Positions 1-64,000 of a stretch of DNA of 64,000 bases are shown here, piece after piece. Position numbers and translations under genes: made by a program. Below the pieces are notes generated by a model. The model did not search any database and was not told where the DNA came from. It was given only the letters and a program-made list of their open reading frames with translations. Numbering within the stretch: position 1 is the first letter of the stretch; each line of letters begins with the position of its first letter. This DNA comes from Myxococcales bacterium (GTDB lineage: Bacteria; Myxococcota; Myxococcia; Myxococcales; Anaeromyxobacteraceae), in the NCBI GenBank assembly GCA_021806645.1, contig JAJZQX010000011.1:62001-126000 (forward strand), read 5' to 3'.

Positions 1-101
1 TCCCCGGCAATTACCAGGAGTACGAGGCCGACAAGCGGCGCCGCCTGGGCGAGGACGCTGCGAGGCCGAGGAGGATCCGGTTCAAACCAGTCCACAGGTA
101 G
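1..101 (+). CDS. ettA: C-terminal end of EttA-like ABC-F ATPase (partial)
   Basis: The window opens inside a reading frame (codons from base 3) that ends at a TAG at 99-101. The last 32 residues read GNYQEYEADKRRRLG followed by a basic RRIRFKPVHR tail. This resembles the end of EttA, the energy-dependent translational throttle ABC-F protein, where a 'YEEDKRRRLG' segment precedes a basic terminus. ABC-F proteins are soluble, bind the ribosomal E site and gate translation by ATP hydrolysis. Only the tail is visible, so the ATPase domains cannot be checked and the call rests on this one segment. Confidence 0.6.
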   Translation, partial: PGNYQEYEADKRRRLGEDAARPRRIRFKPVHR

Positions 102-142
102 CCGCGGGGCGCCTGGTGCGGCGACGCCCAGCGGTGCCGCCC

Positions 143-215
143 GGGCCCGGCGATTCGCCCCTTTCCGCCCGGCGGCGCCTGCCGGGGGCCCGGCGGGACG
201 GAGCCGCTCCGGCCC
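143..215 (-). repeat. Spacer repeat, copy A (inverted)
   Basis: Read on the minus strand, this stretch runs from GGGCCGGAGCGG (215-204) through CAGGCGCCGCCGGG and GGAAAGG to CGCCGGGCCC (ending at 143). The same blocks occur in the same order on the plus strand at 727-796. The two copies therefore form an imperfect inverted repeat about 510 bases apart. Short mismatches and indels separate the conserved blocks. Confidence 0.55.
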
Positions 216-726
216 TCGTGCTGCGCGACGCCACGAGGGCACCGCAGGCCTCGACGCGCTGCGAGTGAACATGACGGGCGGGGCTGCGGAAACTTGCTCC
301 GCGCTCGCTGCGCGACGCGGAGCTTCGGACAGTCCTCGCCCCGCGCAAGGCAGCACGGCGCGCCGAGGCGCACGGTGCAAGGCCCGGCGCCGCTCCGCAA
401 AGGGCCTCGCGTCCCGCCCGCCGGGCCCTTGGGCGGCGCCTCCCCGTGAAGGCGCCCCACGTCGCCCGGCGGTTCGGCGTCCAATCGCCCAGGCGCCGAA
501 GTCGGGCGGGGCTGTCGCGCGAAGGCCCACTCGCCGAGCACGCCGGCGAGGAAGCGCTGCCGAGGCGCGCCAGGGTCCAGCGTGCGCGACGGCAACCGGA
601 GCCTCGCCCGGGCCCGGTCGCAGACGTCGTAGGCGCTCCAGCGAGGCGACCTTTGCCGGCGCGCCCCGCACCTCCAGCGGGCCGCGCGCCGAGGCCGGTG
701 AGCAACCGACCGCGCGCGCAGGCTGT

Positions 727-796
727 GGGCCGGAGCGGGATAGCTCCCCGCCCGCAGGCGCCGCCGGGTGGAAAGGCGCGCCGAACCGCCGGGCCC
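727..796 (+). repeat. Spacer repeat, copy C (direct)
   Basis: This copy carries GGGCCGGAGCGG (727-738), CAGGCGCCGCCGGG (755-768), GGAAAGG and CGCCGGGCCC, matching the minus strand of 143-215 block by block. It is followed by TTGGCAGGCGCC, a variant of which also follows the shorter related block near 420-440 (GCCGGGCCCTTGGGCGGCGCC). The element lies just downstream of the topA stop. Confidence 0.55.
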
Positions 797-855
797 TTGG
801 CAGGCGCCTTCGCTGGCTGCGGTCGCGACAGGCTGCCTCGCGGCGACCTGGCCGT

Positions 856-3582
856 TCAGGCCTTGGCGGTCTTGGCCCTCTTCTTCGGCGCCTTGGCCTT
901 CGCGGGCGCTTCGGCCTTCGGTGCCTTGTCCGCCTTCGGCCTCTTCGCCTTGAGCGTTCCTGGCTCGGCTACCGCCTTCGGCGCTCCAGCCTTCGCCGGT
1001 TTGGCCTTCGCCACCCGCGCCCCACGCCCCCCCCGGCGCGCGGTCCTCAGCGCCATCTTCTGCTGCCCCTCCGGCGAGGCCATGTACTCGCGCCGCTCGG
1101 CCAGCAGCTCGGAGGCGCGCTCCGGGGTCATGTCGGCCGGGTCGTCGCCGCGGCGGAGCGAGGCGTTGGTCTCGCCGTCGGTGACGTAGAGGCCGAACTT
1201 GCCCTCCTTGAGGACCATCTTCTTCCCGGAGACCGCGTCCTCGCCGTAGGTGGCGAGCGGCGGTCTGGGGGCCCCGCGGCCCCTGAACTGCTTGGGCTGG
1301 GCGAAGATCGCCAGCGCCTGCTCCAGCGTGATGGTGAGGGCGATGCCATCGTCCTCGCCGCCCAGGTTGCGGCTCTCGCCGCCCATGGTGAGGTAGGGGC
1401 CGAACTTGCCGTAGCAGGCGCGCACCTCGGCGCCGTCGGGCGCCAGGCCGAGCGACCGGGGGAGAGCCAGCAGCCGGAGGGCGTCGTCGAGCGTCACCGC
1501 CTCCAGCTTCATGCTCTTGAGGAGCGACTGGGTCTTCCGAGGCTTCTCCTTCTCCTTGGCCTCGCCGAGCTGGACGTAGGGGCCGAAGCGGCCCGACTTG
1601 GCGTAGACCGGGAGCGAGGTGGCGGGATCGGTTCCCAGCAGCCGGCCGCCGCGCGGCGCGGAGAGGATCTCCTCCGCCTTCTGCACCGTCAGCTCGTCGG
1701 GGGCCAGCTTCTCGGGGATGGGGGCGGTGTCGTCGCCGCGCTTCAGGTACGGGCCGTAGCGGCCGACGCGGGCCACGATCTCGGCGCCGTTCCGGTCCGG
1801 GCCGATGGGGATGGCGTTCAGGGCGGCCGGATCGATCCGCTCCAGGTCACCCACCAGGGCGCTCAGGCCGGTGTGCTTATCGTCGCCGAAGTAGAAGAGC
1901 TTGAGGAAGTCGCCGCGGCCGCGCTCGCGCCCGGCGATCTGGTCGAGGTCGTCCTCCATCTCGGCGGTGAAGGCGTAGTCCACCAGCTGCGCGAAGTGGG
2001 TGGAGAGCAGCTTCACCACGACGAAGCCGACCCAGTCCGGGACCAGCGCCTGCCCCTTCTTCCAGACGTAGCGCGCGGCCAGCGCCCCCATGATCGAGGC
2101 GTAGGTGGAGGGGCGGCCGATGCCCAGCTCCTCCAGCTTCTTCACCAGCGAGGCCTCGGTGTAGCGGGCCGGCGGCGAGGTGACGTGGCCGACCGGCTCG
2201 AGCGCCTCCACCTCGACGGTCTCGCCCTCGTGGAGCTGCGGCAGCGGCGACTCCTGGTCGTCGAGCGCGGCCTCGGGGTCGTCGGCCCCCTCGACGTAGG
2301 CGCGCAGGTAGCCGGGGAAGGTGATGGTGCGCCCCGAGGCGCTGAACTCGGCCCTCTCGCCGCCGGCGGTGACGGCGTCGAGCTTGACGGCCACCGACTC
2401 GCCCTCGGCGTCGGCCATCTGCGAGGCGATGGTGCGCTTCCAGACCAGGTCGTAGAGCTTCAGCTCGGCGCCGTTCAGCTCGCCGGCCAGCGACTCGGGG
2501 GTGCGGAAGGCGTCGCCGGCGGGGCGGACTGCCTCGTGGGCCTCCTGCGCGTTCTTGGACTTCTTCAGGTAGGCGCGCGGCTGGGCCGGCAGGTACCTGG
2601 CGCCGAAGAGCTCGCCGATCTGCGCGCGCGCCGCCGAGATGGCGGTGGCCGAGAGCGTGGTGCTGTCGGTGCGCATGTAGGTGATGTAGCCGCGCTCGTA
2701 GAGCCCCTGCGCCAGCCGCATCACCTGCTGCGCGGAGAGCCGGAGCTTGCGGCCGCCCTCCTGCTGCAGCGTGGAGGTGATGAAGGGGGGCTTGGGCGAG
2801 CTGCGGTAGCCCTTCTTCTCCAGCGAGCGGACGCTGAAGGGGCGGCCGTGGAGCCCGGTGGCGAGGCGGCGGGCGGTGGCCTCGTCGAGGAGGCGGGCCT
2901 CGGAGGAGAGGGCGCCCTTCTCGTCGAAGTCCTTGCCGGTGGCGACGCGGCGGCCGTCCACCGCGGTGAGCGTGGACTGGAAGGCCGGCGAGGTGGGGTG
3001 ACGCGCCGTCACGTTCCAGTAGGAGCCGGAGCGGAAGCGCATGCGCTCCAGCTCGCGCTCGACGATCAGCCTGATGGCGGGCGACTGGACGCGGCCGGCG
3101 GAGAGCTTGGGGGCGATCTTCTTCCAGAGGACCGGCGAGACCTCGTAGCCGTAGAGCCGATCGAGCGTGCGGCGCGCCTCCTGCGCGTCCACCAGCCCCA
3201 TGTCGAGGTCGCGCGACTGGTCCACCGCCTCGGTGATGGCCTTCTTGGTGATCTCGTGGAAGACCATCCGGTGGACGGGCACCTTGGGCTTGAGCTGCTC
3301 GCGCAGGTGCCAGGCGATGGCCTCGCCCTCGCGGTCCTCGTCGGTGGCGAGGTAGAGGGAGGAGGCGCCCTTCAAGGCCTCGCGCAGCCCGCGGATGACG
3401 TCCGGCTTGGTGACCTCGTAGGTGAGGGCGAAGTCGTTCTCGACGTCCACGCAGAGCCCGCTCGAAGGCAGGTCGACCACGTGGCCGACGGAGGCCATCA
3501 CCTTGAAGTCCGGACCGAGGTACTTTTCGATGGTCTTGGCCTTGGCCGGGGACTCGACGATGACGAGGGACTTGGAAGCCAT
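856..3582 (-). CDS. topA: DNA topoisomerase I (type IA)
   Basis: 908 residues. The enzyme relaxes negative supercoils by transient single-strand cleavage. The N-terminal Toprim domain starts with LVIVESPAKAKTIEKYLG and carries the acidic metal motif D81-x-D83-x-E85. SAGRVQSPA (161-169) is the conserved core motif. Tyr302 in ITYMRTDS is the expected active-site tyrosine. Residues from about 560 onward hold several GRYGPY/KFGPY-type repeats. These correspond to topoisomerase C-terminal zinc-ribbon repeats that have lost their cysteines, as in actinobacterial and some proteobacterial enzymes. The last 50 residues are a Lys/Ala/Pro tail, which is common in high-GC homologues and probably contacts DNA or RNA polymerase. 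The start is an ATG at 3582. Confidence 0.97.
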   Translation of the reverse strand: MASKSLVIVESPAKAKTIEKYLGPDFKVMASVGHVVDLPSSGLCVDVENDFALTYEVTKPDVIRGLREALKGASSLYLATDEDREGEAIAWHLREQLKPKVPVHRMVFHEITKKAITEAVDQSRDLDMGLVDAQEARRTLDRLYGYEVSPVLWKKIAPKLSAGRVQSPAIRLIVERELERMRFRSGSYWNVTARHPTSPAFQSTLTAVDGRRVATGKDFDEKGALSSEARLLDEATARRLATGLHGRPFSVRSLEKKGYRSSPKPPFITSTLQQEGGRKLRLSAQQVMRLAQGLYERGYITYMRTDSTTLSATAISAARAQIGELFGARYLPAQPRAYLKKSKNAQEAHEAVRPAGDAFRTPESLAGELNGAELKLYDLVWKRTIASQMADAEGESVAVKLDAVTAGGERAEFSASGRTITFPGYLRAYVEGADDPEAALDDQESPLPQLHEGETVEVEALEPVGHVTSPPARYTEASLVKKLEELGIGRPSTYASIMGALAARYVWKKGQALVPDWVGFVVVKLLSTHFAQLVDYAFTAEMEDDLDQIAGRERGRGDFLKLFYFGDDKHTGLSALVGDLERIDPAALNAIPIGPDRNGAEIVARVGRYGPYLKRGDDTAPIPEKLAPDELTVQKAEEILSAPRGGRLLGTDPATSLPVYAKSGRFGPYVQLGEAKEKEKPRKTQSLLKSMKLEAVTLDDALRLLALPRSLGLAPDGAEVRACYGKFGPYLTMGGESRNLGGEDDGIALTITLEQALAIFAQPKQFRGRGAPRPPLATYGEDAVSGKKMVLKEGKFGLYVTDGETNASLRRGDDPADMTPERASELLAERREYMASPEGQQKMALRTARRGGRGARVAKAKPAKAGAPKAVAEPGTLKAKRPKADKAPKAEAPAKAKAPKKRAKTAKA

Positions 3583-3674
3583 GGCCGGGACGGATAGGTG
3601 GTGAGTGGTGGTCTTGTCAACCTCGGATGGCGGCGAGGTCGTGGCCGGGCCGGGGTCTACGGGGGGTGAGACCG

Positions 3675-4247
3675 ATGGAAAACAAGGTGGTTGGACGCGG
3701 GACCGGGCGTGCTGGCGAGTGGGTGGCGCTGCTGCGCGGGATCAACGTCGGCGGGCGGAACCGGCTGCCCATGCCGGCGCTGGCCGGCTTCTTCGAGGAG
3801 GCGGGGTGTGTCGAGGTGCGCACGGTGATCCAGAGCGGGAACGTGCTCTTCCGGGCGCCGGCCGCGGTGGCCCGGGCGGCGCCGGAGCGCGTCTCGGCGC
3901 GGATCCATGAGGTGTACGGCCACCGGCCGCCCATGGTGATCAGGTCGGCCGCCGAGCTGAAGGCGGTGCTGGACGGGAACCCGTTCCTGGCCGAGGGGGC
4001 GGAGGAGGACCTGCTCCACGTCGTCTTCCTGGCCGCTAAGCCGGCGCCGGCGGCGGTGAAGGCGCTCGATCCGGGCCGGTCGCTCGGAGACCGGTTGGTG
4101 GTGCGCGGGCGGGAGGTGTTCCTGTTCCTGCCACGGGGCGTCTCCGGGACGCGGTTCACCACCGACTACCTGGATCGGACCCTCGGGACCATGGGGACGT
4201 GGAGGAACTGGAGGAGCGTGAGGAGGGTGAGTGGAAGCGGAGGTTGA
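3675..4247 (+). CDS. DUF1697 family protein
   Basis: 190 residues. The sequence has the hallmarks of DUF1697: WVALLRGINVGGRNRLPMPAL near the N terminus, VIQSGNVLF at about 50, and a terminal DYLDRTLGT segment. The family is small, cytoplasmic and of unknown biochemical role. I chose the ATG at 3675 because GGGGGGTGAG lies just upstream as a ribosome binding site; an in-frame ATG at 3627 has none. The gene diverges from topA. Its C terminus (after TWRNW) departs from the usual family ending, so the last 10-15 residues may be altered. Confidence 0.85.
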   Translation: MENKVVGRGTGRAGEWVALLRGINVGGRNRLPMPALAGFFEEAGCVEVRTVIQSGNVLFRAPAAVARAAPERVSARIHEVYGHRPPMVIRSAAELKAVLDGNPFLAEGAEEDLLHVVFLAAKPAPAAVKALDPGRSLGDRLVVRGREVFLFLPRGVSGTRFTTDYLDRTLGTMGTWRNWRSVRRVSGSGG

Positions 4248-4676
4248 GCACCAGGAGCCGCTCATCGCGAGACCACGGGCGGCGTGAGGCAGGCATGGAT
4301 CCCCTCCTGGTGGGCGATCCAGCATCTGGCCATGGGCAGCCGGCGTCAACCGAAGCTGCGGTTGCCACGCACCCGAACTGCCGCCCGCTTCGCCAAGGAC
4401 CAGCATCGAAGGCTCGTCGCGATCCGCGGAAAAGCAGCGTCCCTCTTGGGTTTCACGACAATAAGTGCTTGACGCATTTCACGCCGAATCGGCGCACGTC
4501 GAGTGAAGTCTGGCGAGAAGGCCCACCAGAGCGCCCCTGGCTGGCGCTGGAGCGCGTCCGGCGGGACCGGCCGGGGTCGCGAGGGGTCGGGCGCGAACGC
4601 GTCACCTGGCGCGAATGCGCGCGCTTGGCGAGGGCCGAAAATCTCGTGAGAGGATCCGCTCATGGAGGTCACGACC
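4248..4676. other. Intergenic stretch without a supported gene
   Basis: About 430 bases. Short frames on both strands lack recognisable motifs. There is a TTGACG at 4473-4478 followed by a TTCAC...GTGAA pair enclosing a small GCCG-AAT-CGGC hairpin, so a promoter for the following endonuclease gene is possible. A suitable -10 sequence was not evident. Confidence 0.35.
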
Positions 4677-5873
4677 ATGACGACCAACTCCCTCGACCTC
4701 CCCGCCGCGCGGCGGCTCCGTGACGGCCTCGCCACCCTCCTCCGCGCCGAGCGCTCCGTCGCGGCCGATTTCCTGCTGGCGCTGGCCGACTTCGACCGGC
4801 GCCGAGGATGGGAGCCGCTCGGCCACGCCAGCTTGTTCGCGTTCCTGCACGTGGAGCTCAAGCTCCCGAACGCAACCTCCTTCTGGCGCATGAGCGCGGC
4901 CCGGCTCCTCCAGCGCTTCCCCGAGCTCATCGAGCCGCTGCGAGACGGTCGCTTGTGCCTCACCACGACGGCCGAACTGGCCAAGGTGCTCACCGAGGAG
5001 AACCGCAGCGAGGTGCTGCCGCGCTTCTTCGGGCTCTCGGCACGCGAGGCGAAGGAGGTGGTCGCCGAGTTGCAGCCGCGTGAAGCGCCGGCCACCCGGG
5101 CGGTGGTGACCTCGGTGCTGCGGTCGGAATTCAGGCAGCCCGCCGCGCCACAGGGCGGCTTCACGCTGGCCACCGCGACGACGGACCTTCGGGCCCCGAG
5201 TGTGGTCCCTCCAACGCAACTTCGGGCGCCCGAAATGACCGCCGCGAGTGACGCCCGGCGCCTGGAGCGCCACGGTGAGGTGGAACCGCTCACCGCAGAC
5301 CTTCGCCGGCTCCACGTCACCGTCAGCCGGAGGTTCATGCAGAAGCTCGACGCCGCGCGTGACGGCCTCTCGCACTCCATCGCCGGGGCCTCGGCCGAGC
5401 AGGTGCTGGAGGCGGCTCTCGACCTGCTGCTCGAGAAGCAGGCCAGGTCACGCGGTCAGGTCACAAAGCCTCGGGCCAAGGTGGCCCCGGCGACGCCCGC
5501 GCAGGCCGCAACGACTGCAGCCACGGCTGCACCACGACTGGAGGTGCCACCGCTTGCGCTCGTCCCAGCGGAGCCCGCTCCGCCTCGCCGCGCCGGGCCA
5601 CGCGAGGCGATTCCGGCCGCGGTGAAGCGCGCAGTCTGGGAGCGCGACCAGGGCCGCTGCGCCTGGCCGCTCGACGGCGGCGGCACGTGCGGCTCGACGC
5701 ACCGGCTGGAGTTCGACCACGTCGTCCCGTGGGCGAGAGATGGTGCGCCCATCGTCGAGGGGATCCGGATCCTGTGCAGGCGTCACAACGTGTTGGCCGC
5801 GCGCCAGGCGTTCGGCGAGCGGTGCATGGCGCGATACACCGGCCCCCGCGCCGCGCCGAGCGATAGGGCGTGA
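4677..5873 (+). CDS. HNH endonuclease (DUF222-like/13E12-type)
   Basis: About 398 residues. The N-terminal helical region (LRAERSVAADFLLALADFDRR, then FAFLHVELKLPNATSFWR) is typical of the HNH endonucleases found in many copies in Anaeromyxobacter and actinobacteria. A variable Ala/Pro-rich linker covers about 160-290. The C-terminal HNH nuclease has a Cys-containing zinc loop (GRCAWPLDGGGTCG) followed by LEFDHVVPWARDG and ILCRRHN, giving the D-H-H/N metal site. The ATG at 4677 has GGAGGT eight bases upstream; an in-frame ATG at 4662 is the alternative. Such genes are often multicopy and thought to be mobile or defensive, but their function here is not shown. Confidence 0.88.
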   Translation: MTTNSLDLPAARRLRDGLATLLRAERSVAADFLLALADFDRRRGWEPLGHASLFAFLHVELKLPNATSFWRMSAARLLQRFPELIEPLRDGRLCLTTTAELAKVLTEENRSEVLPRFFGLSAREAKEVVAELQPREAPATRAVVTSVLRSEFRQPAAPQGGFTLATATTDLRAPSVVPPTQLRAPEMTAASDARRLERHGEVEPLTADLRRLHVTVSRRFMQKLDAARDGLSHSIAGASAEQVLEAALDLLLEKQARSRGQVTKPRAKVAPATPAQAATTAATAAPRLEVPPLALVPAEPAPPRRAGPREAIPAAVKRAVWERDQGRCAWPLDGGGTCGSTHRLEFDHVVPWARDGAPIVEGIRILCRRHNVLAARQAFGERCMARYTGPRAAPSDRA

Positions 5874-6083
5874 GCCGGGCGTCGCGAAGGTCCGCCATGC
5901 AGGGGGCGCCGAACCGACCTCGGCGGGACTCCAGCCGCGCCACCCGCTTCGCGATGAGCCGCGTGAGCTTCTGCCGCGACGGCGGCGGCCCGGCCCGGTC
6001 CGGACCGGCTGGCCATCGACCCAGAGCGCGTCGGACTGCCCCCAGGCCTCCATGGTCGGGCGATCGAAGGTGGCGGATCGGCC

Positions 6084-7394
6084 CTACGCCCGCCCCGGCG
6101 CCACGCGCCGCGCCAGCGCCGTGACCGCCGCGCCGGCCTCCCTGGCATATCCGCGAACCGTGTCGTCGAGCCGCGGCTCCGCCTCGACCTCGCTCCAGAA
6201 GCGCCGGGCCCAGGCGGCGGCGTCGGGCCAGACGTCGATGGTGGCGCCCGTGGGCGGGGCCGGCTCGAAGCGGCGGGTGACCAGCGTCTCGGCGGAAGGG
6301 GCGAGGATCATCGGGAGCATGTCGTAGGAGGGCGCCAGCCGGAGCGACCCTTCCGGCGCGGCGAGGAACGCCAGGTTCCCCGGGTGGCGGTCGTTGTTGC
6401 CGGTGAGCTGGCCGTACGTGTCGAGCCAGCGCACCCGCCGGCGATCCTCCGGCGACAGGAGGAACGGCGGGCCCACCAGCTGGGCCACCACGGCGATCCA
6501 GTCGCCGCCGAGGCCGAGGTACTCGTCGTCGATGGCGCCGAGCGAGACCACCGCGCGCCGGCCGCGCGGGCCGACCCGGTCGAACCGTTCCACCTCGAGG
6601 AAGCGCCAGCCCTCCACGTCCAGCAGCCGCGCCGACGAGGCCGGCACCCCGGCGGCGGCCACCAGCTCCAGCGCCTTCCACTCGCACCAGAGCAGGTCGC
6701 GCCAGCGGCGGGCCGTGGGAGAGGGCTCGCCGGAGGCGAACTTCACCAGGACGTGCCGGCCGCCCGAGAAGGCGCCGAACTTGGGCCGCTCGCCACCCGC
6801 CGAGGAGCCGCCGACGTCGGTGGCCGATCGCTCGGCCAGCCGGGGATAGTCGGCGGGACCGACCTCGCGGAGCGGTGCCGCCAGGGAGCGGGCCAGCGAC
6901 TCGTCGCCGACCACCAGGTTGCCGACGCAGTCGTCGCCGCGCCTCGCCAGCGCGATGAGCCGGTGGTCGTCCGACCAGCTGCCCAGTCGCGGCGGGAGCG
7001 CCAGCTCCGGAAACCGGGCCGCGAAGCCGTGGCCGAGATACCCCTGCGGAGCCATGTCGGCGAGCGCCGGCGGGAGGCCGGAGAAGAGCTGGCCTCCCCG
7101 GGGCGACTCCCACCAGTGCTGACCCTCGGCCAGCAGGTGAAGCTTGCCCGCGGAGGCCGACCGGCCCTCCTCGTCGATCCGGAAGATCGGGAGGCGCCGC
7201 CCCAACCCCTCGACCAGGCGGGTCGTCGAGTAGGCGGTGGCGGTACCCCGGCCAAGCCGGAGGACGCGGTCACCCGCCTTCGAGACCAGCCTGGAGAGCG
7301 TGGCCGGGGAGATGCCCAGCGCCGCACGGAGTTCGGCCGCCCGGGCCACGCGCCGGCGGGACAGCTCGGAAAGGAAGGAATCGAGATCGACCAT
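6084..7394 (-). CDS. hipH: Solitary HipA-family kinase, YjjJ/HipH type
   Basis: 436 residues. HipA-family proteins are Ser/Thr kinases that arrest growth. The N terminus is a winged helix DNA-binding domain (LGISPATLSRLVSKAGDRVLRLG). The kinase part has a Gly/Ser-rich ATP loop (GGSSAGGERPKF, 195-206), the ATP lysine K218, the catalytic loop GNNDRHPGN (332-340, D335) and the metal-binding Asp in LAPSYDM (D358). This matches E. coli YjjJ (HipH) in length and in having its own DNA-binding domain. No hipB lies beside it, so the protein may autoregulate. Palindromic sequences at 7423-7501, just upstream, are candidate operators. Confidence 0.88.
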   Translation of the reverse strand: MVDLDSFLSELSRRRVARAAELRAALGISPATLSRLVSKAGDRVLRLGRGTATAYSTTRLVEGLGRRLPIFRIDEEGRSASAGKLHLLAEGQHWWESPRGGQLFSGLPPALADMAPQGYLGHGFAARFPELALPPRLGSWSDDHRLIALARRGDDCVGNLVVGDESLARSLAAPLREVGPADYPRLAERSATDVGGSSAGGERPKFGAFSGGRHVLVKFASGEPSPTARRWRDLLWCEWKALELVAAAGVPASSARLLDVEGWRFLEVERFDRVGPRGRRAVVSLGAIDDEYLGLGGDWIAVVAQLVGPPFLLSPEDRRRVRWLDTYGQLTGNNDRHPGNLAFLAAPEGSLRLAPSYDMLPMILAPSAETLVTRRFEPAPPTGATIDVWPDAAAWARRFWSEVEAEPRLDDTVRGYAREAGAAVTALARRVAPGRA

Positions 7395-7422
7395 GTGACG
7401 CCCGCGGGCTCGCCTCGGAACG

Positions 7423-7501
7423 CGTTGCGCAACGAGCCATGAAACGACGCCTGCAACGATAGCAGAAACGATGAACGACCTGCAACATGAGTTGTTACAG
7501 G
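7423..7501 (-). promoter_or_regulatory. Candidate operator region for the HipH-type gene
   Basis: Upstream of the kinase start (ATG at 7394) lie a perfect 12-bp palindrome CGTTGCGCAACG (7423-7434), a CCTGCAAC half site (7450-7457), and a second CCTGCAAC at 7479. The second copy opens an interrupted inverted repeat with CAAC-ATGA-GTTG as its core and CCTG/CAGG outer arms (7479-7501). The two CCTGCAAC copies are 29 bases apart. Autoregulation through the kinase's own winged helix is inferred. Confidence 0.45.
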
Positions 7502-7558
7502 CCGTTAGGTCATTGGGTCGGAGTCATGCTGAAACGAGGGCCGGGTCCGGACCTCGCC

Positions 7559-9031
7559 TCAGGCCAGCTCGCGCAGCCGCTCCACCACCTTGACCATCGC
7601 CAGCGTGTCGAGCGCGCAGTACTCGAGCAGGTGGGCGCGAACCGTGTCGCGCTCGGCGGCGCTCATCGCCGGGCCGCCTAGCAGGAGCGCCTCGAGCGCG
7701 TTCGACGCCGTCCCGCCCTCGCCGATCTCCAGGCCGGCGTAGTCGAGCCCGGGGACCAGCGCCGGCGCCACCGCCTTCATGCTGAAGCTGCCGCCGAAGC
7801 CCGGGTGGTAGACGTGGTTGCGAACCATGGGGAGCAGGTCCACCAGCTTCCTGGTCACCTCGAGGAGCGCGCCTCGCCTCGACGGGACGTTCTCGGCGAG
7901 GTGCTCGATGCAGCGCCGCTCGAACGAGGCGTTGTAGGCGACCACCGTCCGCGCCTCGGTGCAGGCGCGCAGCACCGCCTCGGCCATCGCCGGCCTTGGA
8001 TCAGCGGGGCCGCCGGCGAGGTGCTCATGGTGCCTGGTCGCGCCGGTCGCGCCGACCACGTGGGCGCTCAGCTGCACCGGGACCGCCATGTACGGACCGC
8101 AGCCGTTCCAGGCGGGGATGGCCGGCGCGATGGTCTCGAAGTCGAGGTAGGCGATGGGCGGCACCAGCGTGGCCAGCGTCCTCGCCAGGTCGCCCTCGAC
8201 CACCACCTGGCCGCTCCGGGTGGCGCGCACCTGCCGCGCCTGGACCTCCGAGAGCTTCGCGCCGTCGGGGATGTCGCGGATCGACGCGATGCCGGCGGCC
8301 AGGAGCGGGCCGGCGACGCGGCTCGCGTAGTAGAGGTGCGAGACGTGGTCGTCGCCGACCTCCGGCCAGCAGCGCGCCTTGAACGGGCACTCGTGGGGAT
8401 CGTCGCAGTGGGGCCCGATCTCGACCACCGGCAGCGGGCCGGCGAGCGCGGCCCTCATCCGCGCCAGGTGGCCCGGGATGGAGGGCAGGAACGCCTCGGC
8501 CGCGGCGGTCACGTCGTCGCGGACGAAGAGGTTGGAGAGGTCGGGGAAGCGGCAGTCGCGGTTGAGGTGCATCACCTCCACGCGCGAGACGTCGAGTCCG
8601 GCCGCGCGCAGCACGTGGAGCTGGATGGCGGCGTCCGGGAGGTGCGGCGGCTTGGTCTCGACCGTCGATTTCACCTCGACGATGCCGTGGCCGCGCCGGC
8701 GGCGCTCCAGCACGTCCACGGCGGCGAAGACCCCGTCGGCCGAGAAGCTGGCCTCGTAGATGGCCGGGGCGCCGGCGGCCAGCGCAGCCCGGGTGTCGGC
8801 CAGCTTCTCCGCGTACTGGACGTGGTCGCGGTCGATGAGCGTGCCGCCCGGGAACTGGGCGCGGGCGCGCTCGCCCACCAGGTGGCCGCGGTCGAAGATC
8901 GCCTGCAGCGACGGCGCCACCGCCAGCTCCGGCGCGTCCGGCTCGTGGGTTCGCCACCAGAGCTGCTTCAGGCACTGGAGCCCATGGCAGAAGCGCGACT
9001 TGGAGAGCGACCTGGGGCGAGGCGTGGGCAC
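7559..9031 (-). CDS. DUF2779 protein: Fe-S PD-(D/E)XK plus DEDD exonuclease
   Basis: About 490 residues from a GTG at 9031. The first residues hold FCHGLQC, and near the middle is CDDPHECPFKARC. Together these give the Cys pattern of an iron-sulphur cluster closing a Cas4/AddB-like nuclease. The acidic site is the IVEVKSTVE stretch. The C-terminal half is DUF2779, with the DEDD exonuclease motifs YLDFETI, VAYNASFE and EYCALDTLAM, and a His-containing segment before the last motif. The protein likely degrades nucleic acid, but the substrate is unknown. A longer open frame extends to 9268; its extra residues are low-complexity Pro/Arg/Gly and I do not include them. Confidence 0.85.
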   Translation of the reverse strand: MPTPRPRSLSKSRFCHGLQCLKQLWWRTHEPDAPELAVAPSLQAIFDRGHLVGERARAQFPGGTLIDRDHVQYAEKLADTRAALAAGAPAIYEASFSADGVFAAVDVLERRRRGHGIVEVKSTVETKPPHLPDAAIQLHVLRAAGLDVSRVEVMHLNRDCRFPDLSNLFVRDDVTAAAEAFLPSIPGHLARMRAALAGPLPVVEIGPHCDDPHECPFKARCWPEVGDDHVSHLYYASRVAGPLLAAGIASIRDIPDGAKLSEVQARQVRATRSGQVVVEGDLARTLATLVPPIAYLDFETIAPAIPAWNGCGPYMAVPVQLSAHVVGATGATRHHEHLAGGPADPRPAMAEAVLRACTEARTVVAYNASFERRCIEHLAENVPSRRGALLEVTRKLVDLLPMVRNHVYHPGFGGSFSMKAVAPALVPGLDYAGLEIGEGGTASNALEALLLGGPAMSAAERDTVRAHLLEYCALDTLAMVKVVERLRELA

Positions 9032-9259
9032 GCCGACAGGGTAGCCCCGGGGACGGACATGGCGCGCCGCGTCTCCGCCACCGCGCCCGCGTCGTCCACG
9101 GTGGCGCGGAGCGCCTCGGCGGAGCTCCCACCCGAACGGGCATGAACGTTCGGAAACGGGAGGGCCTCCGCGCGGGGGCCCGGATTCCGGCACGGGCCGC
9201 GAGCGGTCGATGGGCGCGGTCGGTGCATGCGCTGGGGATTCAGGGCCGGAGGGCCGACG

Positions 9260-10162
9260 ATGCGCCACCTATCCGTGATCATGTTGCTGGTGCTCTTCCC
9301 GCTGACCTCGGCCCTTGGCCAGATCAGCATCCAGATCGGCATCCCGAGCGTCAGCATCGGCTTCAGCCAGCCCTACTACCCGGAGCTGGTCGCGGTGCCA
9401 GGTTACCCGGTCTATTACGCGCCGGGCTCCGACTCGAACTTCTTCTTCTACGACGGCATGTACTGGGTGTACGAGCGCGACAACTGGTACGCGAGCTCCT
9501 GGTACAACGGCCCCTGGTCGCTGGTGGCCCCGTACGAGGTGCCGGTCTTCATCCTTCGCGTTCCGGTGCTCTACTACCGCCACCCGCCCGCCTACTTCCT
9601 CGGCTGGCAGCGGGAAGCGCCTCCGCGGTGGGGCGCCCACTGGGGACACGACTGGGAGCGGCGGCGGAGCGGATGGGATCGATGGGATCGACGGTCGGCG
9701 CCGGCGCCGGCGCCGCTGCCCGTCTACCAGCGGCAGTACTCGGGCGACCGCTACCCGCAGCATGCGGAGCAACGGCGCGCGCTGCGCAGCCAGAACTACC
9801 GCCACGAGCCCACCGACAACGCCGTGAGGCGGGTCTACCAGGAGCAGCGCCAGCGAGCAGCGCAGCCGCCCGCGCAGCGAGCCGAGCCGGCCCGGGGCAT
9901 GCCGCACATGCAGCAGCCGCCGCCGCCGGCCCGGGAAGCACCGCGCATGCAGCAGCCGCCGCCGGCCCGGGCAGCGCCGCACATGCAGCAGCCGCCGCCG
10001 GCCCGGGCAGCGCCGCACATGCAGCAGCAGCAGCCGCCGGCCCGGGAAGCGCCGCACATGCAGCAGCAGCCGCCGCCGGCCCGGGAAGCGCCGCACATGC
10101 AGCCAGGACGCGCTCCGGAGAAGGATCGGGGTCAGCAGCAGGGCCGGGAACGCGGCAGGTAG
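9260..10162 (+). CDS. Exported Tyr/Trp-rich protein with Gln/Pro repeat tail
   Basis: 300 residues. A signal peptide (RHLSVIMLLVLFPLTSALG) is followed by a Tyr/Trp-rich domain: PELVAVPGYPVYYAP, FFFYDGMYWVYERDNWYASSWYNGPW, YFLGWQREAPPRWGAHWG. This is the conserved core of a periplasmic or exported family seen in beta- and deltaproteobacteria, often beside BON-domain proteins, as here. Residues from about 210 form a tandem Met-Gln-Gln-Pro repeat tail. The ATG at 9260 follows GGAGGG at a good distance. The molecular function is unknown; envelope localisation is inferred. Confidence 0.8.
   Translation: MRHLSVIMLLVLFPLTSALGQISIQIGIPSVSIGFSQPYYPELVAVPGYPVYYAPGSDSNFFFYDGMYWVYERDNWYASSWYNGPWSLVAPYEVPVFILRVPVLYYRHPPAYFLGWQREAPPRWGAHWGHDWERRRSGWDRWDRRSAPAPAPLPVYQRQYSGDRYPQHAEQRRALRSQNYRHEPTDNAVRRVYQEQRQRAAQPPAQRAEPARGMPHMQQPPPPAREAPRMQQPPPARAAPHMQQPPPARAAPHMQQQQPPAREAPHMQQQPPPAREAPHMQPGRAPEKDRGQQQGRERGR
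9889..10104 (+). repeat. Tandem minisatellite encoding HMQQPPPAREAP repeats
   Basis: About six imperfect units of 33-39 bases encode variations of H-M-Q-Q-P-P-P-A-R-E/A-A-P near the C terminus of the exported protein. Units differ in the number of CAG (Gln) and CCG (Pro) codons, so the array may change length by slippage or recombination while staying in frame. Confidence 0.9.
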
Positions 10163-10191
10163 TGGCGACAACAGGACAAGGGAGCCGGACC

Positions 10192-10527
10192 ATGACCAAG
10201 CGATTCTCGACCGTGATCACCGTGGCGTGCCTGGCGCTGTCGGGGGCCACCGTCTTCGGATGTTCCCGCTCCGCACCGCCCGCCCCCGCCAAGTCGGCCG
10301 AGAGCGCCGGAGAGCTCCTCGACGACTCGGTCATCACCACCAAGGTGAAGACCGCCTTCCTCAACGAGCCGTCGCTCAAGTCGTTCCAGATCAGCGTCAA
10401 GACCTACAAGGACCTGGTCCAGCTGAGCGGCTTCGTCGACTCGACGGAGGCCAAGCAGCTGGCCGGCCGGCTGGCCTCGGGCGTCCAGGGCGTCGCATCG
10501 GTCCGGAACGACCTGATCGTCAAGTAG
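10192..10527 (+). CDS. BON-domain lipoprotein
   Basis: 111 residues. The signal peptide ends in a lipobox-like ALSGATVFGC (Cys24), so a lipid-anchored periplasmic protein is expected. Residues 40-111 form a single BON domain: LDDSVITTKVKTAFLNEP, then ISVKTYKDLVQLSGFVDS and GVASVRNDLIVK. BON domains occur in OsmY-type stress proteins and are thought to bind membranes or phospholipid. The gene lies 29 bases after the Tyr/Trp-rich gene, with GGAGCC before the start, and probably shares its transcript. Confidence 0.88.
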   Translation: MTKRFSTVITVACLALSGATVFGCSRSAPPAPAKSAESAGELLDDSVITTKVKTAFLNEPSLKSFQISVKTYKDLVQLSGFVDSTEAKQLAGRLASGVQGVASVRNDLIVK

Positions 10528-10661
10528 TGACCTGTCCCTGGCCCACAGGCGGCCGACGTCGCCATGTGGGTCCGGGTTACCCGCGGGATGGTCGCAGCCG
10601 GAGTGGAACCAATAACCTCCTGTAATCAGGACAGTTAGTATTCGTCCAGCCGTTCTGTGAC

Positions 10662-10687
10662 TTCATGTTTCATGAAATCCATTGACA
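10662..10687 (+). promoter_or_regulatory. Candidate GntR operator and -35 element
   Basis: A perfect inverted repeat TTCATG-TTT-CATGAA occupies 10662-10676. It is directly followed by TTGACA at 10682-10687, a consensus -35 hexamer. GntR/FCD regulators usually bind short palindromes of this kind at their own promoter, so autoregulation of the downstream regulator-hydrolase-importer cluster is likely. A -10 about 17 bases on would fall inside the first bases of the gene if the GTG at 10718 is the start, so the promoter could instead drive a nearly leaderless message. Confidence 0.45.
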
Positions 10688-10717
10688 GCATGCGCACGGG
10701 TCGCGAAGGTTCGCCCC

Positions 10718-11467
10718 GTGCCCAGGAGACTCCAGCCAAGCGTCCTCTCCAACCAGGCCTACGCGGCCCTGAAGGAGATGATCGGCGCCCACCGGTTCGA
10801 CCCCGGCGCCCGCGTCAACGTCGAGGCCCTGACGCGCGAGCTGGGCGTGAGCCGGACGCCCATCTGGGAGGCGGTGGCGCGGCTCGAGCACGAAGGGCTG
10901 CTGGAGCGGATCCCGCACCGCGGCGTCTTCATGGCCGTGCTGACGCTCGAGAAGGCGCTCGACCTCTACGCGGTGCGCGAGCTGCTCGAGGGGCTGGCGG
11001 CGCGGCTCGCGGCGACCCGGATCAAGGATAGGTCGATCAAGGAGATGGCCGCCTGCCTGGAGACGCAGCGCGAGCTGGTCGCGGCCGGCGACGTGGTGGG
11101 CTACTCCAAGGCCGACTTCGACCTGCACGGCGCGGTCTACGCGGCCTGCGGCAACGAGTTCCTCCGCGAGATGCTGGAGAAGCTGAAGGCCCAGATGCGG
11201 CCGATGGGAATTCACATCGAGCGCATCCTCCCCGCCCTCTACCAGGACCACCTGCGCCTCTACGAGGCCCTCGCTGCGCGCGACCCCGACCGGGCCGAGG
11301 CGGCCTTCCGCGCCCACAACCGCTTCCTCATGCAGCACATCCGGGAGCTGCTCGGCGCCCGGGGTGAGGCGGAGGAGAGCGGGAGCAGTGAGGCGCCGGG
11401 CCATGCCACGCCAGGCAGGCCGGCACGATCCACCCAGCAACCAGCCAACAGGAGAGCTGCGCCATGA
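10718..11467 (+). CDS. GntR-family regulator (FCD subfamily)
   Basis: About 249 residues. The N-terminal winged helix has the GntR pattern YAALKEMIGAHRFDPGARVNVEALTRELGVSRTPIWEAVARLEHEGLLERIPHRG (shown in part by its core, LGVSRTPIWEAV). The FCD effector domain follows (LYAVRELLEGLAARLAA; DFDLHGAVYAACGN; H..FL at about 215), with the Asp/His pattern that usually binds a metal and a carboxylic acid. I chose the GTG at 10718; an earlier TTG at 10682 coincides with the -35 hexamer. The stop overlaps the next start (ATGA at 11464-11467), so the regulator is translationally coupled to the hydrolase it probably controls. The last 40 residues are low-complexity. Confidence 0.85.
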   Translation: MPRRLQPSVLSNQAYAALKEMIGAHRFDPGARVNVEALTRELGVSRTPIWEAVARLEHEGLLERIPHRGVFMAVLTLEKALDLYAVRELLEGLAARLAATRIKDRSIKEMAACLETQRELVAAGDVVGYSKADFDLHGAVYAACGNEFLREMLEKLKAQMRPMGIHIERILPALYQDHLRLYEALAARDPDRAEAAFRAHNRFLMQHIRELLGARGEAEESGSSEAPGHATPGRPARSTQQPANRRAAP

Positions 11468-12096
11468 AGATCCCGAAGGAACGGACCGCCATCGTCCTCA
11501 TCGAGGCCCAGAACGACTTCCTCAGCCCGGGCGGCACGATGTACCAGCACATCGCGGAGCAGCTGAAGAAGCGGAACGTCATCCCCAACCTCCAGAAGCT
11601 GCTGGAGGGGGCTCGCGGCAAGTGCAAGATCTTCTACGTGCCCTTCCAGGCGTTCAAGAAGGGGTTCCCCGAGCTGAAGAAGGGCGGCCCCGGGACGGCC
11701 GGGCTCCGCGGCATCGAGATGGACATGAAGGCCGACTGGGGCACGGGCGCCTGGGTCGAGGGGACGCCCGGACCCGAGATCATCGACCAGCTCAAGCCCA
11801 GGGACGGCGACATCATCGTGCGCGGCAAGCTCACGCTCGACGCCTTCCACTCCACCGCCCTCAACTACCTGCTGCGCGCCAACGAGATCGAGCACGTGGC
11901 GTTCGCCGGCTTCCACACCAACTGGTGCGTGGAGTCGTCGGCCCGCTCCGCCTACGATCTCGGCTACCGCGTCATCGCGCTCAAGGACTGCACCGGGACC
12001 GACACCGACCGGGAGCAGGAGTACGCCGAGCAGGTCATCTTCCCGCGCATCGGGACGGTCATGACCTCCACCGAGTTCCTCGCGTCGCTGAGCTGA
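11464..12096 (+). CDS. Isochorismatase-family cysteine hydrolase
   Basis: 210 residues. The catalytic triad of the family is visible: Asp in IEAQNDFLSP (Asp18), Lys in VRGKLTLDAF (about 122) and Cys in FHTNWCVESSARSA (about 154). Members cleave amide or imide bonds (nicotinamidase, carbamoylsarcosine, biuret or ureidoacrylate hydrolases). The adjacent importer and the GntR regulator suggest this enzyme acts on the imported compound, probably an amide. The substrate cannot be read from the sequence. AGGAG lies ahead of the ATG. Confidence 0.88.
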   Translation: MKIPKERTAIVLIEAQNDFLSPGGTMYQHIAEQLKKRNVIPNLQKLLEGARGKCKIFYVPFQAFKKGFPELKKGGPGTAGLRGIEMDMKADWGTGAWVEGTPGPEIIDQLKPRDGDIIVRGKLTLDAFHSTALNYLLRANEIEHVAFAGFHTNWCVESSARSAYDLGYRVIALKDCTGTDTDREQEYAEQVIFPRIGTVMTSTEFLASLS

Positions 12097-12150
12097 GGCT
12101 GGAGGCCGCCCACACGCGGCGATCCAGGTAGCAAGACGTGGCCTCGGGGT

Positions 12151-12180
12151 GCTCCGGACCGTCCCCCCGGCAACCGGAGC
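12151..12180 (+). promoter_or_regulatory. Stem-loop upstream of the importer genes
   Basis: GCTCCGG (12151-12157) pairs with CCGGAGC (12174-12180) around a 16-base loop. It lies in the 138-base gap between the hydrolase and the substrate-binding protein gene. It could be a weak terminator, a processing site or an mRNA-stabilising hairpin. No run of T follows, and I saw no match to a known riboswitch. Confidence 0.35.
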
Positions 12181-12234
12181 CCCCGGGGCGCGTCGTCCGT
12201 CCATCTCCTGCCGGGGAAAAGGAAGGCTCCACCG

Positions 12235-13500
12235 ATGAAGCAGAGAACGCTGTCTGCCCTGCTGAAGCTGTCCGTCGCGGCCATCGCTGCGTCGCTCGCG
12301 TCTCCGCCGGCCTGGGCCGCCGACTACCCCAAGGACACGCTCAAGGTCGGCCTGATGTTCGGCCTCACCGGCGCGGCCTCGCCCATTGGTCCGGTCCAGC
12401 GTGACGGCGCGCTGCTGGCCATCGAAGAGGTCAACGCCCAGGGCGGCCTCGCCGTCGGCAACAAGAAGGTCAAGGTCAGCTACGTCCTCAAGGACGACGA
12501 GACCAAGCCCGACGTCGCCATCCGGCGCTTCCGCGAGATGCTGGGCGAGGACAAGATCGACCTCCTCGTCGGCCAGACCTTCGCCCCCATCACCGGGGCG
12601 CTCAACAAGGAGGTCAAGAAGACGCCCATCGGCTACTTCCCGGTCAACGTGGTGGCTTACGGCCTCTTCAAGAAGGAGGAGATCGCGCCCACCACCTTCG
12701 CGGTGCACGGCTCGGCCTACTCGGCGGGCTACGCCAGCGCCACCTACGTGGTGCAGACCCTGGGGCACAAGAAGGTGGTCTTCTTCGCGCCGGCCTACGC
12801 CTTCGGCCAGGACCAGTGGCGCGGCGCCGAGGCGGCCTTCAAGAAGCTGGGCGTGAAGGCCGAATACCTGGAGTCGCCGGTGGGCACCGCCGACTTCACG
12901 CCGTACCTCACCAAGATCATGGAGATGAAGCCCGAGGTGGTCATGCTGGCCCACTGGGGCGTGGACGCCATCAACGTCCTCAAGCAGTCCTACGAGACCG
13001 GCCTGAAGTCGAAGTCGCGCATCTGGTTCGACTGGATGACCAACGTCTTCGGGAGCGGAGTCCCGCCCGAGGCGCTGGAGGGCGTCTACTCCCTGATGAG
13101 CTGGTACTACGACCTGGGCGACTTCCCGGACAAGGAGGTGGTCGCATCGAGCAAGGCCTTCACCGAAAAGTACAAGAAGGCCTATGGCGTCCCGCCCGAT
13201 CCGTACGCGGCCATGGCCTACATCGGGACCAGGGAGGCGCTGCGCGCGGTGAGCCTGGCGAAGAGCACCGACCCCAAGGCGCTGGCCAGGGCCATCCAGG
13301 CCAACCCGACCTTCGACTCGATGAAGGGCAAGGGGACCTGGCGCGCCGATCACGAGCCGGTCTTCAAGTACAACGCCTTCGTGGTGGTGGGGAAGTCGGC
13401 GGCGGAGCGCAAGGGGGGCAAGTGGGACCTGGTGAAGGTGGTCGGCGCCTTCACCAACGAGGACTACCTCCCGTCGCTCAAGATGCTCGGCTACGAGTAG
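12235..13500 (+). CDS. ABC importer substrate-binding protein (Liv/urea-amide type)
   Basis: 421 residues. A classic signal peptide (KLSVAAIAASLASPPAWA) is followed by DTLKVGLMFGLTGAASPIGPVQRDGALLAIEEVNAQGG, the first strand and helix of the type I periplasmic binding fold (Periplasmic_binding_6). The mature protein ends near LKMLGYE. This family delivers branched-chain amino acids, urea or short amides to Liv-type permeases. Its place after an amidase-like hydrolase favours an amide or an aromatic/aliphatic acid. GGAAGG precedes the ATG. The four other importer subunits follow in the order ATPase, ATPase, permease, permease. Confidence 0.92.
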   Translation: MKQRTLSALLKLSVAAIAASLASPPAWAADYPKDTLKVGLMFGLTGAASPIGPVQRDGALLAIEEVNAQGGLAVGNKKVKVSYVLKDDETKPDVAIRRFREMLGEDKIDLLVGQTFAPITGALNKEVKKTPIGYFPVNVVAYGLFKKEEIAPTTFAVHGSAYSAGYASATYVVQTLGHKKVVFFAPAYAFGQDQWRGAEAAFKKLGVKAEYLESPVGTADFTPYLTKIMEMKPEVVMLAHWGVDAINVLKQSYETGLKSKSRIWFDWMTNVFGSGVPPEALEGVYSLMSWYYDLGDFPDKEVVASSKAFTEKYKKAYGVPPDPYAAMAYIGTREALRAVSLAKSTDPKALARAIQANPTFDSMKGKGTWRADHEPVFKYNAFVVVGKSAAERKGGKWDLVKVVGAFTNEDYLPSLKMLGYE

Positions 13501-13511
13501 CCCGCAGTTCC

Positions 13512-13550
13512 GCGGCGCGGGGTGGGGCCGCCGGCCTCTCCCCGCGCCGC
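13512..13550 (+). terminator. Strong intercistronic hairpin after the binding-protein gene
   Basis: GCGGCGCGGGG (13512-13522) is perfectly complementary to CCCCGCGCCGC (13540-13550), an 11-bp stem with a 17-base loop that can itself pair GGCC/GGCC. It begins 11 bases after the stop of the substrate-binding protein. No T run follows. Such hairpins after binding-protein genes usually protect the upstream mRNA and attenuate read-through, giving excess binding protein over membrane subunits. Confidence 0.65.
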
Positions 13551-13578
13551 GTCATGCTTCCGACCGCTGGAGGAGCAC

Positions 13579-14400
13579 ATGGGCGTGGCACTGAGAGGTG
13601 CGGGTCCGATCCTGGAGACGCGCGGCGCCACCGCCCGATTCGGGGCCTTCACGGCCGTAGACGGCGCGAGCTACAGGCTCGAGGAGGGAGAGACCGCCGG
13701 CATCATCGGGCCGAATGGCGCGGGCAAGTCCACCTTCTTCAACCTGATCACCGGGCTGGTGCTGCCGGCGGCCGGCTCCATCCACCTGGCGGGGGCCGAC
13801 GTGACGCGGCTCCCTCCCCACCGACGCGTCAAGAGCGGCCTGGTGCGGACCTTCCAGCTGGTCTCGGTCTTCGACGCGCTGCCGGTCCTCGACAACCTGA
13901 CCCTGGCGGTCATCCACGCCGACCCGTCCCTCGCCAGCGGCCCCGGCTTCCTGCTCGGCTCGTCGCGCCGCGGCGGGCTCGAGGAGGCCGGCGTGGCGGC
14001 GCTGGACCGGGTCGGGCTCTCGGCCAAGGCCAACTGGCTCACCTCGGAGCTCTCCTACGGCGACAAGCGCAAGCTGGAGATCGGCATCGCCCTCGCCCTC
14101 CGGCCCCGGGTGCTCCTGCTCGACGAGCCGTTCGCGGGCCTCTCCGACCACGAGATCGCCGAGGTCCTGCGCCTGGTGAAGGCCATCCAGGGGAGCTTGT
14201 CCATGGTGATCATCGAGCACAAGATCTCCCACCTGCTCGACATGGTCTCGCGCCTCTCGGTGATGCACGAGGGGAAGATCATCGCCGAGGGCAAGCCGGC
14301 CACGGTGCTGGAAGACCCCACCGTCCGCCGCGTCTACTGGGGCGGCGGCCAGGGGCGGGGGCTGGTAGAGGCTCGCGGCACCAGGAAGGCCGAGGCCTGA
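13579..14400 (+). CDS. ABC importer ATPase, LivG-like
   Basis: About 273 residues. Walker A is GPNGAGKSTFFN, the signature is ELSYGDKRKLEIG in place of LSGGQ, and Walker B is VLLLDEPFAGLSDHE. LSYG(D)KR and a VIIEHKISHLLD switch region are typical of LivG/BraF and of urea-type UrtD ATPases. The start is the ATG at 13579, after GGAGGA. It forms a heterodimer with the next gene's product under the two permeases. Confidence 0.92.
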   Translation: MGVALRGAGPILETRGATARFGAFTAVDGASYRLEEGETAGIIGPNGAGKSTFFNLITGLVLPAAGSIHLAGADVTRLPPHRRVKSGLVRTFQLVSVFDALPVLDNLTLAVIHADPSLASGPGFLLGSSRRGGLEEAGVAALDRVGLSAKANWLTSELSYGDKRKLEIGIALALRPRVLLLDEPFAGLSDHEIAEVLRLVKAIQGSLSMVIIEHKISHLLDMVSRLSVMHEGKIIAEGKPATVLEDPTVRRVYWGGGQGRGLVEARGTRKAEA

Positions 14401-14401
14401 C

Positions 14402-15094
14402 ATGTTGCTGATGGTGAACGACGTAGACGTCGCCTACGGCCGGGCCCAGGTCCTCCACCAGATCTCCATCGCGGTGGACGAGGGCGAGCGGGTCTTCATG
14501 GTGGGGCGCAACGGTGCCGGGAAGACCACCCTCCTCAAGACCATCGCCGGCTTCCTGGCCCCATCGCACGGCTCGATCGTGTTCGCCGGCCGGCCCATCG
14601 CCGGCCTGCCCGCCGAGGAGGTGGCGCGCGGCGGCATCCGCTACGTCTTCCAGGACAAGCGCGTCTTCACCAAGCTCACGGTGCGCGAGAACATCGAGAT
14701 CGCCGCCCACGCCGCGAAGATCAGGCTGGCCGAGGCCATCGAGCGGGTGGTCGAGATCTACCCGAAGATGACCCGCTTCCTCGACAGCCCGGCCGGCGGG
14801 CTCTCTGGCGGGCAGCGCCAGCTCCTGCTGCTGGGGCGGGCGCTCCTCGGGCAGCCGAGGCTGCTGCTCATCGACGAGCCCACCGAGGGGCTCTCGGCCG
14901 GCGCCATCGACGAGGTCTTCGACGTGCTCGAGAAGAGCAAGGGCACGGTTGCCATGGTCATCGTGGAGCAGAACCTGTCGGTGGTGCGCCAGCTCGCGGA
15001 TCGTGTCTACGCCGTCAAGGAAGGGCGGGTCTGCTCCGAGTACCGCGACATGGCGGCCATCGCCGACCCGTCGGTCCTGGAGGGCGTGCTGTGA
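14402..15094 (+). CDS. ABC importer ATPase, LivF-like
   Basis: 230 residues. Walker A GRNGAGKTTLLKTIAG, signature LSGGQRQLLLLGRALLG and Walker B LLLIDEPTEGLSAG. The GRNGAGKTT form and VEQNLSVVRQLADRVYAVKEG are typical of LivF. One base separates it from the previous stop, and its own stop overlaps the next start (GTGA at 15091-15094), so the genes form a coupled operon. Confidence 0.92.
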   Translation: MLLMVNDVDVAYGRAQVLHQISIAVDEGERVFMVGRNGAGKTTLLKTIAGFLAPSHGSIVFAGRPIAGLPAEEVARGGIRYVFQDKRVFTKLTVRENIEIAAHAAKIRLAEAIERVVEIYPKMTRFLDSPAGGLSGGQRQLLLLGRALLGQPRLLLIDEPTEGLSAGAIDEVFDVLEKSKGTVAMVIVEQNLSVVRQLADRVYAVKEGRVCSEYRDMAAIADPSVLEGVL

Positions 15095-16053
15095 CGGGCT
15101 TCCTGAACTCCACCGCGGCGGCCCGCCTGCGCCGGTTCGATCTGCCCATCCTGGCGACCCTGTTCCTGCTGCTGGCCTGGGCCATCTCCATCCAGCGGGC
15201 CACCGACTTCATCATCTTCTGCGTCTTCGTGCTGGCCTACGACCTGCTCTACGGCCACATGGGCCGGCTCTCCTTCGGCCACATGCTCTACCTGGGGACG
15301 GGGGCCTACGCGGCCGCGCTCACCGCCGAGCACGTCAGCGCCAACCCGTTCGTGGCGCTGCTGGCGGCGCTGCTGGCCGGTGGGGTGGTGGGGCTGATCC
15401 TGTCGCCCATCACGGTGCGCACCACCGGCGCCTGCTTCGCCCTCATCAACCTGGCCCTCAACCAGGTGGGCTACTTCCTCGTGCTGGTCGCCTTGGCGCG
15501 CTGGACGGGGGGCGAGGACGGGCTGGCGGTCACCTTCAGCAAGGTCGGGCCTTTCGACGTCGGCGACAAGGTGATGATGTTCGCGCTGGCCCTGGCCTGC
15601 CTGGTGGGCGTGGTCTGGCTGATGCGCCGGCTCACCGACTCGCCGTTCGGGATCCTGCTGCGCAGCATCAAGCAGAACGAGAGCCGGGTGCGCTTCCTCG
15701 GCTACGACGTGGTGCGCGCCAAGACCCTGGCCTTCGTCCTCTCCACCAGCTTGTCGGCTTTCGCGGGCGGGCTCTCCATCCTCAACTACGCCTACGTCAC
15801 GCCCAGCTTCATCGACACCGGGCGCAACGTGGAGGTCATCTTCGCCTCGCTCATCGGTGGGGCCGGGAGCGTCTACGGCGCCGTCGCCGGCGGCGTGGCC
15901 TACATGCTCATCTCCAACTTCCTGCCCAACTACGTGCAGCGATGGGAGATGTTCCTCGGCTTCGCGCTGCTCCTGCTGATCTTCAAGTTCCGCGCCGGGA
16001 TCTGGGGCTCCCTGGTCGCCCGGTTCGGGCCCCGTCGCGCGGAGGGGACATGA
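15091..16053 (+). CDS. ABC importer permease, LivM-like
   Basis: 320 residues, with eight or more hydrophobic segments. The family motif is readable at GHMLYLGTGAYAAALTAEH (residues 60-80), and SIKQNESRVRFLGYD is the cytoplasmic EAA-like coupling loop. It starts at a GTG within the stop of the livF-like gene and ends in ATGA shared with the next permease. It is expected to pair with the LivH-like subunit in the inner membrane. Confidence 0.9.
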   Translation: MTGFLNSTAAARLRRFDLPILATLFLLLAWAISIQRATDFIIFCVFVLAYDLLYGHMGRLSFGHMLYLGTGAYAAALTAEHVSANPFVALLAALLAGGVVGLILSPITVRTTGACFALINLALNQVGYFLVLVALARWTGGEDGLAVTFSKVGPFDVGDKVMMFALALACLVGVVWLMRRLTDSPFGILLRSIKQNESRVRFLGYDVVRAKTLAFVLSTSLSAFAGGLSILNYAYVTPSFIDTGRNVEVIFASLIGGAGSVYGAVAGGVAYMLISNFLPNYVQRWEMFLGFALLLLIFKFRAGIWGSLVARFGPRRAEGT

Positions 16054-16883
16054 TCAGCGTCGTCGCCTACGGCCTGACCGTCGGCGCCATCCTCTACATC
16101 ATCTCCATCGGCCTCTCCCTGACCTTCGGGACGATGCGGATCGTGAACTTCGCGCACGCCCTCATCTACACCATGGGCGCCTACGTGCTCTTCACCATGC
16201 TGCGGGTCACCGGCGGGAACTTCGTCCTGGCGGCAATCGTGGGGGTGGCCGCGGCGGTTCCGCTGGCATGGGCCATCGAGCGCTTCGTCATCCGCCGGCT
16301 CTACGGACAGTCGATCGACTACGCCATCATCGGAACCTACGCCGTGCTGCTCATCGGCGTGGACGCCACCAAGTGGATCTGGGGCGCCACCCCCCTGCCG
16401 CTCTCGGATCCGATCGGCAAGTACGTAAACGTGCTGGGCGTGGACCTGCCCGTCTACCGGCTGGTGGTGATCGCGCTGGCGGTGCTGATCTTCGCCGGGC
16501 TGGAGCTCTTCTTCCGCCGCACCGTGGTGGGGAAGATCGTGGTGGCCGGCCTGGAGGACAAGGACGCGGTGCGCAGCCTCGGGATCCGGGTGGACAGCTA
16601 CTTCTCGCTGGTCTTCATCCTGGGGAGCTGCCTGGCGGCGCTGGGCGGGATCCTCTACGCCCCCATCACCACCATCCACCCGTACATGGGCACCCATGTC
16701 CTGCTCCTCTCCTTCGCGGTGGTGCTGGTGGGAGGCCTGGGCAGCATGCGCGGCACGCTGGTGGCCTCCTTCGCGCTGGGCATGGTCATGGCCGTCACCG
16801 GCCGGGTCTGGGGACCGGCCGCCGAGGCGATGGTCTTCGCGGTGATGGCGGTGGTGCTGGTCTTGAAGCCGATCGAGGTGTGA
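16050..16883 (+). CDS. ABC importer permease, LivH-like
   Basis: 277 residues of mostly membrane segments. The start (ISIGLSLTFGTMRIVNFAHALIYTMGAY) carries the LivH hallmark 'GLSLxFGxxxxxNFAHG', although the usual final Gly is Ala here. ELFFRRTVVGKIVVAGLEDKDAVRSLGI is the cytoplasmic coupling loop. The ATG overlaps the preceding stop (ATGA at 16050-16053). GGAGGGG is the ribosome binding site. It is the last intact gene of the importer cluster. Confidence 0.9.
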   Translation: MISVVAYGLTVGAILYIISIGLSLTFGTMRIVNFAHALIYTMGAYVLFTMLRVTGGNFVLAAIVGVAAAVPLAWAIERFVIRRLYGQSIDYAIIGTYAVLLIGVDATKWIWGATPLPLSDPIGKYVNVLGVDLPVYRLVVIALAVLIFAGLELFFRRTVVGKIVVAGLEDKDAVRSLGIRVDSYFSLVFILGSCLAALGGILYAPITTIHPYMGTHVLLLSFAVVLVGGLGSMRGTLVASFALGMVMAVTGRVWGPAAEAMVFAVMAVVLVLKPIEV

Positions 16884-16899
16884 GGAGTCCGCCAGCGGT

Positions 16900-17277
16900 G
16901 GCCGGGGAAGACCGCGGCGCGACGCGACGGCCATCTTCCTGGCCGGGGTGGACGCCGTCGAGCCACGACGGGCGGTGCGAGCGCACCTGCGGCTGGGCGC
17001 CGGGGTGGTGGTGGCCGCCGGCAAGGCCGCGGCCCCCATGGCCGCCGCCGTGGAGCGGATCTTCGGTGCGCGGGTGGCTGGCGGGTTGGTCGTCACCAAG
17101 TACGGGCACGGCGAGCCGCTCCGGAAGGTGGAGCTGCGCGAGGCGGGCCACCCGGTACCTCTCCGCGATCCTGGGAGCGGCTGGCGCGGAGGACCTGGTG
17201 GTCAACATGGACCTGCTCATCGCCGGGCCGACCCGGACCAACGTGATGGAGCTGCGGCTGACCCTGGCCAGGGCGGC
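16900..17277 (+). pseudogene. Decayed glycerate 2-kinase (MOFRL family) remnant
   Basis: In one frame, 16900-17160 encodes DATAIFLAGVDAVEPRRAV, then VVVAAGKAAAPMAAAVERIFG and VTKYGHGEPLRKVELREAGHPVP. This is the N-terminal part of a glycerate 2-kinase of the DUF4147/MOFRL family. The frame then shifts: 17155-17215 continues with a remnant of the AGAEDLVV segment. From 17211 it jumps to a piece like the C-terminal domain (MDLLIAGPTRTNVMELRLTLA). Several hundred codons are missing between them, including the kinase's SGGGSALL core. With a frameshift and a large deletion, this is not a functional gene. Confidence 0.75.
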
Positions 17278-17575
17278 GCCTCAAGAACGCCAGGCCGAAC
17301 AGGAACGGCAGGAGACCAGCCGGGTTCGAACCGCTGGACGAGCAGCCGCAGCCGCCACCGCCGACGTCCGTGACCTTGGTCACGAACACGGTGACGGAGG
17401 CGGTCGCCTGGGCCGCACCGTCGCTCACCACCACCTGGAAGGTGAGCGTGGCGCTGGCGTCCGGGGCGGTGAAGCCGGGCTGCGCCGAGGTGGCGCCGTG
17501 ACGTTGCGGACGAGCACGCCCACGGCGCCGGCGTCCTGCGCGGCCTTCACCTCCTGGTGTGAGACGCGCCGTGAA
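17278..17575 (-). pseudogene. Remnant of a MYXO-CTERM surface protein
   Basis: Read on the minus strand, 17575-17500 encodes EVKAAQDAGAVGVLVRNV, the core of a protease-associated (PA) domain. After a frame change, the sequence gives an Ig-like domain end (ATLTFQVVVSDGAAQATASVTVFVT). It then runs into GGGGCGCSSSGSN, a hydrophobic stretch (AGLLPFLFGLAFL) and RRR. The Cys-Gly-Cys plus membrane helix plus Arg cluster is the MYXO-CTERM sorting signal of myxobacterial surface proteins. There is no stop after RRR: the frame runs into the glycerate kinase remnant, so the gene was truncated and fused tail to tail with it. Confidence 0.7.
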
Positions 17576-17639
17576 ATGGAACCGCGACCCCGTGGACCAC
17601 CGCGCCATGGCCCGGGCCGGCCATCACTCGCCGTCGCCT

Positions 17640-18683
17640 TCAGTGCCGGTGCCGGTGGTGCGCGTCCGGCAGGTGCGGGTGATCGTGCGCGAGCGAAGCG
17701 TGGCGGTGGGGGTGCGCATGTGGCTCGACGACGGCCTCCTGGTGCCCGTGCTGGTGGTGCTCGTCGTGGACGTGGGCGTGGTCGTGCTCCAGCGGCTCGT
17801 GCTGGTGGCCATGATCGTGGCGGGCACGGAGCAGCAGGATCGCTCCCGCGGCCATGAGCCCGCCGGCGCCCACCTCCGCGGCGCCGAGCCGCTCGCCCAG
17901 GATGGGGACGGCCGCCAGGGCCCCGACGAACGGCGCCGTCGCGAAGTAGGCCGCCTGCCGGGCCGCCCCGACGTGACGCATCGCCAGGAGGTGCAGGACG
18001 ATGCTCAGCCCGTATCCGAGGAAGCCGGTCGCCAGCGTCCCGGCCAGGGCCGGCGCGGACGGGAGGCGGTCGCCGAGCGCGAGCGCCAGCGCGACGTTGA
18101 CCGCGCCGGCCGCCAGCGCCTTCACGCGCGTGACGGCGACGGGATCCCGAAGCGCCAGCCGCTGGCCGAGGTTGTTGTCGAGGGCCCACGCGCCGCACGC
18201 CCCCGCCACTGCGAGGCTGCCCCACGGCGGCGGAGCGCTCCCACCCGGCCCGGCGGCCAGCGCCGCGCCGCCGGCCACGATGACCGCGGCGCCCAGCAGC
18301 TCGCGCCGGGACAGGGACTCGCCGAAGACCAGCACCGCGAGCCCGATGGTGAAGGGCGCCTCCAGGTTCAGGAGGAGCGAAGCCTGGGCGCCGGACAGCC
18401 GCGCCAGCCCGAGCAGCAGGAGGAGCGGCCCGGCGATGCCGCCCGCCACCACCATCCCGGCCAGGGTGGGCAGGTCCTCCCGCCTCAGCTTCGACTCCCG
18501 CCCGGCCCCGCGGAACGGTGCCGCCAGCGACAGGCCCAGCCCCGCGCCCAGGTAGAGCAGGCCCGCCAGCATGAACGGCCCGGTGGACGGCAGCAGCAGC
18601 TTGGCGACGGGCGTGGAGAGCCCGAAGAGGACGGCGGCCCCGAGGCCGGCGACCGCTCCCCGGACCGGGCTCCCGTCGGACAT
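17640..18683 (-). CDS. EamA/DMT-family transporter with His-rich tail
   Basis: About 347 residues. Ten hydrophobic segments form two EamA repeats (first at LGAAVLFGLSTPVAKLLL, second at WGSLAVAGACGAWALDNN). The protein probably exports a small metabolite or metal chelate. The last 55 residues are extraordinarily rich in His (HDHGHQHEPLEHDHAHVHD, ending PHLPDAHHRHRH) and should lie in the cytoplasm or periplasm as a metal-binding tail. The terminal 'HxHPHxPDxHHRHxH' pattern recurs in a known subgroup of DMT transporters. I chose the ATG at 18683 over one 20 codons upstream because the added residues lack a family match. Confidence 0.85.
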   Translation of the reverse strand: MSDGSPVRGAVAGLGAAVLFGLSTPVAKLLLPSTGPFMLAGLLYLGAGLGLSLAAPFRGAGRESKLRREDLPTLAGMVVAGGIAGPLLLLLGLARLSGAQASLLLNLEAPFTIGLAVLVFGESLSRRELLGAAVIVAGGAALAAGPGGSAPPPWGSLAVAGACGAWALDNNLGQRLALRDPVAVTRVKALAAGAVNVALALALGDRLPSAPALAGTLATGFLGYGLSIVLHLLAMRHVGAARQAAYFATAPFVGALAAVPILGERLGAAEVGAGGLMAAGAILLLRARHDHGHQHEPLEHDHAHVHDEHHQHGHQEAVVEPHAHPHRHASLAHDHPHLPDAHHRHRH

Positions 18684-18801
18684 GCCCGAGACTACCTGGC
18701 GGCGGTGGTCTCCCGCCAGACCCCGCGCCATCACCGGGACCACCAGCCTGGAGCGCCGGCGCCGCGACGTCGAGCCGGCGGCCCTCGGGCCGCTTCCGGG
18801 A

Positions 18802-21051
18802 TCAGCCCACCAGGAGGAGCTTCTGGAGCGCCGCCCGGTCGGGGGCCAGCAGCTCCTTGACCCGGTCCAGGTCCACGTCGGCGACGATGATCTCGCCGAC
18901 CTCCTGGCTCACCAGCCGGAAGAGCCCTCGCCGCTTCATGCCCTCGGCCTGCCGCTGGTTGTCCTCGGTGGGCGACACGTAGTGCACCGAGTAGATCTTG
19001 TAGCGGTGCATGAGGAAGAGCTGCAGGAGCGTCATGAGCCGCTTCTTCCTGAGGTTCAGGTCGAAGTTGTTCTGATCGCGGATGGAGAGGATGTTCCGCC
19101 CCTTGCGGTCCTGGATCACGGCGAAGATCACGTTGGCCCGGGCCTGGCCATCGGGGGCCAGCAGCGAGAGCTCGAGCAGGTCGGAGCCGGCGGTGCGAGG
19201 CTTCAAGGCCACCCTGAGCTTCTCGGCGACGCCGTGCTGCTTCCGCCAGAGGTCGATCCACTCCTCGAGGAGCTTGGGCGGCACCTCGGTCTGGACCAGG
19301 TGCTGGTGCTGGGTCGAGCCCTGGCCCATGGCCTTGGTGGTCGAGGTGCGGCCGGAGACGGCCATCAGGCCGGCGTCGGCGCGCGGGCCGCCCACCAGCG
19401 TCTGCGGCGTGCGGTAGCCCGACTCGAGCAGGCGGAACTTCCGCTGCAGCCGGGCCAGGGCCAGCATGCCGTCCTCTCGCAGCGAGGCGGCGAACTCCTC
19501 CGAGGCCAGGCCGTCGATCTGGTGCCCCCCGTAGGTGACGAAGTTGAAGACGAAGCCCATCTTCCCGAGCTCCTCCGGGAAGGCCCGCATCTGCTCGTCG
19601 CTCATCCCGGTGGTGTCCCAGTTGAACGAGGGCGAGAGGTTGTAGGCCATCATCTTGCCGGGGAAGACGGCGTGTATGGCGTCGGCGAACCTCCTGGCGT
19701 CCTTCAGGTCGGCGGTCTTGGTCTCCATCCAGAGGAGGTCGGCGAAGGGCGCGGCCGCCAGCGACTTGGCGATGGCGTAGTCGATGCCGCCGCGCACCTG
19801 GTAATAGCCGTCCGGCGTCTTGGCGTGCTCGCAGTCCCAGGTGATGTCCACGCCGATGGCGTGCGCCTTCTCCCGGGCCCGGTAGAACGGGGCGCGCCCG
19901 GCGAAGGCCAGCCACTGCTCCCTGGTCATGGGAGGCGCGTCGCCCTCGTGGTGGCGGAAGGCGATCACGTTGCCGACCGCCTCGGCGTAGGTGGTGATCC
20001 CCGCCTCCAGCTGCCAGGTGTCCACGAACCCGTCGAAGACCAGGTCGAGCGCGGCGTCCACGCTCAAGGCGCCCTTCTGGTGCTCGGCGGAGGCCGCGGC
20101 GATGGCCTTCGTGAAGCCGGCCCTGGCGAGCCAGGCGTCGGCCGAGGCGTACTCGTCGTCGCCGAGCGCGTAGAACCCGTGTCCGGAGAGCTCCTCCACG
20201 CCGGCCCGCTGGAACTGGCGCAGGATGGCGAGGAAGGCCGCCTTGAAGCTGGGCAGGGAGACGTTGACGGCGCCCAGGATGAACGGCTGGTCGCGGTCGT
20301 CGCTCCGGCCGTCGAGGAGCGTGGCCGACTCGGCGTCGGTGCGGGCCACGATGATCCCGGGCACGCCCATGATGTCGAGCTGGAAGCGGGCCGCCGAGAG
20401 CCGCTTCACCTGCTCGTCCTCGGAGACCAGCACCTTGCCCCCCTGGTGGCCGCACTTCTTCACGCCCGGCTTCTGGTCCTCGATGTGGTAGCCCGGCACG
20501 CCGGCCTCGACGAAGCGGCGGATCAGGTTGCGGACGTGGGCGTCGCCGCCGTGGCCGGTGTCGGCGTCGGCGATGATGAAGGGGCGGTAGTCCACCTCGG
20601 GCGTGGCCTTGCGCTGCTCCTCGGACATGCGGGCGCGGGCGAAGAACTGGTTCTTGTCGGCGGTGAGGAGGGCGCGGACGATGGGGGCCGCCTCGTCGGG
20701 GACCTGGCTGAGCGGGTAGCTGGCCAGGTCGGGGCCGGGATCCTCATGGGTGGAGCCCTTGGCGGAGGTGGCCCACCCGCCCAGGTAGATGCCCTCGATC
20801 CCCATCCGCTTCATCGCCACCGCCTGGCCGGGGGAGTAGGGGCCGAAGGTGGTGATGGACTTCCCCTGGTCGTGGAGCTGGCGGAGACGGGCGAAGAAGG
20901 CCTCGGCGGCGCCGCGAGCCACCGCATAGTCGGGGCGGATGGTGCCGCGCTGCTCGACCACCTCGCGCGCCGTGTGGACCCGCTTGATCCCGTGGAACCG
21001 GGGGCTCTGGAACCACTGGCGCACCTGCTCGACTTCCTTCTCGAAGTCCAT
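18802..21051 (-). CDS. aceA: Isocitrate lyase, long ICL2-type
   Basis: 749 residues. It cleaves isocitrate to glyoxylate and succinate in the glyoxylate shunt. The active-site loop is KKCGHQGGK (198-206, Cys200), with [10 protein letters not shown] for the metal/substrate site and SPSFNW later in the barrel. The Gln in KKCGHQGGK and the length, about 200 residues longer than ordinary bacterial enzymes, match the ICL2 form known from Mycobacterium, whose C-terminal domain responds to acetyl-CoA. Residues from about 590 onward form that extra domain. AGGAG precedes the ATG. No malate synthase gene lies in the window. Confidence 0.95.
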
Positions 21052-21170
21052 GGAACGTCTCCTGGGTGAACGAATCCTCCTAATCAGGGAGCGGTGCGGT
21101 GTCCCGCTCTTCGTGGAGCTCGTGGCCGGGGCGGGGCCCCGGCGCCACCCTGCCGGCCAGGGCCCGGCGC

Positions 21171-22022
21171 TCAGGTGTGGTGCGCTTCCAGGAACTCGAC
21201 GGCCAGGCGGGTGGCCTCGGCGCCGGTCCGCTCGCTGGCGTGAGGGCAGTGGCCCGCGTCCACCAGCGCCACCCGCGCGGCCGGTAGCGCGCGCCGCGCC
21301 GCCTCGAGCTCGCCGGGCTCGGTGCGCGGGTCCCGGGTGCCGTGCAGGAGGAGCGTCGGGGCCGTGAGCTCGCCGAGGCGCCCTTCGTAGAGGTCCGCCC
21401 GTCCGGCCCGGCCCTCGGCGATGATGGAGAGCCAGGCGCGCCCGCCCGCGGCCAGCACCTCACGCCAGCCCTCGCCGTGATCCCGGCGGAGCGCCTCGAC
21501 CACGGCGGGCCCGAACCGCTCGGGGGCGTCGATGGCGGTCTGGAAGAACTCCACCGACGAGCTCTTGTCGGCCACGACGTGGAGCGCCTCCAGCACCAGC
21601 GCCCTGACGCGCGTGGGCGCTAGCAGCCCCATCCACGCCGCGATCACGGCGCCGTCGCTGTGGCCCCAGATGGCGGCCCGCTCGATGCCGAGCGCGTCCA
21701 TGACCAGGAAGGTCTCCTCGGCCATGGCCACGTGGAAGCCGCGCGGCAGCCCGGCCAGCCGCCCCGAGCCGCCGTAGCCGACGCGGTCGGGCGCGATCGT
21801 CCGGTGGCGCCGGGCCACCGCGGCGACGTCGAACGGGTAGGCGTCCCATCCCCAGCCACCGTGAAGGAGCACCACCGCCGGCCCCGCGCCGGCCTGGCGG
21901 ACCAGGATCCCGGCAGGTGAACGCGACGGCGCGATGGGCGAGGCGGGGATGGCGATGCGGAGCGGGCCGGCGGGCACGGAGCATCCATAGCACCGGTGGC
22001 GCGGGCGGCGATCATCCGTCAC
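21171..22022 (-). CDS. Alpha/beta hydrolase
   Basis: Up to 283 residues from a GTG at 22022; a GTG at 21977 is another possible start. The fold is clear: [14 protein letters not shown] (oxyanion loop), nucleophile elbow IWGHSDGAV, acid in [12 protein letters not shown] and His in [11 protein letters not shown]. The substrate is unknown. The gene lies 61 bases downstream of the yeiH-like gene on the same strand and may be co-transcribed. Confidence 0.85.
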
Positions 22023-22083
22023 GCCATCGGCCCGGCCTCGGCGCGCGAAGGGCCGGGGCTGGTGCCGAGGGGCCCGGACCGTC

Positions 22084-23127
22084 TCAGAGCGTCGCCCAGC
22101 CGGCGTGCACGGCGACGAGCGTCCCGGTGGCCATCACCATCCAGAGCCCGACGCCCAGCAGCAGCGGACGGACGCCGACGGAGCGGAGGCTCTCGCGGTC
22201 GAGGCCGAGCCCGATCAGGAACAGGGTGAGGACCAGCGCGCGGCTGGCCACCGCGGAGAGGGCGTGACCCGCGGGCCGGAGCGCCGGCCACCAGGTGGTC
22301 GCGGCCGCCACGGCCAGGAAGCCGAGGATGAACCAGGGCGGGTGGCCACCTGCCCGGGCCTGTGAGCCGCCGCGGCGCCGCTCCAGCAGACCGAGCCCCA
22401 GCGTGACCGGCACGATCCAGAGCGCCCTGGCCAGCTTCACGGTGGTGGCCACCGCGAGCGCGGTCGGGCCGTACTGCAGCGCCGCCCCGACCACCGAGCT
22501 GGTGTCGTGGATGCCGAGCGCGGCCCAGAGGCCGAAGGCCTGCTGCCCGAGACCAGCGGCGTGACCAAGCGGCGGGAAGACCAGGAGCGCCACCGAGTTG
22601 AGCAGGAAGACCGTGCCCAGCGACACCGAGAGCTGCCGGTCGTCGGCGCCGATGACCGGCGCCGCCGCGGCGATGGCGCTGCCGCCGCAGATGGCCGTCC
22701 CCACGGTGACCAGCGTCCCGGTCCGGCGGTCCACGCCGAGCAGCCGGCCCAGGAGCCAGCCCAGGGCCAGCGTCGCGCCGATGGAGACCACCGTGTAGCC
22801 CAGGCCGTGGGCGCCGGCGCGCAGCACCTGGTCGAGGTCCATGGCGCCGCCCAGGCCGACCACCGCCGCGGGCAGGAGCTTGCGGGCGAGCGGCCGCGTC
22901 CGGTGCAGCAGCGGGTTGCCCACCACCACCGCGATGAGCACGCCGGCCACCAGGGCCGCGGCAGCGGGCACGCCGGGGACGCAGGCGGCGGCGCCGGCCA
23001 GGAGCACGAGGGCCGTCCGCCAGCGCCGCGGTGGATCGACGGCTACGGAATTCGCGGCGGGCGTCACGGGCCGGCTCGAGACCCACGGCGGAGCCGTCCA
23101 CGCAGCCCTCTCCCGCGAGTCACTCAT
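22084..23127 (-). CDS. YeiH-family (UPF0324) putative anion exporter
   Basis: 347 residues with about ten membrane segments. Family signatures include LLPAAVVGLGGAMDL, VGTAICGGSAIAAAAPVI and ALGIHDTSSVVGAA. The family is annotated as a putative sulfate or anion exporter on limited evidence. The N-terminal 35 residues are polar and variable. Divergent from the aldo-keto reductase gene across about 210 bases. Confidence 0.88.
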   Translation of the reverse strand: MSDSRERAAWTAPPWVSSRPVTPAANSVAVDPPRRWRTALVLLAGAAACVPGVPAAAALVAGVLIAVVVGNPLLHRTRPLARKLLPAAVVGLGGAMDLDQVLRAGAHGLGYTVVSIGATLALGWLLGRLLGVDRRTGTLVTVGTAICGGSAIAAAAPVIGADDRQLSVSLGTVFLLNSVALLVFPPLGHAAGLGQQAFGLWAALGIHDTSSVVGAALQYGPTALAVATTVKLARALWIVPVTLGLGLLERRRGGSQARAGGHPPWFILGFLAVAAATTWWPALRPAGHALSAVASRALVLTLFLIGLGLDRESLRSVGVRPLLLGVGLWMVMATGTLVAVHAGWATL

Positions 23128-23336
23128 CCCAGACTGCCGCCTCCGATGTCGTGGACTGACGGGTCCATTCTAGCCCACGGGACCACAGACTCGGCGGGGA
23201 ACTTCACCGTCTCCACGGGCGACCGCGCCGGACCGCTGGCGTCGATGGCCAAGGCCCGGGCCAGGAACATGACCGTCTTCAGCCACTGGCTTCGCCAGGA
23301 CCAGTCCGCGCTACAGTGAGCGCGAAGGGAGGACCG

Positions 23337-24302
23337 ATGCGAACGAGACGGCTCGGCGGTGGACTGGAAGTGGGGGCGATGGGGCTCGGCTGCATGGGCA
23401 TGACCCACGGCTACGTGCGCCCCGAGGACGTGGACGAGGCGGAGGCCATCGCGACCATCCAGCGCGCGCTCGACAGGGGCGTCACCCTGCTGGACACCGC
23501 GGAGGTCTACGGCCCGTTCACCAACGAGGTCCTGGTCGGCAAGGCCATCAAGGGACGCCGCGAGCAGGTGGTGCTGGCGACCAAGTTCGGGATCCACGGC
23601 GGCGCCGACGGGAGCCCGGCGAACGCCCGGCGCGTGGCGGAGGCCTCGCTGCGCCGCCTCCAGGTGGACGTCATCGATCTCTTCTACCTGCACCGGAAGG
23701 ACCCCTTGGTGCCCATCGAGGAGTCGGTGGGCGGCATGAAGCGGCTGGTGGAGGGCGGGCTCGTCAGGCACCTCGGCCTGTCCGAGGTCGGACCGGACAC
23801 CTTGCGCCGCGCGCACCAGGTCCACCCCGTGGCCGCGCTGCAGAGCGAGTACTCGGTCTTCGAGCGGGGCGTGGAGGAGCGGATCCTGCCCACCTGCCGG
23901 GAGCTGGGCATCGGCTTCGTGCCGTTCAGCCCGCTCGGGCGTGGCTTCCTGGCCGGCGCCTTCAAGGACGACCGCGAGCTGGGCCAGGGTGACTTCCGCC
24001 ACAACGTCCCGCGGTTCGCGCCGGAGAACGCCAGGGCCAACCAGGCCATCCTCGAGGTCATCCGCCGCGTCGCCGCCCGCAAGCGCGCCACGCCCGCGCA
24101 GGTGGCCCTGGCCTGGGTCCTGTCCCGGGGAGAGGACGTGGTCCCCATCCCCGGGACCCGGCGCCGGGCGCGGCTCGAGGAGAACCTGGGGGCCCTCGAC
24201 CTGGTCCTCCTCCCCGAGGATCTCGCCGAGCTGGAGCCGCTGGCCGGGCGGGTGGCGGGCGACCGCTACCTGCCGGCGATCATGGCGACGGTGGAGAGAT
24301 AG
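23337..24302 (+). CDS. Aldo/keto reductase
   Basis: About 321 residues, NADPH-dependent carbonyl reductase of the YakC/AKR13-like type. The barrel starts GAMGLGCMGMTHGY, with the catalytic Asp/Tyr in LLDTAEVYG, Lys in VLATKFG and His in IDLFYLHRKDP. VPFSPLGRGFL and IPGTRRRARLEENLG form the NADPH pocket. The ATG at 23337 has GGGAGGA just upstream; the GTG at 23316 does not. Confidence 0.92.
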   Translation: MRTRRLGGGLEVGAMGLGCMGMTHGYVRPEDVDEAEAIATIQRALDRGVTLLDTAEVYGPFTNEVLVGKAIKGRREQVVLATKFGIHGGADGSPANARRVAEASLRRLQVDVIDLFYLHRKDPLVPIEESVGGMKRLVEGGLVRHLGLSEVGPDTLRRAHQVHPVAALQSEYSVFERGVEERILPTCRELGIGFVPFSPLGRGFLAGAFKDDRELGQGDFRHNVPRFAPENARANQAILEVIRRVAARKRATPAQVALAWVLSRGEDVVPIPGTRRRARLEENLGALDLVLLPEDLAELEPLAGRVAGDRYLPAIMATVER

Positions 24303-24400
24303 CCGGACCCTGCCGAGGCAGCGGAGCCTGCCCGGCCTGGTACGCGCGAGGTTCCGGCGCCTACATCACGAATGCGTGTCGCTTGCCCATGCGGTGACCA

Positions 24401-25822
24401 TCAGGCCGCCGCGCCACCCAGCAGCCAGCGCACCACGTCGGCCGCGGCGTAGTGCGTTCGGCCGCCGAGGAAGGCCGCCAGGTTGGTCACCTCGTCGCCG
24501 CTCGTCAGCAAGGGCGGCTCGATCGCGCCGCCCTCGCGGAGCTGCCCCAGTCCGACGGTGGCGAGCAGCGCGTTGCAGAGGCACTGGCGGCCCGGCGTCT
24601 CGCCCGCGTCGCCGCCCTTGGCGGCGAACTGCTCCTCGGGCTCGCTGGCGCAGCGATACCCGATCCCCTTCTCGCCGCGCACGTAGGCGTCGCGCAGGTA
24701 GCCGAGATCGCAGACGCGCTTGCGGACCACGCCTTCGGCCGGGTCGCCGTCCCAGGAGACCAGCTTGAAGGGGAAGCCGGTGGGTGAGGCGCGCGCGTCG
24801 GTGCGGATGCGGACCGTCCCGCGCCGCACGTTCTCCAGCACGCCGCGGCGAATGGTGTCGGTGAGCCCCGACTCGTCGCAGTAGGCGAAGAGCGTGCCGA
24901 CCTGGATGCCCGCCGCACCAGCCGCGAGCGCCTCCTCGAGCCGCTCCGGCCTGCCCGCGCCGCCGGCCACCCAGAAGGGCAGGCCGAGCTTGCGGATCTG
25001 CTCCAGGTCGACCACGTCGCGCTCGCCGTAGCGCGGCTCGCCCGTCTCCGGGGAGACGCCGCGATCCCGCGGCGGGGCGTTGTGCCCTCCGGCCGTGGGG
25101 CCTTCGATGATGAACCCGTCGATGCGGCCGGTGGCCTTCTTCAGGAGCATGGTCGCCAGCAAGTTGCTGGCGACGATGGGGAGGAAGCGCGGGCGCAGCA
25201 CGGGGGGCGGGGCGCCCTCCCAGCACGCGGCCGGGTCGAAGCCCAGGTACTCGGCCTGCCTTGGCGCGGCCCCCTCGAGCTCGAGCCGCAGCTGCGCCGG
25301 CTGGTGCTTCGCCAGCGCGTCGAGCGCGCCCGGGATCTCGCGCGGGATGCCGGCGCCCATGACCACGTAGTCCACCCCGGCCAGGATCGCGCCGTAGAGG
25401 AAGGCGAGGTTCCCCATCTGGATCTTGGTCAGCAGGTTGATGCCGACGAGGCCGGCGTGCCCCTCCCTGGCGAGGTGGACCTCGACGAAGGAGGCGAGGA
25501 CGGAGAACAGGTCCCGGGAACGGGAGACCTCCTGCTGGTACATGGGCAGCAGGGCGTAGGGCTCTCCCGGTGCGCGGCCCTCCGGGTGGAAGTGGCGCGC
25601 CAGCGCCTCGGAGGCGACCTGCGGGATGGGGAAGTGCTCCATGGCGCGCCGCATGTGGCCGCCAGGGTCGCCATCCTGGAGCCGGCGCGCCAGCACGGAG
25701 TCGATGGCGACCCCCGAGACGACGCCGAGCTGACCGAGGCGAGCCACGGCGTTGGCCAGGCGCCAGCTGGAGACGGCGATCCCCATCCCACCCTGGATGA
25801 TGCGGGGGAGACCCCCGTCCAC
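24401..25822 (-). CDS. Nitronate monooxygenase-family flavoprotein
   Basis: 473 residues from a GTG at 25822. An FMN-dependent TIM barrel of the 2-nitropropane dioxygenase family: IIQGGMGIAVSSW at the start, VVMGAGIP, PTAGGHNAPP and LPFWVAGGAG for FMN phosphate, then GIQVGTLFAYCDESGL. The length and the RQCLCNALLATVG segment match the long subgroup related to PfaD-type enoyl reductase-like proteins rather than the 330-residue fungal type. The substrate cannot be told. Confidence 0.88.
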   Translation of the reverse strand: MDGGLPRIIQGGMGIAVSSWRLANAVARLGQLGVVSGVAIDSVLARRLQDGDPGGHMRRAMEHFPIPQVASEALARHFHPEGRAPGEPYALLPMYQQEVSRSRDLFSVLASFVEVHLAREGHAGLVGINLLTKIQMGNLAFLYGAILAGVDYVVMGAGIPREIPGALDALAKHQPAQLRLELEGAAPRQAEYLGFDPAACWEGAPPPVLRPRFLPIVASNLLATMLLKKATGRIDGFIIEGPTAGGHNAPPRDRGVSPETGEPRYGERDVVDLEQIRKLGLPFWVAGGAGRPERLEEALAAGAAGIQVGTLFAYCDESGLTDTIRRGVLENVRRGTVRIRTDARASPTGFPFKLVSWDGDPAEGVVRKRVCDLGYLRDAYVRGEKGIGYRCASEPEEQFAAKGGDAGETPGRQCLCNALLATVGLGQLREGGAIEPPLLTSGDEVTNLAAFLGGRTHYAAADVVRWLLGGAAA

Positions 25823-26198
25823 CGGAGCCGGCTCGCCCTTGGAAGTTGCAGTCGCGTCAGTCAGCGCAAGACTCCCATGGCAACAGAGCGCCCATTGTCC
25901 CGAAAGAGTAACAGGGACGTCTTGCCGCTCGCCACCACCGGGCCGCCTGGTCGGACCTCGCCGTGGCCTGGTCGACCCGGACGGCGTTCAGGCGGCGGTC
26001 GAACTCGGCCCGGTGCCGCTTGAAGAAGAGGCTGAGGTCGAGGAGCGGCTGTGACGGCTCCGAGACCGAGAGGGGGCCTCTCGACCTGGAATCGAAGATG
26101 CAGTCAGACTGGCTACCGCCGCCAATCATCCCTGGCGCGGGGCGAAGGTTCTCGATGAGGGGATCGCTCAGGGGGTGACGACAGTCGGCGCCGCAGGC
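25823..26198. other. Intergenic stretch, one weak open frame
   Basis: About 375 bases. On the minus strand (25857-26129) an open frame reads LLDLSLFFKRHRAEFDRRLNAVRVDQAT in its centre. This looks less biased than a GC shadow and could be a gene remnant, but I do not recognise it. No promoter, RNA gene or strong hairpin is evident. Confidence 0.3.
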
Positions 26199-27371
26199 TC
26201 ACGCCCCGCAGCACTTCTTGAACTTCTTCCCGCTTCCGCAGGTGCAAGGGTCGTTGCGGCCCACCTGCGCTCCTTCGTTGCGTACCGTGCCGCCGAGGGC
26301 CTCGGCGCGCCGGCGTTCAAGCTCGGGGACCTGAGTTCGCAGCTGCTCCGCGTCGTCCCGCGCCCCGCGCCGCCCGAGCAGGTCGGCGAGCGTCTTCACG
26401 ACGGTGATGCGCAGATCGTTGCTGAGGTGGCGACGAGCGAGCATCGCCCGCAGGCGGGTCTCGGCGCCCGCGGGATGGCCGGAGGCGACCTCGAGCCGCG
26501 CCCAATGGAGGTCGGCGCGGCCGTACCGCCATTCGGGGGCGCGGTCCACCGCAGCCAGGAGTCCTCGAAACGCGGCGAGCGCACCTGGGTACTCGGAGTG
26601 GTCCGCATCGACCAGTTCACCGGCCAGCACCAGCAGCCTGTCGGGCGCCGAGCGCCAGGCGGCCAGGCGGGTGGCGATGGCGACCGCCTGATCGGCCTCG
26701 CCGCGGAGAGCGAGGATCCTGGCCACCCCTTCGAGCCAGCCGCCCACGGATCGGGAGTGTCGTTGGTCGAGCGCCGCCAGCCGCGCGTGGGTCGGGCAGG
26801 CCTCCAGCACCTCCCGCGCGACCTCGGCCGATGAGCGCAGCGCAGAAGCCGACAACGGCTGGTGCTCCTGGTCGAAGAAGGCCTCCATCGCCGCGTTCAC
26901 CCGCTCGACGAGACCGGGTGAAGGATCGTCGGAGGCCGAGGCAGCCAGCTCTTCCACCTCTTCGCCGTCTTCGCCGGGATAGTACGGTGGTGCTTCGCCC
27001 AGCCGCTCCACCACCCGCGGGTAGGCGATTCCAGGCTCGCGCGGGGTCACGGCCAGCACGACGATCACGTGCCTCCGCTCCTCGCCGAAGTCATGTACGT
27101 GCGCCAGCACATCGCCCGGCTGCAGGCCGAGCCCGTGGATCCGCGCGCTGTGCGCCATGCCCCCGCCGAAGGGTTCCCCGCGATACTCCAACTCCCGTTC
27201 AAACCACTCGCCGCCAAGCCAGAAGGCCCACAGGTGATCGCTGTCGAGGCGGAACTCGGTCGCCAGGAGCCCCTGAAGCTCACCCAGCGTGTCCTGTCCG
27301 TCCAGTTCCAGCACGCGGGACAGGCCAGTGAACCCGAGAGAACGGATCGACAAGCGATAGATGGCCGTCAC
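26199..27371 (-). CDS. pRiA4b ORF-3-like protein with SEC-C zinc motif
   Basis: 390 residues from a GTG. The N-terminal about 110 residues ([53 protein letters not shown]) match the plasmid pRiA4b ORF-3 fold. A helical, TPR-like middle follows. The end is a SEC-C zinc-binding motif, [18 protein letters not shown], as found at the tail of SecA. The role is unknown. Members often occur in accessory regions. Confidence 0.85.
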
Positions 27372-27572
27372 GATCAGGCGATCCCTTCGGGCGCGGGTTT
27401 GGGTCGAGGCACGGGGCCGCGGAGGATAGCACCTGGAACGCCCGCTCCCACATGCTCGAGTCCCACTTCCCCTTCAGCACGCCCGCGGCGCACGGACCGC
27501 GAAGCAGGAGCGGCACTTGAGGGAACTGGAGGCGACCCCGACCCGCGCACCAGCCACCAGAACAGGTTGCGC

Positions 27573-28457
27573 TCAAGTCATCGCCGACGGCGGCTTCACC
27601 TCGCGCATGAGCCCCTCCTGCGCGACGCTCGCGACCAGGCGCCCGCCGCGGTCGAAGACGAGACCACGGGCCAGGCCGCGCGCTCCCTGGGACGAGGGTG
27701 AGTCCATCGCGTACAGGAGCCAGTCGTCGATGCGCGCGGCGCGGTGGAACCAGAGCGCGTGGTCGAGCGAGGCGACGATCATCGACGGCTGGTACCAGCT
27801 CCGGCCGTGCGGGCGGAGGGCCGTCCCCAGCAGCTGGTAGTCCGACGCGTAGGCGAGGATGCACCGGTGAAGCCGAGGATCGTCCGGGACTCGATCGACG
27901 GCGCGGAACCAGATCGCCAGGCGCGGCTCCCCCGGCGAGGGTAGGAGCGGGTTACGCGGCTCGACGGGCCGGAACTCGATGGCGCCCGTCGAGAGCAGTG
28001 ACTCGGCGACCTGCGGCGGCACCGGACCGGCCTCGGAGAGCCAGCGCTGCTTCAGCTCGGACATGGGTGTGAGGGCCTCGGGCGGCGGGACGTCGGGCAT
28101 GGGCGCGGCGTGCTCGAGCCCCTCCTCGGGCGCCTGGAACGAGGCGATCATCGAGAGGATGGGCCGCCCGTGCTGGACCGCCTGCACGCGCCGGGCGGAG
28201 AAGGTCCTCCCGTCGCGGACGCGCTCCACCTGGTAGACGATCGGAGCGTCGGCGTCACCGGGCAGCAGGAAGTAGGCGTGGAGGGAGTGAGGAGCCCGGC
28301 CCTCGATGGTCCGCTCGGCCGCGACCAGCGCCTGGCCGATCACCTGGCCCCCGAAGACCCTCGGCCCCCACAGGTTCTTCGACTGGCCGCGGAAGAGGTT
28401 CACCTCGAGCTGCTCGAGGTCGAGCTGGCGGATCAGCGCGCCGAGGGTCTCGTTCAA
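27573..28457 (-). CDS. tesB: Acyl-CoA thioesterase II
   Basis: 294 residues of double hot-dog fold: LFRGQSKNLWGPRVFGGQVIGQALVAA and SLHAYFLLPGD in the first half, PSMIVASLDHALWFHR in the second (with Asp before His-Ala-Leu-Trp as in TesB). It hydrolyses medium and long acyl-CoA. The start is a TTG at 28457 that overlaps the stop of the upstream oxidoreductase (TTGA), with GGAGG just upstream. Confidence 0.93.
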   Translation of the reverse strand: MNETLGALIRQLDLEQLEVNLFRGQSKNLWGPRVFGGQVIGQALVAAERTIEGRAPHSLHAYFLLPGDADAPIVYQVERVRDGRTFSARRVQAVQHGRPILSMIASFQAPEEGLEHAAPMPDVPPPEALTPMSELKQRWLSEAGPVPPQVAESLLSTGAIEFRPVEPRNPLLPSPGEPRLAIWFRAVDRVPDDPRLHRCILAYASDYQLLGTALRPHGRSWYQPSMIVASLDHALWFHRAARIDDWLLYAMDSPSSQGARGLARGLVFDRGGRLVASVAQEGLMREVKPPSAMT

Positions 28458-29494
28458 GACCTGCCTCCGAGGCCGGGCGGCGGGTCGGCGATCTTCACCA
28501 GCTGCTTGCCGCGGTTCTGGCCGGTGAAGAGGCGGGCCAGCGCCGCGGGGGCCCGCTCGAACCCCTCCTGGACGTCGATGCGGTCCTTGAGCTTCCCCTC
28601 GCGCAGCCAGCCGGCCAGGGCGCCGACCGCCTCGGCCGCGCGGGGCAGGTAGTCGATGACGATGAACCCCTCCATGCGGCCGCGCCGCGTGAGCAGGTTG
28701 AGGTAGTTGCTCGGCCCCGGGGCCGGCCGGTCGTCGCTGTAGCGCGAGATGGCGCCGCAGAGGACGACCCGGCCGCGCATGGCGAGGCGGGCCAGCGCGG
28801 CGTCGAGGATCTCGCCGCCCACGTTGTCGAAGAAGACGTCGATGCCCTTGGGGCAGAGCGCCGCCAGCCGGGCCGCCACGTCCTCGGAGCGGTAGTCGAT
28901 GGCGGCGTCGAAGCCGAGCTCCTCGGTGAGCAGGCGGCACTTCTCGGGGCCGCCGGCGATGCCTATGACCCGGCATCCCTTGATCCTGGCGAGCTGGCCG
29001 ACCGCCGAACCGGTCGCGCCGGCCGCGCCGGAGACCACCACCGTCTCGCCCGGCTGCGGGCGGCCGACCTCGAGGAGCCCGAAGTAGGCGGTGATGCCGG
29101 TGAGTCCCATGATCGAGAGGGCGGTCTCCAGGGGTACGCCGGGCGGCACGGGGCCCGGGGCGGACGCGGTGCCGGGCCGCGCGATGGCCCAGTCCTGCCA
29201 GCCGAACATGCCGGTGACCAGCTGGCCGGGGCGGAAGCCCGGGTGGCGGGACTCGACCACCACCCCGCCGGCGATGGAGCGCATCACCTCGCCGATGCGG
29301 ACCGCCGGCAGGTAGGTGTCGGCGGCCATCCAGCCGCGCTGGGTCGGGTCGCAGGAGAGGAGGAGGTTGCGCACCAGCACCTCGCCGTCGGCGGGCGCCG
29401 GAACGGGCCCCTCGACCAGGCGGAAGTCCTCCGCCCCGACCACTCCCTGCGGGCGGCGAGCCAGCGTCCACTGACGATTGATCCGGTCGGGCAT
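28454..29494 (-). CDS. NADP-dependent oxidoreductase, CurA/MDR type
   Basis: 346 residues, a zinc-free medium-chain reductase. NADP-binding motif VVVSGAAGATGSAVGQLA, then DVFFDNVGGEILDAAL and CGAISRYS. CurA and leukotriene/prostaglandin reductases reduce activated double bonds. AGGAGAGG precedes the ATG. It is translationally coupled to tesB. Confidence 0.9.
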   Translation of the reverse strand: MPDRINRQWTLARRPQGVVGAEDFRLVEGPVPAPADGEVLVRNLLLSCDPTQRGWMAADTYLPAVRIGEVMRSIAGGVVVESRHPGFRPGQLVTGMFGWQDWAIARPGTASAPGPVPPGVPLETALSIMGLTGITAYFGLLEVGRPQPGETVVVSGAAGATGSAVGQLARIKGCRVIGIAGGPEKCRLLTEELGFDAAIDYRSEDVAARLAALCPKGIDVFFDNVGGEILDAALARLAMRGRVVLCGAISRYSDDRPAPGPSNYLNLLTRRGRMEGFIVIDYLPRAAEAVGALAGWLREGKLKDRIDVQEGFERAPAALARLFTGQNRGKQLVKIADPPPGLGGRS

Positions 29495-29621
29495 GGGGGT
29501 CCTCTCCTGGGGTTGGGGGCCAGTGTAGCGCCTGCTCGTTCCGGCGGAGGGCCCCCGCGCAAACGAACTTTGACGTGGCCCACGGTCAGTGCGCGGTTAA
29601 GTAGCGCTCGGAGGTGGTCCA

Positions 29622-30785
29622 ATGGCACCGCGCGCCCCGAAGAAGAGTGTCCGGTCTAGGGGACCGGTGGTCCTGGTGGCCACCCGGAAGGGGGCGTGGA
29701 TCCTCCGCGCCGACGCCTCGCGGCGCTCCTGGCGCTCCGACGGCCCCCACTTCCTCGGCCAGGTGATCCACCACCTGGTCCTCGATCCCCGCGACGGGCG
29801 GACGCTGCTGGCCGCGGCGAAGACCGGGCACCTCGGGCCGACCATCTTCCGCTCCTCCGATCTCGGGCGCTCCTGGAAGGAAGCGGCGCGCCCCCCGGCC
29901 TTCCCGAAGGTCGCGGAGGGGGAGAAGGGGCGCACCGTCGACCACACCTTCTGGCTGACGCCTGGCCACCCGTCCCAGCCAGGCACCTGGTACGCGGGCA
30001 CCTCGCCCCACGGGCTCTTCCGCTCGCCGGACGGGGGAGCGAGCTGGGAACCGGTCTCCGGCCTGAACGACGACCCTCGTTACCGGGAGTGGATGGGGGG
30101 GCCGCAGGACGGTACGCCCAACGGGCCCAAGCTCCACTCCGTCATCGTCGATCCGCGCGACCCGGCGCATCTCTACCTGGGCATGTCGAGCGGTGGCGTT
30201 CACGAGTCGGTGGACGAGGGGCGGAGCTGGCGGCCCATCATCCAGGGGATGGAGGTGGTCGACGGCTTGGACGCGGCGAACATCACCTTCCACGATCCTC
30301 ACTGCGTGCGCATCTCCCCCGCCAATCCCGACCGCCTCTACCAGCAGAACCACTGCGGCATCTACCGGCTCGACCGGCCGGGCACGGCGTGGGTGCGCAT
30401 CGGCAAGGCCATGCCCCCCTCCGTGGGCGACGTCGGTTTTCCGATGGTGGTCCACCCGCGCGATCCCGACACGGCGTGGGTCTTCCCCATGGACGGGACC
30501 TCGGTCTGGCCGCGGACCAGCCCCGGCGGGCGTCCCGCCGTGTACGGGACCGGCAACGGAGGACGGACCTGGCGCAGGCTCGACGGCGGGCTCCCGAGGC
30601 GGGACGCCTGGTGGACCGTGAAGCGCCAGGCCATGGCCGCCGACGCGGGCGAGCCGGTGGGGCTCTACGCGGGGACGACCAGCGGGGAGCTCTGGGCCAG
30701 CCGCGACCAGGGGCGCCGCTTCTCCTGCATCGCCAGACACCTCCCGGAGATCTACGCGGTCGAGACGGGCGAGCCGGCGCGATGA
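29622..30785 (+). CDS. BNR/sialidase-like beta-propeller protein
   Basis: 387 residues. Repeated propeller blades carry Asp-box (BNR) motifs: SSDLGRSWKEA, SPDGGASWEPV, SVDEGRSWRPI, TGNGGRTWRRL and SRDQGRRFSCI. There is no signal peptide, so it is cytoplasmic, and the sialidase catalytic residues are not evident. GGAGGTGG precedes the ATG. The stop overlaps the following MoaD-like gene (ATGA). The function of the pair is unknown. Confidence 0.85.
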   Translation: MAPRAPKKSVRSRGPVVLVATRKGAWILRADASRRSWRSDGPHFLGQVIHHLVLDPRDGRTLLAAAKTGHLGPTIFRSSDLGRSWKEAARPPAFPKVAEGEKGRTVDHTFWLTPGHPSQPGTWYAGTSPHGLFRSPDGGASWEPVSGLNDDPRYREWMGGPQDGTPNGPKLHSVIVDPRDPAHLYLGMSSGGVHESVDEGRSWRPIIQGMEVVDGLDAANITFHDPHCVRISPANPDRLYQQNHCGIYRLDRPGTAWVRIGKAMPPSVGDVGFPMVVHPRDPDTAWVFPMDGTSVWPRTSPGGRPAVYGTGNGGRTWRRLDGGLPRRDAWWTVKRQAMAADAGEPVGLYAGTTSGELWASRDQGRRFSCIARHLPEIYAVETGEPAR

Positions 30786-31039
30786 AGGTCCGCATCCCGA
30801 GCCCGCTGCAGGACTACACCGGGAAGGCGGAGGTGGAGGCCGAGGGGGCGACGCTCGACGAGCTGCTGCGCGACCTCGACCGGCGCCACCCGGGCCTCCG
30901 GTTCCGCATCGTGGACGAGCAGGACCGGATGCGCCCCCACGTCCGCTTCTTCGTGGACGGCGAGCAGGCCTTCGACCTCGGGCAGCGGCTCGAGGCGGGC
31001 CAGTCGGTGCAGATCGTCCAGGCGCTGAGCGGAGGGTGA
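30782..31039 (+). CDS. MoaD/ThiS-family sulfur carrier
   Basis: 85 residues of ubiquitin-like fold: MKVRIPSPLQDYTG, ATLDELLRDLDRRHPGL and a C-terminal ALSGG. The Gly-Gly end is the site of adenylation and thiocarboxylate formation in MoaD and ThiS. Translationally coupled to the BNR gene. No MoaE, MoeB or ThiG lies nearby, so its partner pathway is unknown. Confidence 0.88.
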   Translation: MKVRIPSPLQDYTGKAEVEAEGATLDELLRDLDRRHPGLRFRIVDEQDRMRPHVRFFVDGEQAFDLGQRLEAGQSVQIVQALSGG

Positions 31040-31151
31040 GGGGGCGGCCCTGGCGGGCGGGTCGATCCGGCCGGGCCTCGTTCGTCGCCTGATGGAAACC
31101 CCAACCGGAGGACCGACATGAACGACCTCCGAGACGAAAGGAGCGAGCGCG

Positions 31152-31301
31152 ATGCGAGTCATGGTGATCGTTAAGGCGACGAAGAACTCCGAGGCGGGGG
31201 TGATGCCGAGCGAGAAGCTCCTCGCCGGCATGGGGAAGTTCAACGAGGAGCTGGTGAAGGCGGGCGTGATGCTGGCGGGCGAGGGGCTCCAGCCTTCATG
31301 A
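31152..31301 (+). pseudogene. Truncated YCII/DGPF-domain gene
   Basis: The first 49 residues (MRVMVIVKATKNSEAGVMPSE, then MGKFNEELVKAGVMLAGEGL) are the start of a YCII-related (DGPF) protein. The frame hits TGA right after GLQPS, where the family continues with the rest of the domain including the DGPF signature. The gene is therefore cut to less than half. An 18-codon frame with its own GGAGGA site (31118-31174) overlaps the start and may be a leader or chance. Confidence 0.75.
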
Positions 31302-31340
31302 AGGCGTCCACCCCCTCTCCACCCGAACGTTGGCGCACCG

Positions 31341-31605
31341 TCACCGTGTGACCACCCCCACGCCCGTCGGCGAGGTCGTTCCGGCGAGCGTGCCCAGGTT
31401 CAGGATGGCCGTGGGTGCCGAGATGTCGTACGCCTCGACGCGCATGTCGGTCGCGCGGAACACGAGCGTCCCGGCAAGCGTGACGGCGGTCCCCGTCGTG
31501 CTCGTGGAGCCGGTGCTGGTGAACCCGGTCGTGACGTTCCCGAGGAGGGCTGGCGCGGCGGGATTGGCGATGGAGAAGATGGCCTTTCGCGTACAGCCGT
31601 ATACA
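31341..31605 (-). pseudogene. Fragment of a LVIVD-like repeat protein
   Basis: On the minus strand the sequence reads IANPAAPALLGNVTTGF, then GTAVTLAGTLVFRATDMRVEAYDISAPTA and LGTLAG. The alternation of 'xDISxPxxPxLLG' turns with hydrophobic strands is typical of LVIVD-type secreted beta-propeller repeats. There is no start, and neither end is defined. It abuts the truncated YCII gene, so the junction near 31300-31340 looks like a deletion scar. Confidence 0.5.
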
Positions 31606-31637
31606 TCGTCGGCAAAAATCCGGTAAAATTGCCACCG

Positions 31638-32792
31638 ATGTTCCGCCGCCGACTCCAGCCGCCGACCCGCTCCTTCTTCCTCCTCGGTCCCCGCGCCACC
31701 GGGAAGACCACCTGGCTGCGCCAGCACTTCGGGAAGGCTCGCTGGTTCAACCTGCTCCAGGAGAAGGAGTGGTCCCGGCTGCTGCGGGAGCCCGGTCTCT
31801 TCCGCCAGGAGGTCGAAGCGCTTCCGGCCGGAACCTGGGTCGTGGTGGACGAGGTGCAGCGCCTCCCGGGGCTCCTCAACGAGGTCCATGACCTGCTCTC
31901 CCACGACGCGAAGCGAGTCCGCTTCGCGCTGACCGGCTCGAGCGCCCGGAAGCTCCGCTCCCGCGACGTGAACCTGCTGGCGGGGCGAGCTGCGAGCCGA
32001 CGCTTCTTTCCGCTGGTGGGCGCGGAGCTGCCGGGCGGCACGCAGGTGGACGACCTCCTGAGGTTCGGCGGCCTACCGGCGGTTCGCAGCGAGCCCCAGG
32101 TCCGTGGACGGGTCGAGCTGCTGGAGGCCTACCGGGACACCTACCTGGCGGAGGAGATCCGCAACGAGGGGCTGGTCAGGAGCCTGGACGGCTTCTCCCG
32201 CTTCCTGGAGGTGGCCGCGTTGCTCAACGGGCAGGTGCTCAACGTGACCGGCGTCGCTCGGGACGCCGGCGTCTCACGCACCACGGTGCAGGGGTTCTTC
32301 GAGGTCCTCGGCGACACCATGCTCGGCAGCCTGCTGCCGGCCTGGCGACCTCGGGCGCGGGTCAAGGAGGTGGCCAACCCGAAATTCTACCTCTTCGACA
32401 CCGGCGTGGCCCGGACGCTCTCGGGCCGGCTGCGCGACCCCCTCCACGCCACGGAGCGAGGCCCGCTCCTCGAGGCCTGGGTTCTCCATGAGGTGCGGGC
32501 ACACCTCCACGATCACGATGTCGGCGGAGAGCTGGCCTACTGGCGCCTCCCATCGGGCCTCGAGGTGGATCTCGTCTGGCAGCGAGGGGATCGCCGGGTT
32601 GGCATCGAGGTGAAGGGCTCGGAGCGCTGGCGGACCGAGGACGGCGCCGGGCTACGGGCGCTCGACGAGGCGGTCGGGCTCGACCGGTGCCTGGTGGTCT
32701 ACCTCGGCGACCGGCGGCTGAAGGACAAGGAGATCGAGGTGCTGCCGTTCTGGGAGTTCGTAGGAGAGCTGGGGAGGCTGTTTCCGGCGTGA
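31638..32792 (+). CDS. AAA+ ATPase with DUF4143 domain
   Basis: 384 residues. Walker A GPRATGKTTWL and Walker B WVVVDEVQRLP belong to an AAA_14 module, followed by a sensor-like FALTGSSARKLR. The C-terminal DUF4143 part has the winged helix GVARDAGVSRTTVQGFFEVL and a PD-(D/E)XK-like core with VDLVWQRG and GIEVKGS. Such ATPases are common in accessory DNA, and their function is unsettled. I chose the ATG at 31638; a TTG at 31629 is possible. AT-rich sequence (GTATAC and TAAAAT near 31600-31630) just before the gene may be its promoter. Confidence 0.88.
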   Translation: MFRRRLQPPTRSFFLLGPRATGKTTWLRQHFGKARWFNLLQEKEWSRLLREPGLFRQEVEALPAGTWVVVDEVQRLPGLLNEVHDLLSHDAKRVRFALTGSSARKLRSRDVNLLAGRAASRRFFPLVGAELPGGTQVDDLLRFGGLPAVRSEPQVRGRVELLEAYRDTYLAEEIRNEGLVRSLDGFSRFLEVAALLNGQVLNVTGVARDAGVSRTTVQGFFEVLGDTMLGSLLPAWRPRARVKEVANPKFYLFDTGVARTLSGRLRDPLHATERGPLLEAWVLHEVRAHLHDHDVGGELAYWRLPSGLEVDLVWQRGDRRVGIEVKGSERWRTEDGAGLRALDEAVGLDRCLVVYLGDRRLKDKEIEVLPFWEFVGELGRLFPA

Positions 32793-32861
32793 GGTCGTGG
32801 TGACGGAGGCACGCTCAGCTTCCCCGTCACCGAAGGGCCCGGAATGGAATGGAGATGGCGG

Positions 32862-33809
32862 TCAGCCCTCGCTCACCTTCCGGGCCGCCACCCCCACCGT
32901 CCGGGCGCGCACCTCGAGGAGCCGTGCGTAGCGAACCTTCATCTCCTCAGGCAGGAAGCACCGCGCGACGAGGCCGAGTGAGGGCGTGAGCGCGGCGTGC
33001 ACCTGGCCCAGGACCCGCGCGGTGGCCCTGGGCGTGAGGCCGCAGTACGACGCGAAGGCGATCCACTGCCGCGGCGTGACGGCGCGCCGGTTGCCGCCCA
33101 CCGGCAGCGCAAGCTGGTCGTCTTCGACGACCAGGTCGGTGCAGAGGAGGTCGTAGGCCGGCGAGAGCCGGTGGAGGCCATCGGCGCCACGCAGCAGCGA
33201 CAGGTTCTTGAGGTGCATGTCGCCGTTGCCGGTCCACCAGGCGAAGACGACCTGGCGGAAGAGCGCCAGGGCGGCCACCAGTGGCTCGGAGGCGTGGCGC
33301 CGGACCACCCGGGCGCAGAGCTCCGCGGACCCCTCGTACTTCTGCTTGGGAGCGAGTTCGCCGAGCTGGCAGAAGTCCTCCTGGAGGAGCTTCTTGCCCT
33401 CGGCGGTCCGGTCGAACCGGCGCGTGAGGTAGGCCAGGCTCCCGTCGTGGAGCTTGACGAGGCCGCTAGGAGGCACGGCAAGGCCCGCGACCTCGGCGAG
33501 CCGCATCGTGACGTGCTCGTTCTCGGGCAGGCTCGGGAAGACCTGGGCCTGGGGCTTCAGGATGAAGTGGCCCTTCTCCATGGCCACCCGGAGCGTGGCG
33601 CGGTCCGCGGTGAGCCCCACCGAGACCTTTCGCTGGATGCCGGACAGCGAGGTGTGGCCCACCATGGCCTGGGCCACCGTGTGGAGCCTGGACAGCTCCA
33701 GGTCGATGGTCGGGACGCGGGTCGATCCGAAGAGCGCCTTGGCGCAGCGGGGGTGGTAGTCGCCCTCGCCGCGGACCTCGGCCAGGCAGACGAGGCAGCG
33801 CGCGGTCAC
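32862..33809 (-). CDS. hipT: HipT-like toxin kinase of a HipBST system
   Basis: 315 residues from a GTG. A short N-terminal zinc-like stretch (CLVCLAEV, then YHPRCAKALFG) precedes the kinase. The Gly-rich loop region reads HTSLSGIQRK: Ser54 and Ser56 form the Ser-x-Ser pair that is autophosphorylated in E. coli HipT (Ser57/Ser59). ATP lysine K86 in FILKPQ, catalytic loop GNGDMHLKN (D197) and SPAYDLL (D220) complete the kinase. The protein lacks the N-subdomain-1 of full-length HipA, which is supplied by the separate upstream hipS gene, as in HipBST. In E. coli, HipT phosphorylates TrpS; the target here is unknown. The start overlaps the hipS stop (GTGA). Confidence 0.88.
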   Translation of the reverse strand: MTARCLVCLAEVRGEGDYHPRCAKALFGSTRVPTIDLELSRLHTVAQAMVGHTSLSGIQRKVSVGLTADRATLRVAMEKGHFILKPQAQVFPSLPENEHVTMRLAEVAGLAVPPSGLVKLHDGSLAYLTRRFDRTAEGKKLLQEDFCQLGELAPKQKYEGSAELCARVVRRHASEPLVAALALFRQVVFAWWTGNGDMHLKNLSLLRGADGLHRLSPAYDLLCTDLVVEDDQLALPVGGNRRAVTPRQWIAFASYCGLTPRATARVLGQVHAALTPSLGLVARCFLPEEMKVRYARLLEVRARTVGVAARKVSEG

Positions 33810-34141
33810 GTCGCGCTCCCGGTCGCGTCGACGATCTCGACCGCGCCGATGCAGTCGCCGCAGGTGGCGAGCAGGAGGCCGAAGGCGTCGTCCCTGGAGA
33901 TCTTGAGCTTGGCGGTGCTGAGCTCGAGGAGCCAGCCCTCCGGGAGGAGGTTCTCGAAGAACGGGTGGAGGCCGCGGTGGTCGAAGGGCTCCGGGCGCAG
34001 CGGCAGGGTGAGCGAGATGGGCAAGCGGTCCGGGGCCGCCAGCCAGGCCGCGTCGTAAGTGAAGCGGGTGCCGGCTTCCCGCTCCTCGATGACGCCGACA
34101 CGGCGGCCGTCGAGCTGGACGATCCCGCGGCGGGCCTTCAC
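33806..34141 (-). CDS. hipS: HipS-like antitoxin (HipA N-subdomain-1 protein)
   Basis: 111 residues: GIVQLDGRRVGVIEE, FTYDAAWLAAPDRLPISLTLPLR and HPFFENLLPEGWLLELS. This is the N-terminal subdomain of HipA (Couple_hipA) as a stand-alone protein. In the tripartite HipBST system the small HipS protein, not HipB alone, neutralises the HipT kinase. It starts at a GTG that overlaps the hipB stop (GTGA at 34138-34141) and ends overlapping hipT, so the three genes form one coupled unit. Confidence 0.88.
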   Translation of the reverse strand: MKARRGIVQLDGRRVGVIEEREAGTRFTYDAAWLAAPDRLPISLTLPLRPEPFDHRGLHPFFENLLPEGWLLELSTAKLKISRDDAFGLLLATCGDCIGAVEIVDATGSAT

Positions 34142-34416
34142 GGCGCGGGCTCCTCGGAGCGGGCCGCGTCAACGGCGCCCAGCGTCTTCCCGAAGACGGC
34201 GAGGACTCGGTTCACCACGTCCATGCGGAGCGTGGCCTTGCCGCGCTCCAGGTCCCAGACTGCCCGCGGGCCGACCCCGGCCAGCTCCGAGAGGGCGCGC
34301 TGCGTGAGGCCGGCCGCCTTGCGGCGGTTGCGGACGAGGCTGGCCAAGGTGCTGGTATCCCTTTCGGGGAAAAGAGGCCCGGACCTGGTTCGGGCGGAGG
34401 ACTTGCGGGTGGCCAT
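34138..34416 (-). CDS. hipB: HipB-like XRE-family DNA-binding antitoxin
   Basis: 92 residues from the ATG at 34416; an upstream GTG at 34449 would add 11 residues. A helix-turn-helix of XRE type covers LASLVRNRRKAAGLTQRALSELAGVGPRAVWDLERGK. The C-terminal NRVLAVFGKTLGAVD is the usual HipB second helix pair. It should repress its own operon through the TATCC/GGATA operators around the start. GGGAGAA is the ribosome binding site of the ATG, and it lies within the operator at 34426-34443. Confidence 0.9.
   Translation of the reverse strand: MATRKSSARTRSGPLFPERDTSTLASLVRNRRKAAGLTQRALSELAGVGPRAVWDLERGKATLRMDVVNRVLAVFGKTLGAVDAARSEEPAP
34356..34373. promoter_or_regulatory. HipB operator-like half site inside hipB
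   Basis: TATCC at 34356-34360, then 8 bases (CTTTCGGG), then GAAAA in place of GGATA. It keeps one half of the TATCC-N8-GGATA operator known for E. coli HipB and has the same CCC...GGG inner symmetry as the two other sites. Confidence 0.4.
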
Positions 34417-34425
34417 GACAGATGG

Positions 34426-34443
34426 ATTCTCCCGAAAGGGATA
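34426..34443. promoter_or_regulatory. HipB operator-like site over the hipB ribosome binding site
   Basis: ATTCT, CCCGAAAG, GGATA. The right half GGATA and the 8-base spacer match the E. coli HipB operator; the left half is degenerate. It covers the hipB ribosome binding site, so a bound repressor could block both transcription and initiation. Confidence 0.55.
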
Positions 34444-34496
34444 ATCCACGTCAAGTTATTGTGATCCGCATGGCCAGGGGAGCCTGCGGAGCTATC

Positions 34497-34514
34497 TATC
34501 TCCCGATCGGGATA
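34497..34514. promoter_or_regulatory. HipB operator-like site upstream of hipB
   Basis: TATCT-CCCGATCG-GGATA. It differs from the E. coli consensus TATCC-N8-GGATA at one base and has the same 18-bp length. The next upstream gene on the same strand, the DUF2283 gene, ends at 34557, so the site lies between the two loci. Confidence 0.65.
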
Positions 34515-34556
34515 GAGGCTGGTTGCGGCCGATCTTCCTCGTCGGTTCGGGCCTCG

Positions 34557-34775
34557 TCAGGCCGCCGAATGGGTCACGGTTTCAACCGACACCTTCGAGT
34601 CGGTGGTGGCCGGCCGGTAATGAAGGATTTCGACGCCGATGACCCGGCCCGCGCCGTCCTTCATCAGCACCACTTCGTCCGAGGTCTCCTCGGCGACGGC
34701 CTCTTTCTCGGGGTCATCGAGCCAGATGGTGAGCGAGTGGCCCGTGGTGTCGTGGATCACCTTGATCGCGTCCAT
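34557..34775 (-). CDS. DUF2283 protein
   Basis: 72 residues: DAIKVIHDTTGHSLTIWLDDPE, EETSDEVVLMKDGAGRVIGVEILHY. This is the compact beta fold of DUF2283, found as the second gene beside small toxin-like genes. It overlaps the end of the upstream gene by 19 bases. A stand-alone function is not known; an antitoxin-like role is inferred from the arrangement. Confidence 0.85.
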   Translation of the reverse strand: MDAIKVIHDTTGHSLTIWLDDPEKEAVAEETSDEVVLMKDGAGRVIGVEILHYRPATTDSKVSVETVTHSAA

Positions 34776-35101
34776 ACGGCCTCTCCAATCTTGATGGCGT
34801 CGGTCACGTAGGCCGTAACCAGGAAGCCATCAGTTCCTTCGGCCTTTGTGACTGCGCAGGTCCACCGGGGCGAGCCACCTGCATAGAAGAGTAACAGCGC
34901 GGGGTCCTTCCTGCTTCGGCGCACCTCGTCGGGGTTGCCAAGCGCGGCCTCGACGTCTCTTTCGCGTCCGCGGAGCACTGGATGCTTCTCGAGCAAGACG
35001 TGCTCCCAGTATGCCCGGACCTGGCGGAGCAGGACCTTCGCGCCGGGCGCGGAGGTCACGTCGCTCTCCGGCGCCGCATCGTGGCTGCGGACCGACAGCA
35101 T
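34757..35101 (-). CDS. Small DUF4258/PBECR-like protein, partner of DUF2283
   Basis: About 114 residues if started at the ATG at 35101. The conserved part reads YWEHVLLEKHPVLRGRERDVEAALGNPDEVRRSRKDP, with LLLFYAGG and FLVTAYVTDAIKIGEAVW (cited by its ends). The His-Pro, Arg-Ser-Arg and Thr-Ala-Tyr pattern is that of small proteins of the DUF4258/PBECR type, suspected RNA- or DNA-acting toxins. The frame stays open to 35242, but those residues are hydrophobic and unlike the family, so the start is uncertain. Confidence 0.6.
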   Translation of the reverse strand: MLSVRSHDAAPESDVTSAPGAKVLLRQVRAYWEHVLLEKHPVLRGRERDVEAALGNPDEVRRSRKDPALLLFYAGGSPRWTCAVTKAEGTDGFLVTAYVTDAIKIGEAVWTRSR

Positions 35102-35343
35102 CTCGGAGATGAGCCAGGCGAGGTGGCGCAGGCTGGCTCGCCCCAGCGCCAGGGCGGTGCTCAGCGGCAGGACCGCGAAGACCGCGACCAGCCCGCGCAG
35201 CGCGACGCCGCGAAGGGCCCCGCCCTGGAGCGAGACCGGCACGCCGCACGCGTCGCACGCGCCGGAAGAGCAGGCCTCGGCGGAACGGCGTGACGCATGT
35301 CCGTCGCCTGGATACGCTGGGTTCAGAGAGAGAGGAAATCACG

Positions 35344-35811
35344 ATGCCACTTGCCGTCCGTCCCAAGCAGCAGAACGCGGGTCCCTGGCTCGACCGGCTC
35401 TTCCCGATCCAGCTCCCCGGCGGGCGGCATGGCTCGGTGACGGGGTTCTGCGTGCTCCCCTCCAACATCGGGATCATGGAGGGGGGCCTCGACGCCAGGA
35501 CGAACGCGATGCAGCGCGCGAAGATCCTGAGGCTGGCCGAGGAGCGCTACGGCAAGCCAGTGGTGGAGGTGGAGCCGACCATCGTGCTGGTCTCGGAGGC
35601 CGAAGGGTCTGTTCGGCGCCGGGAACGGCTCCCGTGGATGGCCTGCGTGGCGCGGCTCACCTCCGAGCCGATCGATTCATACATGGTCGCCTCGGAGCTG
35701 ACGCTGCTCTGGTGGCAGGATTCCTTCGAGGCGCCGCTGCCTCAGGAGATCGAGCGGGCGGCGGCTGGAGTGGACTGGGTTGGGGCGGCGGTCGACGTGG
35801 ATCTCCTCTGA
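35344..35811 (+). CDS. Hypothetical protein, unrecognised family, paralogue 1
   Basis: 155 residues. I do not recognise the family. It opens PLAVRPKQ, GPWLDRLFPIQLPGG and VLPSNIGIMEGGL, and ends RLPWMACVARL, SELTLLWWQDSFE and LPQEIERAAAG. A second gene at 39317 encodes a protein of exactly the same length with most of these blocks intact, so both are real genes. No signal peptide or membrane segment is seen; two Trp-Trp and Trp-Leu clusters suggest a compact globular fold. GAGAGGAAAT is the ribosome binding site. It diverges from the DUF2283 pair. Confidence 0.75.
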   Translation: MPLAVRPKQQNAGPWLDRLFPIQLPGGRHGSVTGFCVLPSNIGIMEGGLDARTNAMQRAKILRLAEERYGKPVVEVEPTIVLVSEAEGSVRRRERLPWMACVARLTSEPIDSYMVASELTLLWWQDSFEAPLPQEIERAAAGVDWVGAAVDVDLL

Positions 35812-35830
35812 CTCGAACCGCGGGGGGAGT

Positions 35831-35959
35831 CGCAAGCCGTTCATCCGTCAATGGCGCGGCGAGGTGCCGCTCTGGCTGGCGATGGGCAGGGCGGTGCTGT
35901 TGATGGAGCTGGCAGGCTGGCAGCCGCCCGGGAAGGGCGGCGCGCCCAACTACTCCGTG
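35831..35959 (+). pseudogene. Possible remnant of a small membrane protein
   Basis: Directly after the 155-residue gene, one frame reads RKPFIRQWRGEVPLWLAMGRAVLLMEL and then GWQPPGKGG. The beginning resembles the 'RRHWRGELPLW' start of a common family of small membrane proteins, after which the similarity is lost. There is no clear start codon and the frame runs into the end of the vWA gene on the other strand. Confidence 0.3.
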
Positions 35960-35972
35960 GGTCTGGCCCTCC

Positions 35973-37373
35973 CTACCAACGCTTCGACCTCCGGCGCGCG
36001 ATGCCGTCTCCGGATGGCGGCCTGGGCGGCTGTTTCGGTGTCTTCCCGAAGGCGTCGTCCATGTCGTCCTGAGCCTTGGTGGAGACCTTCTTCCCCATGG
36101 TCCTGAGGCTCGCCCTCGCCTCGGGCTCGAGCGAGCTGGCCGAGCCGCGCCGCAGCCCCGCCTGCATGCTCTTGCGGTGGGAGGCGCTGCCCTGGAACGC
36201 ATCAGCGTCGCTGAACTTCTCGGCCATGGCCTTCGCGGCGGAGGCCACGCCGGCGTGGCCGCGGTCGGTGGCGGTCTTGCAGAGCTGGAAGAGCGTCGTC
36301 ACGGCCCCCTCGAAGTCGCCGCGGTGAGCCTGGGCCTCGGCGTCGAGCTGGGCCCGGAGCAGCTGGGCCTGGACCACGATGACGTCGAGCTCCTGGTGGG
36401 GGCGCGCCTGGGCCAGCGGCTGCTCCACGCGGTCCACCTGGACGGCGATGGCGAAGGTCCCGGGCTGCATGGCGCCGCCGGCCAGCGCCGAGTAGCGCCC
36501 CTCCACCTGGAACGCGGGCACGGTGCCCGGGTCGCTGCGCGCCGCCAGCTCGACGTGGAGCACCAGGTGGCGCTCCTCCTCGGCCAGCAGGTCGTCCATG
36601 CGCAGCACCAGGCCGTCGCTCTCCAGGGTGGTGTCCACGTCGGAGAGGACCGACAGCACCTTGGCGCCCGGCGCCGGCACCACCCGCACCGCCACGCCCG
36701 TGGCGTAGGTGGAGAGCAGGCCGCCGAGCTCGCGGGCGAAGGCGCTCATGGCGTCGTCCGGCGTGGCCACGAAGGCGTAGTTGCCGCCGCCGCGCTTGGC
36801 GAGGTTGGAGAGGAGTTCCTGGTCGGCCCCCTCGCCGTAGCCGAAGGCCGAGAGCGTGGCGCGGCCGTGGTGGGCCTCGAGCAGCGCCAGCAGCAGCTCG
36901 CTCCTGGTGGCCACCCCGGTGTTGGCGTGGCCGTCGGTGAAAAGGATGACCCGGACCAGCGTCCCCTCGGGGAGCAGCGACCGGTTGGCCAGCTCGAGGC
37001 CGGCCAGCATCCCGCCGGAGAGGTTGGTCTGATCCTGGGCCTGCAACTCGCCGACCTTGAGCTTCAGCTCGGTCTTGGCGGCCGGGGTCATCTCGACCGG
37101 AGGCGACACCACGCCGACGCCGGTGGAGAAGACCACCACTCCGCACCGGTCCTGCGGCCCGAGGTGGTCGATGAGCTTCATCACCGACTGCCTGGCCTGG
37201 CCGAGCTTCTCGCCGGCCATCGAGCCGGAGACGTCGATGACCGGGATGACGCAGACCGGCGGCCGCCTCGCCTGCTGCTGGAGCGGCGGCGCCAGGAGGC
37301 TGACGACGAGGTGGGCCCGGACGGGCTGGTCGAAGCGGAGCGAGTCGAAGGTGAGGCGGGCGGTGGTCTTCAT
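35973..37373 (-). CDS. von Willebrand factor A domain protein
   Basis: 466 residues, no signal peptide. The vWA domain (about 45-220) has the MIDAS motif PVIDVSGSMAG, the Thr in QDQTNLSGGML and the Asp in ILFTDGHANTG. After it comes a beta-rich segment (GVAVRVVPAPGAKVLSVL) and a helical C-terminal half that includes a basic tail (KTPKQPPRPPSG, RRRSKRW). The architecture resembles bacterial VWA proteins linked to stress or protein quality control, but a partner MoxR-type ATPase is not adjacent. The ATG at 37373 fits the domain start. Confidence 0.85.
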   Translation of the reverse strand: MKTTARLTFDSLRFDQPVRAHLVVSLLAPPLQQQARRPPVCVIPVIDVSGSMAGEKLGQARQSVMKLIDHLGPQDRCGVVVFSTGVGVVSPPVEMTPAAKTELKLKVGELQAQDQTNLSGGMLAGLELANRSLLPEGTLVRVILFTDGHANTGVATRSELLLALLEAHHGRATLSAFGYGEGADQELLSNLAKRGGGNYAFVATPDDAMSAFARELGGLLSTYATGVAVRVVPAPGAKVLSVLSDVDTTLESDGLVLRMDDLLAEEERHLVLHVELAARSDPGTVPAFQVEGRYSALAGGAMQPGTFAIAVQVDRVEQPLAQARPHQELDVIVVQAQLLRAQLDAEAQAHRGDFEGAVTTLFQLCKTATDRGHAGVASAAKAMAEKFSDADAFQGSASHRKSMQAGLRRGSASSLEPEARASLRTMGKKVSTKAQDDMDDAFGKTPKQPPRPPSGDGIARRRSKRW

Positions 37374-37677
37374 TCCCCTGGAGTACGGGCGGGACGGACA
37401 CGGGCCCCGCCGACCTGCAGGCCGGGCAGAAGGAGTGCGCCATGGGTCCGGACTGCGCCTCGCACTGGATGACCGGCTCGTTCGCCGGTACACGCTCGGG
37501 CCTGACCCACTCCACGTACCAGGGCGGCCACGCCCAGGCGGTGCCGATGCGCCGGCGGACCGCCAAGGTGCAGAGGCGCCCGATGGCCTCTGCCAGCTGG
37601 ATTTCGGCCAGGGGAAGGCTGGACGGCTCCAGTTCGGCCGCTTGCGGGCACCGGACCTCCCCGGTCACCTCCTGGCG
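37374..37677. other. Spacer between vWA gene and Fic operon
   Basis: About 300 bases. On the minus strand a frame starting with GTG at 37668 encodes LAEAIGRLCTLAVRRRIGTAWAWPPWY and then SFCPAC. It has a Shine-Dalgarno-like GGAGG but no stop before the vWA gene, and I do not recognise it. It may be a further fragment. Confidence 0.3.
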
Positions 37678-37922
37678 CTACGGCGCCACCGGCAGCCCGA
37701 GGGCCTCGGCGTTGCGGCGGATCCGGTCGTCGCAGCTGACGACGGTGAGCCGGCTCAAGTGTCCCCGCGCTCGGCGTCCAGCAGACCGGCGGCGCTCCCG
37801 GGAGCAAGCCGCACGCTGGGCGCCGGGGGCCAGGCCCGCGCCTCGGCCCGAGCCCCAGGCACGAGGCGGCCCGCCTCGACCAGCCGGCGGTACCGGAGTT
37901 CGTCAGCAGCGGTCTCCTTCAC
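37678..37922 (-). pseudogene. Frameshifted PIN-like partner of the Fic gene
   Basis: A GTG at 37922 overlaps the Fic stop (GTGA) and opens a frame of 55 residues that ends ...GLLDAERGDT-stop near 37755. A shift of one base continues with LSRLTVVSCDDRIRRNAEALGLPVAP and a TAG at 37678-37680. The second part is like the C-terminal end of PIN-type ribonucleases, where 'TVVSxDDRIRxNAxALGxxVxP' follows the last strand. The two halves fit one protein of about 81 residues with one base lost or gained. The upstream half of a PIN domain is missing, so even the repaired gene is short. Confidence 0.55.
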
Positions 37923-39109
37923 CGCTCCGGGAAGAGGCCCGGGAACCAACGCCCGGCCAGCGCAGCCGGGAAGGTCAGCCGCAGCGGGGCGCGGCTGCTC
38001 TCGGAGTTGAGCACCCCGGCCTCCTGCAGCGCCGCGACGATGCGCCGGCCCTGCCGGTCCGAGTGTCCGAGCACGCCAGCGACCTCGCCGCGAGGCAGCT
38101 CGCCCCGGTAGACCACGGCCTGCAGCAGGTCGCCGGACTTCGCCGGCAGGTTGCCTAGTCGGATCTCCTCTTCAGACCAGGTCCGGATGCGTGCCAGCAG
38201 CCGGTCCGGCTGGACCAGCGACTCCATGAACCGGACCTGGTCGAGGCAGGTCTCGAGGAACCAGGCGGTGAAGGTCGCCAACGCCTCCTCGCTCATCGAG
38301 CCTCGGCCGTCGAGGTCGCCGCGGCGGGGCTGGTCGCATTCGGCCAGGTGGCGCCGGTAGTCGCCGACGTTGCGGGCGAGCCCCCGGGCGATCGACCAGA
38401 CGCCGCCGGTGTCGAGCGCATCGACCAGCAGCGCGTGCGACATGAGGCGCGCCACGCGCCCGTTGCCGTCGAGGAACGGGTGGATCCAGAGCAGGCGGTG
38501 GTGCGCAGCGGCCGCCGCCAGGATGGCGTCGGTCCGGCCCAGGCCGGCATAGGCGGCCCCGAAGTGCTCCAGGAAGCGGGGCACGGCGCCCGGGCTGATG
38601 GCCACGTGACCACCCACCTTGACGTCGCTGCCCCGAAGCTCGCCCGGCTCCACGCGAAGCTTCGCCCCGGTGTCGGGGTTCTCGGCCCAGCAGAGCTCGG
38701 CGGGCAGGTGCAGGTAGAAGCGGCGGTGCAGCTCGCGCAGGCCCCCGGGCGTGGCCGCCGAGCCCTTCAGCCCACCGGCGTCGATCCAGCGCTGCACCTC
38801 GACGTGGGCCCGGGCCTCCAGCTGGAGCTCCCGCTGGCGCCGGTCCTTGCTGAGATCGGAGCGGATGGCCCGCTCGATGTCGATGGGGTGGGTGTCGTGC
38901 CCTTCGATGAGGTTGCTGTAGTAGCAGTTCATGGCCCGCACCAGCTCCGCGAGAGAGGCCAGGACCAGCGGGGGCAGGCTGCGACGGAAGCCGGACGCCT
39001 GGGCGGCGAGGTCGAGGGCGAGGTCGTTGAGGCGGGGCCGGTGGCGCGAGCCTTCCGGCAGGCGCATCGGTTCCATCATGGCTGGCGACTCGCCCCGGTC
39101 CAGCTTCAT
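37919..39109 (-). CDS. Fic-family AMPylation protein with internal inhibitory helix
   Basis: 396 residues. Fic proteins transfer AMP (or another phosphate moiety) to target side chains. The active site is HPFLDGNGRVAR (210-221, catalytic His210). An inhibitory helix near the N terminus carries Ser65-x-x-x-Glu69-Gly70 (YYSNLIEGH), so this is the self-inhibited class with the helix N-terminal to the Fic core. The last 100 residues form a winged helix (LLQAVVYRGELPRGEVAGVLG) of the type seen in Fic proteins that regulate their own genes. The stop is shared with the PIN-like partner's start. Confidence 0.92.
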   Translation of the reverse strand: MKLDRGESPAMMEPMRLPEGSRHRPRLNDLALDLAAQASGFRRSLPPLVLASLAELVRAMNCYYSNLIEGHDTHPIDIERAIRSDLSKDRRQRELQLEARAHVEVQRWIDAGGLKGSAATPGGLRELHRRFYLHLPAELCWAENPDTGAKLRVEPGELRGSDVKVGGHVAISPGAVPRFLEHFGAAYAGLGRTDAILAAAAAHHRLLWIHPFLDGNGRVARLMSHALLVDALDTGGVWSIARGLARNVGDYRRHLAECDQPRRGDLDGRGSMSEEALATFTAWFLETCLDQVRFMESLVQPDRLLARIRTWSEEEIRLGNLPAKSGDLLQAVVYRGELPRGEVAGVLGHSDRQGRRIVAALQEAGVLNSESSRAPLRLTFPAALAGRWFPGLFPER

Positions 39110-39177
39110 GGCCGGTATCTTGGCCGTTTACGTGGCCGAGTCAAGATAGCGACAACCGTCTGATATAACCAGTGAAC

Positions 39178-39190
39178 GGTATGCATATCC
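39178..39190. promoter_or_regulatory. Palindrome between fic and the 155-residue paralogue
   Basis: GGTATGCATATCC is a near-perfect palindrome around TATGCATA in the 207-base gap between two divergent genes. TGATATAACC just before it gives a second AT-rich block. The C-terminal winged helix of the Fic protein could bind here. A related palindrome lies at 43617-43632. Confidence 0.4.
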
Positions 39191-39316
39191 GACATTCAGG
39201 CCATCGTAATGTCCGGTTCCATGTCCGGTATGATCCTCCCCCAAGTCCGTCGCCCACGTACCATCAGCCAGGGTCGAACGACGCAGCCCCACCTGAAGCG
39301 CCTCCTGGAGATCACC

Positions 39317-39784
39317 ATGCCGCTCGTCGTCCGACCGAACCAGATGAGAGAGGGCCCCTGGCTCGACCGGCTCTTCCCGATCCACCTCCCCGACGGACGC
39401 GTGGTGGCGGTGACGGCCTTCTCGGTGCTGCCGTCCAACCACGGCATCCTCGAGGGTGGCCTCAATCCGCAGGCGAATGCCCGCCAGCGGGAGCGGATGC
39501 GCACGATCGCGGCGGAGCGCCACGGCGGGCGCGTGATCGAGTTGGAGCCGGACATCGAGCCGCTCCCCGAGATCTCCACCCCCAGGCGTCCGGGGGAGCG
39601 ACTCCCCTGGATGGCCTGCACGGCGCGGCTCTCCTCCAGGCCGATCAACCCGAAGATGGTCTCGTCGGAGTTGACGCTGCTCTGGTGGATGGACGCCTTC
39701 GAGCTGCCGCTCCCCCAGGAGATCGAGCGTGTGGCGGCGGGCCTGGATTGGGCCGGGTCCGCCCAGGATGTGGACCTGCCCTGA
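39317..39784 (+). CDS. Hypothetical protein, unrecognised family, paralogue 2
   Basis: 155 residues, paralogous to the product of 35344-35811. Shared blocks include GPWLDRLFPI, GGL at about 50, RLPWMAC-ARL, SELTLLWW-D-FE and PLPQEIER-AAG-DW. Divergent from the Fic gene. CTGGAG precedes the ATG at 39317. The frame is open further upstream (to 39209), but the similarity to paralogue 1 starts exactly at this Met. Function unknown. Confidence 0.75.
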   Translation: MPLVVRPNQMREGPWLDRLFPIHLPDGRVVAVTAFSVLPSNHGILEGGLNPQANARQRERMRTIAAERHGGRVIELEPDIEPLPEISTPRRPGERLPWMACTARLSSRPINPKMVSSELTLLWWMDAFELPLPQEIERVAAGLDWAGSAQDVDLP

Positions 39785-39816
39785 TCTGGCTCCATCGCCT
39801 GGCAGGGAGGCGCTGT

Positions 39817-40803
39817 TCAGGCCTGGGGCTCGTCGGAGTAGAGCTCCAGCAGCGCCTTCGCCTGCTTCTCCAGGAGCTCCACCGCCTCCTTCGGCCCCGC
39901 GATGGTCGCCTCGCCGCCGTACCCGAGCACCTGCCCGACCAGGTAGTTCCCCGGAGTCACCATGGACTTCACGCTGACCGAGCCCTCCGGCCCGGCCTCG
40001 GCCCGCCCGGCCGCACGCGCCTTCGCCAGCGCCGCCGACAGGCCGGTGAACCGGAGCGTCACCTCGACCTCGGCGCCCGACTCGAAGTAGAGCCCCTTCC
40101 TGAGATACCGCGCCACCGGAGGCCCCTGGTGCGCCCCGAACAGGCGCGTGCCCAGTTCCACCGAGACCACCCGGTCGAGCCGGTAGAGGTGCTCCGCCCT
40201 CTTCTCCACGTTCCAGGCCGCCAGGTACCAGAGGCCGTCGCGCTGGAAGAGGAGCCGCGGCTCGACGACGCGCCTCGTGATCTCGGCGTCGGCGACGGCC
40301 CGGTACTCGAGCGTGGTCTCCAGCCGCTGCGCGATGGCCTGCTGCAGCGACGGCGCCCACGGCTCGGGCGGCTTCCCGCCGAGGTCGAGCCCCTTCGCCA
40401 GCCGATCGGCCTCGCCACGCAGGACCTCGGGCACCGCCCTGCGGAGCTTGCGGATCGCCTCCTTGACGGGCTTGCTGCCGTCCTTCTCGAACGGGGCCAG
40501 GGCCGCCAGCAAGACCGCCCCCTCGGCCAGCGAGAATGCGGGGGGCGTCCCGAAGTGGTGAGCGTAGGTGACCTGCACCTCGCCGTCCTCGACGTAGAGG
40601 TCGATGGCCTCCTCGGCGCCGCTCGGATCCACCCAGAGGTCCTGCACCGAGGCGATGTCGTCGCGGAGCTGGGCCTCGCTCCGGGCGCCGCAGGCCTCCG
40701 CGGCCCTGGCGAGCGGCAGGCCGCGCCCGCTCCGCGCCGCGCGCGCGACCACCGGGATGAGGAGGAGGAGCCGGCGGAGCCGCTGCACGGAGAGGTCGCT
40801 CAC
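39817..40803 (-). CDS. WYL-domain regulator, second of a pair
   Basis: 328 residues from a GTG overlapping the upstream stop. A short helical DNA-binding N-terminal part (QRLRRLLLLIPVV, LPLARAAEACG) is followed by the WYL domain. Its motif appears as LFQRDGLWYLAAWNVEKRAEHLYRLDRV. A WCX-like C-terminal domain ends with YGGEATIAGPKEAVELL. WYL proteins sense nucleic acid or nucleotide ligands and control defence and DNA-damage genes (PafC-like partner). Confidence 0.88.
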   Translation of the reverse strand: MSDLSVQRLRRLLLLIPVVARAARSGRGLPLARAAEACGARSEAQLRDDIASVQDLWVDPSGAEEAIDLYVEDGEVQVTYAHHFGTPPAFSLAEGAVLLAALAPFEKDGSKPVKEAIRKLRRAVPEVLRGEADRLAKGLDLGGKPPEPWAPSLQQAIAQRLETTLEYRAVADAEITRRVVEPRLLFQRDGLWYLAAWNVEKRAEHLYRLDRVVSVELGTRLFGAHQGPPVARYLRKGLYFESGAEVEVTLRFTGLSAALAKARAAGRAEAGPEGSVSVKSMVTPGNYLVGQVLGYGGEATIAGPKEAVELLEKQAKALLELYSDEPQA

Positions 40804-41843
40804 GGCGTCCGCCCCGCTTCCGTCCCGACGATGCCCTCGAGGATCTCACGCGCCATGGCGCGTCCCTCGGCCGGCTCGACCAGCTCGGCCTCGAGCCCCC
40901 AGGCGAGCGCCTGCCGGACCAGGCCGCGCAGGTTGCGGACCTCGAGCCGCGCCAGGCGAGCGCCGCCCGGCTCGGTCGAGAGCGCGGCCTCGGGCAGGAG
41001 CTGCTTCGCCACCCGCGCCAGCGAGCCGCGGAAGCGAACGGCGGCCTGCACCGGCGCGTGGACGTCGTAGTCCCAGGCCTGCTGCCTCGACCAGCGCCGG
41101 ATGTCGAAGCCGGCGGGGAGCTCGTAGTCGGGGTCCTGTGCCCTGACGCCGTTCATCTTCAGCGAGCGGCAGCGCGAGAGGTAGAAGATGCGGACCCCCT
41201 TCCGCAGGTGGCAGAAGCCGACCAGGATCCACTCGCCCCGCCGCAGGGCCCAGCCGTAGACGTCCACCTGGCGAGGGGCCACCTCGCCCGTGCTGGCGCG
41301 CCAGTAGTCGATCGTGACGGTCTTGCGGCGCGTCCAGGCGTCGATGAGCTTGTCGAGCAGCTTCTGCTGCGCGGAGGCGTCCACGCCGCCGTCGGCCGTG
41401 AGCTCCTCCATCGGCGCGGCGCGGGGAGGCATCCCCTTGCTGCCCACGATGAGCTTGCGGAGCGCGTTCTCCAGCTCGTCGCGCAGCGGATGGTCCGAGA
41501 GGCGCAGCGCGCCGGTGCCGGCGGCCCAGACCAGCGCCGCCTCGTCGGGCGTGAACTCCACCGGCGGGAGCGTGCTGGAGCGGGCGTCGAGCACGTAGCC
41601 GATCGCCTCCCCCCGGCCGCCCAGTTCCACGGTCTCGAGCGCGAAGCCGAGGTCCCGGAGGAGCGCCTTGTCGCGGCCGAACTTCTTCTCCCTGGCGGCC
41701 GGGTCGCCGGCGTACTCCTCGGGGAACGCGGCGTAGATGCGCTCGCGGCTGGCCGGCTCGTCCTGGGTGAGGAGCCACTGGGCCAGGCGCAGGCAGCGGA
41801 CCGCGCCGGTGTCGTTCTTGGGCCTGGCGCGGGGAGCGGGCAT
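40800..41843 (-). CDS. WYL-domain regulator, first of a pair
   Basis: About 347 residues from the ATG at 41843. The N terminus is a winged helix (LRLAQWLLTQDEPASRERIYAAFP) with a YAGDPAAREKKFGRDKALL segment, typical of PafB/DeoR-like WYL regulators. The WYL domain core is VDVYGWALRRGEWILVGFCHLRKGVRIFYLSRC. It is translationally coupled to the second WYL gene (GTGA), so the two probably act as a heterodimer. Their targets may be in this accessory island. Frames upstream of 41843 stay open but lack homology. Confidence 0.88.
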   Translation of the reverse strand: MPAPRARPKNDTGAVRCLRLAQWLLTQDEPASRERIYAAFPEEYAGDPAAREKKFGRDKALLRDLGFALETVELGGRGEAIGYVLDARSSTLPPVEFTPDEAALVWAAGTGALRLSDHPLRDELENALRKLIVGSKGMPPRAAPMEELTADGGVDASAQQKLLDKLIDAWTRRKTVTIDYWRASTGEVAPRQVDVYGWALRRGEWILVGFCHLRKGVRIFYLSRCRSLKMNGVRAQDPDYELPAGFDIRRWSRQQAWDYDVHAPVQAAVRFRGSLARVAKQLLPEAALSTEPGGARLARLEVRNLRGLVRQALAWGLEAELVEPAEGRAMAREILEGIVGTEAGRTP

Positions 41844-42126
41844 GAGCGGAGGGGAGTCTACCGCGACAGGCGTACCGAGAGATGAGGCGAGTGAGAAGTG
41901 CCCCAGGAGTCCGGGCCCCGTTGTAGAACCGAAGGTATGCACGAGGTCTGGCCGGCCCTGTTCGTCGCGGAGCGCGCTTCGTGGTCGCCCTGGAGGACGG
42001 TCGAGTCCTGGGCACCGCCGAAGGCACCGTTCCCGCGGCCATCGAGTTCGCTGGCCCACTCGCACATGGCGAGCACCTGCGCCTCGTCCGGGATGAGGCC
42101 AGGCTCGCCTCGCCGACCAGCGCGCT
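41844..42126. other. Spacer with a possible gene fragment
   Basis: About 280 bases between the WYL pair and the ATPase, both on the minus strand. On the plus strand, 41981-42110 encodes VALEDGRVLGTAEGTVPAAIEF and GEHLRLVRDEARL in an open frame without family match. It may be a remnant. A promoter for the WYL pair should lie here, but no clear consensus was seen. Confidence 0.3.
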
Positions 42127-43605
42127 TCAGTACGCCAGCAAGAAGTCCCGAAGCGGCACGACCAGCAGCCGATCATCGTCCAGCCCGGACGTGTCCCGGG
42201 TCACGAGCAGGCCGCGCCGGCACTTGAACTGCTCCATGAAGCGGCGGAGCGCCGCGAAGTCGGCGTCGTCGATGCGGTGCCGGAACTTCACCTCGACAGG
42301 AAGGACCGCCCCGTCGGTTCGCTCGGCCACGAAGTCGACTTCCTGGAACGGCGAGCGACGGTCTGCCGGGTTGAGCCGCTCCCGGTAGAAGTGGGCCGCG
42401 AGGTCGGCGTCCCGGATCACCGACTGGACGACGGTCTCGACGAGCGGGCCGACCACGTCCGGCGCCGACTCCCACAGCGACGGAGCGCCGCGGAAGATGG
42501 CGTTGCGGACCCCGAGGTCGGTGAGCGTGGTCTTGACCGGGACGCGGGCCGTCTTGGCCTTGGCGAGCGGGAAGCGGCGGAACTCGCGGATGAGGAGGGC
42601 GTCCGCCAGGTAGTGGAGGTAGCGCCCGACGGTTGGCTGGTTGGTGCGCAGGCCGGCGGCGTTGGCCTCGGCGGCCAGCTCGAGCTGGCTCACCTCCTGT
42701 CCCGTTCGCCGCGCTACAGAGAGGTACAGGTGCCGGAGGAGCTGAGGTTGCTGGATGGGGAAGAGATCCGGGATGTCGACGCCGAGGACCCGGTCGAACA
42801 CCGTCTCGATGAGGTAGTCGGCCCAACCGTCCTCCGCGACCTCACCCGAGTGGAGCCGCGGATAGCCGCCCCGGTTGTAGTAGCGGTCGAGGGCCTGCGC
42901 GAGCGCCGGGGCATGCATCTCTCCGAATGCGTGGAGTTCCCTGAAGACGTCTCGCGCCTCGGTCTCGAAGGTCTTGAGGAAGCGGAGGGGCGCGGTGGGC
43001 GGTGCGAGCTCGGGGTGCCACGCCTCAACGACCTCGCGGAACGAAAACGGAGGGAACTCGGTGGTCACGACCCGGCCTGCAAGGCTCTCCCGCGTGCCCT
43101 TGGCGACGAGGACACTGGAGGATCCCGTCACCACCATCCGAGCACGGGTCGTCTCGGCGAGATGCTTCACTTCCTCGTTCCACCGCGGCAGCTTGTGGAC
43201 CTCGTCGAGGAGGAGGAAGGCGGGCTCGCCGCTGTTGAGGTCTCGCTGGCGGACGTTGGCCTCGAACCACCGGACGAGGCCGAGCAAGCCGCCCGCCTCT
43301 CGCAGCGTCTGGAGGTCGAAGCGGAGCACCAGGACGTCCGTGGGCCTCACGCCGTCGGCGAGGAGCGCCTCCACGAGCTGGAGCGTGGAGGTGGTCTTGC
43401 CGACCTGGCGAGGGCCTCGGATCACCTGGATGAGCGGGGACTTCTGACGAAGCCGCTCCGAGAGCAGTCGTGTCTGGCGGCGCCGGAAGGCTGGCACGGC
43501 AGGCCGGACCAGATGCGGTGGGCTCCACCAGGTGTTCAACCCACGCAGGAGGGCGGGGAGTTCTGGCGGGACGAGGGCAAGCTGGCCGGCTGGGCGATCG
43601 ACCAT
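42127..43605 (-). CDS. AAA+ ATPase with DUF4143 domain
   Basis: About 492 residues. Walker A IRGPRQVGKTTSTLQL and Walker B AFLLLDEVHKLPRW; sensor MVVTGSSSVLV. The C-terminal DUF4143 portion contains GGYPRLHSG, a winged-helix stretch (AGLRTNQPTVGRYLHYLADALLI) and FQEVDFVAERTDGAVLPVEVKFR, a PD-(D/E)XK-like core. The second member of this family in the window (the other at 31638) is only distantly similar. The start is the ATG at 43605, just inside a palindromic, AT-rich block. Confidence 0.88.
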   Translation of the reverse strand: MVDRPAGQLALVPPELPALLRGLNTWWSPPHLVRPAVPAFRRRQTRLLSERLRQKSPLIQVIRGPRQVGKTTSTLQLVEALLADGVRPTDVLVLRFDLQTLREAGGLLGLVRWFEANVRQRDLNSGEPAFLLLDEVHKLPRWNEEVKHLAETTRARMVVTGSSSVLVAKGTRESLAGRVVTTEFPPFSFREVVEAWHPELAPPTAPLRFLKTFETEARDVFRELHAFGEMHAPALAQALDRYYNRGGYPRLHSGEVAEDGWADYLIETVFDRVLGVDIPDLFPIQQPQLLRHLYLSVARRTGQEVSQLELAAEANAAGLRTNQPTVGRYLHYLADALLIREFRRFPLAKAKTARVPVKTTLTDLGVRNAIFRGAPSLWESAPDVVGPLVETVVQSVIRDADLAAHFYRERLNPADRRSPFQEVDFVAERTDGAVLPVEVKFRHRIDDADFAALRRFMEQFKCRRGLLVTRDTSGLDDDRLLVVPLRDFLLAY

Positions 43606-43616
43606 GGTGCACAAGC

Positions 43617-43632
43617 TATACGCATATGTATA
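43617..43632. promoter_or_regulatory. AT-rich palindrome upstream of the ATPase
   Basis: TATACGCATATGTATA is a near-perfect palindrome (TATAC/GTATA arms) 12 bases before the ATPase start codon, in an otherwise very GC-rich region. It can serve as a -10 element (TATACA on the minus strand) and as an operator. Confidence 0.45.
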
Positions 43633-43729
43633 ACTGGTCCAGTCCAGGTCCGGTCGGACACGGGTGCCATGGCCCGCTCGGTCCTGGGTGCCGCACAGGG
43701 GAGGCGCGACGCGAGCGAGTACCAGTACC

Positions 43730-43949
43730 GCTTCAGCTCCGGCGCGGCCTCTTCCTCGGGCCGGTTCGCCGGGGTGATCGCACCAGCCAGGATCAGGTCG
43801 CTGTCGAGATCGGTGGCGATGTGACGCCTGTAACCGTTGAACCGCTTCGACTTGCTCTTCCGCCCATGCCGCATCTCGCCGTCCTCCACCGAGACGCGGC
43901 GGTCCGGCGCGACGCCCTCGCGGATCTTCACGCCGCCGCCAAAGTTCAT
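43730..43949 (-). mobile_element. Transposase fragment (IS1182-like DDE type)
   Basis: On the minus strand the sequence reads KIREGVAPDRRVSVEDGEMRHGRKSKSKRFNGYRRHIA, then DLILAGAITPANRPEEEAAPEL. This is the middle of a DDE transposase of the IS1182/IS5-like group, with the SVEDxEMRHGRKSxSKRFxGYK block before the second Asp (DLDSD). Similarity stops near 43730, and there is no N-terminal part. No terminal inverted repeats are visible. A dead remnant marking past insertion. Confidence 0.8.
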
Positions 43950-44074
43950 GGGGACTTCAAGCAGATCGGTGCTCTGGCCCGGGTCACGGACAGTGGGTGG
44001 AGCAGCGTGTTCGCCGTGATAGCTTCCCCCACGCCCTTCACTCCTGCGCCCCCGGGCCTCCCGCCGACCGCTCC

Positions 44075-45292
44075 ATGCCCAAAGCCTTGCCCCACAAGTG
44101 GCAGTTCAAGGCCAGGTTCCGGCGCCACGCCTTCGGGTGGCGCTCGCAGCCGGCCATGCAGCGGCTGAGGGAGGCGCTCACCGAGATCCGCAAGGCCGCC
44201 CGCCAGTCCCTGGTGATCGGCGCCGAGGGTGGGGTTGTGCTCATCGAGCGCCTCTCTCCGGCCATCGAGCAGGTGGACAGCTCCTCGGGCGCCATCGGCT
44301 CCGCCGTGTACGTGGCCCTCGAGGAGCTGGCGGGGCTCATCTCAGACGCTCCGGCCCCGCCGGCGGTGCGCGAGGCCTGGATCGAGCGGCTCTGGCAGGC
44401 CTTCAATGACGACGAGATCCCCTACCTCGAGAGCCTCGGCGAACACTGGGGCGCCATCTGCGGCTCGCGGGAGCGCGCCTCGGCGTGGGCCGACGAGCAC
44501 CTGTGGGTCACCTCCCAGGCGCTGGGCCCCGACCCGAGCATGCGCGGCTACTACAAGGGCGCGACCGCTTGCCTGAGCTGCCTGCACCGGGCCGAGCGGT
44601 TCGAGGAACTCCTGGCCCTGGTCGAGCGCGAGCCGACCGCCTTGTGGCACTACCGGGAGTGGGGCGTGCGCGCGCTCGTCGGCCTCGGCCGGAAGGACGA
44701 CGCAATCCGGTTCGCCGAGGCGAGCCGCGGCAAGTGGACCAACGACCTCGCCGTGGACAAGGCGTGCGAGGAGATCCTGCTCTCCTCCGGGCTGGCGGAC
44801 GAGGCGTACCGGCGCTACGGCGTCCGCGCGGGCCGTGGAGGCACCTTCCTCGCCACCTATCGAGCGCTGGCGAAGCGATACCCGCACAAGGCACCCGCCG
44901 AGCTGCTCGCTGACCTGGTGGCCACCACGCCCGGCCAGGAGGGGAAGTGGTTCGCCGCGGCGAAGGACGCGGGGCTCCTCGACGAGGCGCTGGCTCTCGC
45001 GAGCCGGACGCCGACCGACCCGAAGACGCTGACGCGGGCCGCCCGCGACCATGTCGAGGAGGAGCCCGAGTTTGCGCTCGGCGCCGGCATGGCCGCGCTG
45101 CGCTGGCTCGCCGAGGGATACGGCTACGAGATCACCGGCGCCGATGTCTGGTCGGCGTTCGCGAACACCATGAACGCAGCGCGAGTCCTGGGCCGCGAGC
45201 AGGCGGCGCGCGGTGAGATCCGGGCGCTGGTGGAGAGCGACCGGACCGGGTTCCTGGCGAAGGTGCTCGGGCGAGAGCTGGGGAGCGGTTGA
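44075..45292 (+). CDS. Hypothetical helical repeat protein
   Basis: 405 residues from the ATG at 44075 (frame open to 43997). The N-terminal LPHKWQFKARFRRHAFGWRSQPA is basic; the rest is helical with repeat-like Ala/Leu patterns (ACLSCLHRAERFEELLALV, WGVRALVGLGRKDDAIRFAE). HKWQFKARFRR and GYGYEITGADVW are striking conserved-looking blocks. I have no family name for it; it looks like a TPR-type scaffold. It lies directly upstream of the large helicase fusion on the same strand, about 100 bases from its start. Confidence 0.65.
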   Translation: MPKALPHKWQFKARFRRHAFGWRSQPAMQRLREALTEIRKAARQSLVIGAEGGVVLIERLSPAIEQVDSSSGAIGSAVYVALEELAGLISDAPAPPAVREAWIERLWQAFNDDEIPYLESLGEHWGAICGSRERASAWADEHLWVTSQALGPDPSMRGYYKGATACLSCLHRAERFEELLALVEREPTALWHYREWGVRALVGLGRKDDAIRFAEASRGKWTNDLAVDKACEEILLSSGLADEAYRRYGVRAGRGGTFLATYRALAKRYPHKAPAELLADLVATTPGQEGKWFAAAKDAGLLDEALALASRTPTDPKTLTRAARDHVEEEPEFALGAGMAALRWLAEGYGYEITGADVWSAFANTMNAARVLGREQAARGEIRALVESDRTGFLAKVLGRELGSG

Positions 45293-45391
45293 AGGAGCGA
45301 CCAGGCGGACGCCGCGATGGCCTCCTCCCAGCCGAACCAGGGGGATTGTGCGTCTTGGGATGTCCCTCCCGGTGCTACGCTCCCCTCGCTG

Positions 45392-48300
45392 ATGTCCTCC
45401 CCCTTTCTCTCCATGCCCGAGACCGCGTGGGTCGGCTCCAATGCCCTCGCCTTCGCGATCCGCGACAGCTTCCCGGTCACTCCAGGCCACACACTGGTCA
45501 TCCCGCGCCGCGAGATGCCGACCTGGTTCGACGCGACCCGCGAGGAGCAACTCGCGATCCTCGACCTCGTCGGCGAGGTGAAGCGCCAGCTCGACGCCGA
45601 GCTGCACCCGCACGGCTACAACGTCGGGTTCAACGCGGGCGAGGCGGCTGGCCAGACGGTGATGCACCTGCACGTCCACGTCATCCCCCGGTACGAGGGG
45701 GACATGGACGACCCGCGAGGCGGCGTCCGGCACGTCATCCCGTGGAAGGGGAACTACAAGCGCACGCTGGCGGCGCCGCTCGCGACGGGCGGCCTGGCCG
45801 ACCCGTTCCTCACCCACCTGCGGCCGCTCTTCGCGGAGAGCCGCGAGGTGGCCATCGTGGCCGCCTTTGTCCAGGACAGCGGCCTGGCGCTCCTGCAGGA
45901 CCCGGTGCTGTCCGCGGTGGCCCGCGGCGCGCGCGTGAAGCTGGTCACGGGCGACTACCTGGACATCACCCAGGCCGAGGCGCTCCAGCGGCTACTCGAC
46001 TGGCAGGGTGCACCGGCGCCGGAGGGCGAGGACGGGGCCTTCGAGGTCCGCATCGTCGAGACCGCGAAGCTGGCCGGACCGAGCCGCTCCTTCCATCCCA
46101 AGTCCTGGCGCTTCGAGGGGCCGGAGATGGGGGTCGCCTGGGTCGGCAGCTCCAATGTCTCCGCGTCGGCGCTTCGCTCCGGTGTGGAGTGGAACCTGCG
46201 GGTGGATCGTTGGCGCGACCCCGATGCGGTCGACCGGGTTCGGGCGGCCTTCCAGGCGCTCTGGGCGAGCGCCTCGCCGCTCACGCAGGCCTGGGTGGCG
46301 GCCTACGCCCAGCGAGCCCGTCAGCAGGTCGCGCGGCTGCCGCCGGGCGAGGCGGAGCCAGAGCCGCTCACGCCGGCGCCGAAGCCGCACCCGGTCCAGC
46401 TCGAGGCGCTCGATGCCCTGCAGCTGGCCCGGGCGGAGGGCAAGCGCCGGGCCCTGGTGGTCATGGCCACGGGCCTCGGCAAGACGCTGCTCGCCGCGCT
46501 CGACGCCGCGGCCTACGGCCGGGAGCTCGGCCACCCCACGCGCGTGCTCTTCCTGGCCCACCGCAAGGAGCTGCTGACGCAGGCCGCGACGACGCTCCGG
46601 CTGGTGTTGCGGGAGGGGCGGCCGAGCCTTCAGATCGGCTGGTACGCCGAAGGGCGCGCCGAGCTGGACGCCGACGTGGTGGTGGCGTCGATCCAGACCA
46701 TCGCGCGGCCGGAGCACCTCGACCGCCTGGCCGGCCAGGCCTTCGACTACGTGGTGGTGGACGAAGCGCACCACGCCGAGGCGGCCACCTACCGGCGAAT
46801 CCTCTCGCGCATCACGCCGGGCTTCCTGCTCGGCCTCACGGCCACGCCGGACCGCGCCGACGAGGGGGACATCGTCGGCCTCTTCGACGACCACGTGGCC
46901 TTCCGAGCCGACCTGGGCGTCGGCATCCAGGTCGGCCGCCTGGTGCCGTTCGCCTACTTCGGCCTGAAGGACACGGTCGACTACTCGTTCGAGAACATCC
47001 CGTGGCGGAACCGCCGCTTCGACCCGGCGGCCCTCGAGCGGGCGGTCCAGACCCAGCGGCGCATGGAGGCGCTCTGGGCAGCATGGCAGGAGCACCCAGG
47101 GACGAGGTCGCTCGTCTTCTGCTGCTCCATCGCGCACGCCGCCTTCGTCCAGCGCTGGCTCGCCGAGAAGGGGCTCCGCACCCGGCTGGTCCACTCCGGT
47201 CCGGGCTCGGACGACCGGAGCGCCGCGCTCAGCGATCTGGAGGCCGGTCACATCGACGCGGTCTGCGCGGTGGACCTCTTCAATGAAGGAGTGGATGTCC
47301 CGCTCATCGACAGGGTGGTGATGCTCCGCCCGACGGAGTCGCCGATTCTGTTCCTCCAGCAGCTGGGGCGCGGGCTGCGCACGGCCGAGGGCAAGGCGCA
47401 GCTCACGGTCATCGACTTCGTCGGCAACCACCGCGTCTTCCTGGACCGAGTGCGGACGCTGCTGTCGCTGGGTGGGCGCGGCACCGCGCTCCGGGAGCTC
47501 GTGGATGGCGCCGGCTCGCTCGAGCTGCCCAGCGGTTGCTCAGTGGAGATCGAGCTCGGGGCCATCGAGCTGCTCCGCTCGCTCCTGCCCCGGGGCGGCA
47601 GCGAGGTGGAGCGCGTCTACCGTGAGCTGTACGCCGCCCGGGGCGAGCGCCCGCGCATCGGCGAGCTGCTCCGGATGAACCTGTCGCCGAGCACACTCCG
47701 AGCGGCGCACGGGAGCTGGCTCGACTTCGTCGCTGGGGAGGGGCATCTGACCGCCGACGAGGTCAAGGTCCTCGCCGCGGCAGGGCGCTGGTTCTCGGAG
47801 CTCGAGACGTCGCCGATGACCAAGTGCTTCAAGATGGTCGTCCTGGAGGCGCTCATCGAGCAGGACGCGCTGCGCTCCGGCGTCACGCTGGAGCAACTCG
47901 CCGCGAAGTCCCACGAGATCCTCGCGCGCTCGCCGGAGCTGTTACAGGACCTGGAGGCCGTGAAGGAGCTGCCGGAGCCGAAGGCGCCGGACGCGAGGAC
48001 CTGGCAGGCCTACTGGCGGAAGAACCCGGTGGCGGCCTGGGCGGGGACGCCCGAGAAGCCGGGCGACTGGTTCCGGGTCGAGGGGGAGCGCTTCCAGCCC
48101 CGGCTGCCGATCCCAGACGGCCTGGACGAGGTCTTCGAGGAGCTGACGCTCGAGCTGGTGGACTACCGCCTGGCCATGTACCGGCGCCGGCTGGACCAGG
48201 CGGCGACGTCCGGCGCCTTCACCTGCAAGGTCTTCTCCAACAACAAGGGGCCGGTGCTCAAGCTGCCCGACCGGACCCGCCGGCCCGACCTGCCGTTGGG

Positions 48301-49645
48301 TGACGTGGACGTGCGCCTGCCGGACGGCTCCGTCTGGCGTTTCCGGTTCGTGTCCATCGCCTGCAACGTGGCGCATCCGGTCGGCAGCGACCGGAACCAG
48401 CTCGCTGACCTTCTCCGCCGCTGGTTTGGCCCGACGGCGGGTCGCCCCGGAACCGCCTTTCACGTCCGGTTCACGCCCTCGCCGGACGGCCTGTGGGTCG
48501 AGCCGCTGGGCCAGGTGATCGAGCTGCCACCCCGCGGCGCCGTCACGGCGTTCCCGTCCCTCCGGGCCGCCGCCGGCCGCGTCCTGGGAGAGGTGGCTGG
48601 GGCGCCCGAGCCCGAGCAGGTCTTGTTGCCGGTGAAGACTCGTGCCCCCGACATCTTCGCGGTGCGCGCGGCCGGCGACTCCATGGACGGCGGCGCGGAC
48701 CCCATTCGCGACGGCGACTGGTTGATCTTCAAGTACGCACGCGGCGCCGGCCTGGGCGCGGTGGAGGGGCGGGTTGCGCTGGTGGAGACCGAGGGCCAGC
48801 ACGGTGACGCCGGCTACCAGGTGAAGCGGGTGGTTCGGGAGGGTGGCCGCTGGTTCCTCGCGTCGGACCGCGCGGGTGCCGAGCGCTTCGAGGCCTCGGA
48901 ACAGACGCGGGTGGTGGCGCTCCTCGTCGAGCGGCTCCGCCCCGAGGCCCTGGCGCCCGAGGTCGGGGCAACCTTTGACGACGACGGGCTCGCCAAGGCC
49001 TTTGGCCTTGGCCAGCCGCCGGTGGACGGCCGGGTGGGTGGGCACCTGTTCCTGCTCGTCGAGAAGCGCGGGGAGCTGGTCGCGCCGGACCGCGTGAAGC
49101 GGCGCGTCGCCGACCGGCGGCCGGGCGAGACGGCCTACGTGCTTACCCGGGAGGGCCCGGAGGTGGCGTGGCGGTACGGCGGGGTAGGGCGGTGGAGCGA
49201 AGCCGCAGGGGCGTGGGTGCTGCCCGAGGTAGACTTCGCCACGTGGAGGGCGTTGGGGAAGGGCCGGAGCGCGTCACGTAGGCTGGCCCCGGTCTTCGAA
49301 ACCCGGGCCTCGGACCTGGTCGACCGGGTCCTGGCCACCGTGGCGGAGGGCGGCTGGGTCGAGTTCGGAGGGAAGCGCTGCCGAGTCGTCGGAAAGGCCA
49401 AGAGCGGCGGGCTCCGCGTCGACGGTGGCCCCGGTGGTTTCGCCGAGCGGACCGTCTCCCTTACCGATTTTGCGTGGGCGCTTGCGGCGAGCCGTGACGT
49501 CGAAGAGCACGGGGGCGTGCTGGACGAGGCACGGGTAAACCGGCTGCGTTACCTGGAGGGAACGCCAAAGGAGTCCACGCGGTGGATTGATACCGGATGG
49601 GCTCTCGTGGCGGTTCGCGGACTCGGTGGCAGTTCTGGCGAATGA
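45392..49645 (+). CDS. HIT / PLD / SF2 helicase / S24 peptidase fusion
   Basis: 1,417 residues from the ATG at 45392 (the frame is open from 45317). Residues 1-110 form a HIT domain with MHLHVHVIPRY (His92, His94, His96). Residues 140-290 are a phospholipase D-like nuclease domain with one HxK motif (FHPKSWRF, His235/Lys237) and VGSSN. Residues 330-690 are a superfamily 2 helicase: ATGLGKT (Lys364), DEAH (457-460), LTATPDR and QQLGRGLR. Residues 690-1050 resemble the DUF3427-type extension. Residues 1080-1190 match a LexA/S24 peptidase with the nucleophile in AAGDSMDG (Ser1097) and a candidate Lys1145. The last 240 residues are unassigned. A nucleic-acid defence role is inferred. Confidence 0.85.
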   Translation: MSSPFLSMPETAWVGSNALAFAIRDSFPVTPGHTLVIPRREMPTWFDATREEQLAILDLVGEVKRQLDAELHPHGYNVGFNAGEAAGQTVMHLHVHVIPRYEGDMDDPRGGVRHVIPWKGNYKRTLAAPLATGGLADPFLTHLRPLFAESREVAIVAAFVQDSGLALLQDPVLSAVARGARVKLVTGDYLDITQAEALQRLLDWQGAPAPEGEDGAFEVRIVETAKLAGPSRSFHPKSWRFEGPEMGVAWVGSSNVSASALRSGVEWNLRVDRWRDPDAVDRVRAAFQALWASASPLTQAWVAAYAQRARQQVARLPPGEAEPEPLTPAPKPHPVQLEALDALQLARAEGKRRALVVMATGLGKTLLAALDAAAYGRELGHPTRVLFLAHRKELLTQAATTLRLVLREGRPSLQIGWYAEGRAELDADVVVASIQTIARPEHLDRLAGQAFDYVVVDEAHHAEAATYRRILSRITPGFLLGLTATPDRADEGDIVGLFDDHVAFRADLGVGIQVGRLVPFAYFGLKDTVDYSFENIPWRNRRFDPAALERAVQTQRRMEALWAAWQEHPGTRSLVFCCSIAHAAFVQRWLAEKGLRTRLVHSGPGSDDRSAALSDLEAGHIDAVCAVDLFNEGVDVPLIDRVVMLRPTESPILFLQQLGRGLRTAEGKAQLTVIDFVGNHRVFLDRVRTLLSLGGRGTALRELVDGAGSLELPSGCSVEIELGAIELLRSLLPRGGSEVERVYRELYAARGERPRIGELLRMNLSPSTLRAAHGSWLDFVAGEGHLTADEVKVLAAAGRWFSELETSPMTKCFKMVVLEALIEQDALRSGVTLEQLAAKSHEILARSPELLQDLEAVKELPEPKAPDARTWQAYWRKNPVAAWAGTPEKPGDWFRVEGERFQPRLPIPDGLDEVFEELTLELVDYRLAMYRRRLDQAATSGAFTCKVFSNNKGPVLKLPDRTRRPDLPLGDVDVRLPDGSVWRFRFVSIACNVAHPVGSDRNQLADLLRRWFGPTAGRPGTAFHVRFTPSPDGLWVEPLGQVIELPPRGAVTAFPSLRAAAGRVLGEVAGAPEPEQVLLPVKTRAPDIFAVRAAGDSMDGGADPIRDGDWLIFKYARGAGLGAVEGRVALVETEGQHGDAGYQVKRVVREGGRWFLASDRAGAERFEASEQTRVVALLVERLRPEALAPEVGATFDDDGLAKAFGLGQPPVDGRVGGHLFLLVEKRGELVAPDRVKRRVADRRPGETAYVLTREGPEVAWRYGGVGRWSEAAGAWVLPEVDFATWRALGKGRSASRRLAPVFETRASDLVDRVLATVAEGGWVEFGGKRCRVVGKAKSGGLRVDGGPGGFAERTVSLTDFAWALAASRDVEEHGGVLDEARVNRLRYLEGTPKESTRWIDTGWALVAVRGLGGSSGE

Positions 49646-49928
49646 CCCGGTACCGGGCCGCAGGGGTTACCAGCGGGGCCGCATGGTCAGGCAGCCGTTA
49701 CGAAATCGCCGCCCCTGAGGCTCAGGACCGCACGTAAGAGTCCAATCGCTCCTTGTGAACATTGGGACTTTGCGAAGCAGTCCACCGCGCCGGAGCAAGC
49801 CGAGATGACCTCACGGACCGCAAAGGCGTGCAAGGTGGTTGTCCTGCGATTGGATTTGATCTGCGGGTTGAAGGCCATACACTCGCAGCCAGCTTGCTCA
49901 CTCAGCTCAACCCAAGGTGGATGCCACG

Positions 49929-50672
49929 ATGAACGAGACCACCCTCCGCCGTCTCCTGAAGCGCGTCGCCAGCGGTGCCACCCCGCTCGACGCGGCGGTG
50001 GCGGCGCTCAAGGCCGCCCCTTTCGAGCGGCTCGGCGACGTGGCCACGCTCGATACCCACCGGGCCCTGCGCCAGGGGATGCCGGAGGTGGTGCTGGCCG
50101 ATCGCAAGTCAGCGGCGCAGCTGGTGGCCATCGTCAAGCGGCTGGCCGCCCACGGCCCGCTGCTGGTGACGCGCCTCTCGCCGGAGAAGGCCGTGCCGGT
50201 GAAGCGGGCCGTCAAGGGGTCGATCTACGACCCGGTCTCGCGCACCCTGCGGCGCGGCCGGATGGAGCTCCCGGCGCTGGGGCCGGTGGCGGTCTGCTGC
50301 GCCGGCACCAGCGACGTGCCGGTCTGCGAGGAGGCGGTGGTCACCCTCGAGGTCATGGGGGTCGAGGCGCTGCGCGTCTATGACGTGGGCGTGGCCGGGA
50401 TCCACCGGCTGCTGGCGCGGCGCGAGGAGCTCACCCGGGCCCGCGCCGTGGTGGTGGCGGCCGGCATGGAGGGGGCGCTGCCGAGTGTGGTGGGCGGCCT
50501 GGTGGGGCGTCCGGTCATCGCCGTGCCGACCTCGGTCGGCTACGGGGCCTCGCTGGGCGGCATCGCCGCGCTGCTGGCCATGCTCAACTCCTGCGCCCCC
50601 AACGTGACCGTGGTCAACATCGACAACGGTTTCGGCGCCGGCTTCGTGGCGGGGTTGATCGCCCGCGGCTGA
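49929..50672 (+). CDS. larB: LarB, NaAD carboxylase/hydrolase of nickel-pincer synthesis
   Basis: 247 residues. LarB carboxylates the pyridine ring of nicotinic acid adenine dinucleotide and cleaves the product to begin nickel-pincer nucleotide (NPN) synthesis. The C-terminal half is a PurE/AIR-carboxylase-like domain: VAVCCAGTSDVPVCEEA, YDVGVAGIHRLL, VVVAAGMEGALPSVVGGL, VIAVPTSVGYGASLGG. The N-terminal FERLGDVATLDTHRALRQGMPEVVLAD is typical of LarB. The ATG at 49929 is preferred; a GTG at 49917 is in frame. larC follows within about 20 bases. Confidence 0.93.
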   Translation: MNETTLRRLLKRVASGATPLDAAVAALKAAPFERLGDVATLDTHRALRQGMPEVVLADRKSAAQLVAIVKRLAAHGPLLVTRLSPEKAVPVKRAVKGSIYDPVSRTLRRGRMELPALGPVAVCCAGTSDVPVCEEAVVTLEVMGVEALRVYDVGVAGIHRLLARREELTRARAVVVAAGMEGALPSVVGGLVGRPVIAVPTSVGYGASLGGIAALLAMLNSCAPNVTVVNIDNGFGAGFVAGLIARG

Positions 50673-50693
50673 CGTGCTCCGCTCACGGTGACC

Positions 50694-51419
50694 ATGCCCC
50701 AGCGCCTCCTTCTCCTCGAACCGATCGGCGGCCTGGCCGGCGACATGTTCCTCGCCGCCGCGCTCGACCTGGGCGTGGACCGCGCCGACCTGGAGGCGCA
50801 GCTCGCCACCTTGGCGCTACCGGGCTGGCGGCTGGATGTGCGCCGGATCGAGGTGAACGCCATCGCAGCCATCCACGTCGACGTGTACGTCGATGGTCCG
50901 CCCGGCCCGGCCCGGCGGCTCGCCGATCTGACTGCCATCGTCGAGTCGAGCGGCCTCTCGCCGCGGAGCCGGGCGGCGGCCCGTGACCTCTTCACCCGGC
51001 TGGCTCGGGCCGAGGCCAAGGTGCACGGCTGCGGCGTCGAGGAGGTCCACTTCCACGAGGTCGGGGCAGTCGACTCGATCATCGACGTCTGCGGCGCGGT
51101 GGTGGTGATGGAGCTGCTTGGCTGGCCGCGCGCGGTGGCCTCGCCGCCCGAACTCGGCAGCGGCTTCGTCAAGACCGCGCACGGCCTGCTCCCGGTCCCG
51201 CCGCCGGCGGTGCTGGAGCTGCTGGTCGGCCTGCCGGTGCGGCCGGGCGGGCCGGCCGGTGAGGCGGTCACTCCCACCGGGGCGGCGCTGCTGGCCGGCC
51301 TCTTCGAACTCGGCCCGCTCCCGGCCCACCGCCCCGGCCGGATCGGTTACGGCGCCGGCACGGCGCGCTGGATCGACAGGCCCAACCTGGTCCGGCTCAC
51401 GCTGGGAGAAGCGGTGTAG
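50694..51419 (+). CDS. larC: LarC, nickel insertase, short form (LarC1 part only)
   Basis: 241 residues. LarC inserts nickel into the pincer cofactor using CTP. The sequence begins [19 protein letters not shown] and includes [26 protein letters not shown] and [13 protein letters not shown], then [18 protein letters not shown] and stops. In the family these features make up the first part (LarC1); the following part of about 150 residues (LarC2), which in Lactiplantibacillus is reached by frameshift, is absent. Only 62 bases separate the stop from larE on the other strand, so LarC2 is not encoded next door. Confidence 0.85.
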
Positions 51420-51481
51420 GTCGGGAAACCGGACGCCGAGGCGCCGCTGATCCCTCCGGAAGCGCCGTCGTGCCAGCCTGG

Positions 51482-52324
51482 CTACAGGACCGGAAGCGGA
51501 CGGCCAGCAAGTTCGTTCAACCGACCGGTGCGGAAGGGCTCCAGATCGAGCGCCACCAGCTTGAAGCCCGCCAGCTTCACTGCGCTCGCAACATCGGCAC
51601 GGCGAGCATATGCCGTGTCCATCTCCTCGGCCGAGACCTCGACCCGACCGATGTCCCCGTGCCAGCGTACGCGAAAATTCCGCAGGCCAAGGTCCCGGAG
51701 TGCCGCCTCGGCCCGCTCCACTTGCAGGAGGCGCTCCGGAGTCACCTCGGTGCCGTACGGGAGGCGTGACGCAAGGCAGGCCATCTGCGGCTTGTCCCAG
51801 GTCGGCAGCCCGAGCGAACGGCTCCAGGATCGGATCTCGTCCTTGGTGAGCCCAGCGTCCGCCAGCGGGGAGGAAACATTTGCTTCCAAGGCTGCTCGGT
51901 GGCCTGGTCGATGGTCCCGCCGGTCATCGGCATTGAAGCCGTCGACGACGGCAGGCAACCCCTCCCGCTGTGCCGTGTGGGCGCAGAGCCTGTAGAGCTC
52001 AGTCTTGCAGAAGTAGCAGCGGTCCAGATCGTTTGCTCGGTAACGCGGGTCCGCTCCCTCCTGGCTCTCGACCGCGAGATGACGCACACCGAGAAGGGTG
52101 GCGAGCTGCCGCGCCGCGTCTCGCTCGGACCGAGGCACACTCGGCGAGTGCGCCGTGAGGGCGACGACCCGGTCCCCGAGCACGTCGTGAGCAACAGCAA
52201 GAACGAGGGCCGAGTCGACGCCCCCGGAAAAGGCCACGAGCACGCCCTTCAGCTCCGCGAGCAAGGCCCGCAGTCGCGCCATCTTGTCTGCGCTCTGGCG
52301 TTGAAGCTCGATGTGGTCGGTCAT
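51482..52324 (-). CDS. larE: LarE, sulfur-donating ATP pyrophosphatase
   Basis: 280 residues. LarE adenylates the dicarboxylated pyridine and donates sulfur to form the dithio pincer. The PP-loop is AFSGGVDSALVL (33-38). RCYFCKTELY (Cys103, Cys106) is the conserved pair, and Cys183 in MACLASRLPYG is at the position of the sacrificial Cys176 of Lactiplantibacillus LarE. So this enzyme is of the Cys (single-turnover sulfur donor) type. It is convergent with larB-larC. Its start at 52324 lies about 165 bases from the IclR gene, so the two diverge. Confidence 0.92.
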   Translation of the reverse strand: MTDHIELQRQSADKMARLRALLAELKGVLVAFSGGVDSALVLAVAHDVLGDRVVALTAHSPSVPRSERDAARQLATLLGVRHLAVESQEGADPRYRANDLDRCYFCKTELYRLCAHTAQREGLPAVVDGFNADDRRDHRPGHRAALEANVSSPLADAGLTKDEIRSWSRSLGLPTWDKPQMACLASRLPYGTEVTPERLLQVERAEAALRDLGLRNFRVRWHGDIGRVEVSAEEMDTAYARRADVASAVKLAGFKLVALDLEPFRTGRLNELAGRPLPVL

Positions 52325-52449
52325 GGTCCTGCTGGCCTCCTGCAGGTGATAGTCCGGCGACCCGGCTCGTGCATCTGGAAATCGGTCGTACCAGGTCTGG
52401 GAAGCGACTTCGGTGACCAGCCAGGGCGGCCGTGGACCAGTGACTTCGC

Positions 52450-52478
52450 TTGACAGGTCAATTCCGGTCGGGTACCGC
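52450..52478 (+). promoter_or_regulatory. Candidate promoter of the IclR-LarA-like operon
   Basis: TTGACA (52450-52455), a perfect -35 hexamer, is followed after 17 bases by TACCGC (52473-52478), a weak -10. Transcription would start close to the inverted repeat at 52490, so a regulator bound there would block initiation. Confidence 0.5.
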
Positions 52479-52489
52479 TGAGCACATCC

Positions 52490-52507
52490 GTGAAATCACC
52501 ATTTCAC
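52490..52507. promoter_or_regulatory. IclR-type operator over the regulator's start codon
   Basis: GTGAAAT-CACC-ATTTCAC is a perfect inverted repeat with 7-base arms. It overlaps the GTG start of the IclR gene and resembles IclR-family operators (TGGAAAT...ATTTCCA). A second, weaker pair (TTTCA-CATTC-TGAAA) overlaps its right side. It very likely mediates autoregulation. Confidence 0.6.
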
Positions 52508-53374
52508 ATTCTGAAACGTCCAGGCTCGCCCCGACGCTACCAGATCAAGGTCCTGGAGAAGGCGCTCGCCGTGCTCGACCTCCTCGGCGAGGCCGAAGGA
52601 GCGCTCACGCTCTCGGAGGTCAGCGAGCGGCTCTCCCTGAGCAAACCTACGGCGTTCCGGATCCTGAGCGTCCTGGACCAGGCCAGCTACCTGGAGCGGG
52701 CGCCGGGCTCGCAGGGCTACCGCCTCGGGCTCAAGCTCTCCCGGCTCGGCGCGCGGGTAGACCGCACCATGGCATTCCAGAAGGTCGCCAGGCCATTCCT
52801 CGTGGAATTGAAGGAGCGGTGTGGCGAGACCGTGCACCTCACCGTGCTCGAGAACGGGGAGGCGCTCTACCTCGACAAGATAGAGGGGCAGCGCGCGGTG
52901 CGAGTCGTCTCGCGCGTGGGCATGAGGCTCCCCGCGCACTGCTCCGGCGTCGGCAAGGTGCTGCTGGCCTACCTACCGGACGACGAGGTTGCCGAGGTCA
53001 TTCTCGAGCGCGGCCTGGCGCGCCTGACTCCGAACACCATCACGGATCGGACCGCGCTCCGAGCCGAGCTGAAGCGGATCCGTGAGCGTGGATTCGCCAT
53101 CGACAACGAGGAGATCGAGGTTGGACTCAAGTGCGTTGCGGCGCCGATCCGGGATGCCTCCGGCGAAGTCAGGGCTGCACTGAGCATCTCGGGGCCGAAG
53201 TTCCGGTTCACCGAGGCAGAGACCAAGAAGCTCGTGAACCTCGTGGTGCGCATGGCGGAGCAGATCTCCTCCGCCATCAGGCAGGAAGCCCTGGATCGGA
53301 CAGAACTCAGGAGGGCACCGGATGCAATCGTCGATAGGACGGTCGGCAGGCGGCGCACGGCTGGCCGAAGCTGA
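52490..53374 (+). CDS. IclR-family transcriptional regulator
   Basis: 294 residues from a GTG. The winged helix is VLEKALAVLDLLGEAEGALTLSEVSERLSLSKPTAFRILSVLDQ (motif SKPTAFRIL). The effector domain has VHLTVLENGEALYLDKIEG, LPAHCSGVGKVLLAYL and a conserved ERGFAIDNEEIEVGLKCVAAPI. IclR proteins of this kind control aromatic or carboxylic acid catabolism in response to the substrate. The next gene starts 53 bases before its stop, so it is part of the catabolic operon. No Shine-Dalgarno is obvious before the GTG. Confidence 0.9.
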   Translation: MKSPFHILKRPGSPRRYQIKVLEKALAVLDLLGEAEGALTLSEVSERLSLSKPTAFRILSVLDQASYLERAPGSQGYRLGLKLSRLGARVDRTMAFQKVARPFLVELKERCGETVHLTVLENGEALYLDKIEGQRAVRVVSRVGMRLPAHCSGVGKVLLAYLPDDEVAEVILERGLARLTPNTITDRTALRAELKRIRERGFAIDNEEIEVGLKCVAAPIRDASGEVRAALSISGPKFRFTEAETKKLVNLVVRMAEQISSAIRQEALDRTELRRAPDAIVDRTVGRRRTAGRS

Positions 53375-54182
53375 CCCGCGCAAGGCGCCGATCGACGTGC
53401 GTGAGGTGCTCCTCGCGCCGCTGGCCGGGAAGACCTTCCAGTTCGCGATCACGGCGGTCGAGCCGGCGGTCCTGGCGGGCTCGTTCCGGCTGGCCGAGAA
53501 GGCCAAGGAACTCGGGTTGCACATGAGCCAGGTGGCGGCCAACGGTGACCGGCTCGTGGCAGGCTCCATGGTGTGCCAGGCGCGGGCTGGAGCTGCTGGC
53601 CTGGCCCGCGCCGAGGAGCAACTCCTCGGGCTGATCGGCAAGGCCTCGGGGGTGGCGACGGCCGCCGCCGAGCTGGTCGCGATCTCCAGGGGTCGGGCGC
53701 GCATCGTGTGCGGCGCATGGAAGAAGGTCCCGGCGGAGATCCGGCTCGACCTGCGAGATGCCGCCGCCCTGGGAGGCGCCGGGATTCGCATGCTCGATCG
53801 CCCGTTCGTGTACCTCGACAAGAACCACGTTCGCATGCTCGGCGGCGTGGTCCGCGCCGTGAGGCAGGCGCGCCTGGTGGAGGGCCGCGCCATCGTGGTG
53901 CAGCTGCGCGGCGACGGCGACTCCATCGCCGATGAAGCAGAGGCGGCAGCGGCCGAAGGCGCCGAGATGCTCATGGTGGACACGGGTCGAGTGGCCGATC
54001 TGCAGGCGGTCGCCATGCGGGTGCGGTCGCGGGTGGAGCGACACGAGGTCCAGCTGGCGTTCGGTGGCGGAGTCCGCGCGGCGCACCTCGAGTCGGTGAT
54101 CGAGGCAGGGGCCCATGTCATCGACGTGGGCCGGGCGATCCTGGACGCACCGATGGTCGACTTTCGTCTCGACGTGGGATGA
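53322..54182 (+). CDS. NadC/ModD-like phosphoribosyltransferase-fold protein
   Basis: 286 residues. The fold pattern is that of quinolinate phosphoribosyltransferase: AAVLAG/LGLHMSQVAANGDRLVAG in the N-terminal beta-sandwich, LLGLIGKASGVATAA, then DLRDAAALGGAGIRML, FVYLDKNHVRMLGG and GAEMLMVDTG in the barrel, ending LAFGGGVRAAHLESVIEAGAHVIDVG. The Lys-Asn-His (KNHV) motif matches NadC. Here it is a divergent paralogue inside a catabolic operon rather than in a nad cluster. AGGAGGG lies just before the ATG, which overlaps iclR. It may supply nicotinate mononucleotide for the pincer cofactor (inference). Confidence 0.8.
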   Translation: MQSSIGRSAGGARLAEADPRKAPIDVREVLLAPLAGKTFQFAITAVEPAVLAGSFRLAEKAKELGLHMSQVAANGDRLVAGSMVCQARAGAAGLARAEEQLLGLIGKASGVATAAAELVAISRGRARIVCGAWKKVPAEIRLDLRDAAALGGAGIRMLDRPFVYLDKNHVRMLGGVVRAVRQARLVEGRAIVVQLRGDGDSIADEAEAAAAEGAEMLMVDTGRVADLQAVAMRVRSRVERHEVQLAFGGGVRAAHLESVIEAGAHVIDVGRAILDAPMVDFRLDVG

Positions 54183-55111
54183 GCGCCAGGATGGAACTGA
54201 ACCTCCTCGAGAAGACCACCTTCTGGGTCGACGACATCGAGCTCGCCGAGGTCGACCTGGGAGCGCTCGCAGCGGCCGCTGCGCGGGCCATCGACCTTCC
54301 GGCTGACGAGGTGATGGTGGTCGATGTTCGTCCAGGGCTGGTGGCCTTCGACGTGCTTCGGCCGAAGGTCCTGGCCGAGGCGGTGGTCGGCAAGGAGCGG
54401 GTGCTCCTGGATGGCCTGGCCGCGGTGGCGGGGGTCACGCTCGGCCCTGCGGCGGCGGTGCACTCCGAGGGCGTGCTGGGGTTCATCGCGCTCGACCCCA
54501 TCTCGGGGGCGAAGGCCGTCGAGGCCGGCGCGGCCATGGCGGTCTCCGTCCTCGAGAGGGTGGCCCGCCGGGCCATCGTCTTCGCGTCGGGGAGCGAGGT
54601 GCGCGACACCAAGATCCGCGACACCAACTCACCTTACCTCGTCGAGGTCCTCGGGAAGATCGGCTTCCAGGTCAAGTTCGGTGGCGTCCTCGAGGACCAC
54701 CTGGGTTCCGTGGTGGCGGCCCTGGAGGACGCCATCGGGCGGGGCCACGGGCTGGTGGTGACCACGGGTGGCGTCGGGGCCGAGGACAAGGACTTCAACG
54801 TGGAGGCGGTGCTCCGGGTGGACCCCGATGCCCACACCCCCTGGATCCTCCGCTTCGAGCCCGACATGCGCCGCCATCACAAGCCGGGTGTCCGCATCGC
54901 CGTGGGACGGATCGGTCCGACCTTGCTGGTCGCGCTCCCGGGGCCCCACGACGAGGTCCGGGTAGCCGGCGAGGTGCTGGCCTCAGGCCTGGCCAGCGGG
55001 ATGGCAGACGCCGAACTGGCGGAAGGGCTGGCCTCGGTGATCCGGGAACGCTGGCTCTCGAAGATGGCCAAGAATGGAGGCAACGGTGATCGACATCCCC
55101 ACCCTGTCTAG
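54179..55111 (+). CDS. MoCF (molybdopterin-binding) domain protein
   Basis: 310 residues, coupled to the upstream gene by ATGA. The first about 160 residues have no family I recognise (FWVDDIELAEVDLGALAAAAA, VVDVRPGLVAFDVLRPK). The second half is a MoaB/CinA/MogA-type MoCF domain: FASGSEVRDTKIRDTNSPYLVEVLGKIGFQV, VVTTGGVGAEDKD. MoCF domains bind and adenylate molybdopterin, and CinA cleaves pyridine nucleotides. In this operon it could act on a nucleotide-type cofactor. Substrate unknown. Confidence 0.8.
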   Translation: MSARMELNLLEKTTFWVDDIELAEVDLGALAAAAARAIDLPADEVMVVDVRPGLVAFDVLRPKVLAEAVVGKERVLLDGLAAVAGVTLGPAAAVHSEGVLGFIALDPISGAKAVEAGAAMAVSVLERVARRAIVFASGSEVRDTKIRDTNSPYLVEVLGKIGFQVKFGGVLEDHLGSVVAALEDAIGRGHGLVVTTGGVGAEDKDFNVEAVLRVDPDAHTPWILRFEPDMRRHHKPGVRIAVGRIGPTLLVALPGPHDEVRVAGEVLASGLASGMADAELAEGLASVIRERWLSKMAKNGGNGDRHPHPV

Positions 55112-55862
55112 CGCCCTGCTCGAGGCGGAGGCCACTCGCAAGGCGATCGACCCGCTGACGCTGGTGTATCCAGGCATGAAGATCGAGGACGCCTACCAGG
55201 TGCAGCTGGCCGGCATCCAGGTCAAGGTCGGCCGCGGCCGCCGGATCATCGGGAAGAAGATCGGCCTCACCAGCAAGGGGATGCAGGACCTCCTCGGGGT
55301 CCATGAGCCAGACTATGGGCACCTGCTGGACGACATGCTCGTCCCCGCCGGTCAGCCATGCCGCCGGAACTCGCTCCTGCTCCCCAAGGTGGAGGGGGAG
55401 GTGGCCTTCGTGATGAAGGATCGGCTCGCCGGGCCCGGCATCCACGTGGCCGACGTGCTGCGCGCCACCGCCGGGGTGATGCCGGCGCTGGAGATCGTCG
55501 ACACCCGGATCCGGGACTGGAAGATCAAGCTCATCGACACGGTCGCCGACAACGCCTCCAGCGCGCGGTTCGTCCTGGGCTCACGGCTCCTGCCCGTGGA
55601 GCGGTTCGACCTGCGGCTCATCGGCATGTGCCTGGAGAAGAACGGACAGGTCGTGAACAATGGGGCCGGCGTGGCGGTGCTGGGACACCCGGCGGCGGCC
55701 GTGGCCTGGCTCGCCAACCGGCTGGCCGATTTCGGCGCGGCCCTGGAGGCGGGGGACATCGTCCTCTCCGGCGCGGTGACGGCGGCGGTGGACGTGGCCG
55801 CCGGTGACTTCGTAGAGGCCCACTTCGACCGGCTGGGCTCGGTCGCCGTGAAGTTCGTGTAG
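55086..55862 (+). CDS. 2-oxopent-4-enoate hydratase-family enzyme
   Basis: About 258 residues. The family (MhpD/DmpE hydratase and DmpH decarboxylase) acts on 2-hydroxypenta-2,4-dienoate or 4-oxalocrotonate. Motifs: [50 protein letters not shown] and [23 protein letters not shown]. Metal ligands Glu-x-Glu (EGE) and Glu (PALE) are present. The following aldolase and dehydrogenase favour the hydratase. I chose the GTG at 55086 with GGAGG before it; an ATG at 55074 is in frame. Confidence 0.88.
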
Positions 55863-55879
55863 CTGGGAAGGGGCGTCCA

Positions 55880-56758
55880 GTGACGGAGAAGGTCAAGGTG
55901 GCGGTCATCGGGCCCGGCAACATCGGCACCGACCTCATGTACAAGCTCCTGCGGAGCAAGCAGCTAGAGCTGGTGTTGCTGGCGGGCGTCGAGGAGTCGG
56001 AGGGCATCCTGCGCGCGCGCGCGCTGGGGGTCCAGACCGTCATCGGCGACCTGAGGCCGGTCCTGGAGGATGCCTCGATCCGGATCGTCTTCGACGCCTC
56101 GAGCGCCAAGGCGCACCTGCGGCACGCTCGTAAGCTCGAGGCCGCCGGCAAGGTGGCCATCGATCTCACGCCAGCGGCGGTCGGGCCGTACGTCGTGCCC
56201 TCCGTCAATCTCGGATCGCTGCACGGCGCCAAGAACTTCAACATGGTCACCTGCGGTGGCCAGGCCACCGTGCCCATCGTGTACGCCATCAACCGGGCGG
56301 CGGGGGCCAGGTACGCCGAGATGGTGTCGGCCATCGCCAGCAAGAGCGCGGGCCCTGGGACCCGGAACAACATCGACGAGTTCACGCGGACCACCGCACG
56401 GGCGCTCTCGGTGCTGGGCGGGGCCAAGCGGAGCAAGGCCATCATCGTGCTCAACCCGGCCGAACCTCCCATGATCATGACCAACACCGTCTACGTCGAG
56501 GTGGATCGCCCCGACGAGGCGGCGATCCGGTCGTCGGTCGAGCAGATCGTGGCTGAGGTGCAGCAGTACGTGCCGGGGTACCGGCTGCGGGTCCCGCCGC
56601 AGCTCGAGGGCAACAAGGTCACCACCATCGTCGAGGTGGAAGGGGCCGGGGACTTCCTTCCGAAATATTCCGGGAACCTGGACATCATCACCGCGGCCGC
56701 GGTGGGTGTCGCCGAGAAGCTGGCGGCCGGATGGTCCAGGAAGGAGGCCACCGCGTGA
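55880..56758 (+). CDS. mhpF: Acetaldehyde dehydrogenase (acylating)
   Basis: 292 residues. It converts acetaldehyde and CoA to acetyl-CoA with NAD and is normally complexed with the aldolase that channels acetaldehyde to it. NAD motif [11 protein letters not shown] (11-16) and catalytic Cys125 in [25 protein letters not shown] and [13 protein letters not shown]-type blocks match MhpF/DmpF. Start is a GTG at 55880, preceded by GGAAGGGG. The stop overlaps the aldolase start (GTGA). Confidence 0.95.
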
Positions 56759-57780
56759 GCGAGCCGAGCTTCGTCCATGTCCTCGATGCGACCCTCCGGG
56801 ATGGCAGCCACCCAATGGGCCACTCCTTCACTCGCGAACAGATCGCGGCCGTAGCTGGCGGTCTCGACGCGGCGGGCCTCGAGTACATCGAGATCTCCCA
56901 CGGTGATGGACTGGGCGGCTCCTCCATCAACTACGGGCGCTCGCTCCTCACTGACGAGGAGATGCTGGAGGCGGCCGCGCCGGTCATCCACCAGGCCAAG
57001 CTGACCGTGCTGCTGCTCCCGGGCATCGGCATCAAGGAAGACCTGGAGATGGCGGCCAAGCACGGCGCGAAAGCCGTGCGCATCGCCACGCACGTCACCG
57101 AGGCGGACATCGCGGCGCAGCACATCGAGCTGGCGCGGAAGCTGGGGATGGAGGCCTTCGGCTTCCTGATGATGTCCCACATGGCGCCGCCGGAGGTCGT
57201 GGCGGCCCAGGCGCGGCTCTTCGAGTCGTACGGCGCCACCACCGTCTACGTGGCGGACTCGGCTGGCACCATGCTGCCCGGGGACGTGAAGGCGCGAGTG
57301 AAGGCGGTCGTGGATGCCGTGAAGGTGCCGGTCGGCTTCCACGCCCACAACAATCTCTGCATGGCGGTGGCCAACTCGGTGGCGGCGCTGGAGGTCGGCG
57401 CCAGCTTCCTCGACGGCACCTGCCGCGGGCTCGGGGCGGGAGCGGGCAACGCCCAGCTCGAGGTGCTGGCAGGCGTCCTCGACAAGCTCGGGTACCGGTC
57501 CAGCCTCGACTTCTACAAGGTCATGGACGTGGCCGAGGAGATCGTCGCGCCCATGATGAAGCGGCCCCAGGTCGTCTCCAAGAACGCCCTCATGATGGGC
57601 TACGCCGGCGTCTACTCCAGCTTCCTGCTCTTCACCGCCAGGGCGGCGGAGCGCTTCGGCGTGGACGCCCGGGACATCCTGGTCGAGCTGGGCAAGCGGC
57701 GGATGGTGGGCGGCCAGGAGGACATGATCATCGACGTGGCCTACCGGCTGGCGGAGCAGCGCAAGGAGAAGACGGCATGA
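56755..57780 (+). CDS. mhpE: 4-Hydroxy-2-oxovalerate aldolase
   Basis: 341 residues from a GTG inside the previous stop. It cleaves 4-hydroxy-2-oxovalerate to pyruvate and acetaldehyde. The HMGL-like barrel starts [13 protein letters not shown]; the metal ligands include the Asp there and His-x-His in [30 protein letters not shown] is the substrate loop, and the C-terminal communication domain follows, which docks the dehydrogenase. Coupled to the ferredoxin gene (ATGA). Confidence 0.95.
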
Positions 57781-58394
57781 AGACCGTACGCCTCTTGGCC
57801 GTGGTGGATCCCGCGAAGTGCACCGGCTGCACCATCTGCGACCGGGTCTGCCCGACGCTGGCGATCAAGACCGACCGGAAGTTGCACCTGGCCTCGGTGG
57901 ACGAGGCACGCTGCAGCGGCTGCCCGGCTTGCGAGCAGCGCTGCCCGGAGGGTGCCATCCACGTCGTGGTCAGGGAGCGCCCGTTCCACATGGGGGTCGA
58001 GGTGCCACCCGCCGACCGCGTGCAGGTCGACGCCATCTGCAGGAAGGCCAAGTTCCATCCGGAGCAGCTGGTCTGCTACTGCACCGCGACCCGAGCCGAC
58101 GAGGTGGCGGCGGCCATCCTGCAGGGGGCGCACACGCCCGAGGAGATCTCCTACCGCACCGGCGTCCGGACCGGCTGCACAGTCGAGTGCCTGCAGCCGA
58201 TGCTGCGGCTGCTGGACGCCGCGGGGATCTTCCCGAAGCCGCCGCCTGGGGGGTGGCAGTGGTACGGGAAGACGGTCACGGCCTGGGAGATCCCCGAGGC
58301 GATCAAGCGCAAGTACGGGGCGAGCGGCTTCTACTTCGACGAGGACATCGAGATCCTCGACCGCGTCGTCAACGCGCCATCGCAGGAAGAGTGA
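57777..58394 (+). CDS. Two-cluster ferredoxin fused to a BFD-like domain
   Basis: 205 residues. Residues 10-60 hold two [4Fe-4S] motifs: CTGCTICDRVCP (Cys15, 18, 21, 25) and CSGCPACEQRCPEGA (Cys46, 49, 52, 56). Residues 95-150 look like a BFD-type [2Fe-2S] domain: VCYCTATRADEVAAAI with Cys100/102 and TGCTVECLQPML with Cys134/138. The second pair is spaced C-x3-C, not the usual C-x2-C. The role is probably electron supply to a redox enzyme in the operon or assembly of the LarA-like protein next door. Nothing else in view is an obvious partner. Confidence 0.88.
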   Translation: MKTVRLLAVVDPAKCTGCTICDRVCPTLAIKTDRKLHLASVDEARCSGCPACEQRCPEGAIHVVVRERPFHMGVEVPPADRVQVDAICRKAKFHPEQLVCYCTATRADEVAAAILQGAHTPEEISYRTGVRTGCTVECLQPMLRLLDAAGIFPKPPPGGWQWYGKTVTAWEIPEAIKRKYGASGFYFDEDIEILDRVVNAPSQEE

Positions 58395-58405
58395 GGGAGG
58401 AGACC

Positions 58406-59833
58406 ATGCGTCCACCCATTGCGCCCATGCCACCCCGCAAGTCGCAGTACGGGATCGACCCGTCGCTGGTGAGGCGCCGGGTCAGCGAGCTTCCCGGCAT
58501 CACCTCGATCACCCTGAAGGAGCTCTTCCCCGAGCTGCCCGACGTGATCGTGCCCGGCCCGGGTGGCCTGCCCGCGGTCCGCAGGGCGGCCGAGGCCACG
58601 CTCGACGCCGTCGACATGTCGAGGATCAAGCCCGGAGACAGCGTCAACGTGCTCGCCTCCCACCACGGGTTCACGCTGCTCGGCGGCGAGCCGTACGCCG
58701 AGATGCTGAAGGCCATCAAGGACGTCATCGTGCGCCGGACCGGCTGCACCGACATCCGCCTCCGGGCCGGGGTCGGTCTCCGCTTCCGCGAGACCGAGGA
58801 GTACATCCGCCGCTTCGGGCTCGATACCCATTTCAACGGGAAGGCCATCGGCGTCGCCCCCATCGACCAGGCCATCCCCATCGAGACCGAGATCGGCACG
58901 CTCTACGGGATCAAGCGGGTCTACGACGCCGACTGGATCGTGCATGCGCACAACAGCGACGTCCGCGAGGTGCACTTCCACCGGCAGGTAGATCGCGCCG
59001 TGAAGCCGTTCGGCATGTCCTACGCCCGCATCGAGACCCGCTCGACCTACCACCAGAACATGGGGCCGCGCGCGGCCAACTTCATCGCTCGTGCCATCTT
59101 CGACTCCCCCTTCGTGCAGGGGAAGTACGCCTTCTCCTGCTTCCTCACCATGTCGCCGAACGGGATCATGGGCGTCGATGCGGACCGCGATCTCTACGCA
59201 CTCAACGAGCGGGTGACCTTCACCGGGTGCAGCCTCTACGGCAGGGTCATGACCCTGTTCGGCGAGATCGACGAGTGCATCGTCGCCCTCGATTTCCCGT
59301 GCCCGGTGGTCTACGTCTTCTCGGCCGGCGTCATCTACGCGAACTTCGCGGGCGCCAACACCGACCTCTACGACCTGGAGCTCCCGCTGCCCGCGTACAC
59401 CTGGTACACGGAGGCTTTCTACGGGAAGCAGGGCCGTCCGCTGCTCCCCGAGATACCTCCGCTCAACCCGGCCATCAAGATGTGCGTCCAGAATTACGCC
59501 TGGACCGGCTACCCGAGCGCCTTCTTCAGCGAGCACATCCCCACGGTGATCGTGGGGAAGGAACAGGCGGAGCTGTTCGACCGGGACGCCCAGAACGCGC
59601 TGTACACCAGCCACGCCAAGATCCTCGACACCACCGAGGAGGCGATGGCCTACGCCAGGAAGACCACGGGCAGCGAGAAGGTGCTGGTCTTCGACGGGGC
59701 GTTTGGCGGCCTGAACCTGACCGAACCCCTCGCGGAACTCCTGCTGAAGAAGGCGCCGGCGGTGAGTCGGCGCGTCGACGAGGAGCTGCTTCCCAAGTGG
59801 CTGCGGCAGCGCGGGATCTCGTCAGCGGCGTGA
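58406..59833 (+). CDS. LarA-like putative nickel-pincer enzyme
   Basis: 475 residues. It aligns by eye along most of lactate racemase LarA (424 residues). AGVGLRFRETEEYIRRFG corresponds to LarA ATGFHRPSTHEELVNKYG. VYDADWIV, then EVHFHRQVDRAVK correspond to AEADLLIS, then ESHFFAGFSGGRK. The C-terminal ILDTTEEAMAYARK and VLVFDGAFGG correspond to TLDEAMEKAYAREG and VTVIPDGLG. His190, Lys200 and His216 keep the exact 10 and 16 residue spacing of LarA His174, Lys184 (cofactor attachment) and His200 (nickel ligand). The aligned place of catalytic His108 is Leu125. So the cofactor site looks intact but the chemistry should differ from racemisation. larB, larC and larE lie 6-9 kb upstream. Confidence 0.7.
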   Translation: MRPPIAPMPPRKSQYGIDPSLVRRRVSELPGITSITLKELFPELPDVIVPGPGGLPAVRRAAEATLDAVDMSRIKPGDSVNVLASHHGFTLLGGEPYAEMLKAIKDVIVRRTGCTDIRLRAGVGLRFRETEEYIRRFGLDTHFNGKAIGVAPIDQAIPIETEIGTLYGIKRVYDADWIVHAHNSDVREVHFHRQVDRAVKPFGMSYARIETRSTYHQNMGPRAANFIARAIFDSPFVQGKYAFSCFLTMSPNGIMGVDADRDLYALNERVTFTGCSLYGRVMTLFGEIDECIVALDFPCPVVYVFSAGVIYANFAGANTDLYDLELPLPAYTWYTEAFYGKQGRPLLPEIPPLNPAIKMCVQNYAWTGYPSAFFSEHIPTVIVGKEQAELFDRDAQNALYTSHAKILDTTEEAMAYARKTTGSEKVLVFDGAFGGLNLTEPLAELLLKKAPAVSRRVDEELLPKWLRQRGISSAA

Positions 59834-59898
59834 CCTGCAGCCTTCAACTTGTCGCAGATGCACCACGCAGCAACCACCCACCACGGAGAGGTGCCCAC

Positions 59899-61071
59899 AT
59901 GAAGACCCGTCTTTCCACGGTTTCACTCGCGCTCGCGGGCGTCCTGTCCGCCGCCAGCGCCATCGCCGCCGAGCCCATCAAGATCGGCGTCGTCACCCCC
60001 CTCACCCAGACGTACGCGCCCATCGGGCAGCAGGTCCGCTGGGGCCTCGAGCTGGCCACCAAGGAGGTCAACGCGGCCGGTGGCATCCTGGGCCGCAAGG
60101 TGGAGCTGATCTTCGAGGATGAGGAGGCCAATCCCGCCGTGGCCACGCAGAAGGCCGAGAAGCTGTTCCAGGTCACCAAGGTCGACTTCCTGACCGGAAC
60201 CGTAAACTCCGGTTCCACCCTGGCGGTGGGCCAGGTGGCGGAGCGCAACGACAGGCTGATCGCGACCACCGTCTCCTTCTCCGATGCCATCACCGGGGAC
60301 AAGTGCTCGCCAAACGTGTTCCGCGTCAATGCCCGGGCCGGGCAGCAGTCCGCCGCCCTGGCGGAGTGGCTGAACAAGGAGAAGCCGGGCGCGTCGGTGT
60401 TCTTCCTCGGTCCGGACTACGAGATGGGCCGCAACACCGTGGCGGCCTTCAAGGCGGCGGTGGAGAGCCGCGGGATGAAGACGGTGGGCGAGATCTTCGC
60501 CCCGCTCGGCAACAAGGACTACTCCCCGTTCTTCGGCCAGATGCGGGCCGCCCGGCCGACGGTGCTCTACACCTCCGTGGCCGGCAACGACACCGCCCGC
60601 TTCTTCACGCAGCTGGAGGAGTACGGCCTGCGCAAGAACCTGCTCATCGTCGGAGCGTCGGGGACGGTCACGTCGCAGAACATGGGCGCCCTGGGGGCCG
60701 TCGCCGAGGGGTACGTGACCGGCGTCGGGTATTCGCCCGAGATCGATCTCCCCGCCAACAAGAAGTTCGTGACCAGCTTCCAGGCCATGGCCGGTGCCGC
60801 TCCAGACCTCTACGGCGCTGACTCTTACGGGCTCATCTACTTCTACAAGGCGGCGGTGGAGAAGGCCAAGTCCACCGACACCGCCAAGGTGCGCACGGCC
60901 ATGCGTGGCCTGAAGTGGATGACGCCGCAGGGAGAGAAGGAGATGCGCGCGGGCGACCACCAGGCCATCCAGGACATGTACGCGGTCCGGGTCGAGGGTG
61001 GGAAGTTCCGCATCGTGAGCAAGGTGGCGGGAACGCTCGCGGTCGGACCGGACTCCTGCACCCGCTTCTAG
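59899..61071 (+). CDS. ABC importer substrate-binding protein (Liv-type)
   Basis: 390 residues. Signal peptide LSTVSLALAGVLSAASAIAA, then EPIKIGVVTPLTQTYAPIGQQVRWGLELATKEVNAAGGILGRKVEL, the start of a type I binding protein (Peripla_BP_6). The Asp/Glu and Tyr pattern resembles binders of aromatic or aliphatic carboxylates as much as leucine. It follows the LarA-like gene by 66 bases and precedes the permeases by 23, so it belongs to the same operon. Confidence 0.92.
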   Translation: MKTRLSTVSLALAGVLSAASAIAAEPIKIGVVTPLTQTYAPIGQQVRWGLELATKEVNAAGGILGRKVELIFEDEEANPAVATQKAEKLFQVTKVDFLTGTVNSGSTLAVGQVAERNDRLIATTVSFSDAITGDKCSPNVFRVNARAGQQSAALAEWLNKEKPGASVFFLGPDYEMGRNTVAAFKAAVESRGMKTVGEIFAPLGNKDYSPFFGQMRAARPTVLYTSVAGNDTARFFTQLEEYGLRKNLLIVGASGTVTSQNMGALGAVAEGYVTGVGYSPEIDLPANKKFVTSFQAMAGAAPDLYGADSYGLIYFYKAAVEKAKSTDTAKVRTAMRGLKWMTPQGEKEMRAGDHQAIQDMYAVRVEGGKFRIVSKVAGTLAVGPDSCTRF

Positions 61072-61093
61072 CCGCCGAGCGAGGCCGAGACCG

Positions 61094-61990
61094 ATGGGAG
61101 CCCTTGTCGACTACATCCAGTTCGTGCTGGTGCCTCAGGTCTTCAACGGGCTCACCATCGGGGTCGCGGTGATCCTGATCGCGCTCGGGCTCACCATCAT
61201 CTTCGGTCTGCTCGACGTCTTCAACATGGCGCACGGCGAGTTCTACGCGCTGGGCGCCTACCTCGGGGTGACGTTGGCGGGCCGCGGCGTGAGCTTCTGG
61301 CTCCTGCTGCTGCTCGTCCCCCTCCTTCTCGTCCCCGTCGGGATCCTGGTGGATCGTGCGCTGATCCAGCGCGTGTTCCACAGGAAGGAGCGGCACATGC
61401 TCACCATGCTTCTGACCTTCGGCCTGGCGGGGGTGATGGAGGACGTCTTCAAGGCCATCTACGGGGCGAACATCATCAAGCCGGCGACGCCCCTCACCGG
61501 TGGCATCGACTTCCTGGGAAACTACTTCCCAACCTACCGGGTCTTCCTGCTCGCGGTGGGCGCCTTGACCATCGCCGGCGTCTGGCTGGTCGTGAACAAG
61601 ACGTCCTTCGGCGCCATGGTGCGGGCCGCCGCGTTCGACCGCCAGATGGCCGCCTCGCTGGGGGTCCCGGTGCGCCGGGTCTACTCGGCCACGTTCGCCT
61701 TCGGCGTGGCGCTGGCCGCCCTCGCCGGGGTGTTGCTGGCCCCCCTCTACTCCGTGTTTCCGACGATGGGAAAGGACTTCATCCTGCTGGCCTTCACCGC
61801 GGTGATCGTCGGTGGGTTCGGGAGCGTCCGCGGCGTCGTGCTGGGCGGCCTTCTCCTCACCCAGATCCAGTCGCTCGCCAGCCTGTACGTCTCACCGGTG
61901 TGGGGTGATCCCATCGTGTTCGGGATCATGGTGCTGGTGCTCTTCGTGCGACCGCAGGGGATCTTCGGAGGCAAGCTCGGGCATGCTTGA
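61094..61990 (+). CDS. ABC importer permease, LivH-like
   Basis: 298 residues, with hydrophobic segments throughout. LIALGLTIIFGLLDVFNMAHGEFYALGAYLG is the LivH start signature (NMAHGEFY). GAMVRAAAFDRQMAASLGVP is the coupling loop to the ATPases. The gene overlaps the next start by 8 bases. Confidence 0.92.
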   Translation: MGALVDYIQFVLVPQVFNGLTIGVAVILIALGLTIIFGLLDVFNMAHGEFYALGAYLGVTLAGRGVSFWLLLLLVPLLLVPVGILVDRALIQRVFHRKERHMLTMLLTFGLAGVMEDVFKAIYGANIIKPATPLTGGIDFLGNYFPTYRVFLLAVGALTIAGVWLVVNKTSFGAMVRAAAFDRQMAASLGVPVRRVYSATFAFGVALAALAGVLLAPLYSVFPTMGKDFILLAFTAVIVGGFGSVRGVVLGGLLLTQIQSLASLYVSPVWGDPIVFGIMVLVLFVRPQGIFGGKLGHA

Positions 61991-63017
61991 GTCCACGCCT
62001 CTGGTCCAGTCCACGCCGCTGGTCCAGCCCGCGAAGCTCGGTCGCGTCGCGGCGTACGAGTGGTCGCATCGAAGCGCACAGGTCTTCATCGCGGCGGCGC
62101 TGGTCTTCACGGGGGTCGCGGTCTTCGTGGGAGACACCTTCTTCCTGCGCCTCGCCACCGAGGCGTTGATCTATGCGGGCTTGGCGATGAGCGTCGACCT
62201 GCTGCTCGGGGTCACCGGGATGCTCTCGCTCGGGCAGGCCCTTTTCTTCGGCCTGGGCTCGTACGCATCGACGCTGGTGCTGAAGCACGTGACGCCATCC
62301 TTCTGGGTGGCGATGGCGGTGGCGCTCGCGGTCGGGACGGTGGCGGGCGCGATCGGGGCGGTGCTCTCCATTCGCGCCCGCGGCGTCTACTTCGCACTCA
62401 TCACCTTTGGTATGGCGCAGGTGGTTTCGAAAGTGGTCTACAACACCCGCTCCATCGGCGGCTCCGACGGCATCATCGGTATCCCCGTGATCAAGGTGAA
62501 CCTGCTGCTGTTCGAGGTCGACACCGCCAGCCCGGCCGGCTTCTTCCTCCTGGTGCTGGCCCTGGTGATGCTCCTCTACTTCGGGCTGGCCTACCTGCTG
62601 CGGACGCCAGCCGGGCGAGTGCTGGTGGCGGTGCGGACCAACGAGGCCCGGGTGCCGTTCCTCGGGTACCAGATCCGGAACGCCCGGTTCCTCGCCTTCG
62701 TGGTGGCGGCCGACCTGGCGGCATTCGCCGGGGCGCTCTACCCGATGCTGCGTGGTTTCGTCTCGCCGGAGCTCATGTACTTCAACGTCTCCGGCGACGC
62801 GGTGGTCACCGTCGTCATCGGTGGGCTTGGGACCCTGATCGGCCCGATTTACGGGAGCGTGGTGATCACCGCCCTCAAGTCGATCATCGGCACCTACACC
62901 GACCACTACCCAATCGTCATCGGCGCGCTCTTCATGCTGGCGGTGATCGCCTTCCCGAACGGCCTCATGGGCGCGGTCGACACGCTGCGGGCGCGCCGAA
63001 AGGGAGGGTCGCCTTGA
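61983..63017 (+). CDS. ABC importer permease, LivM-like
   Basis: 344 residues from the ATG at 61983. LLLGVTGMLSLGQALFFGLGSYASTLVLK is the LivM motif (SLGQAxFFGLGAY), and VAVRTNEARVPFLGYQIRNARFLAF is the coupling loop. Its stop overlaps the TTG start of the following ATPase gene (TTGA). Confidence 0.92.
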   Translation: MLESTPLVQSTPLVQPAKLGRVAAYEWSHRSAQVFIAAALVFTGVAVFVGDTFFLRLATEALIYAGLAMSVDLLLGVTGMLSLGQALFFGLGSYASTLVLKHVTPSFWVAMAVALAVGTVAGAIGAVLSIRARGVYFALITFGMAQVVSKVVYNTRSIGGSDGIIGIPVIKVNLLLFEVDTASPAGFFLLVLALVMLLYFGLAYLLRTPAGRVLVAVRTNEARVPFLGYQIRNARFLAFVVAADLAAFAGALYPMLRGFVSPELMYFNVSGDAVVTVVIGGLGTLIGPIYGSVVITALKSIIGTYTDHYPIVIGALFMLAVIAFPNGLMGAVDTLRARRKGGSP

Positions 63018-63778
63018 ACCAGGAGACACCCATCCTCGAGGTGCGAGACCTGAGCGTTGCGTTCGGCCCCCTGGTGGCCGTGGACCGAATGAGCTTCTCG
63101 GCCCAGCGTGGCCACATCACCTCCGTGATCGGCCCAAACGGTGCAGGGAAGAGCACCCTGTTCAACCTGGTGAGCGGCGCGCTGCGGCCCGGCAGTGGCG
63201 CCGTCCTGTTCGACGGCGCGGATATCACCCGGGAGCGTCCCGACCGCCTGGTTCGACGGGGACTCTCCCGCTCCTTCCAGATCACCAACCTCTTCGCTGA
63301 ATTGCCGGTGGTCGAGAACCTACGGCTGGCGGCGCAGGTGCTGGAGTCCCCGTGGAAAGCCCTCCTCCCCACGTCGGCCTCGAAGCGGACGCGGGACCGG
63401 GTCGAGGAGCTGGTCGAGCGGTTCAAGCTCGAGGAGAAGCGGGACGAGCGGGCCGGTTTCCTTTCTCACGGTGAGCAGCGCCGGCTCGAGATCGCAGTGG
63501 CGCTGGCAGGGCGACCAAGGCTCCTGCTGCTCGACGAGCCGACCCAGGGGATGTCTCACGGGGACACGCTCGATACCGCCGAGCTCATCCGGCAGGTGGC
63601 GCAAGAGGCCAGCATCATCCTCATCGAGCACGACATCGACCTGGTCATGAACCTCTCGGACAACGTGGTGGTGATGCACCAGGGAAGGAAGCTCGCCGAA
63701 GGCCCACCCCAGGAGGTTCGGGGGAATCCAGTGGTCCAGGCGGCCTACTTCGGGACACAGGTCCATGCTGAGAATTGA
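63014..63778 (+). CDS. ABC importer ATPase, LivG-like
   Basis: 254 residues from a TTG with GGGAGGG eight bases upstream. Walker A GPNGAGKSTLFNLVSG, signature FLSHGEQRRLEIA in place of LSGGQ, and Walker B LLLLDEPTQGMSHGD. The LSHGEQRRLEIAVAL form is typical of LivG. It overlaps the next gene by 14 bases. Confidence 0.92.
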   Translation: MNQETPILEVRDLSVAFGPLVAVDRMSFSAQRGHITSVIGPNGAGKSTLFNLVSGALRPGSGAVLFDGADITRERPDRLVRRGLSRSFQITNLFAELPVVENLRLAAQVLESPWKALLPTSASKRTRDRVEELVERFKLEEKRDERAGFLSHGEQRRLEIAVALAGRPRLLLLDEPTQGMSHGDTLDTAELIRQVAQEASIILIEHDIDLVMNLSDNVVVMHQGRKLAEGPPQEVRGNPVVQAAYFGTQVHAEN

Positions 63779-64000
63779 GGCGCTGCACGCCCATTACGGG
63801 CTGAGCCACGTCCTCCAGGGCGTCAGCCTCGAGGTGCACCCCGGCGAGGTGGTGGGCCTGTTCGGCCGCAATGGCGTGGGGAAGACCACGGTGATGAAAT
63901 CCGTCGCGGGCTGGGTCACGCCAAGCTCCGGATCGGTCAAGTTCGGCGGAGTCGAACTGGGCGGCAAGCCCTCGGACGTAATCTGCCGGATGGGGATCGG
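63765..64000 (+). CDS. ABC importer ATPase, LivF-like (partial)
   Basis: The first 78 residues are in the window: MLRIEALHAHYGLSHVLQGVSLEV, then Walker A GRNGVGKTTVMKSVAGW. The GRNGVGKTT form marks LivF. The window ends before the signature motif. The gene completes the binding protein-H-M-G-F importer set. Confidence 0.9.
   Translation, partial: MLRIEALHAHYGLSHVLQGVSLEVHPGEVVGLFGRNGVGKTTVMKSVAGWVTPSSGSVKFGGVELGGKPSDVICRMGI

Follow-up and report, generated by a model that had tools for sequence, protein, structure and literature searches.

Why should a nuclease-helicase carry, within a single chain, a peptidase domain of the LexA type? A gene in the stretch of DNA analysed here (the window, 64,000 nucleotides) raises this question. 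An earlier description made from the letters alone (the sequence-only reading) had listed a HIT domain, a PLD nuclease, an SF2 helicase and an S24 peptidase in one chain, and had suggested a role in defence or repair.

Domain architecture of the protein

The open reading frame at 45392-49645 is a real protein-coding gene, with a codon-position GC content of 0.75/0.50/0.91 and homologues over its full length (Table 1). We preferred the start at 45392 over an ATG at 45317, because the ORF of one relative (L068) begins at exactly the equivalent residue and several others begin three residues earlier. The HIT, PLD, helicase and S24 domains named in the sequence-only reading were all recovered, and that reading had also placed His235 (FHPK), Lys364 (GLGKT) and Ser1097 correctly. 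The domain anatomy and family of the protein are well supported: comparisons of sequence or fold establish the domains and their order, the catalytic residues, the cleavage motif, the position of S24 between the motor and a predicted target-recognition domain (TRD), and the defence context.

Table 1. Features of the gene, its product and neighbouring genes (positions are those of the window; residues are those of the protein)
Feature	Residues	Positions	Strand	Basis
Two WYL-domain regulator genes		39817..42176	-	Pfam/PADLOC
AAA_14-DUF4143 ATPase (PADLOC PDC-S01)		42127..43614	-	Pfam/PADLOC
Single ORF, HIT-PLD-SF2-coupler-X-S24-TRD-C	1,417 aa	45392..49645	+	Homologues over full length
HIT domain	1-125	45392..45766	+	Pfam HIT 13-102, 8e-23; PDB HIT / Ap4A phosphorylase chains
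PLD nuclease domain	~130-300	45779..46291	+	Pfam PLDc_2 170-291, 4e-5; SauUSI match from residue 154
SF2 helicase/translocase	~331-690	46382..47461	+	ResIII 331-488, 6e-33; Helicase_C 561-664, 3.5e-12
Helical coupler	~690-925	47459..48166	+	Domain-order co-linearity with SauUSI and with relatives
Domain X, unnamed, beta-rich	~925-1048	48164..48535	+	Conserved in 16 relatives
S24 domain	~1050-1180	48539..48931	+	Pfam Peptidase_S24 1081-1161; profile and fold searches
Predicted self-cleavage bond in FPSLRAAAG	A1061-G1062	48572..48577	+	HMMER alignment to LexA RVAAG
Catalytic Ser (GDSMDGG)	Ser1097	48680..48682	+	Ser in 42/42 aligned relatives
Catalytic Lys (QVKRV)	Lys1145	48824..48826	+	Lys in 35/42 relatives
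Predicted divergent DUF3427/SRA-like TRD	~1180-1290	48929..49261	+	hhalign; position matches L089, L152
C-terminal domain	~1290-1417 (~130 residues)	49259..49642	+	15-row alignment, strongly conserved

The HIT domain carries the active-site motif H-phi-H-phi-H-phi-phi as HLHVHVI at residues 92-98 (histidine triad HLHVHV, 92-97), which is kept across the clade, and it shares 49% identity with a HIT gene that stands alone beside a PLD-helicase gene in Hymenobacter. It is most likely an active hydrolase, probably of nucleotides or adenylates, that would serve in self-protection or nucleotide clean-up.

The next two domains form a nuclease-motor core. The PLD domain has a single motif, H235-x-K237-x4-E242, of the HxK(x4)E kind that marks the SauUSI nuclease (PMC7913695), and it is fused to an SF2 ATPase with the motifs GLGKT (K364), DEAHH (457-461), TATP and QQLGRGLR. 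A PDB search matched the PLD-SF2 core to SauUSI (7clg) over residues 154-682 with an E-value of 4.4e-78, and the PADLOC family mREase_IV matched the protein at 7.7e-85. The helicase portion also resembles RadD.

SauUSI of Staphylococcus aureus is one of the Type IV restriction enzymes, which depend on modified DNA (m5C/hm5C). Its single chain runs from a PLD domain through an SF2 ATPase and a helical coupler to a C-terminal TRD, an order that the window protein follows as far as the coupler and, by prediction, in the TRD. The window protein differs from it by an N-terminal HIT domain, by domain X and the S24 domain between coupler and TRD, by a further C-terminal domain, and by a predicted TRD too divergent for Pfam DUF3427. 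We found no open-licence paper that describes an S24/LexA module or a HIT domain in an enzyme of the SauUSI type. The "DUF3427-like extension" that the sequence-only reading had put directly after the helicase turned out to be the coupler followed by domain X; the DUF3427-like candidate lies after S24. Domain X had no match in a Pfam search, and matches to it were found in 33 of 195 Myxococcota genomes.

The region after S24

Some 240 C-terminal residues had been left unassigned, and we were able to divide them into a predicted TRD and a separate conserved domain. Pfam DUF3427 did not match the protein, and a first profile comparison with that family was weak (E 0.005). It became convincing once the bridging relatives L151 and L152 were included: hhalign then aligned the C-terminal region end to end with DUF3427 TRDs (probability 77.5, E 1.9e-5; controls, E 0.5-0.8). 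A fold search with the C-terminal 250 residues gave no significant match; SauUSI had the top query TM-score of the list (0.27), with an E-value of 3.4. Profile comparison thus suggests that residues ~1180-1290 are a divergent DUF3427/SRA-like TRD. The C-terminal domain that follows is a new domain, with no Pfam match and no significant fold match, and is missing from a short variant of the protein.

The S24 domain and its predicted cleavage site

Peptidase_S24 scored 22.2 bits (1.2e-4) in a search of the whole protein, against a cut-off of 23.3, and 27.4 bits, above the cut-off, in the genome search. We asked whether this could be a chance match, and ruled it out: relatives score 37-42 bits, and profile and fold agree. 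Each of the 26 matches from a profile search of the PDB was to LexA, UmuD or CI, and the cleavage site, the Ser and the Lys all lined up; in a Foldseek search with the AlphaFold model the best 33 matches were LexA or CI. A separate and far stronger S24 match elsewhere in the genome (119 bits) is presumably its LexA.

The details of the active site agree with this assignment. Ser1097 lies 35 residues after Gly1062; the corresponding distance is 34 in LexA and 35 in UmuD. At the predicted bond, the P1 residue is Ala in 35 and Cys in 4 of the aligned relatives, and P1' is Gly in 38 of 39; Ala and Cys are the P1 residues of self-cleaving LexA/CI and UmuD. No complete member of the Ala-Gly clade lacks the dyad Lys. 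The Ser-Lys spacing of the window protein (48) is longer than that of LexA (37). The one relative without the P1' Gly, L112, has also lost the Ser and the Lys, as expected if these residues act together.

The domain thus shares with LexA, lambda CI and UmuD the fold, the Ser-Lys dyad and an Ala-Gly bond (Cys-Gly in some relatives) ~35 residues before the Ser. It differs from them in being set inside a 1,417-residue nuclease-helicase, and in lacking a DNA-binding helix-turn-helix, for which Pfam found no match anywhere in the protein. Sequence and fold both support a genuine LexA-type module whose dyad is intact and which has a predicted cleavage site. The self-cleaving S24 domain proposed earlier held as to fold and dyad, and gained a candidate Ala-Gly site that had been missed; the cleavage itself is predicted.

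Relatives and genomic context

Related proteins place the S24 domain in several arrangements. The single chain of L152 reads HIT-PLD-SF2-coupler-X-S24-DUF3427, and in L089 a DUF3427 match (2.8e-26) comes after an S24 match (8e-10). Because S24 sits between motor and DUF3427 TRD in both, self-cleavage would part the shredding engine from the target reader. In L112 the X-S24-TRD-C cassette is joined to a nucleoside-phosphorylase and protein-kinase effector and the nuclease is absent; the cassette is portable. HIT-PLD-helicase-DUF3427 proteins (L149, L150 and L080, and with a degenerate HIT L014 and L017) have the same N-terminal order, but they are without S24, and a DUF3427 TRD replaces the S24-TRD-C end; the first three share domain X. 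A SprT-like protease gene overlaps L149 and L150. Gammaproteobacterial PLD-helicase-S24 proteins (L015, L116, L117 and L115), which form a sister group, carry S24 immediately after the coupler and have no HIT domain, a class-I methyltransferase gene adjoining them instead. That group keeps the Ser and a Cys-Gly bond, while the dyad Lys is not at its usual place (replaced or shifted), and the TRD is retained only in L115/L089. A search of viral contigs with the S24 profile found no relatives.

The family is patchily distributed, and IS disruption was noted. At L065 HmaC overlaps the gene and HmaB comes next, ZacC neighbours L066, and DpdE, McrB/McrC and DUF2357-PDDEXK are further neighbours. 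This setting beside McrBC, Hma, Dpd and Zac genes is not that of core housekeeping genes; together with the SauUSI/Type IV homology and the patchy distribution, it bears out the earlier suggestion of a defence nuclease-helicase. An upstream helical protein (43997-45292) had been put forward as a partner; we rejected it, as neither Pfam nor PADLOC matched it and none of the related loci carries a homologue. No methyltransferase family matched among the nearby window genes scanned, but an HmaB-like methyltransferase is present at L065, so this absence is not uniform in the clade. A scan with a canonical-style myxobacterial LexA-box consensus gave only one match, at chance level and not near the gene.

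A proposed self-cleaving switch and its alternatives

We hypothesize, tentatively and at a probability of roughly 0.45, that the protein is an ATP-driven SauUSI-type restriction nuclease in a single chain, with a built-in, probably RecA-triggered, LexA-type self-cleaving switch that sheds its target-reading part. The C-terminal TRD would recognise some feature of the DNA, probably a base modification of an invader, after which the SF2 motor would translocate and dimerised PLD domains would shred the DNA. Broken DNA would give rise to RecA filaments, which most likely would stimulate cleavage of A1061-G1062 by S1097/K1145. The cut would free S24-TRD-C, which recognises the target, from HIT-PLD-SF2-coupler-X, which holds nuclease and motor. 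Target-directed restriction would thereby stop before it could harm the host chromosome, so that the enzyme would alleviate restriction by itself. Several observations count against this reading: the LexA-box scan found nothing near the gene, the Ser-Lys spacing exceeds that of LexA, the gammaproteobacterial sister group does not have the Lys at its usual place and mostly has no TRD after S24, and the fold search gave no significant match for the TRD.

The direction of the switch could be reversed: S24-TRD-C would restrain the nuclease, and RecA-stimulated cleavage would free the PLD-SF2 shredder, so that a cell under infection or with damage would die (abortive infection). We consider this unlikely, although UmuD-type S24 cleavage activates its protein and the defence-island context would suit such a role. 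A linker in BfiI and SauUSI may repress the PLD nuclease, which also speaks for release by cleavage (PMC7913695). However, binding of the TRD to its target is needed to stimulate the SauUSI ATPase (PMC7913695), so a less active fragment would be expected, and a host in which ordinary SOS released such an enzyme would bear a high cost. Since the TRD activates SauUSI (PMC7913695), cleavage would more simply disarm the enzyme, and self-cleavage as an off-switch appears the more likely direction.

More doubtful still is that S24 has ceased to be a protease switch and instead recruits the nuclease as a docking or reading module, for instance by binding to RecA filaments or by taking part in target recognition. 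LexA-type domains do bind RecA filaments (PDB entries among our fold matches), and gammaproteobacterial relatives keep a C-terminal S24 without a TRD and with the Lys replaced or shifted; in three of those four proteins no TRD follows S24, which there cannot act by TRD shedding. Against this, neither the dyad nor the Ala-Gly bond varies in the clade of the window protein, and L112 has lost them jointly.

A blocked-end repair enzyme is improbable. In that reading HIT would remove 5'-adenylates as aprataxin does, PLD would remove protein adducts as TDP1 does, the helicase would open ends, and S24 would provide the link to SOS. Aprataxin and TDP1 do use the HIT and PLD folds for catalysis, the helicase is RadD-like and the SprT-like gene overlaps two relatives. 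But the nearest characterised relative over PLD and helicase is a restriction enzyme, the single-HxK PLD is of the SauUSI type, and a repair housekeeping gene would not be expected to be patchy in its distribution, disrupted by IS elements and flanked by defence genes.

Implications

Restriction enzymes must spare their own host when its DNA is damaged. The best-known solution relies on an outside protease, ClpXP, in the restriction alleviation of Type I enzymes (PMC12707154). If the protein does shed its target reader by self-cleavage, a Type IV-like enzyme would solve this problem from within, through its own LexA-type protease set between engine and reader. Restriction would then be wired to the DNA-damage alarm within one polypeptide, a link at the level of the protein would join the SOS response and anti-phage immunity, and the on/off control of modification-dependent nucleases during SOS would become testable with two point mutants.

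A SauUSI-type core with two added modules

The open reading frame at 45392-49645 (+) translates without a stop into 1,417 residues and shows a gene-like GC pattern by codon position (0.75/0.50/0.91). The ATG at 45392 is the better choice of start codon, because the relative at locus L068 starts exactly there and several others start three residues earlier. Pfam matched all four domains named in the sequence-only reading, and they follow one another in this single chain in the order proposed there.

Features of the window protein and of nearby genes in the window
Feature	Position	Evidence or assignment
HIT	residues 13-102	Pfam, 8e-23
PLDc_2	residues 170-291	Pfam, 4e-5
ResIII	residues 331-488	Pfam, 6e-33
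Helicase_C	residues 561-664	Pfam
Domain X	residues 925-1048	new domain
Peptidase_S24	residues 1081-1161	Pfam, 1.2e-4
Target-recognition domain (TRD)	residues ~1180-1290	divergent SRA-like, moderate confidence
C-terminal domain	residues 1290-1417	new domain
DUF4143/PDC-S01-type ATPase gene	31629-32792 (+)
Fic gene	37919-39109 (-)
DUF4143/PDC-S01-type ATPase gene	42127-43614 (-)
Upstream helical protein gene	43997-45292

Residues 154-682 match SauUSI, the Staphylococcus aureus Type IV restriction enzyme (PDB 7clg, 4.4e-78), and the protein matches the PADLOC Type IV restriction family (7.7e-85). SauUSI combines a PLD nuclease, an SF2 ATPase, a helical coupler and an SRA-fold TRD; its PLD domains form dimers, and binding of the TRD to its target stimulates the ATPase, leading to translocation and shredding (PMC7913695). 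The PLD signature is common to both enzymes (H235-x-K237-x4-E242 in the window protein), and the helicase motifs are intact. We propose that the window protein, a putative Type IV enzyme, works like SauUSI with an added LexA-type switch. The core plan is already known from SauUSI; what would be new are the S24 and HIT modules, on which our search of open-licence papers found no report for a SauUSI-type enzyme. Proteins with both modules, the window protein included, form a single clade (100/100 support) apart from standard SauUSI-type proteins.

A LexA-type S24 module between motor and probable TRD

The S24 stretch scored 27.4 bits in a genome search, above the curated cut-off; a far stronger S24 protein in the same genome (119 bits) is presumably its ordinary LexA. 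A profile built from 23 S24 segments recovered 26 PDB sequences, every one LexA, UmuD or CI. The best alignment placed RAAAG on the LexA cleavage site RVAAG and paired S1097 with the catalytic Ser and K1145 with the catalytic Lys. With an AlphaFold model of residues 925-1417 (mean pLDDT 82) as the Foldseek query, the top 33 matches were LexA and lambda CI. The dyad Ser is present in 42 of 42 aligned rows of related proteins, and the Lys in all complete Ala-Gly clade members. At P1 no residue other than Ala (35 rows) or Cys (4) occurs, and these two serve in self-cleaving LexA/CI and UmuD. Of 39 rows, 38 have Gly at P1'; the sole exception, L112, lacks Ser, Lys and the cleavage-bond Gly together. 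The Gly-to-Ser distance in the window protein is 35 residues. This conservation, with the LexA-type profile and fold matches, strongly suggests that the window clade has a functional self-cleaving module, and agrees at the level of sequence and fold with the Ser-Lys peptidase first proposed. A gammaproteobacterial sister group (L015, L087, L088, L089) keeps the Ser and a Cys-Gly bond, but its Lys is either substituted or displaced, which makes cleavage questionable in that group.

Directly after S24, residues ~1180-1290 had no Pfam match, and Foldseek with a dedicated model of the C-terminal 250 residues gave no significant match. In hhalign, a 23-row profile of the region matched DUF3427 TRDs from one end to the other (probability 77.5, E 1.9e-5), against E 0.5-0.8 for the control domains X and C. 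L089 has a clear S24 (8e-10) followed by a clear DUF3427 TRD (2.8e-26), and L152, from another family of the phylum, carries HIT-PLD-SF2-coupler-X-S24-DUF3427 in one chain. On this alignment and position we assign the region as a TRD with moderate confidence.

Some probable Myxococcaceae have a short variant (~1,265-1,300 aa) without the C-terminal domain; long variants (L071, L113, L114; ~1,600 aa) add ~160 C-terminal residues of unknown type. In L112 (3831-7205, genome G463), HIT-PLD-helicase is replaced: the X-S24-TRD-C cassette is fused there with a protein kinase and a nucleoside-phosphorylase (PNP_UDP_1) domain.

A variable slot before the nuclease

The slot N-terminal to PLD varies in content among relatives. 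It holds the fused HIT in the window clade, and in Polaromonas a fused methyltransferase (L095:4374-6131); in Hymenobacter, HIT and NUDIX are separate genes. A class-I methyltransferase gene adjoins the PLD-helicase gene in all gammaproteobacterial members, and a NUDIX (MutT-like) gene overlaps it at L013:13556-17225. SprT-like metalloprotease genes (L149:9018-9545, L150:9042-9584) overlap the start of HIT-PLD-helicase-X-DUF3427 genes. Several partners act on nucleotides or small molecules, so the slot may serve to protect the host cell or to clean up nucleotides around a putative modification-dependent nuclease.

At L018:6004-11146, the Hymenobacter locus, a NUDIX (MutT-like) gene lies next to a SauUSI-type gene in a cluster that also holds a stand-alone HIT gene (49% identity to the window HIT domain); with L013, this pairing occurs in two phyla. 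The methyltransferases are TehB/Methyltransf_25-like at L015, L116, L117, L115, L016, L011 and L095 (gammaproteobacterial plus one Polaromonas).

Defence neighbourhoods and turnover

Known defence genes adjoin the family gene in at least 12 related loci, in line with the defence role suggested earlier. They include ZacC (L066), DpdE (L067; cluster members L069, L070, L074, L012), McrB/McrC (L008) and DUF2357-PDDEXK_7 (L010, L084; cluster member L076), and L006 has a second SauUSI-type gene alongside. At L065:8174-18842 an HmaC-like gene and the family gene share a few bases, and HmaB comes next. This arrangement looks as if the family gene had taken the place of the helicase HmaA in an Hma defence system. 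Probable Myxococcaceae loci share a fixed M16 peptidase gene pair on one flank and vary on the other, resembling an integration hotspot.

In the window, Fic, two WYL regulators, a DUF4143 ATPase and a HipA-like gene lie upstream, and metabolic genes (larB/larC-like by Pfam) downstream; the window holds two such ATPase genes. The Fic protein is 54% identical to one encoded on a Neotabrizicola plasmid (L017), where the Fic gene immediately precedes a PLD-helicase-DUF3427 gene with a degenerate HIT. We found no counterpart of the upstream helical protein near any relative, and its proposed partnership is not supported.

The gene is single-copy in its own genome and absent from all three same-genus genomes examined; TRD profile matches occur in 28 of 195 genomes of the phylum. 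G011 carries two copies, 24 kb apart. A DDE transposase lies within the S24 part of the L079 copy (6635-12286), L082 is an internal-deletion derivative and L083 is frameshifted. Patchy presence and disrupted copies mark an accessory gene in turnover, not a housekeeping gene, in keeping with the defence view.

Proposed mechanism

The place of S24 between motor and TRD, like the domain order, the cleavage motif, the catalytic residues and the defence context, can be read from sequence or fold. We infer that the TRD would recognise modified DNA and that RecA would stimulate S24 self-cleavage at A1061-G1062. Such a cut should disarm target-directed restriction, because the SauUSI ATPase depends on its TRD. 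Two live alternatives compete with this: that cleavage has the opposite outcome and frees an unrestrained nuclease, or that S24 serves as a non-proteolytic reader. A repair role for the window protein is less likely. Proteolytic restriction alleviation is known for Type I restriction enzymes (PMC12707154). If disarming by self-cleavage is correct, the S24 module would be its intrinsic counterpart.
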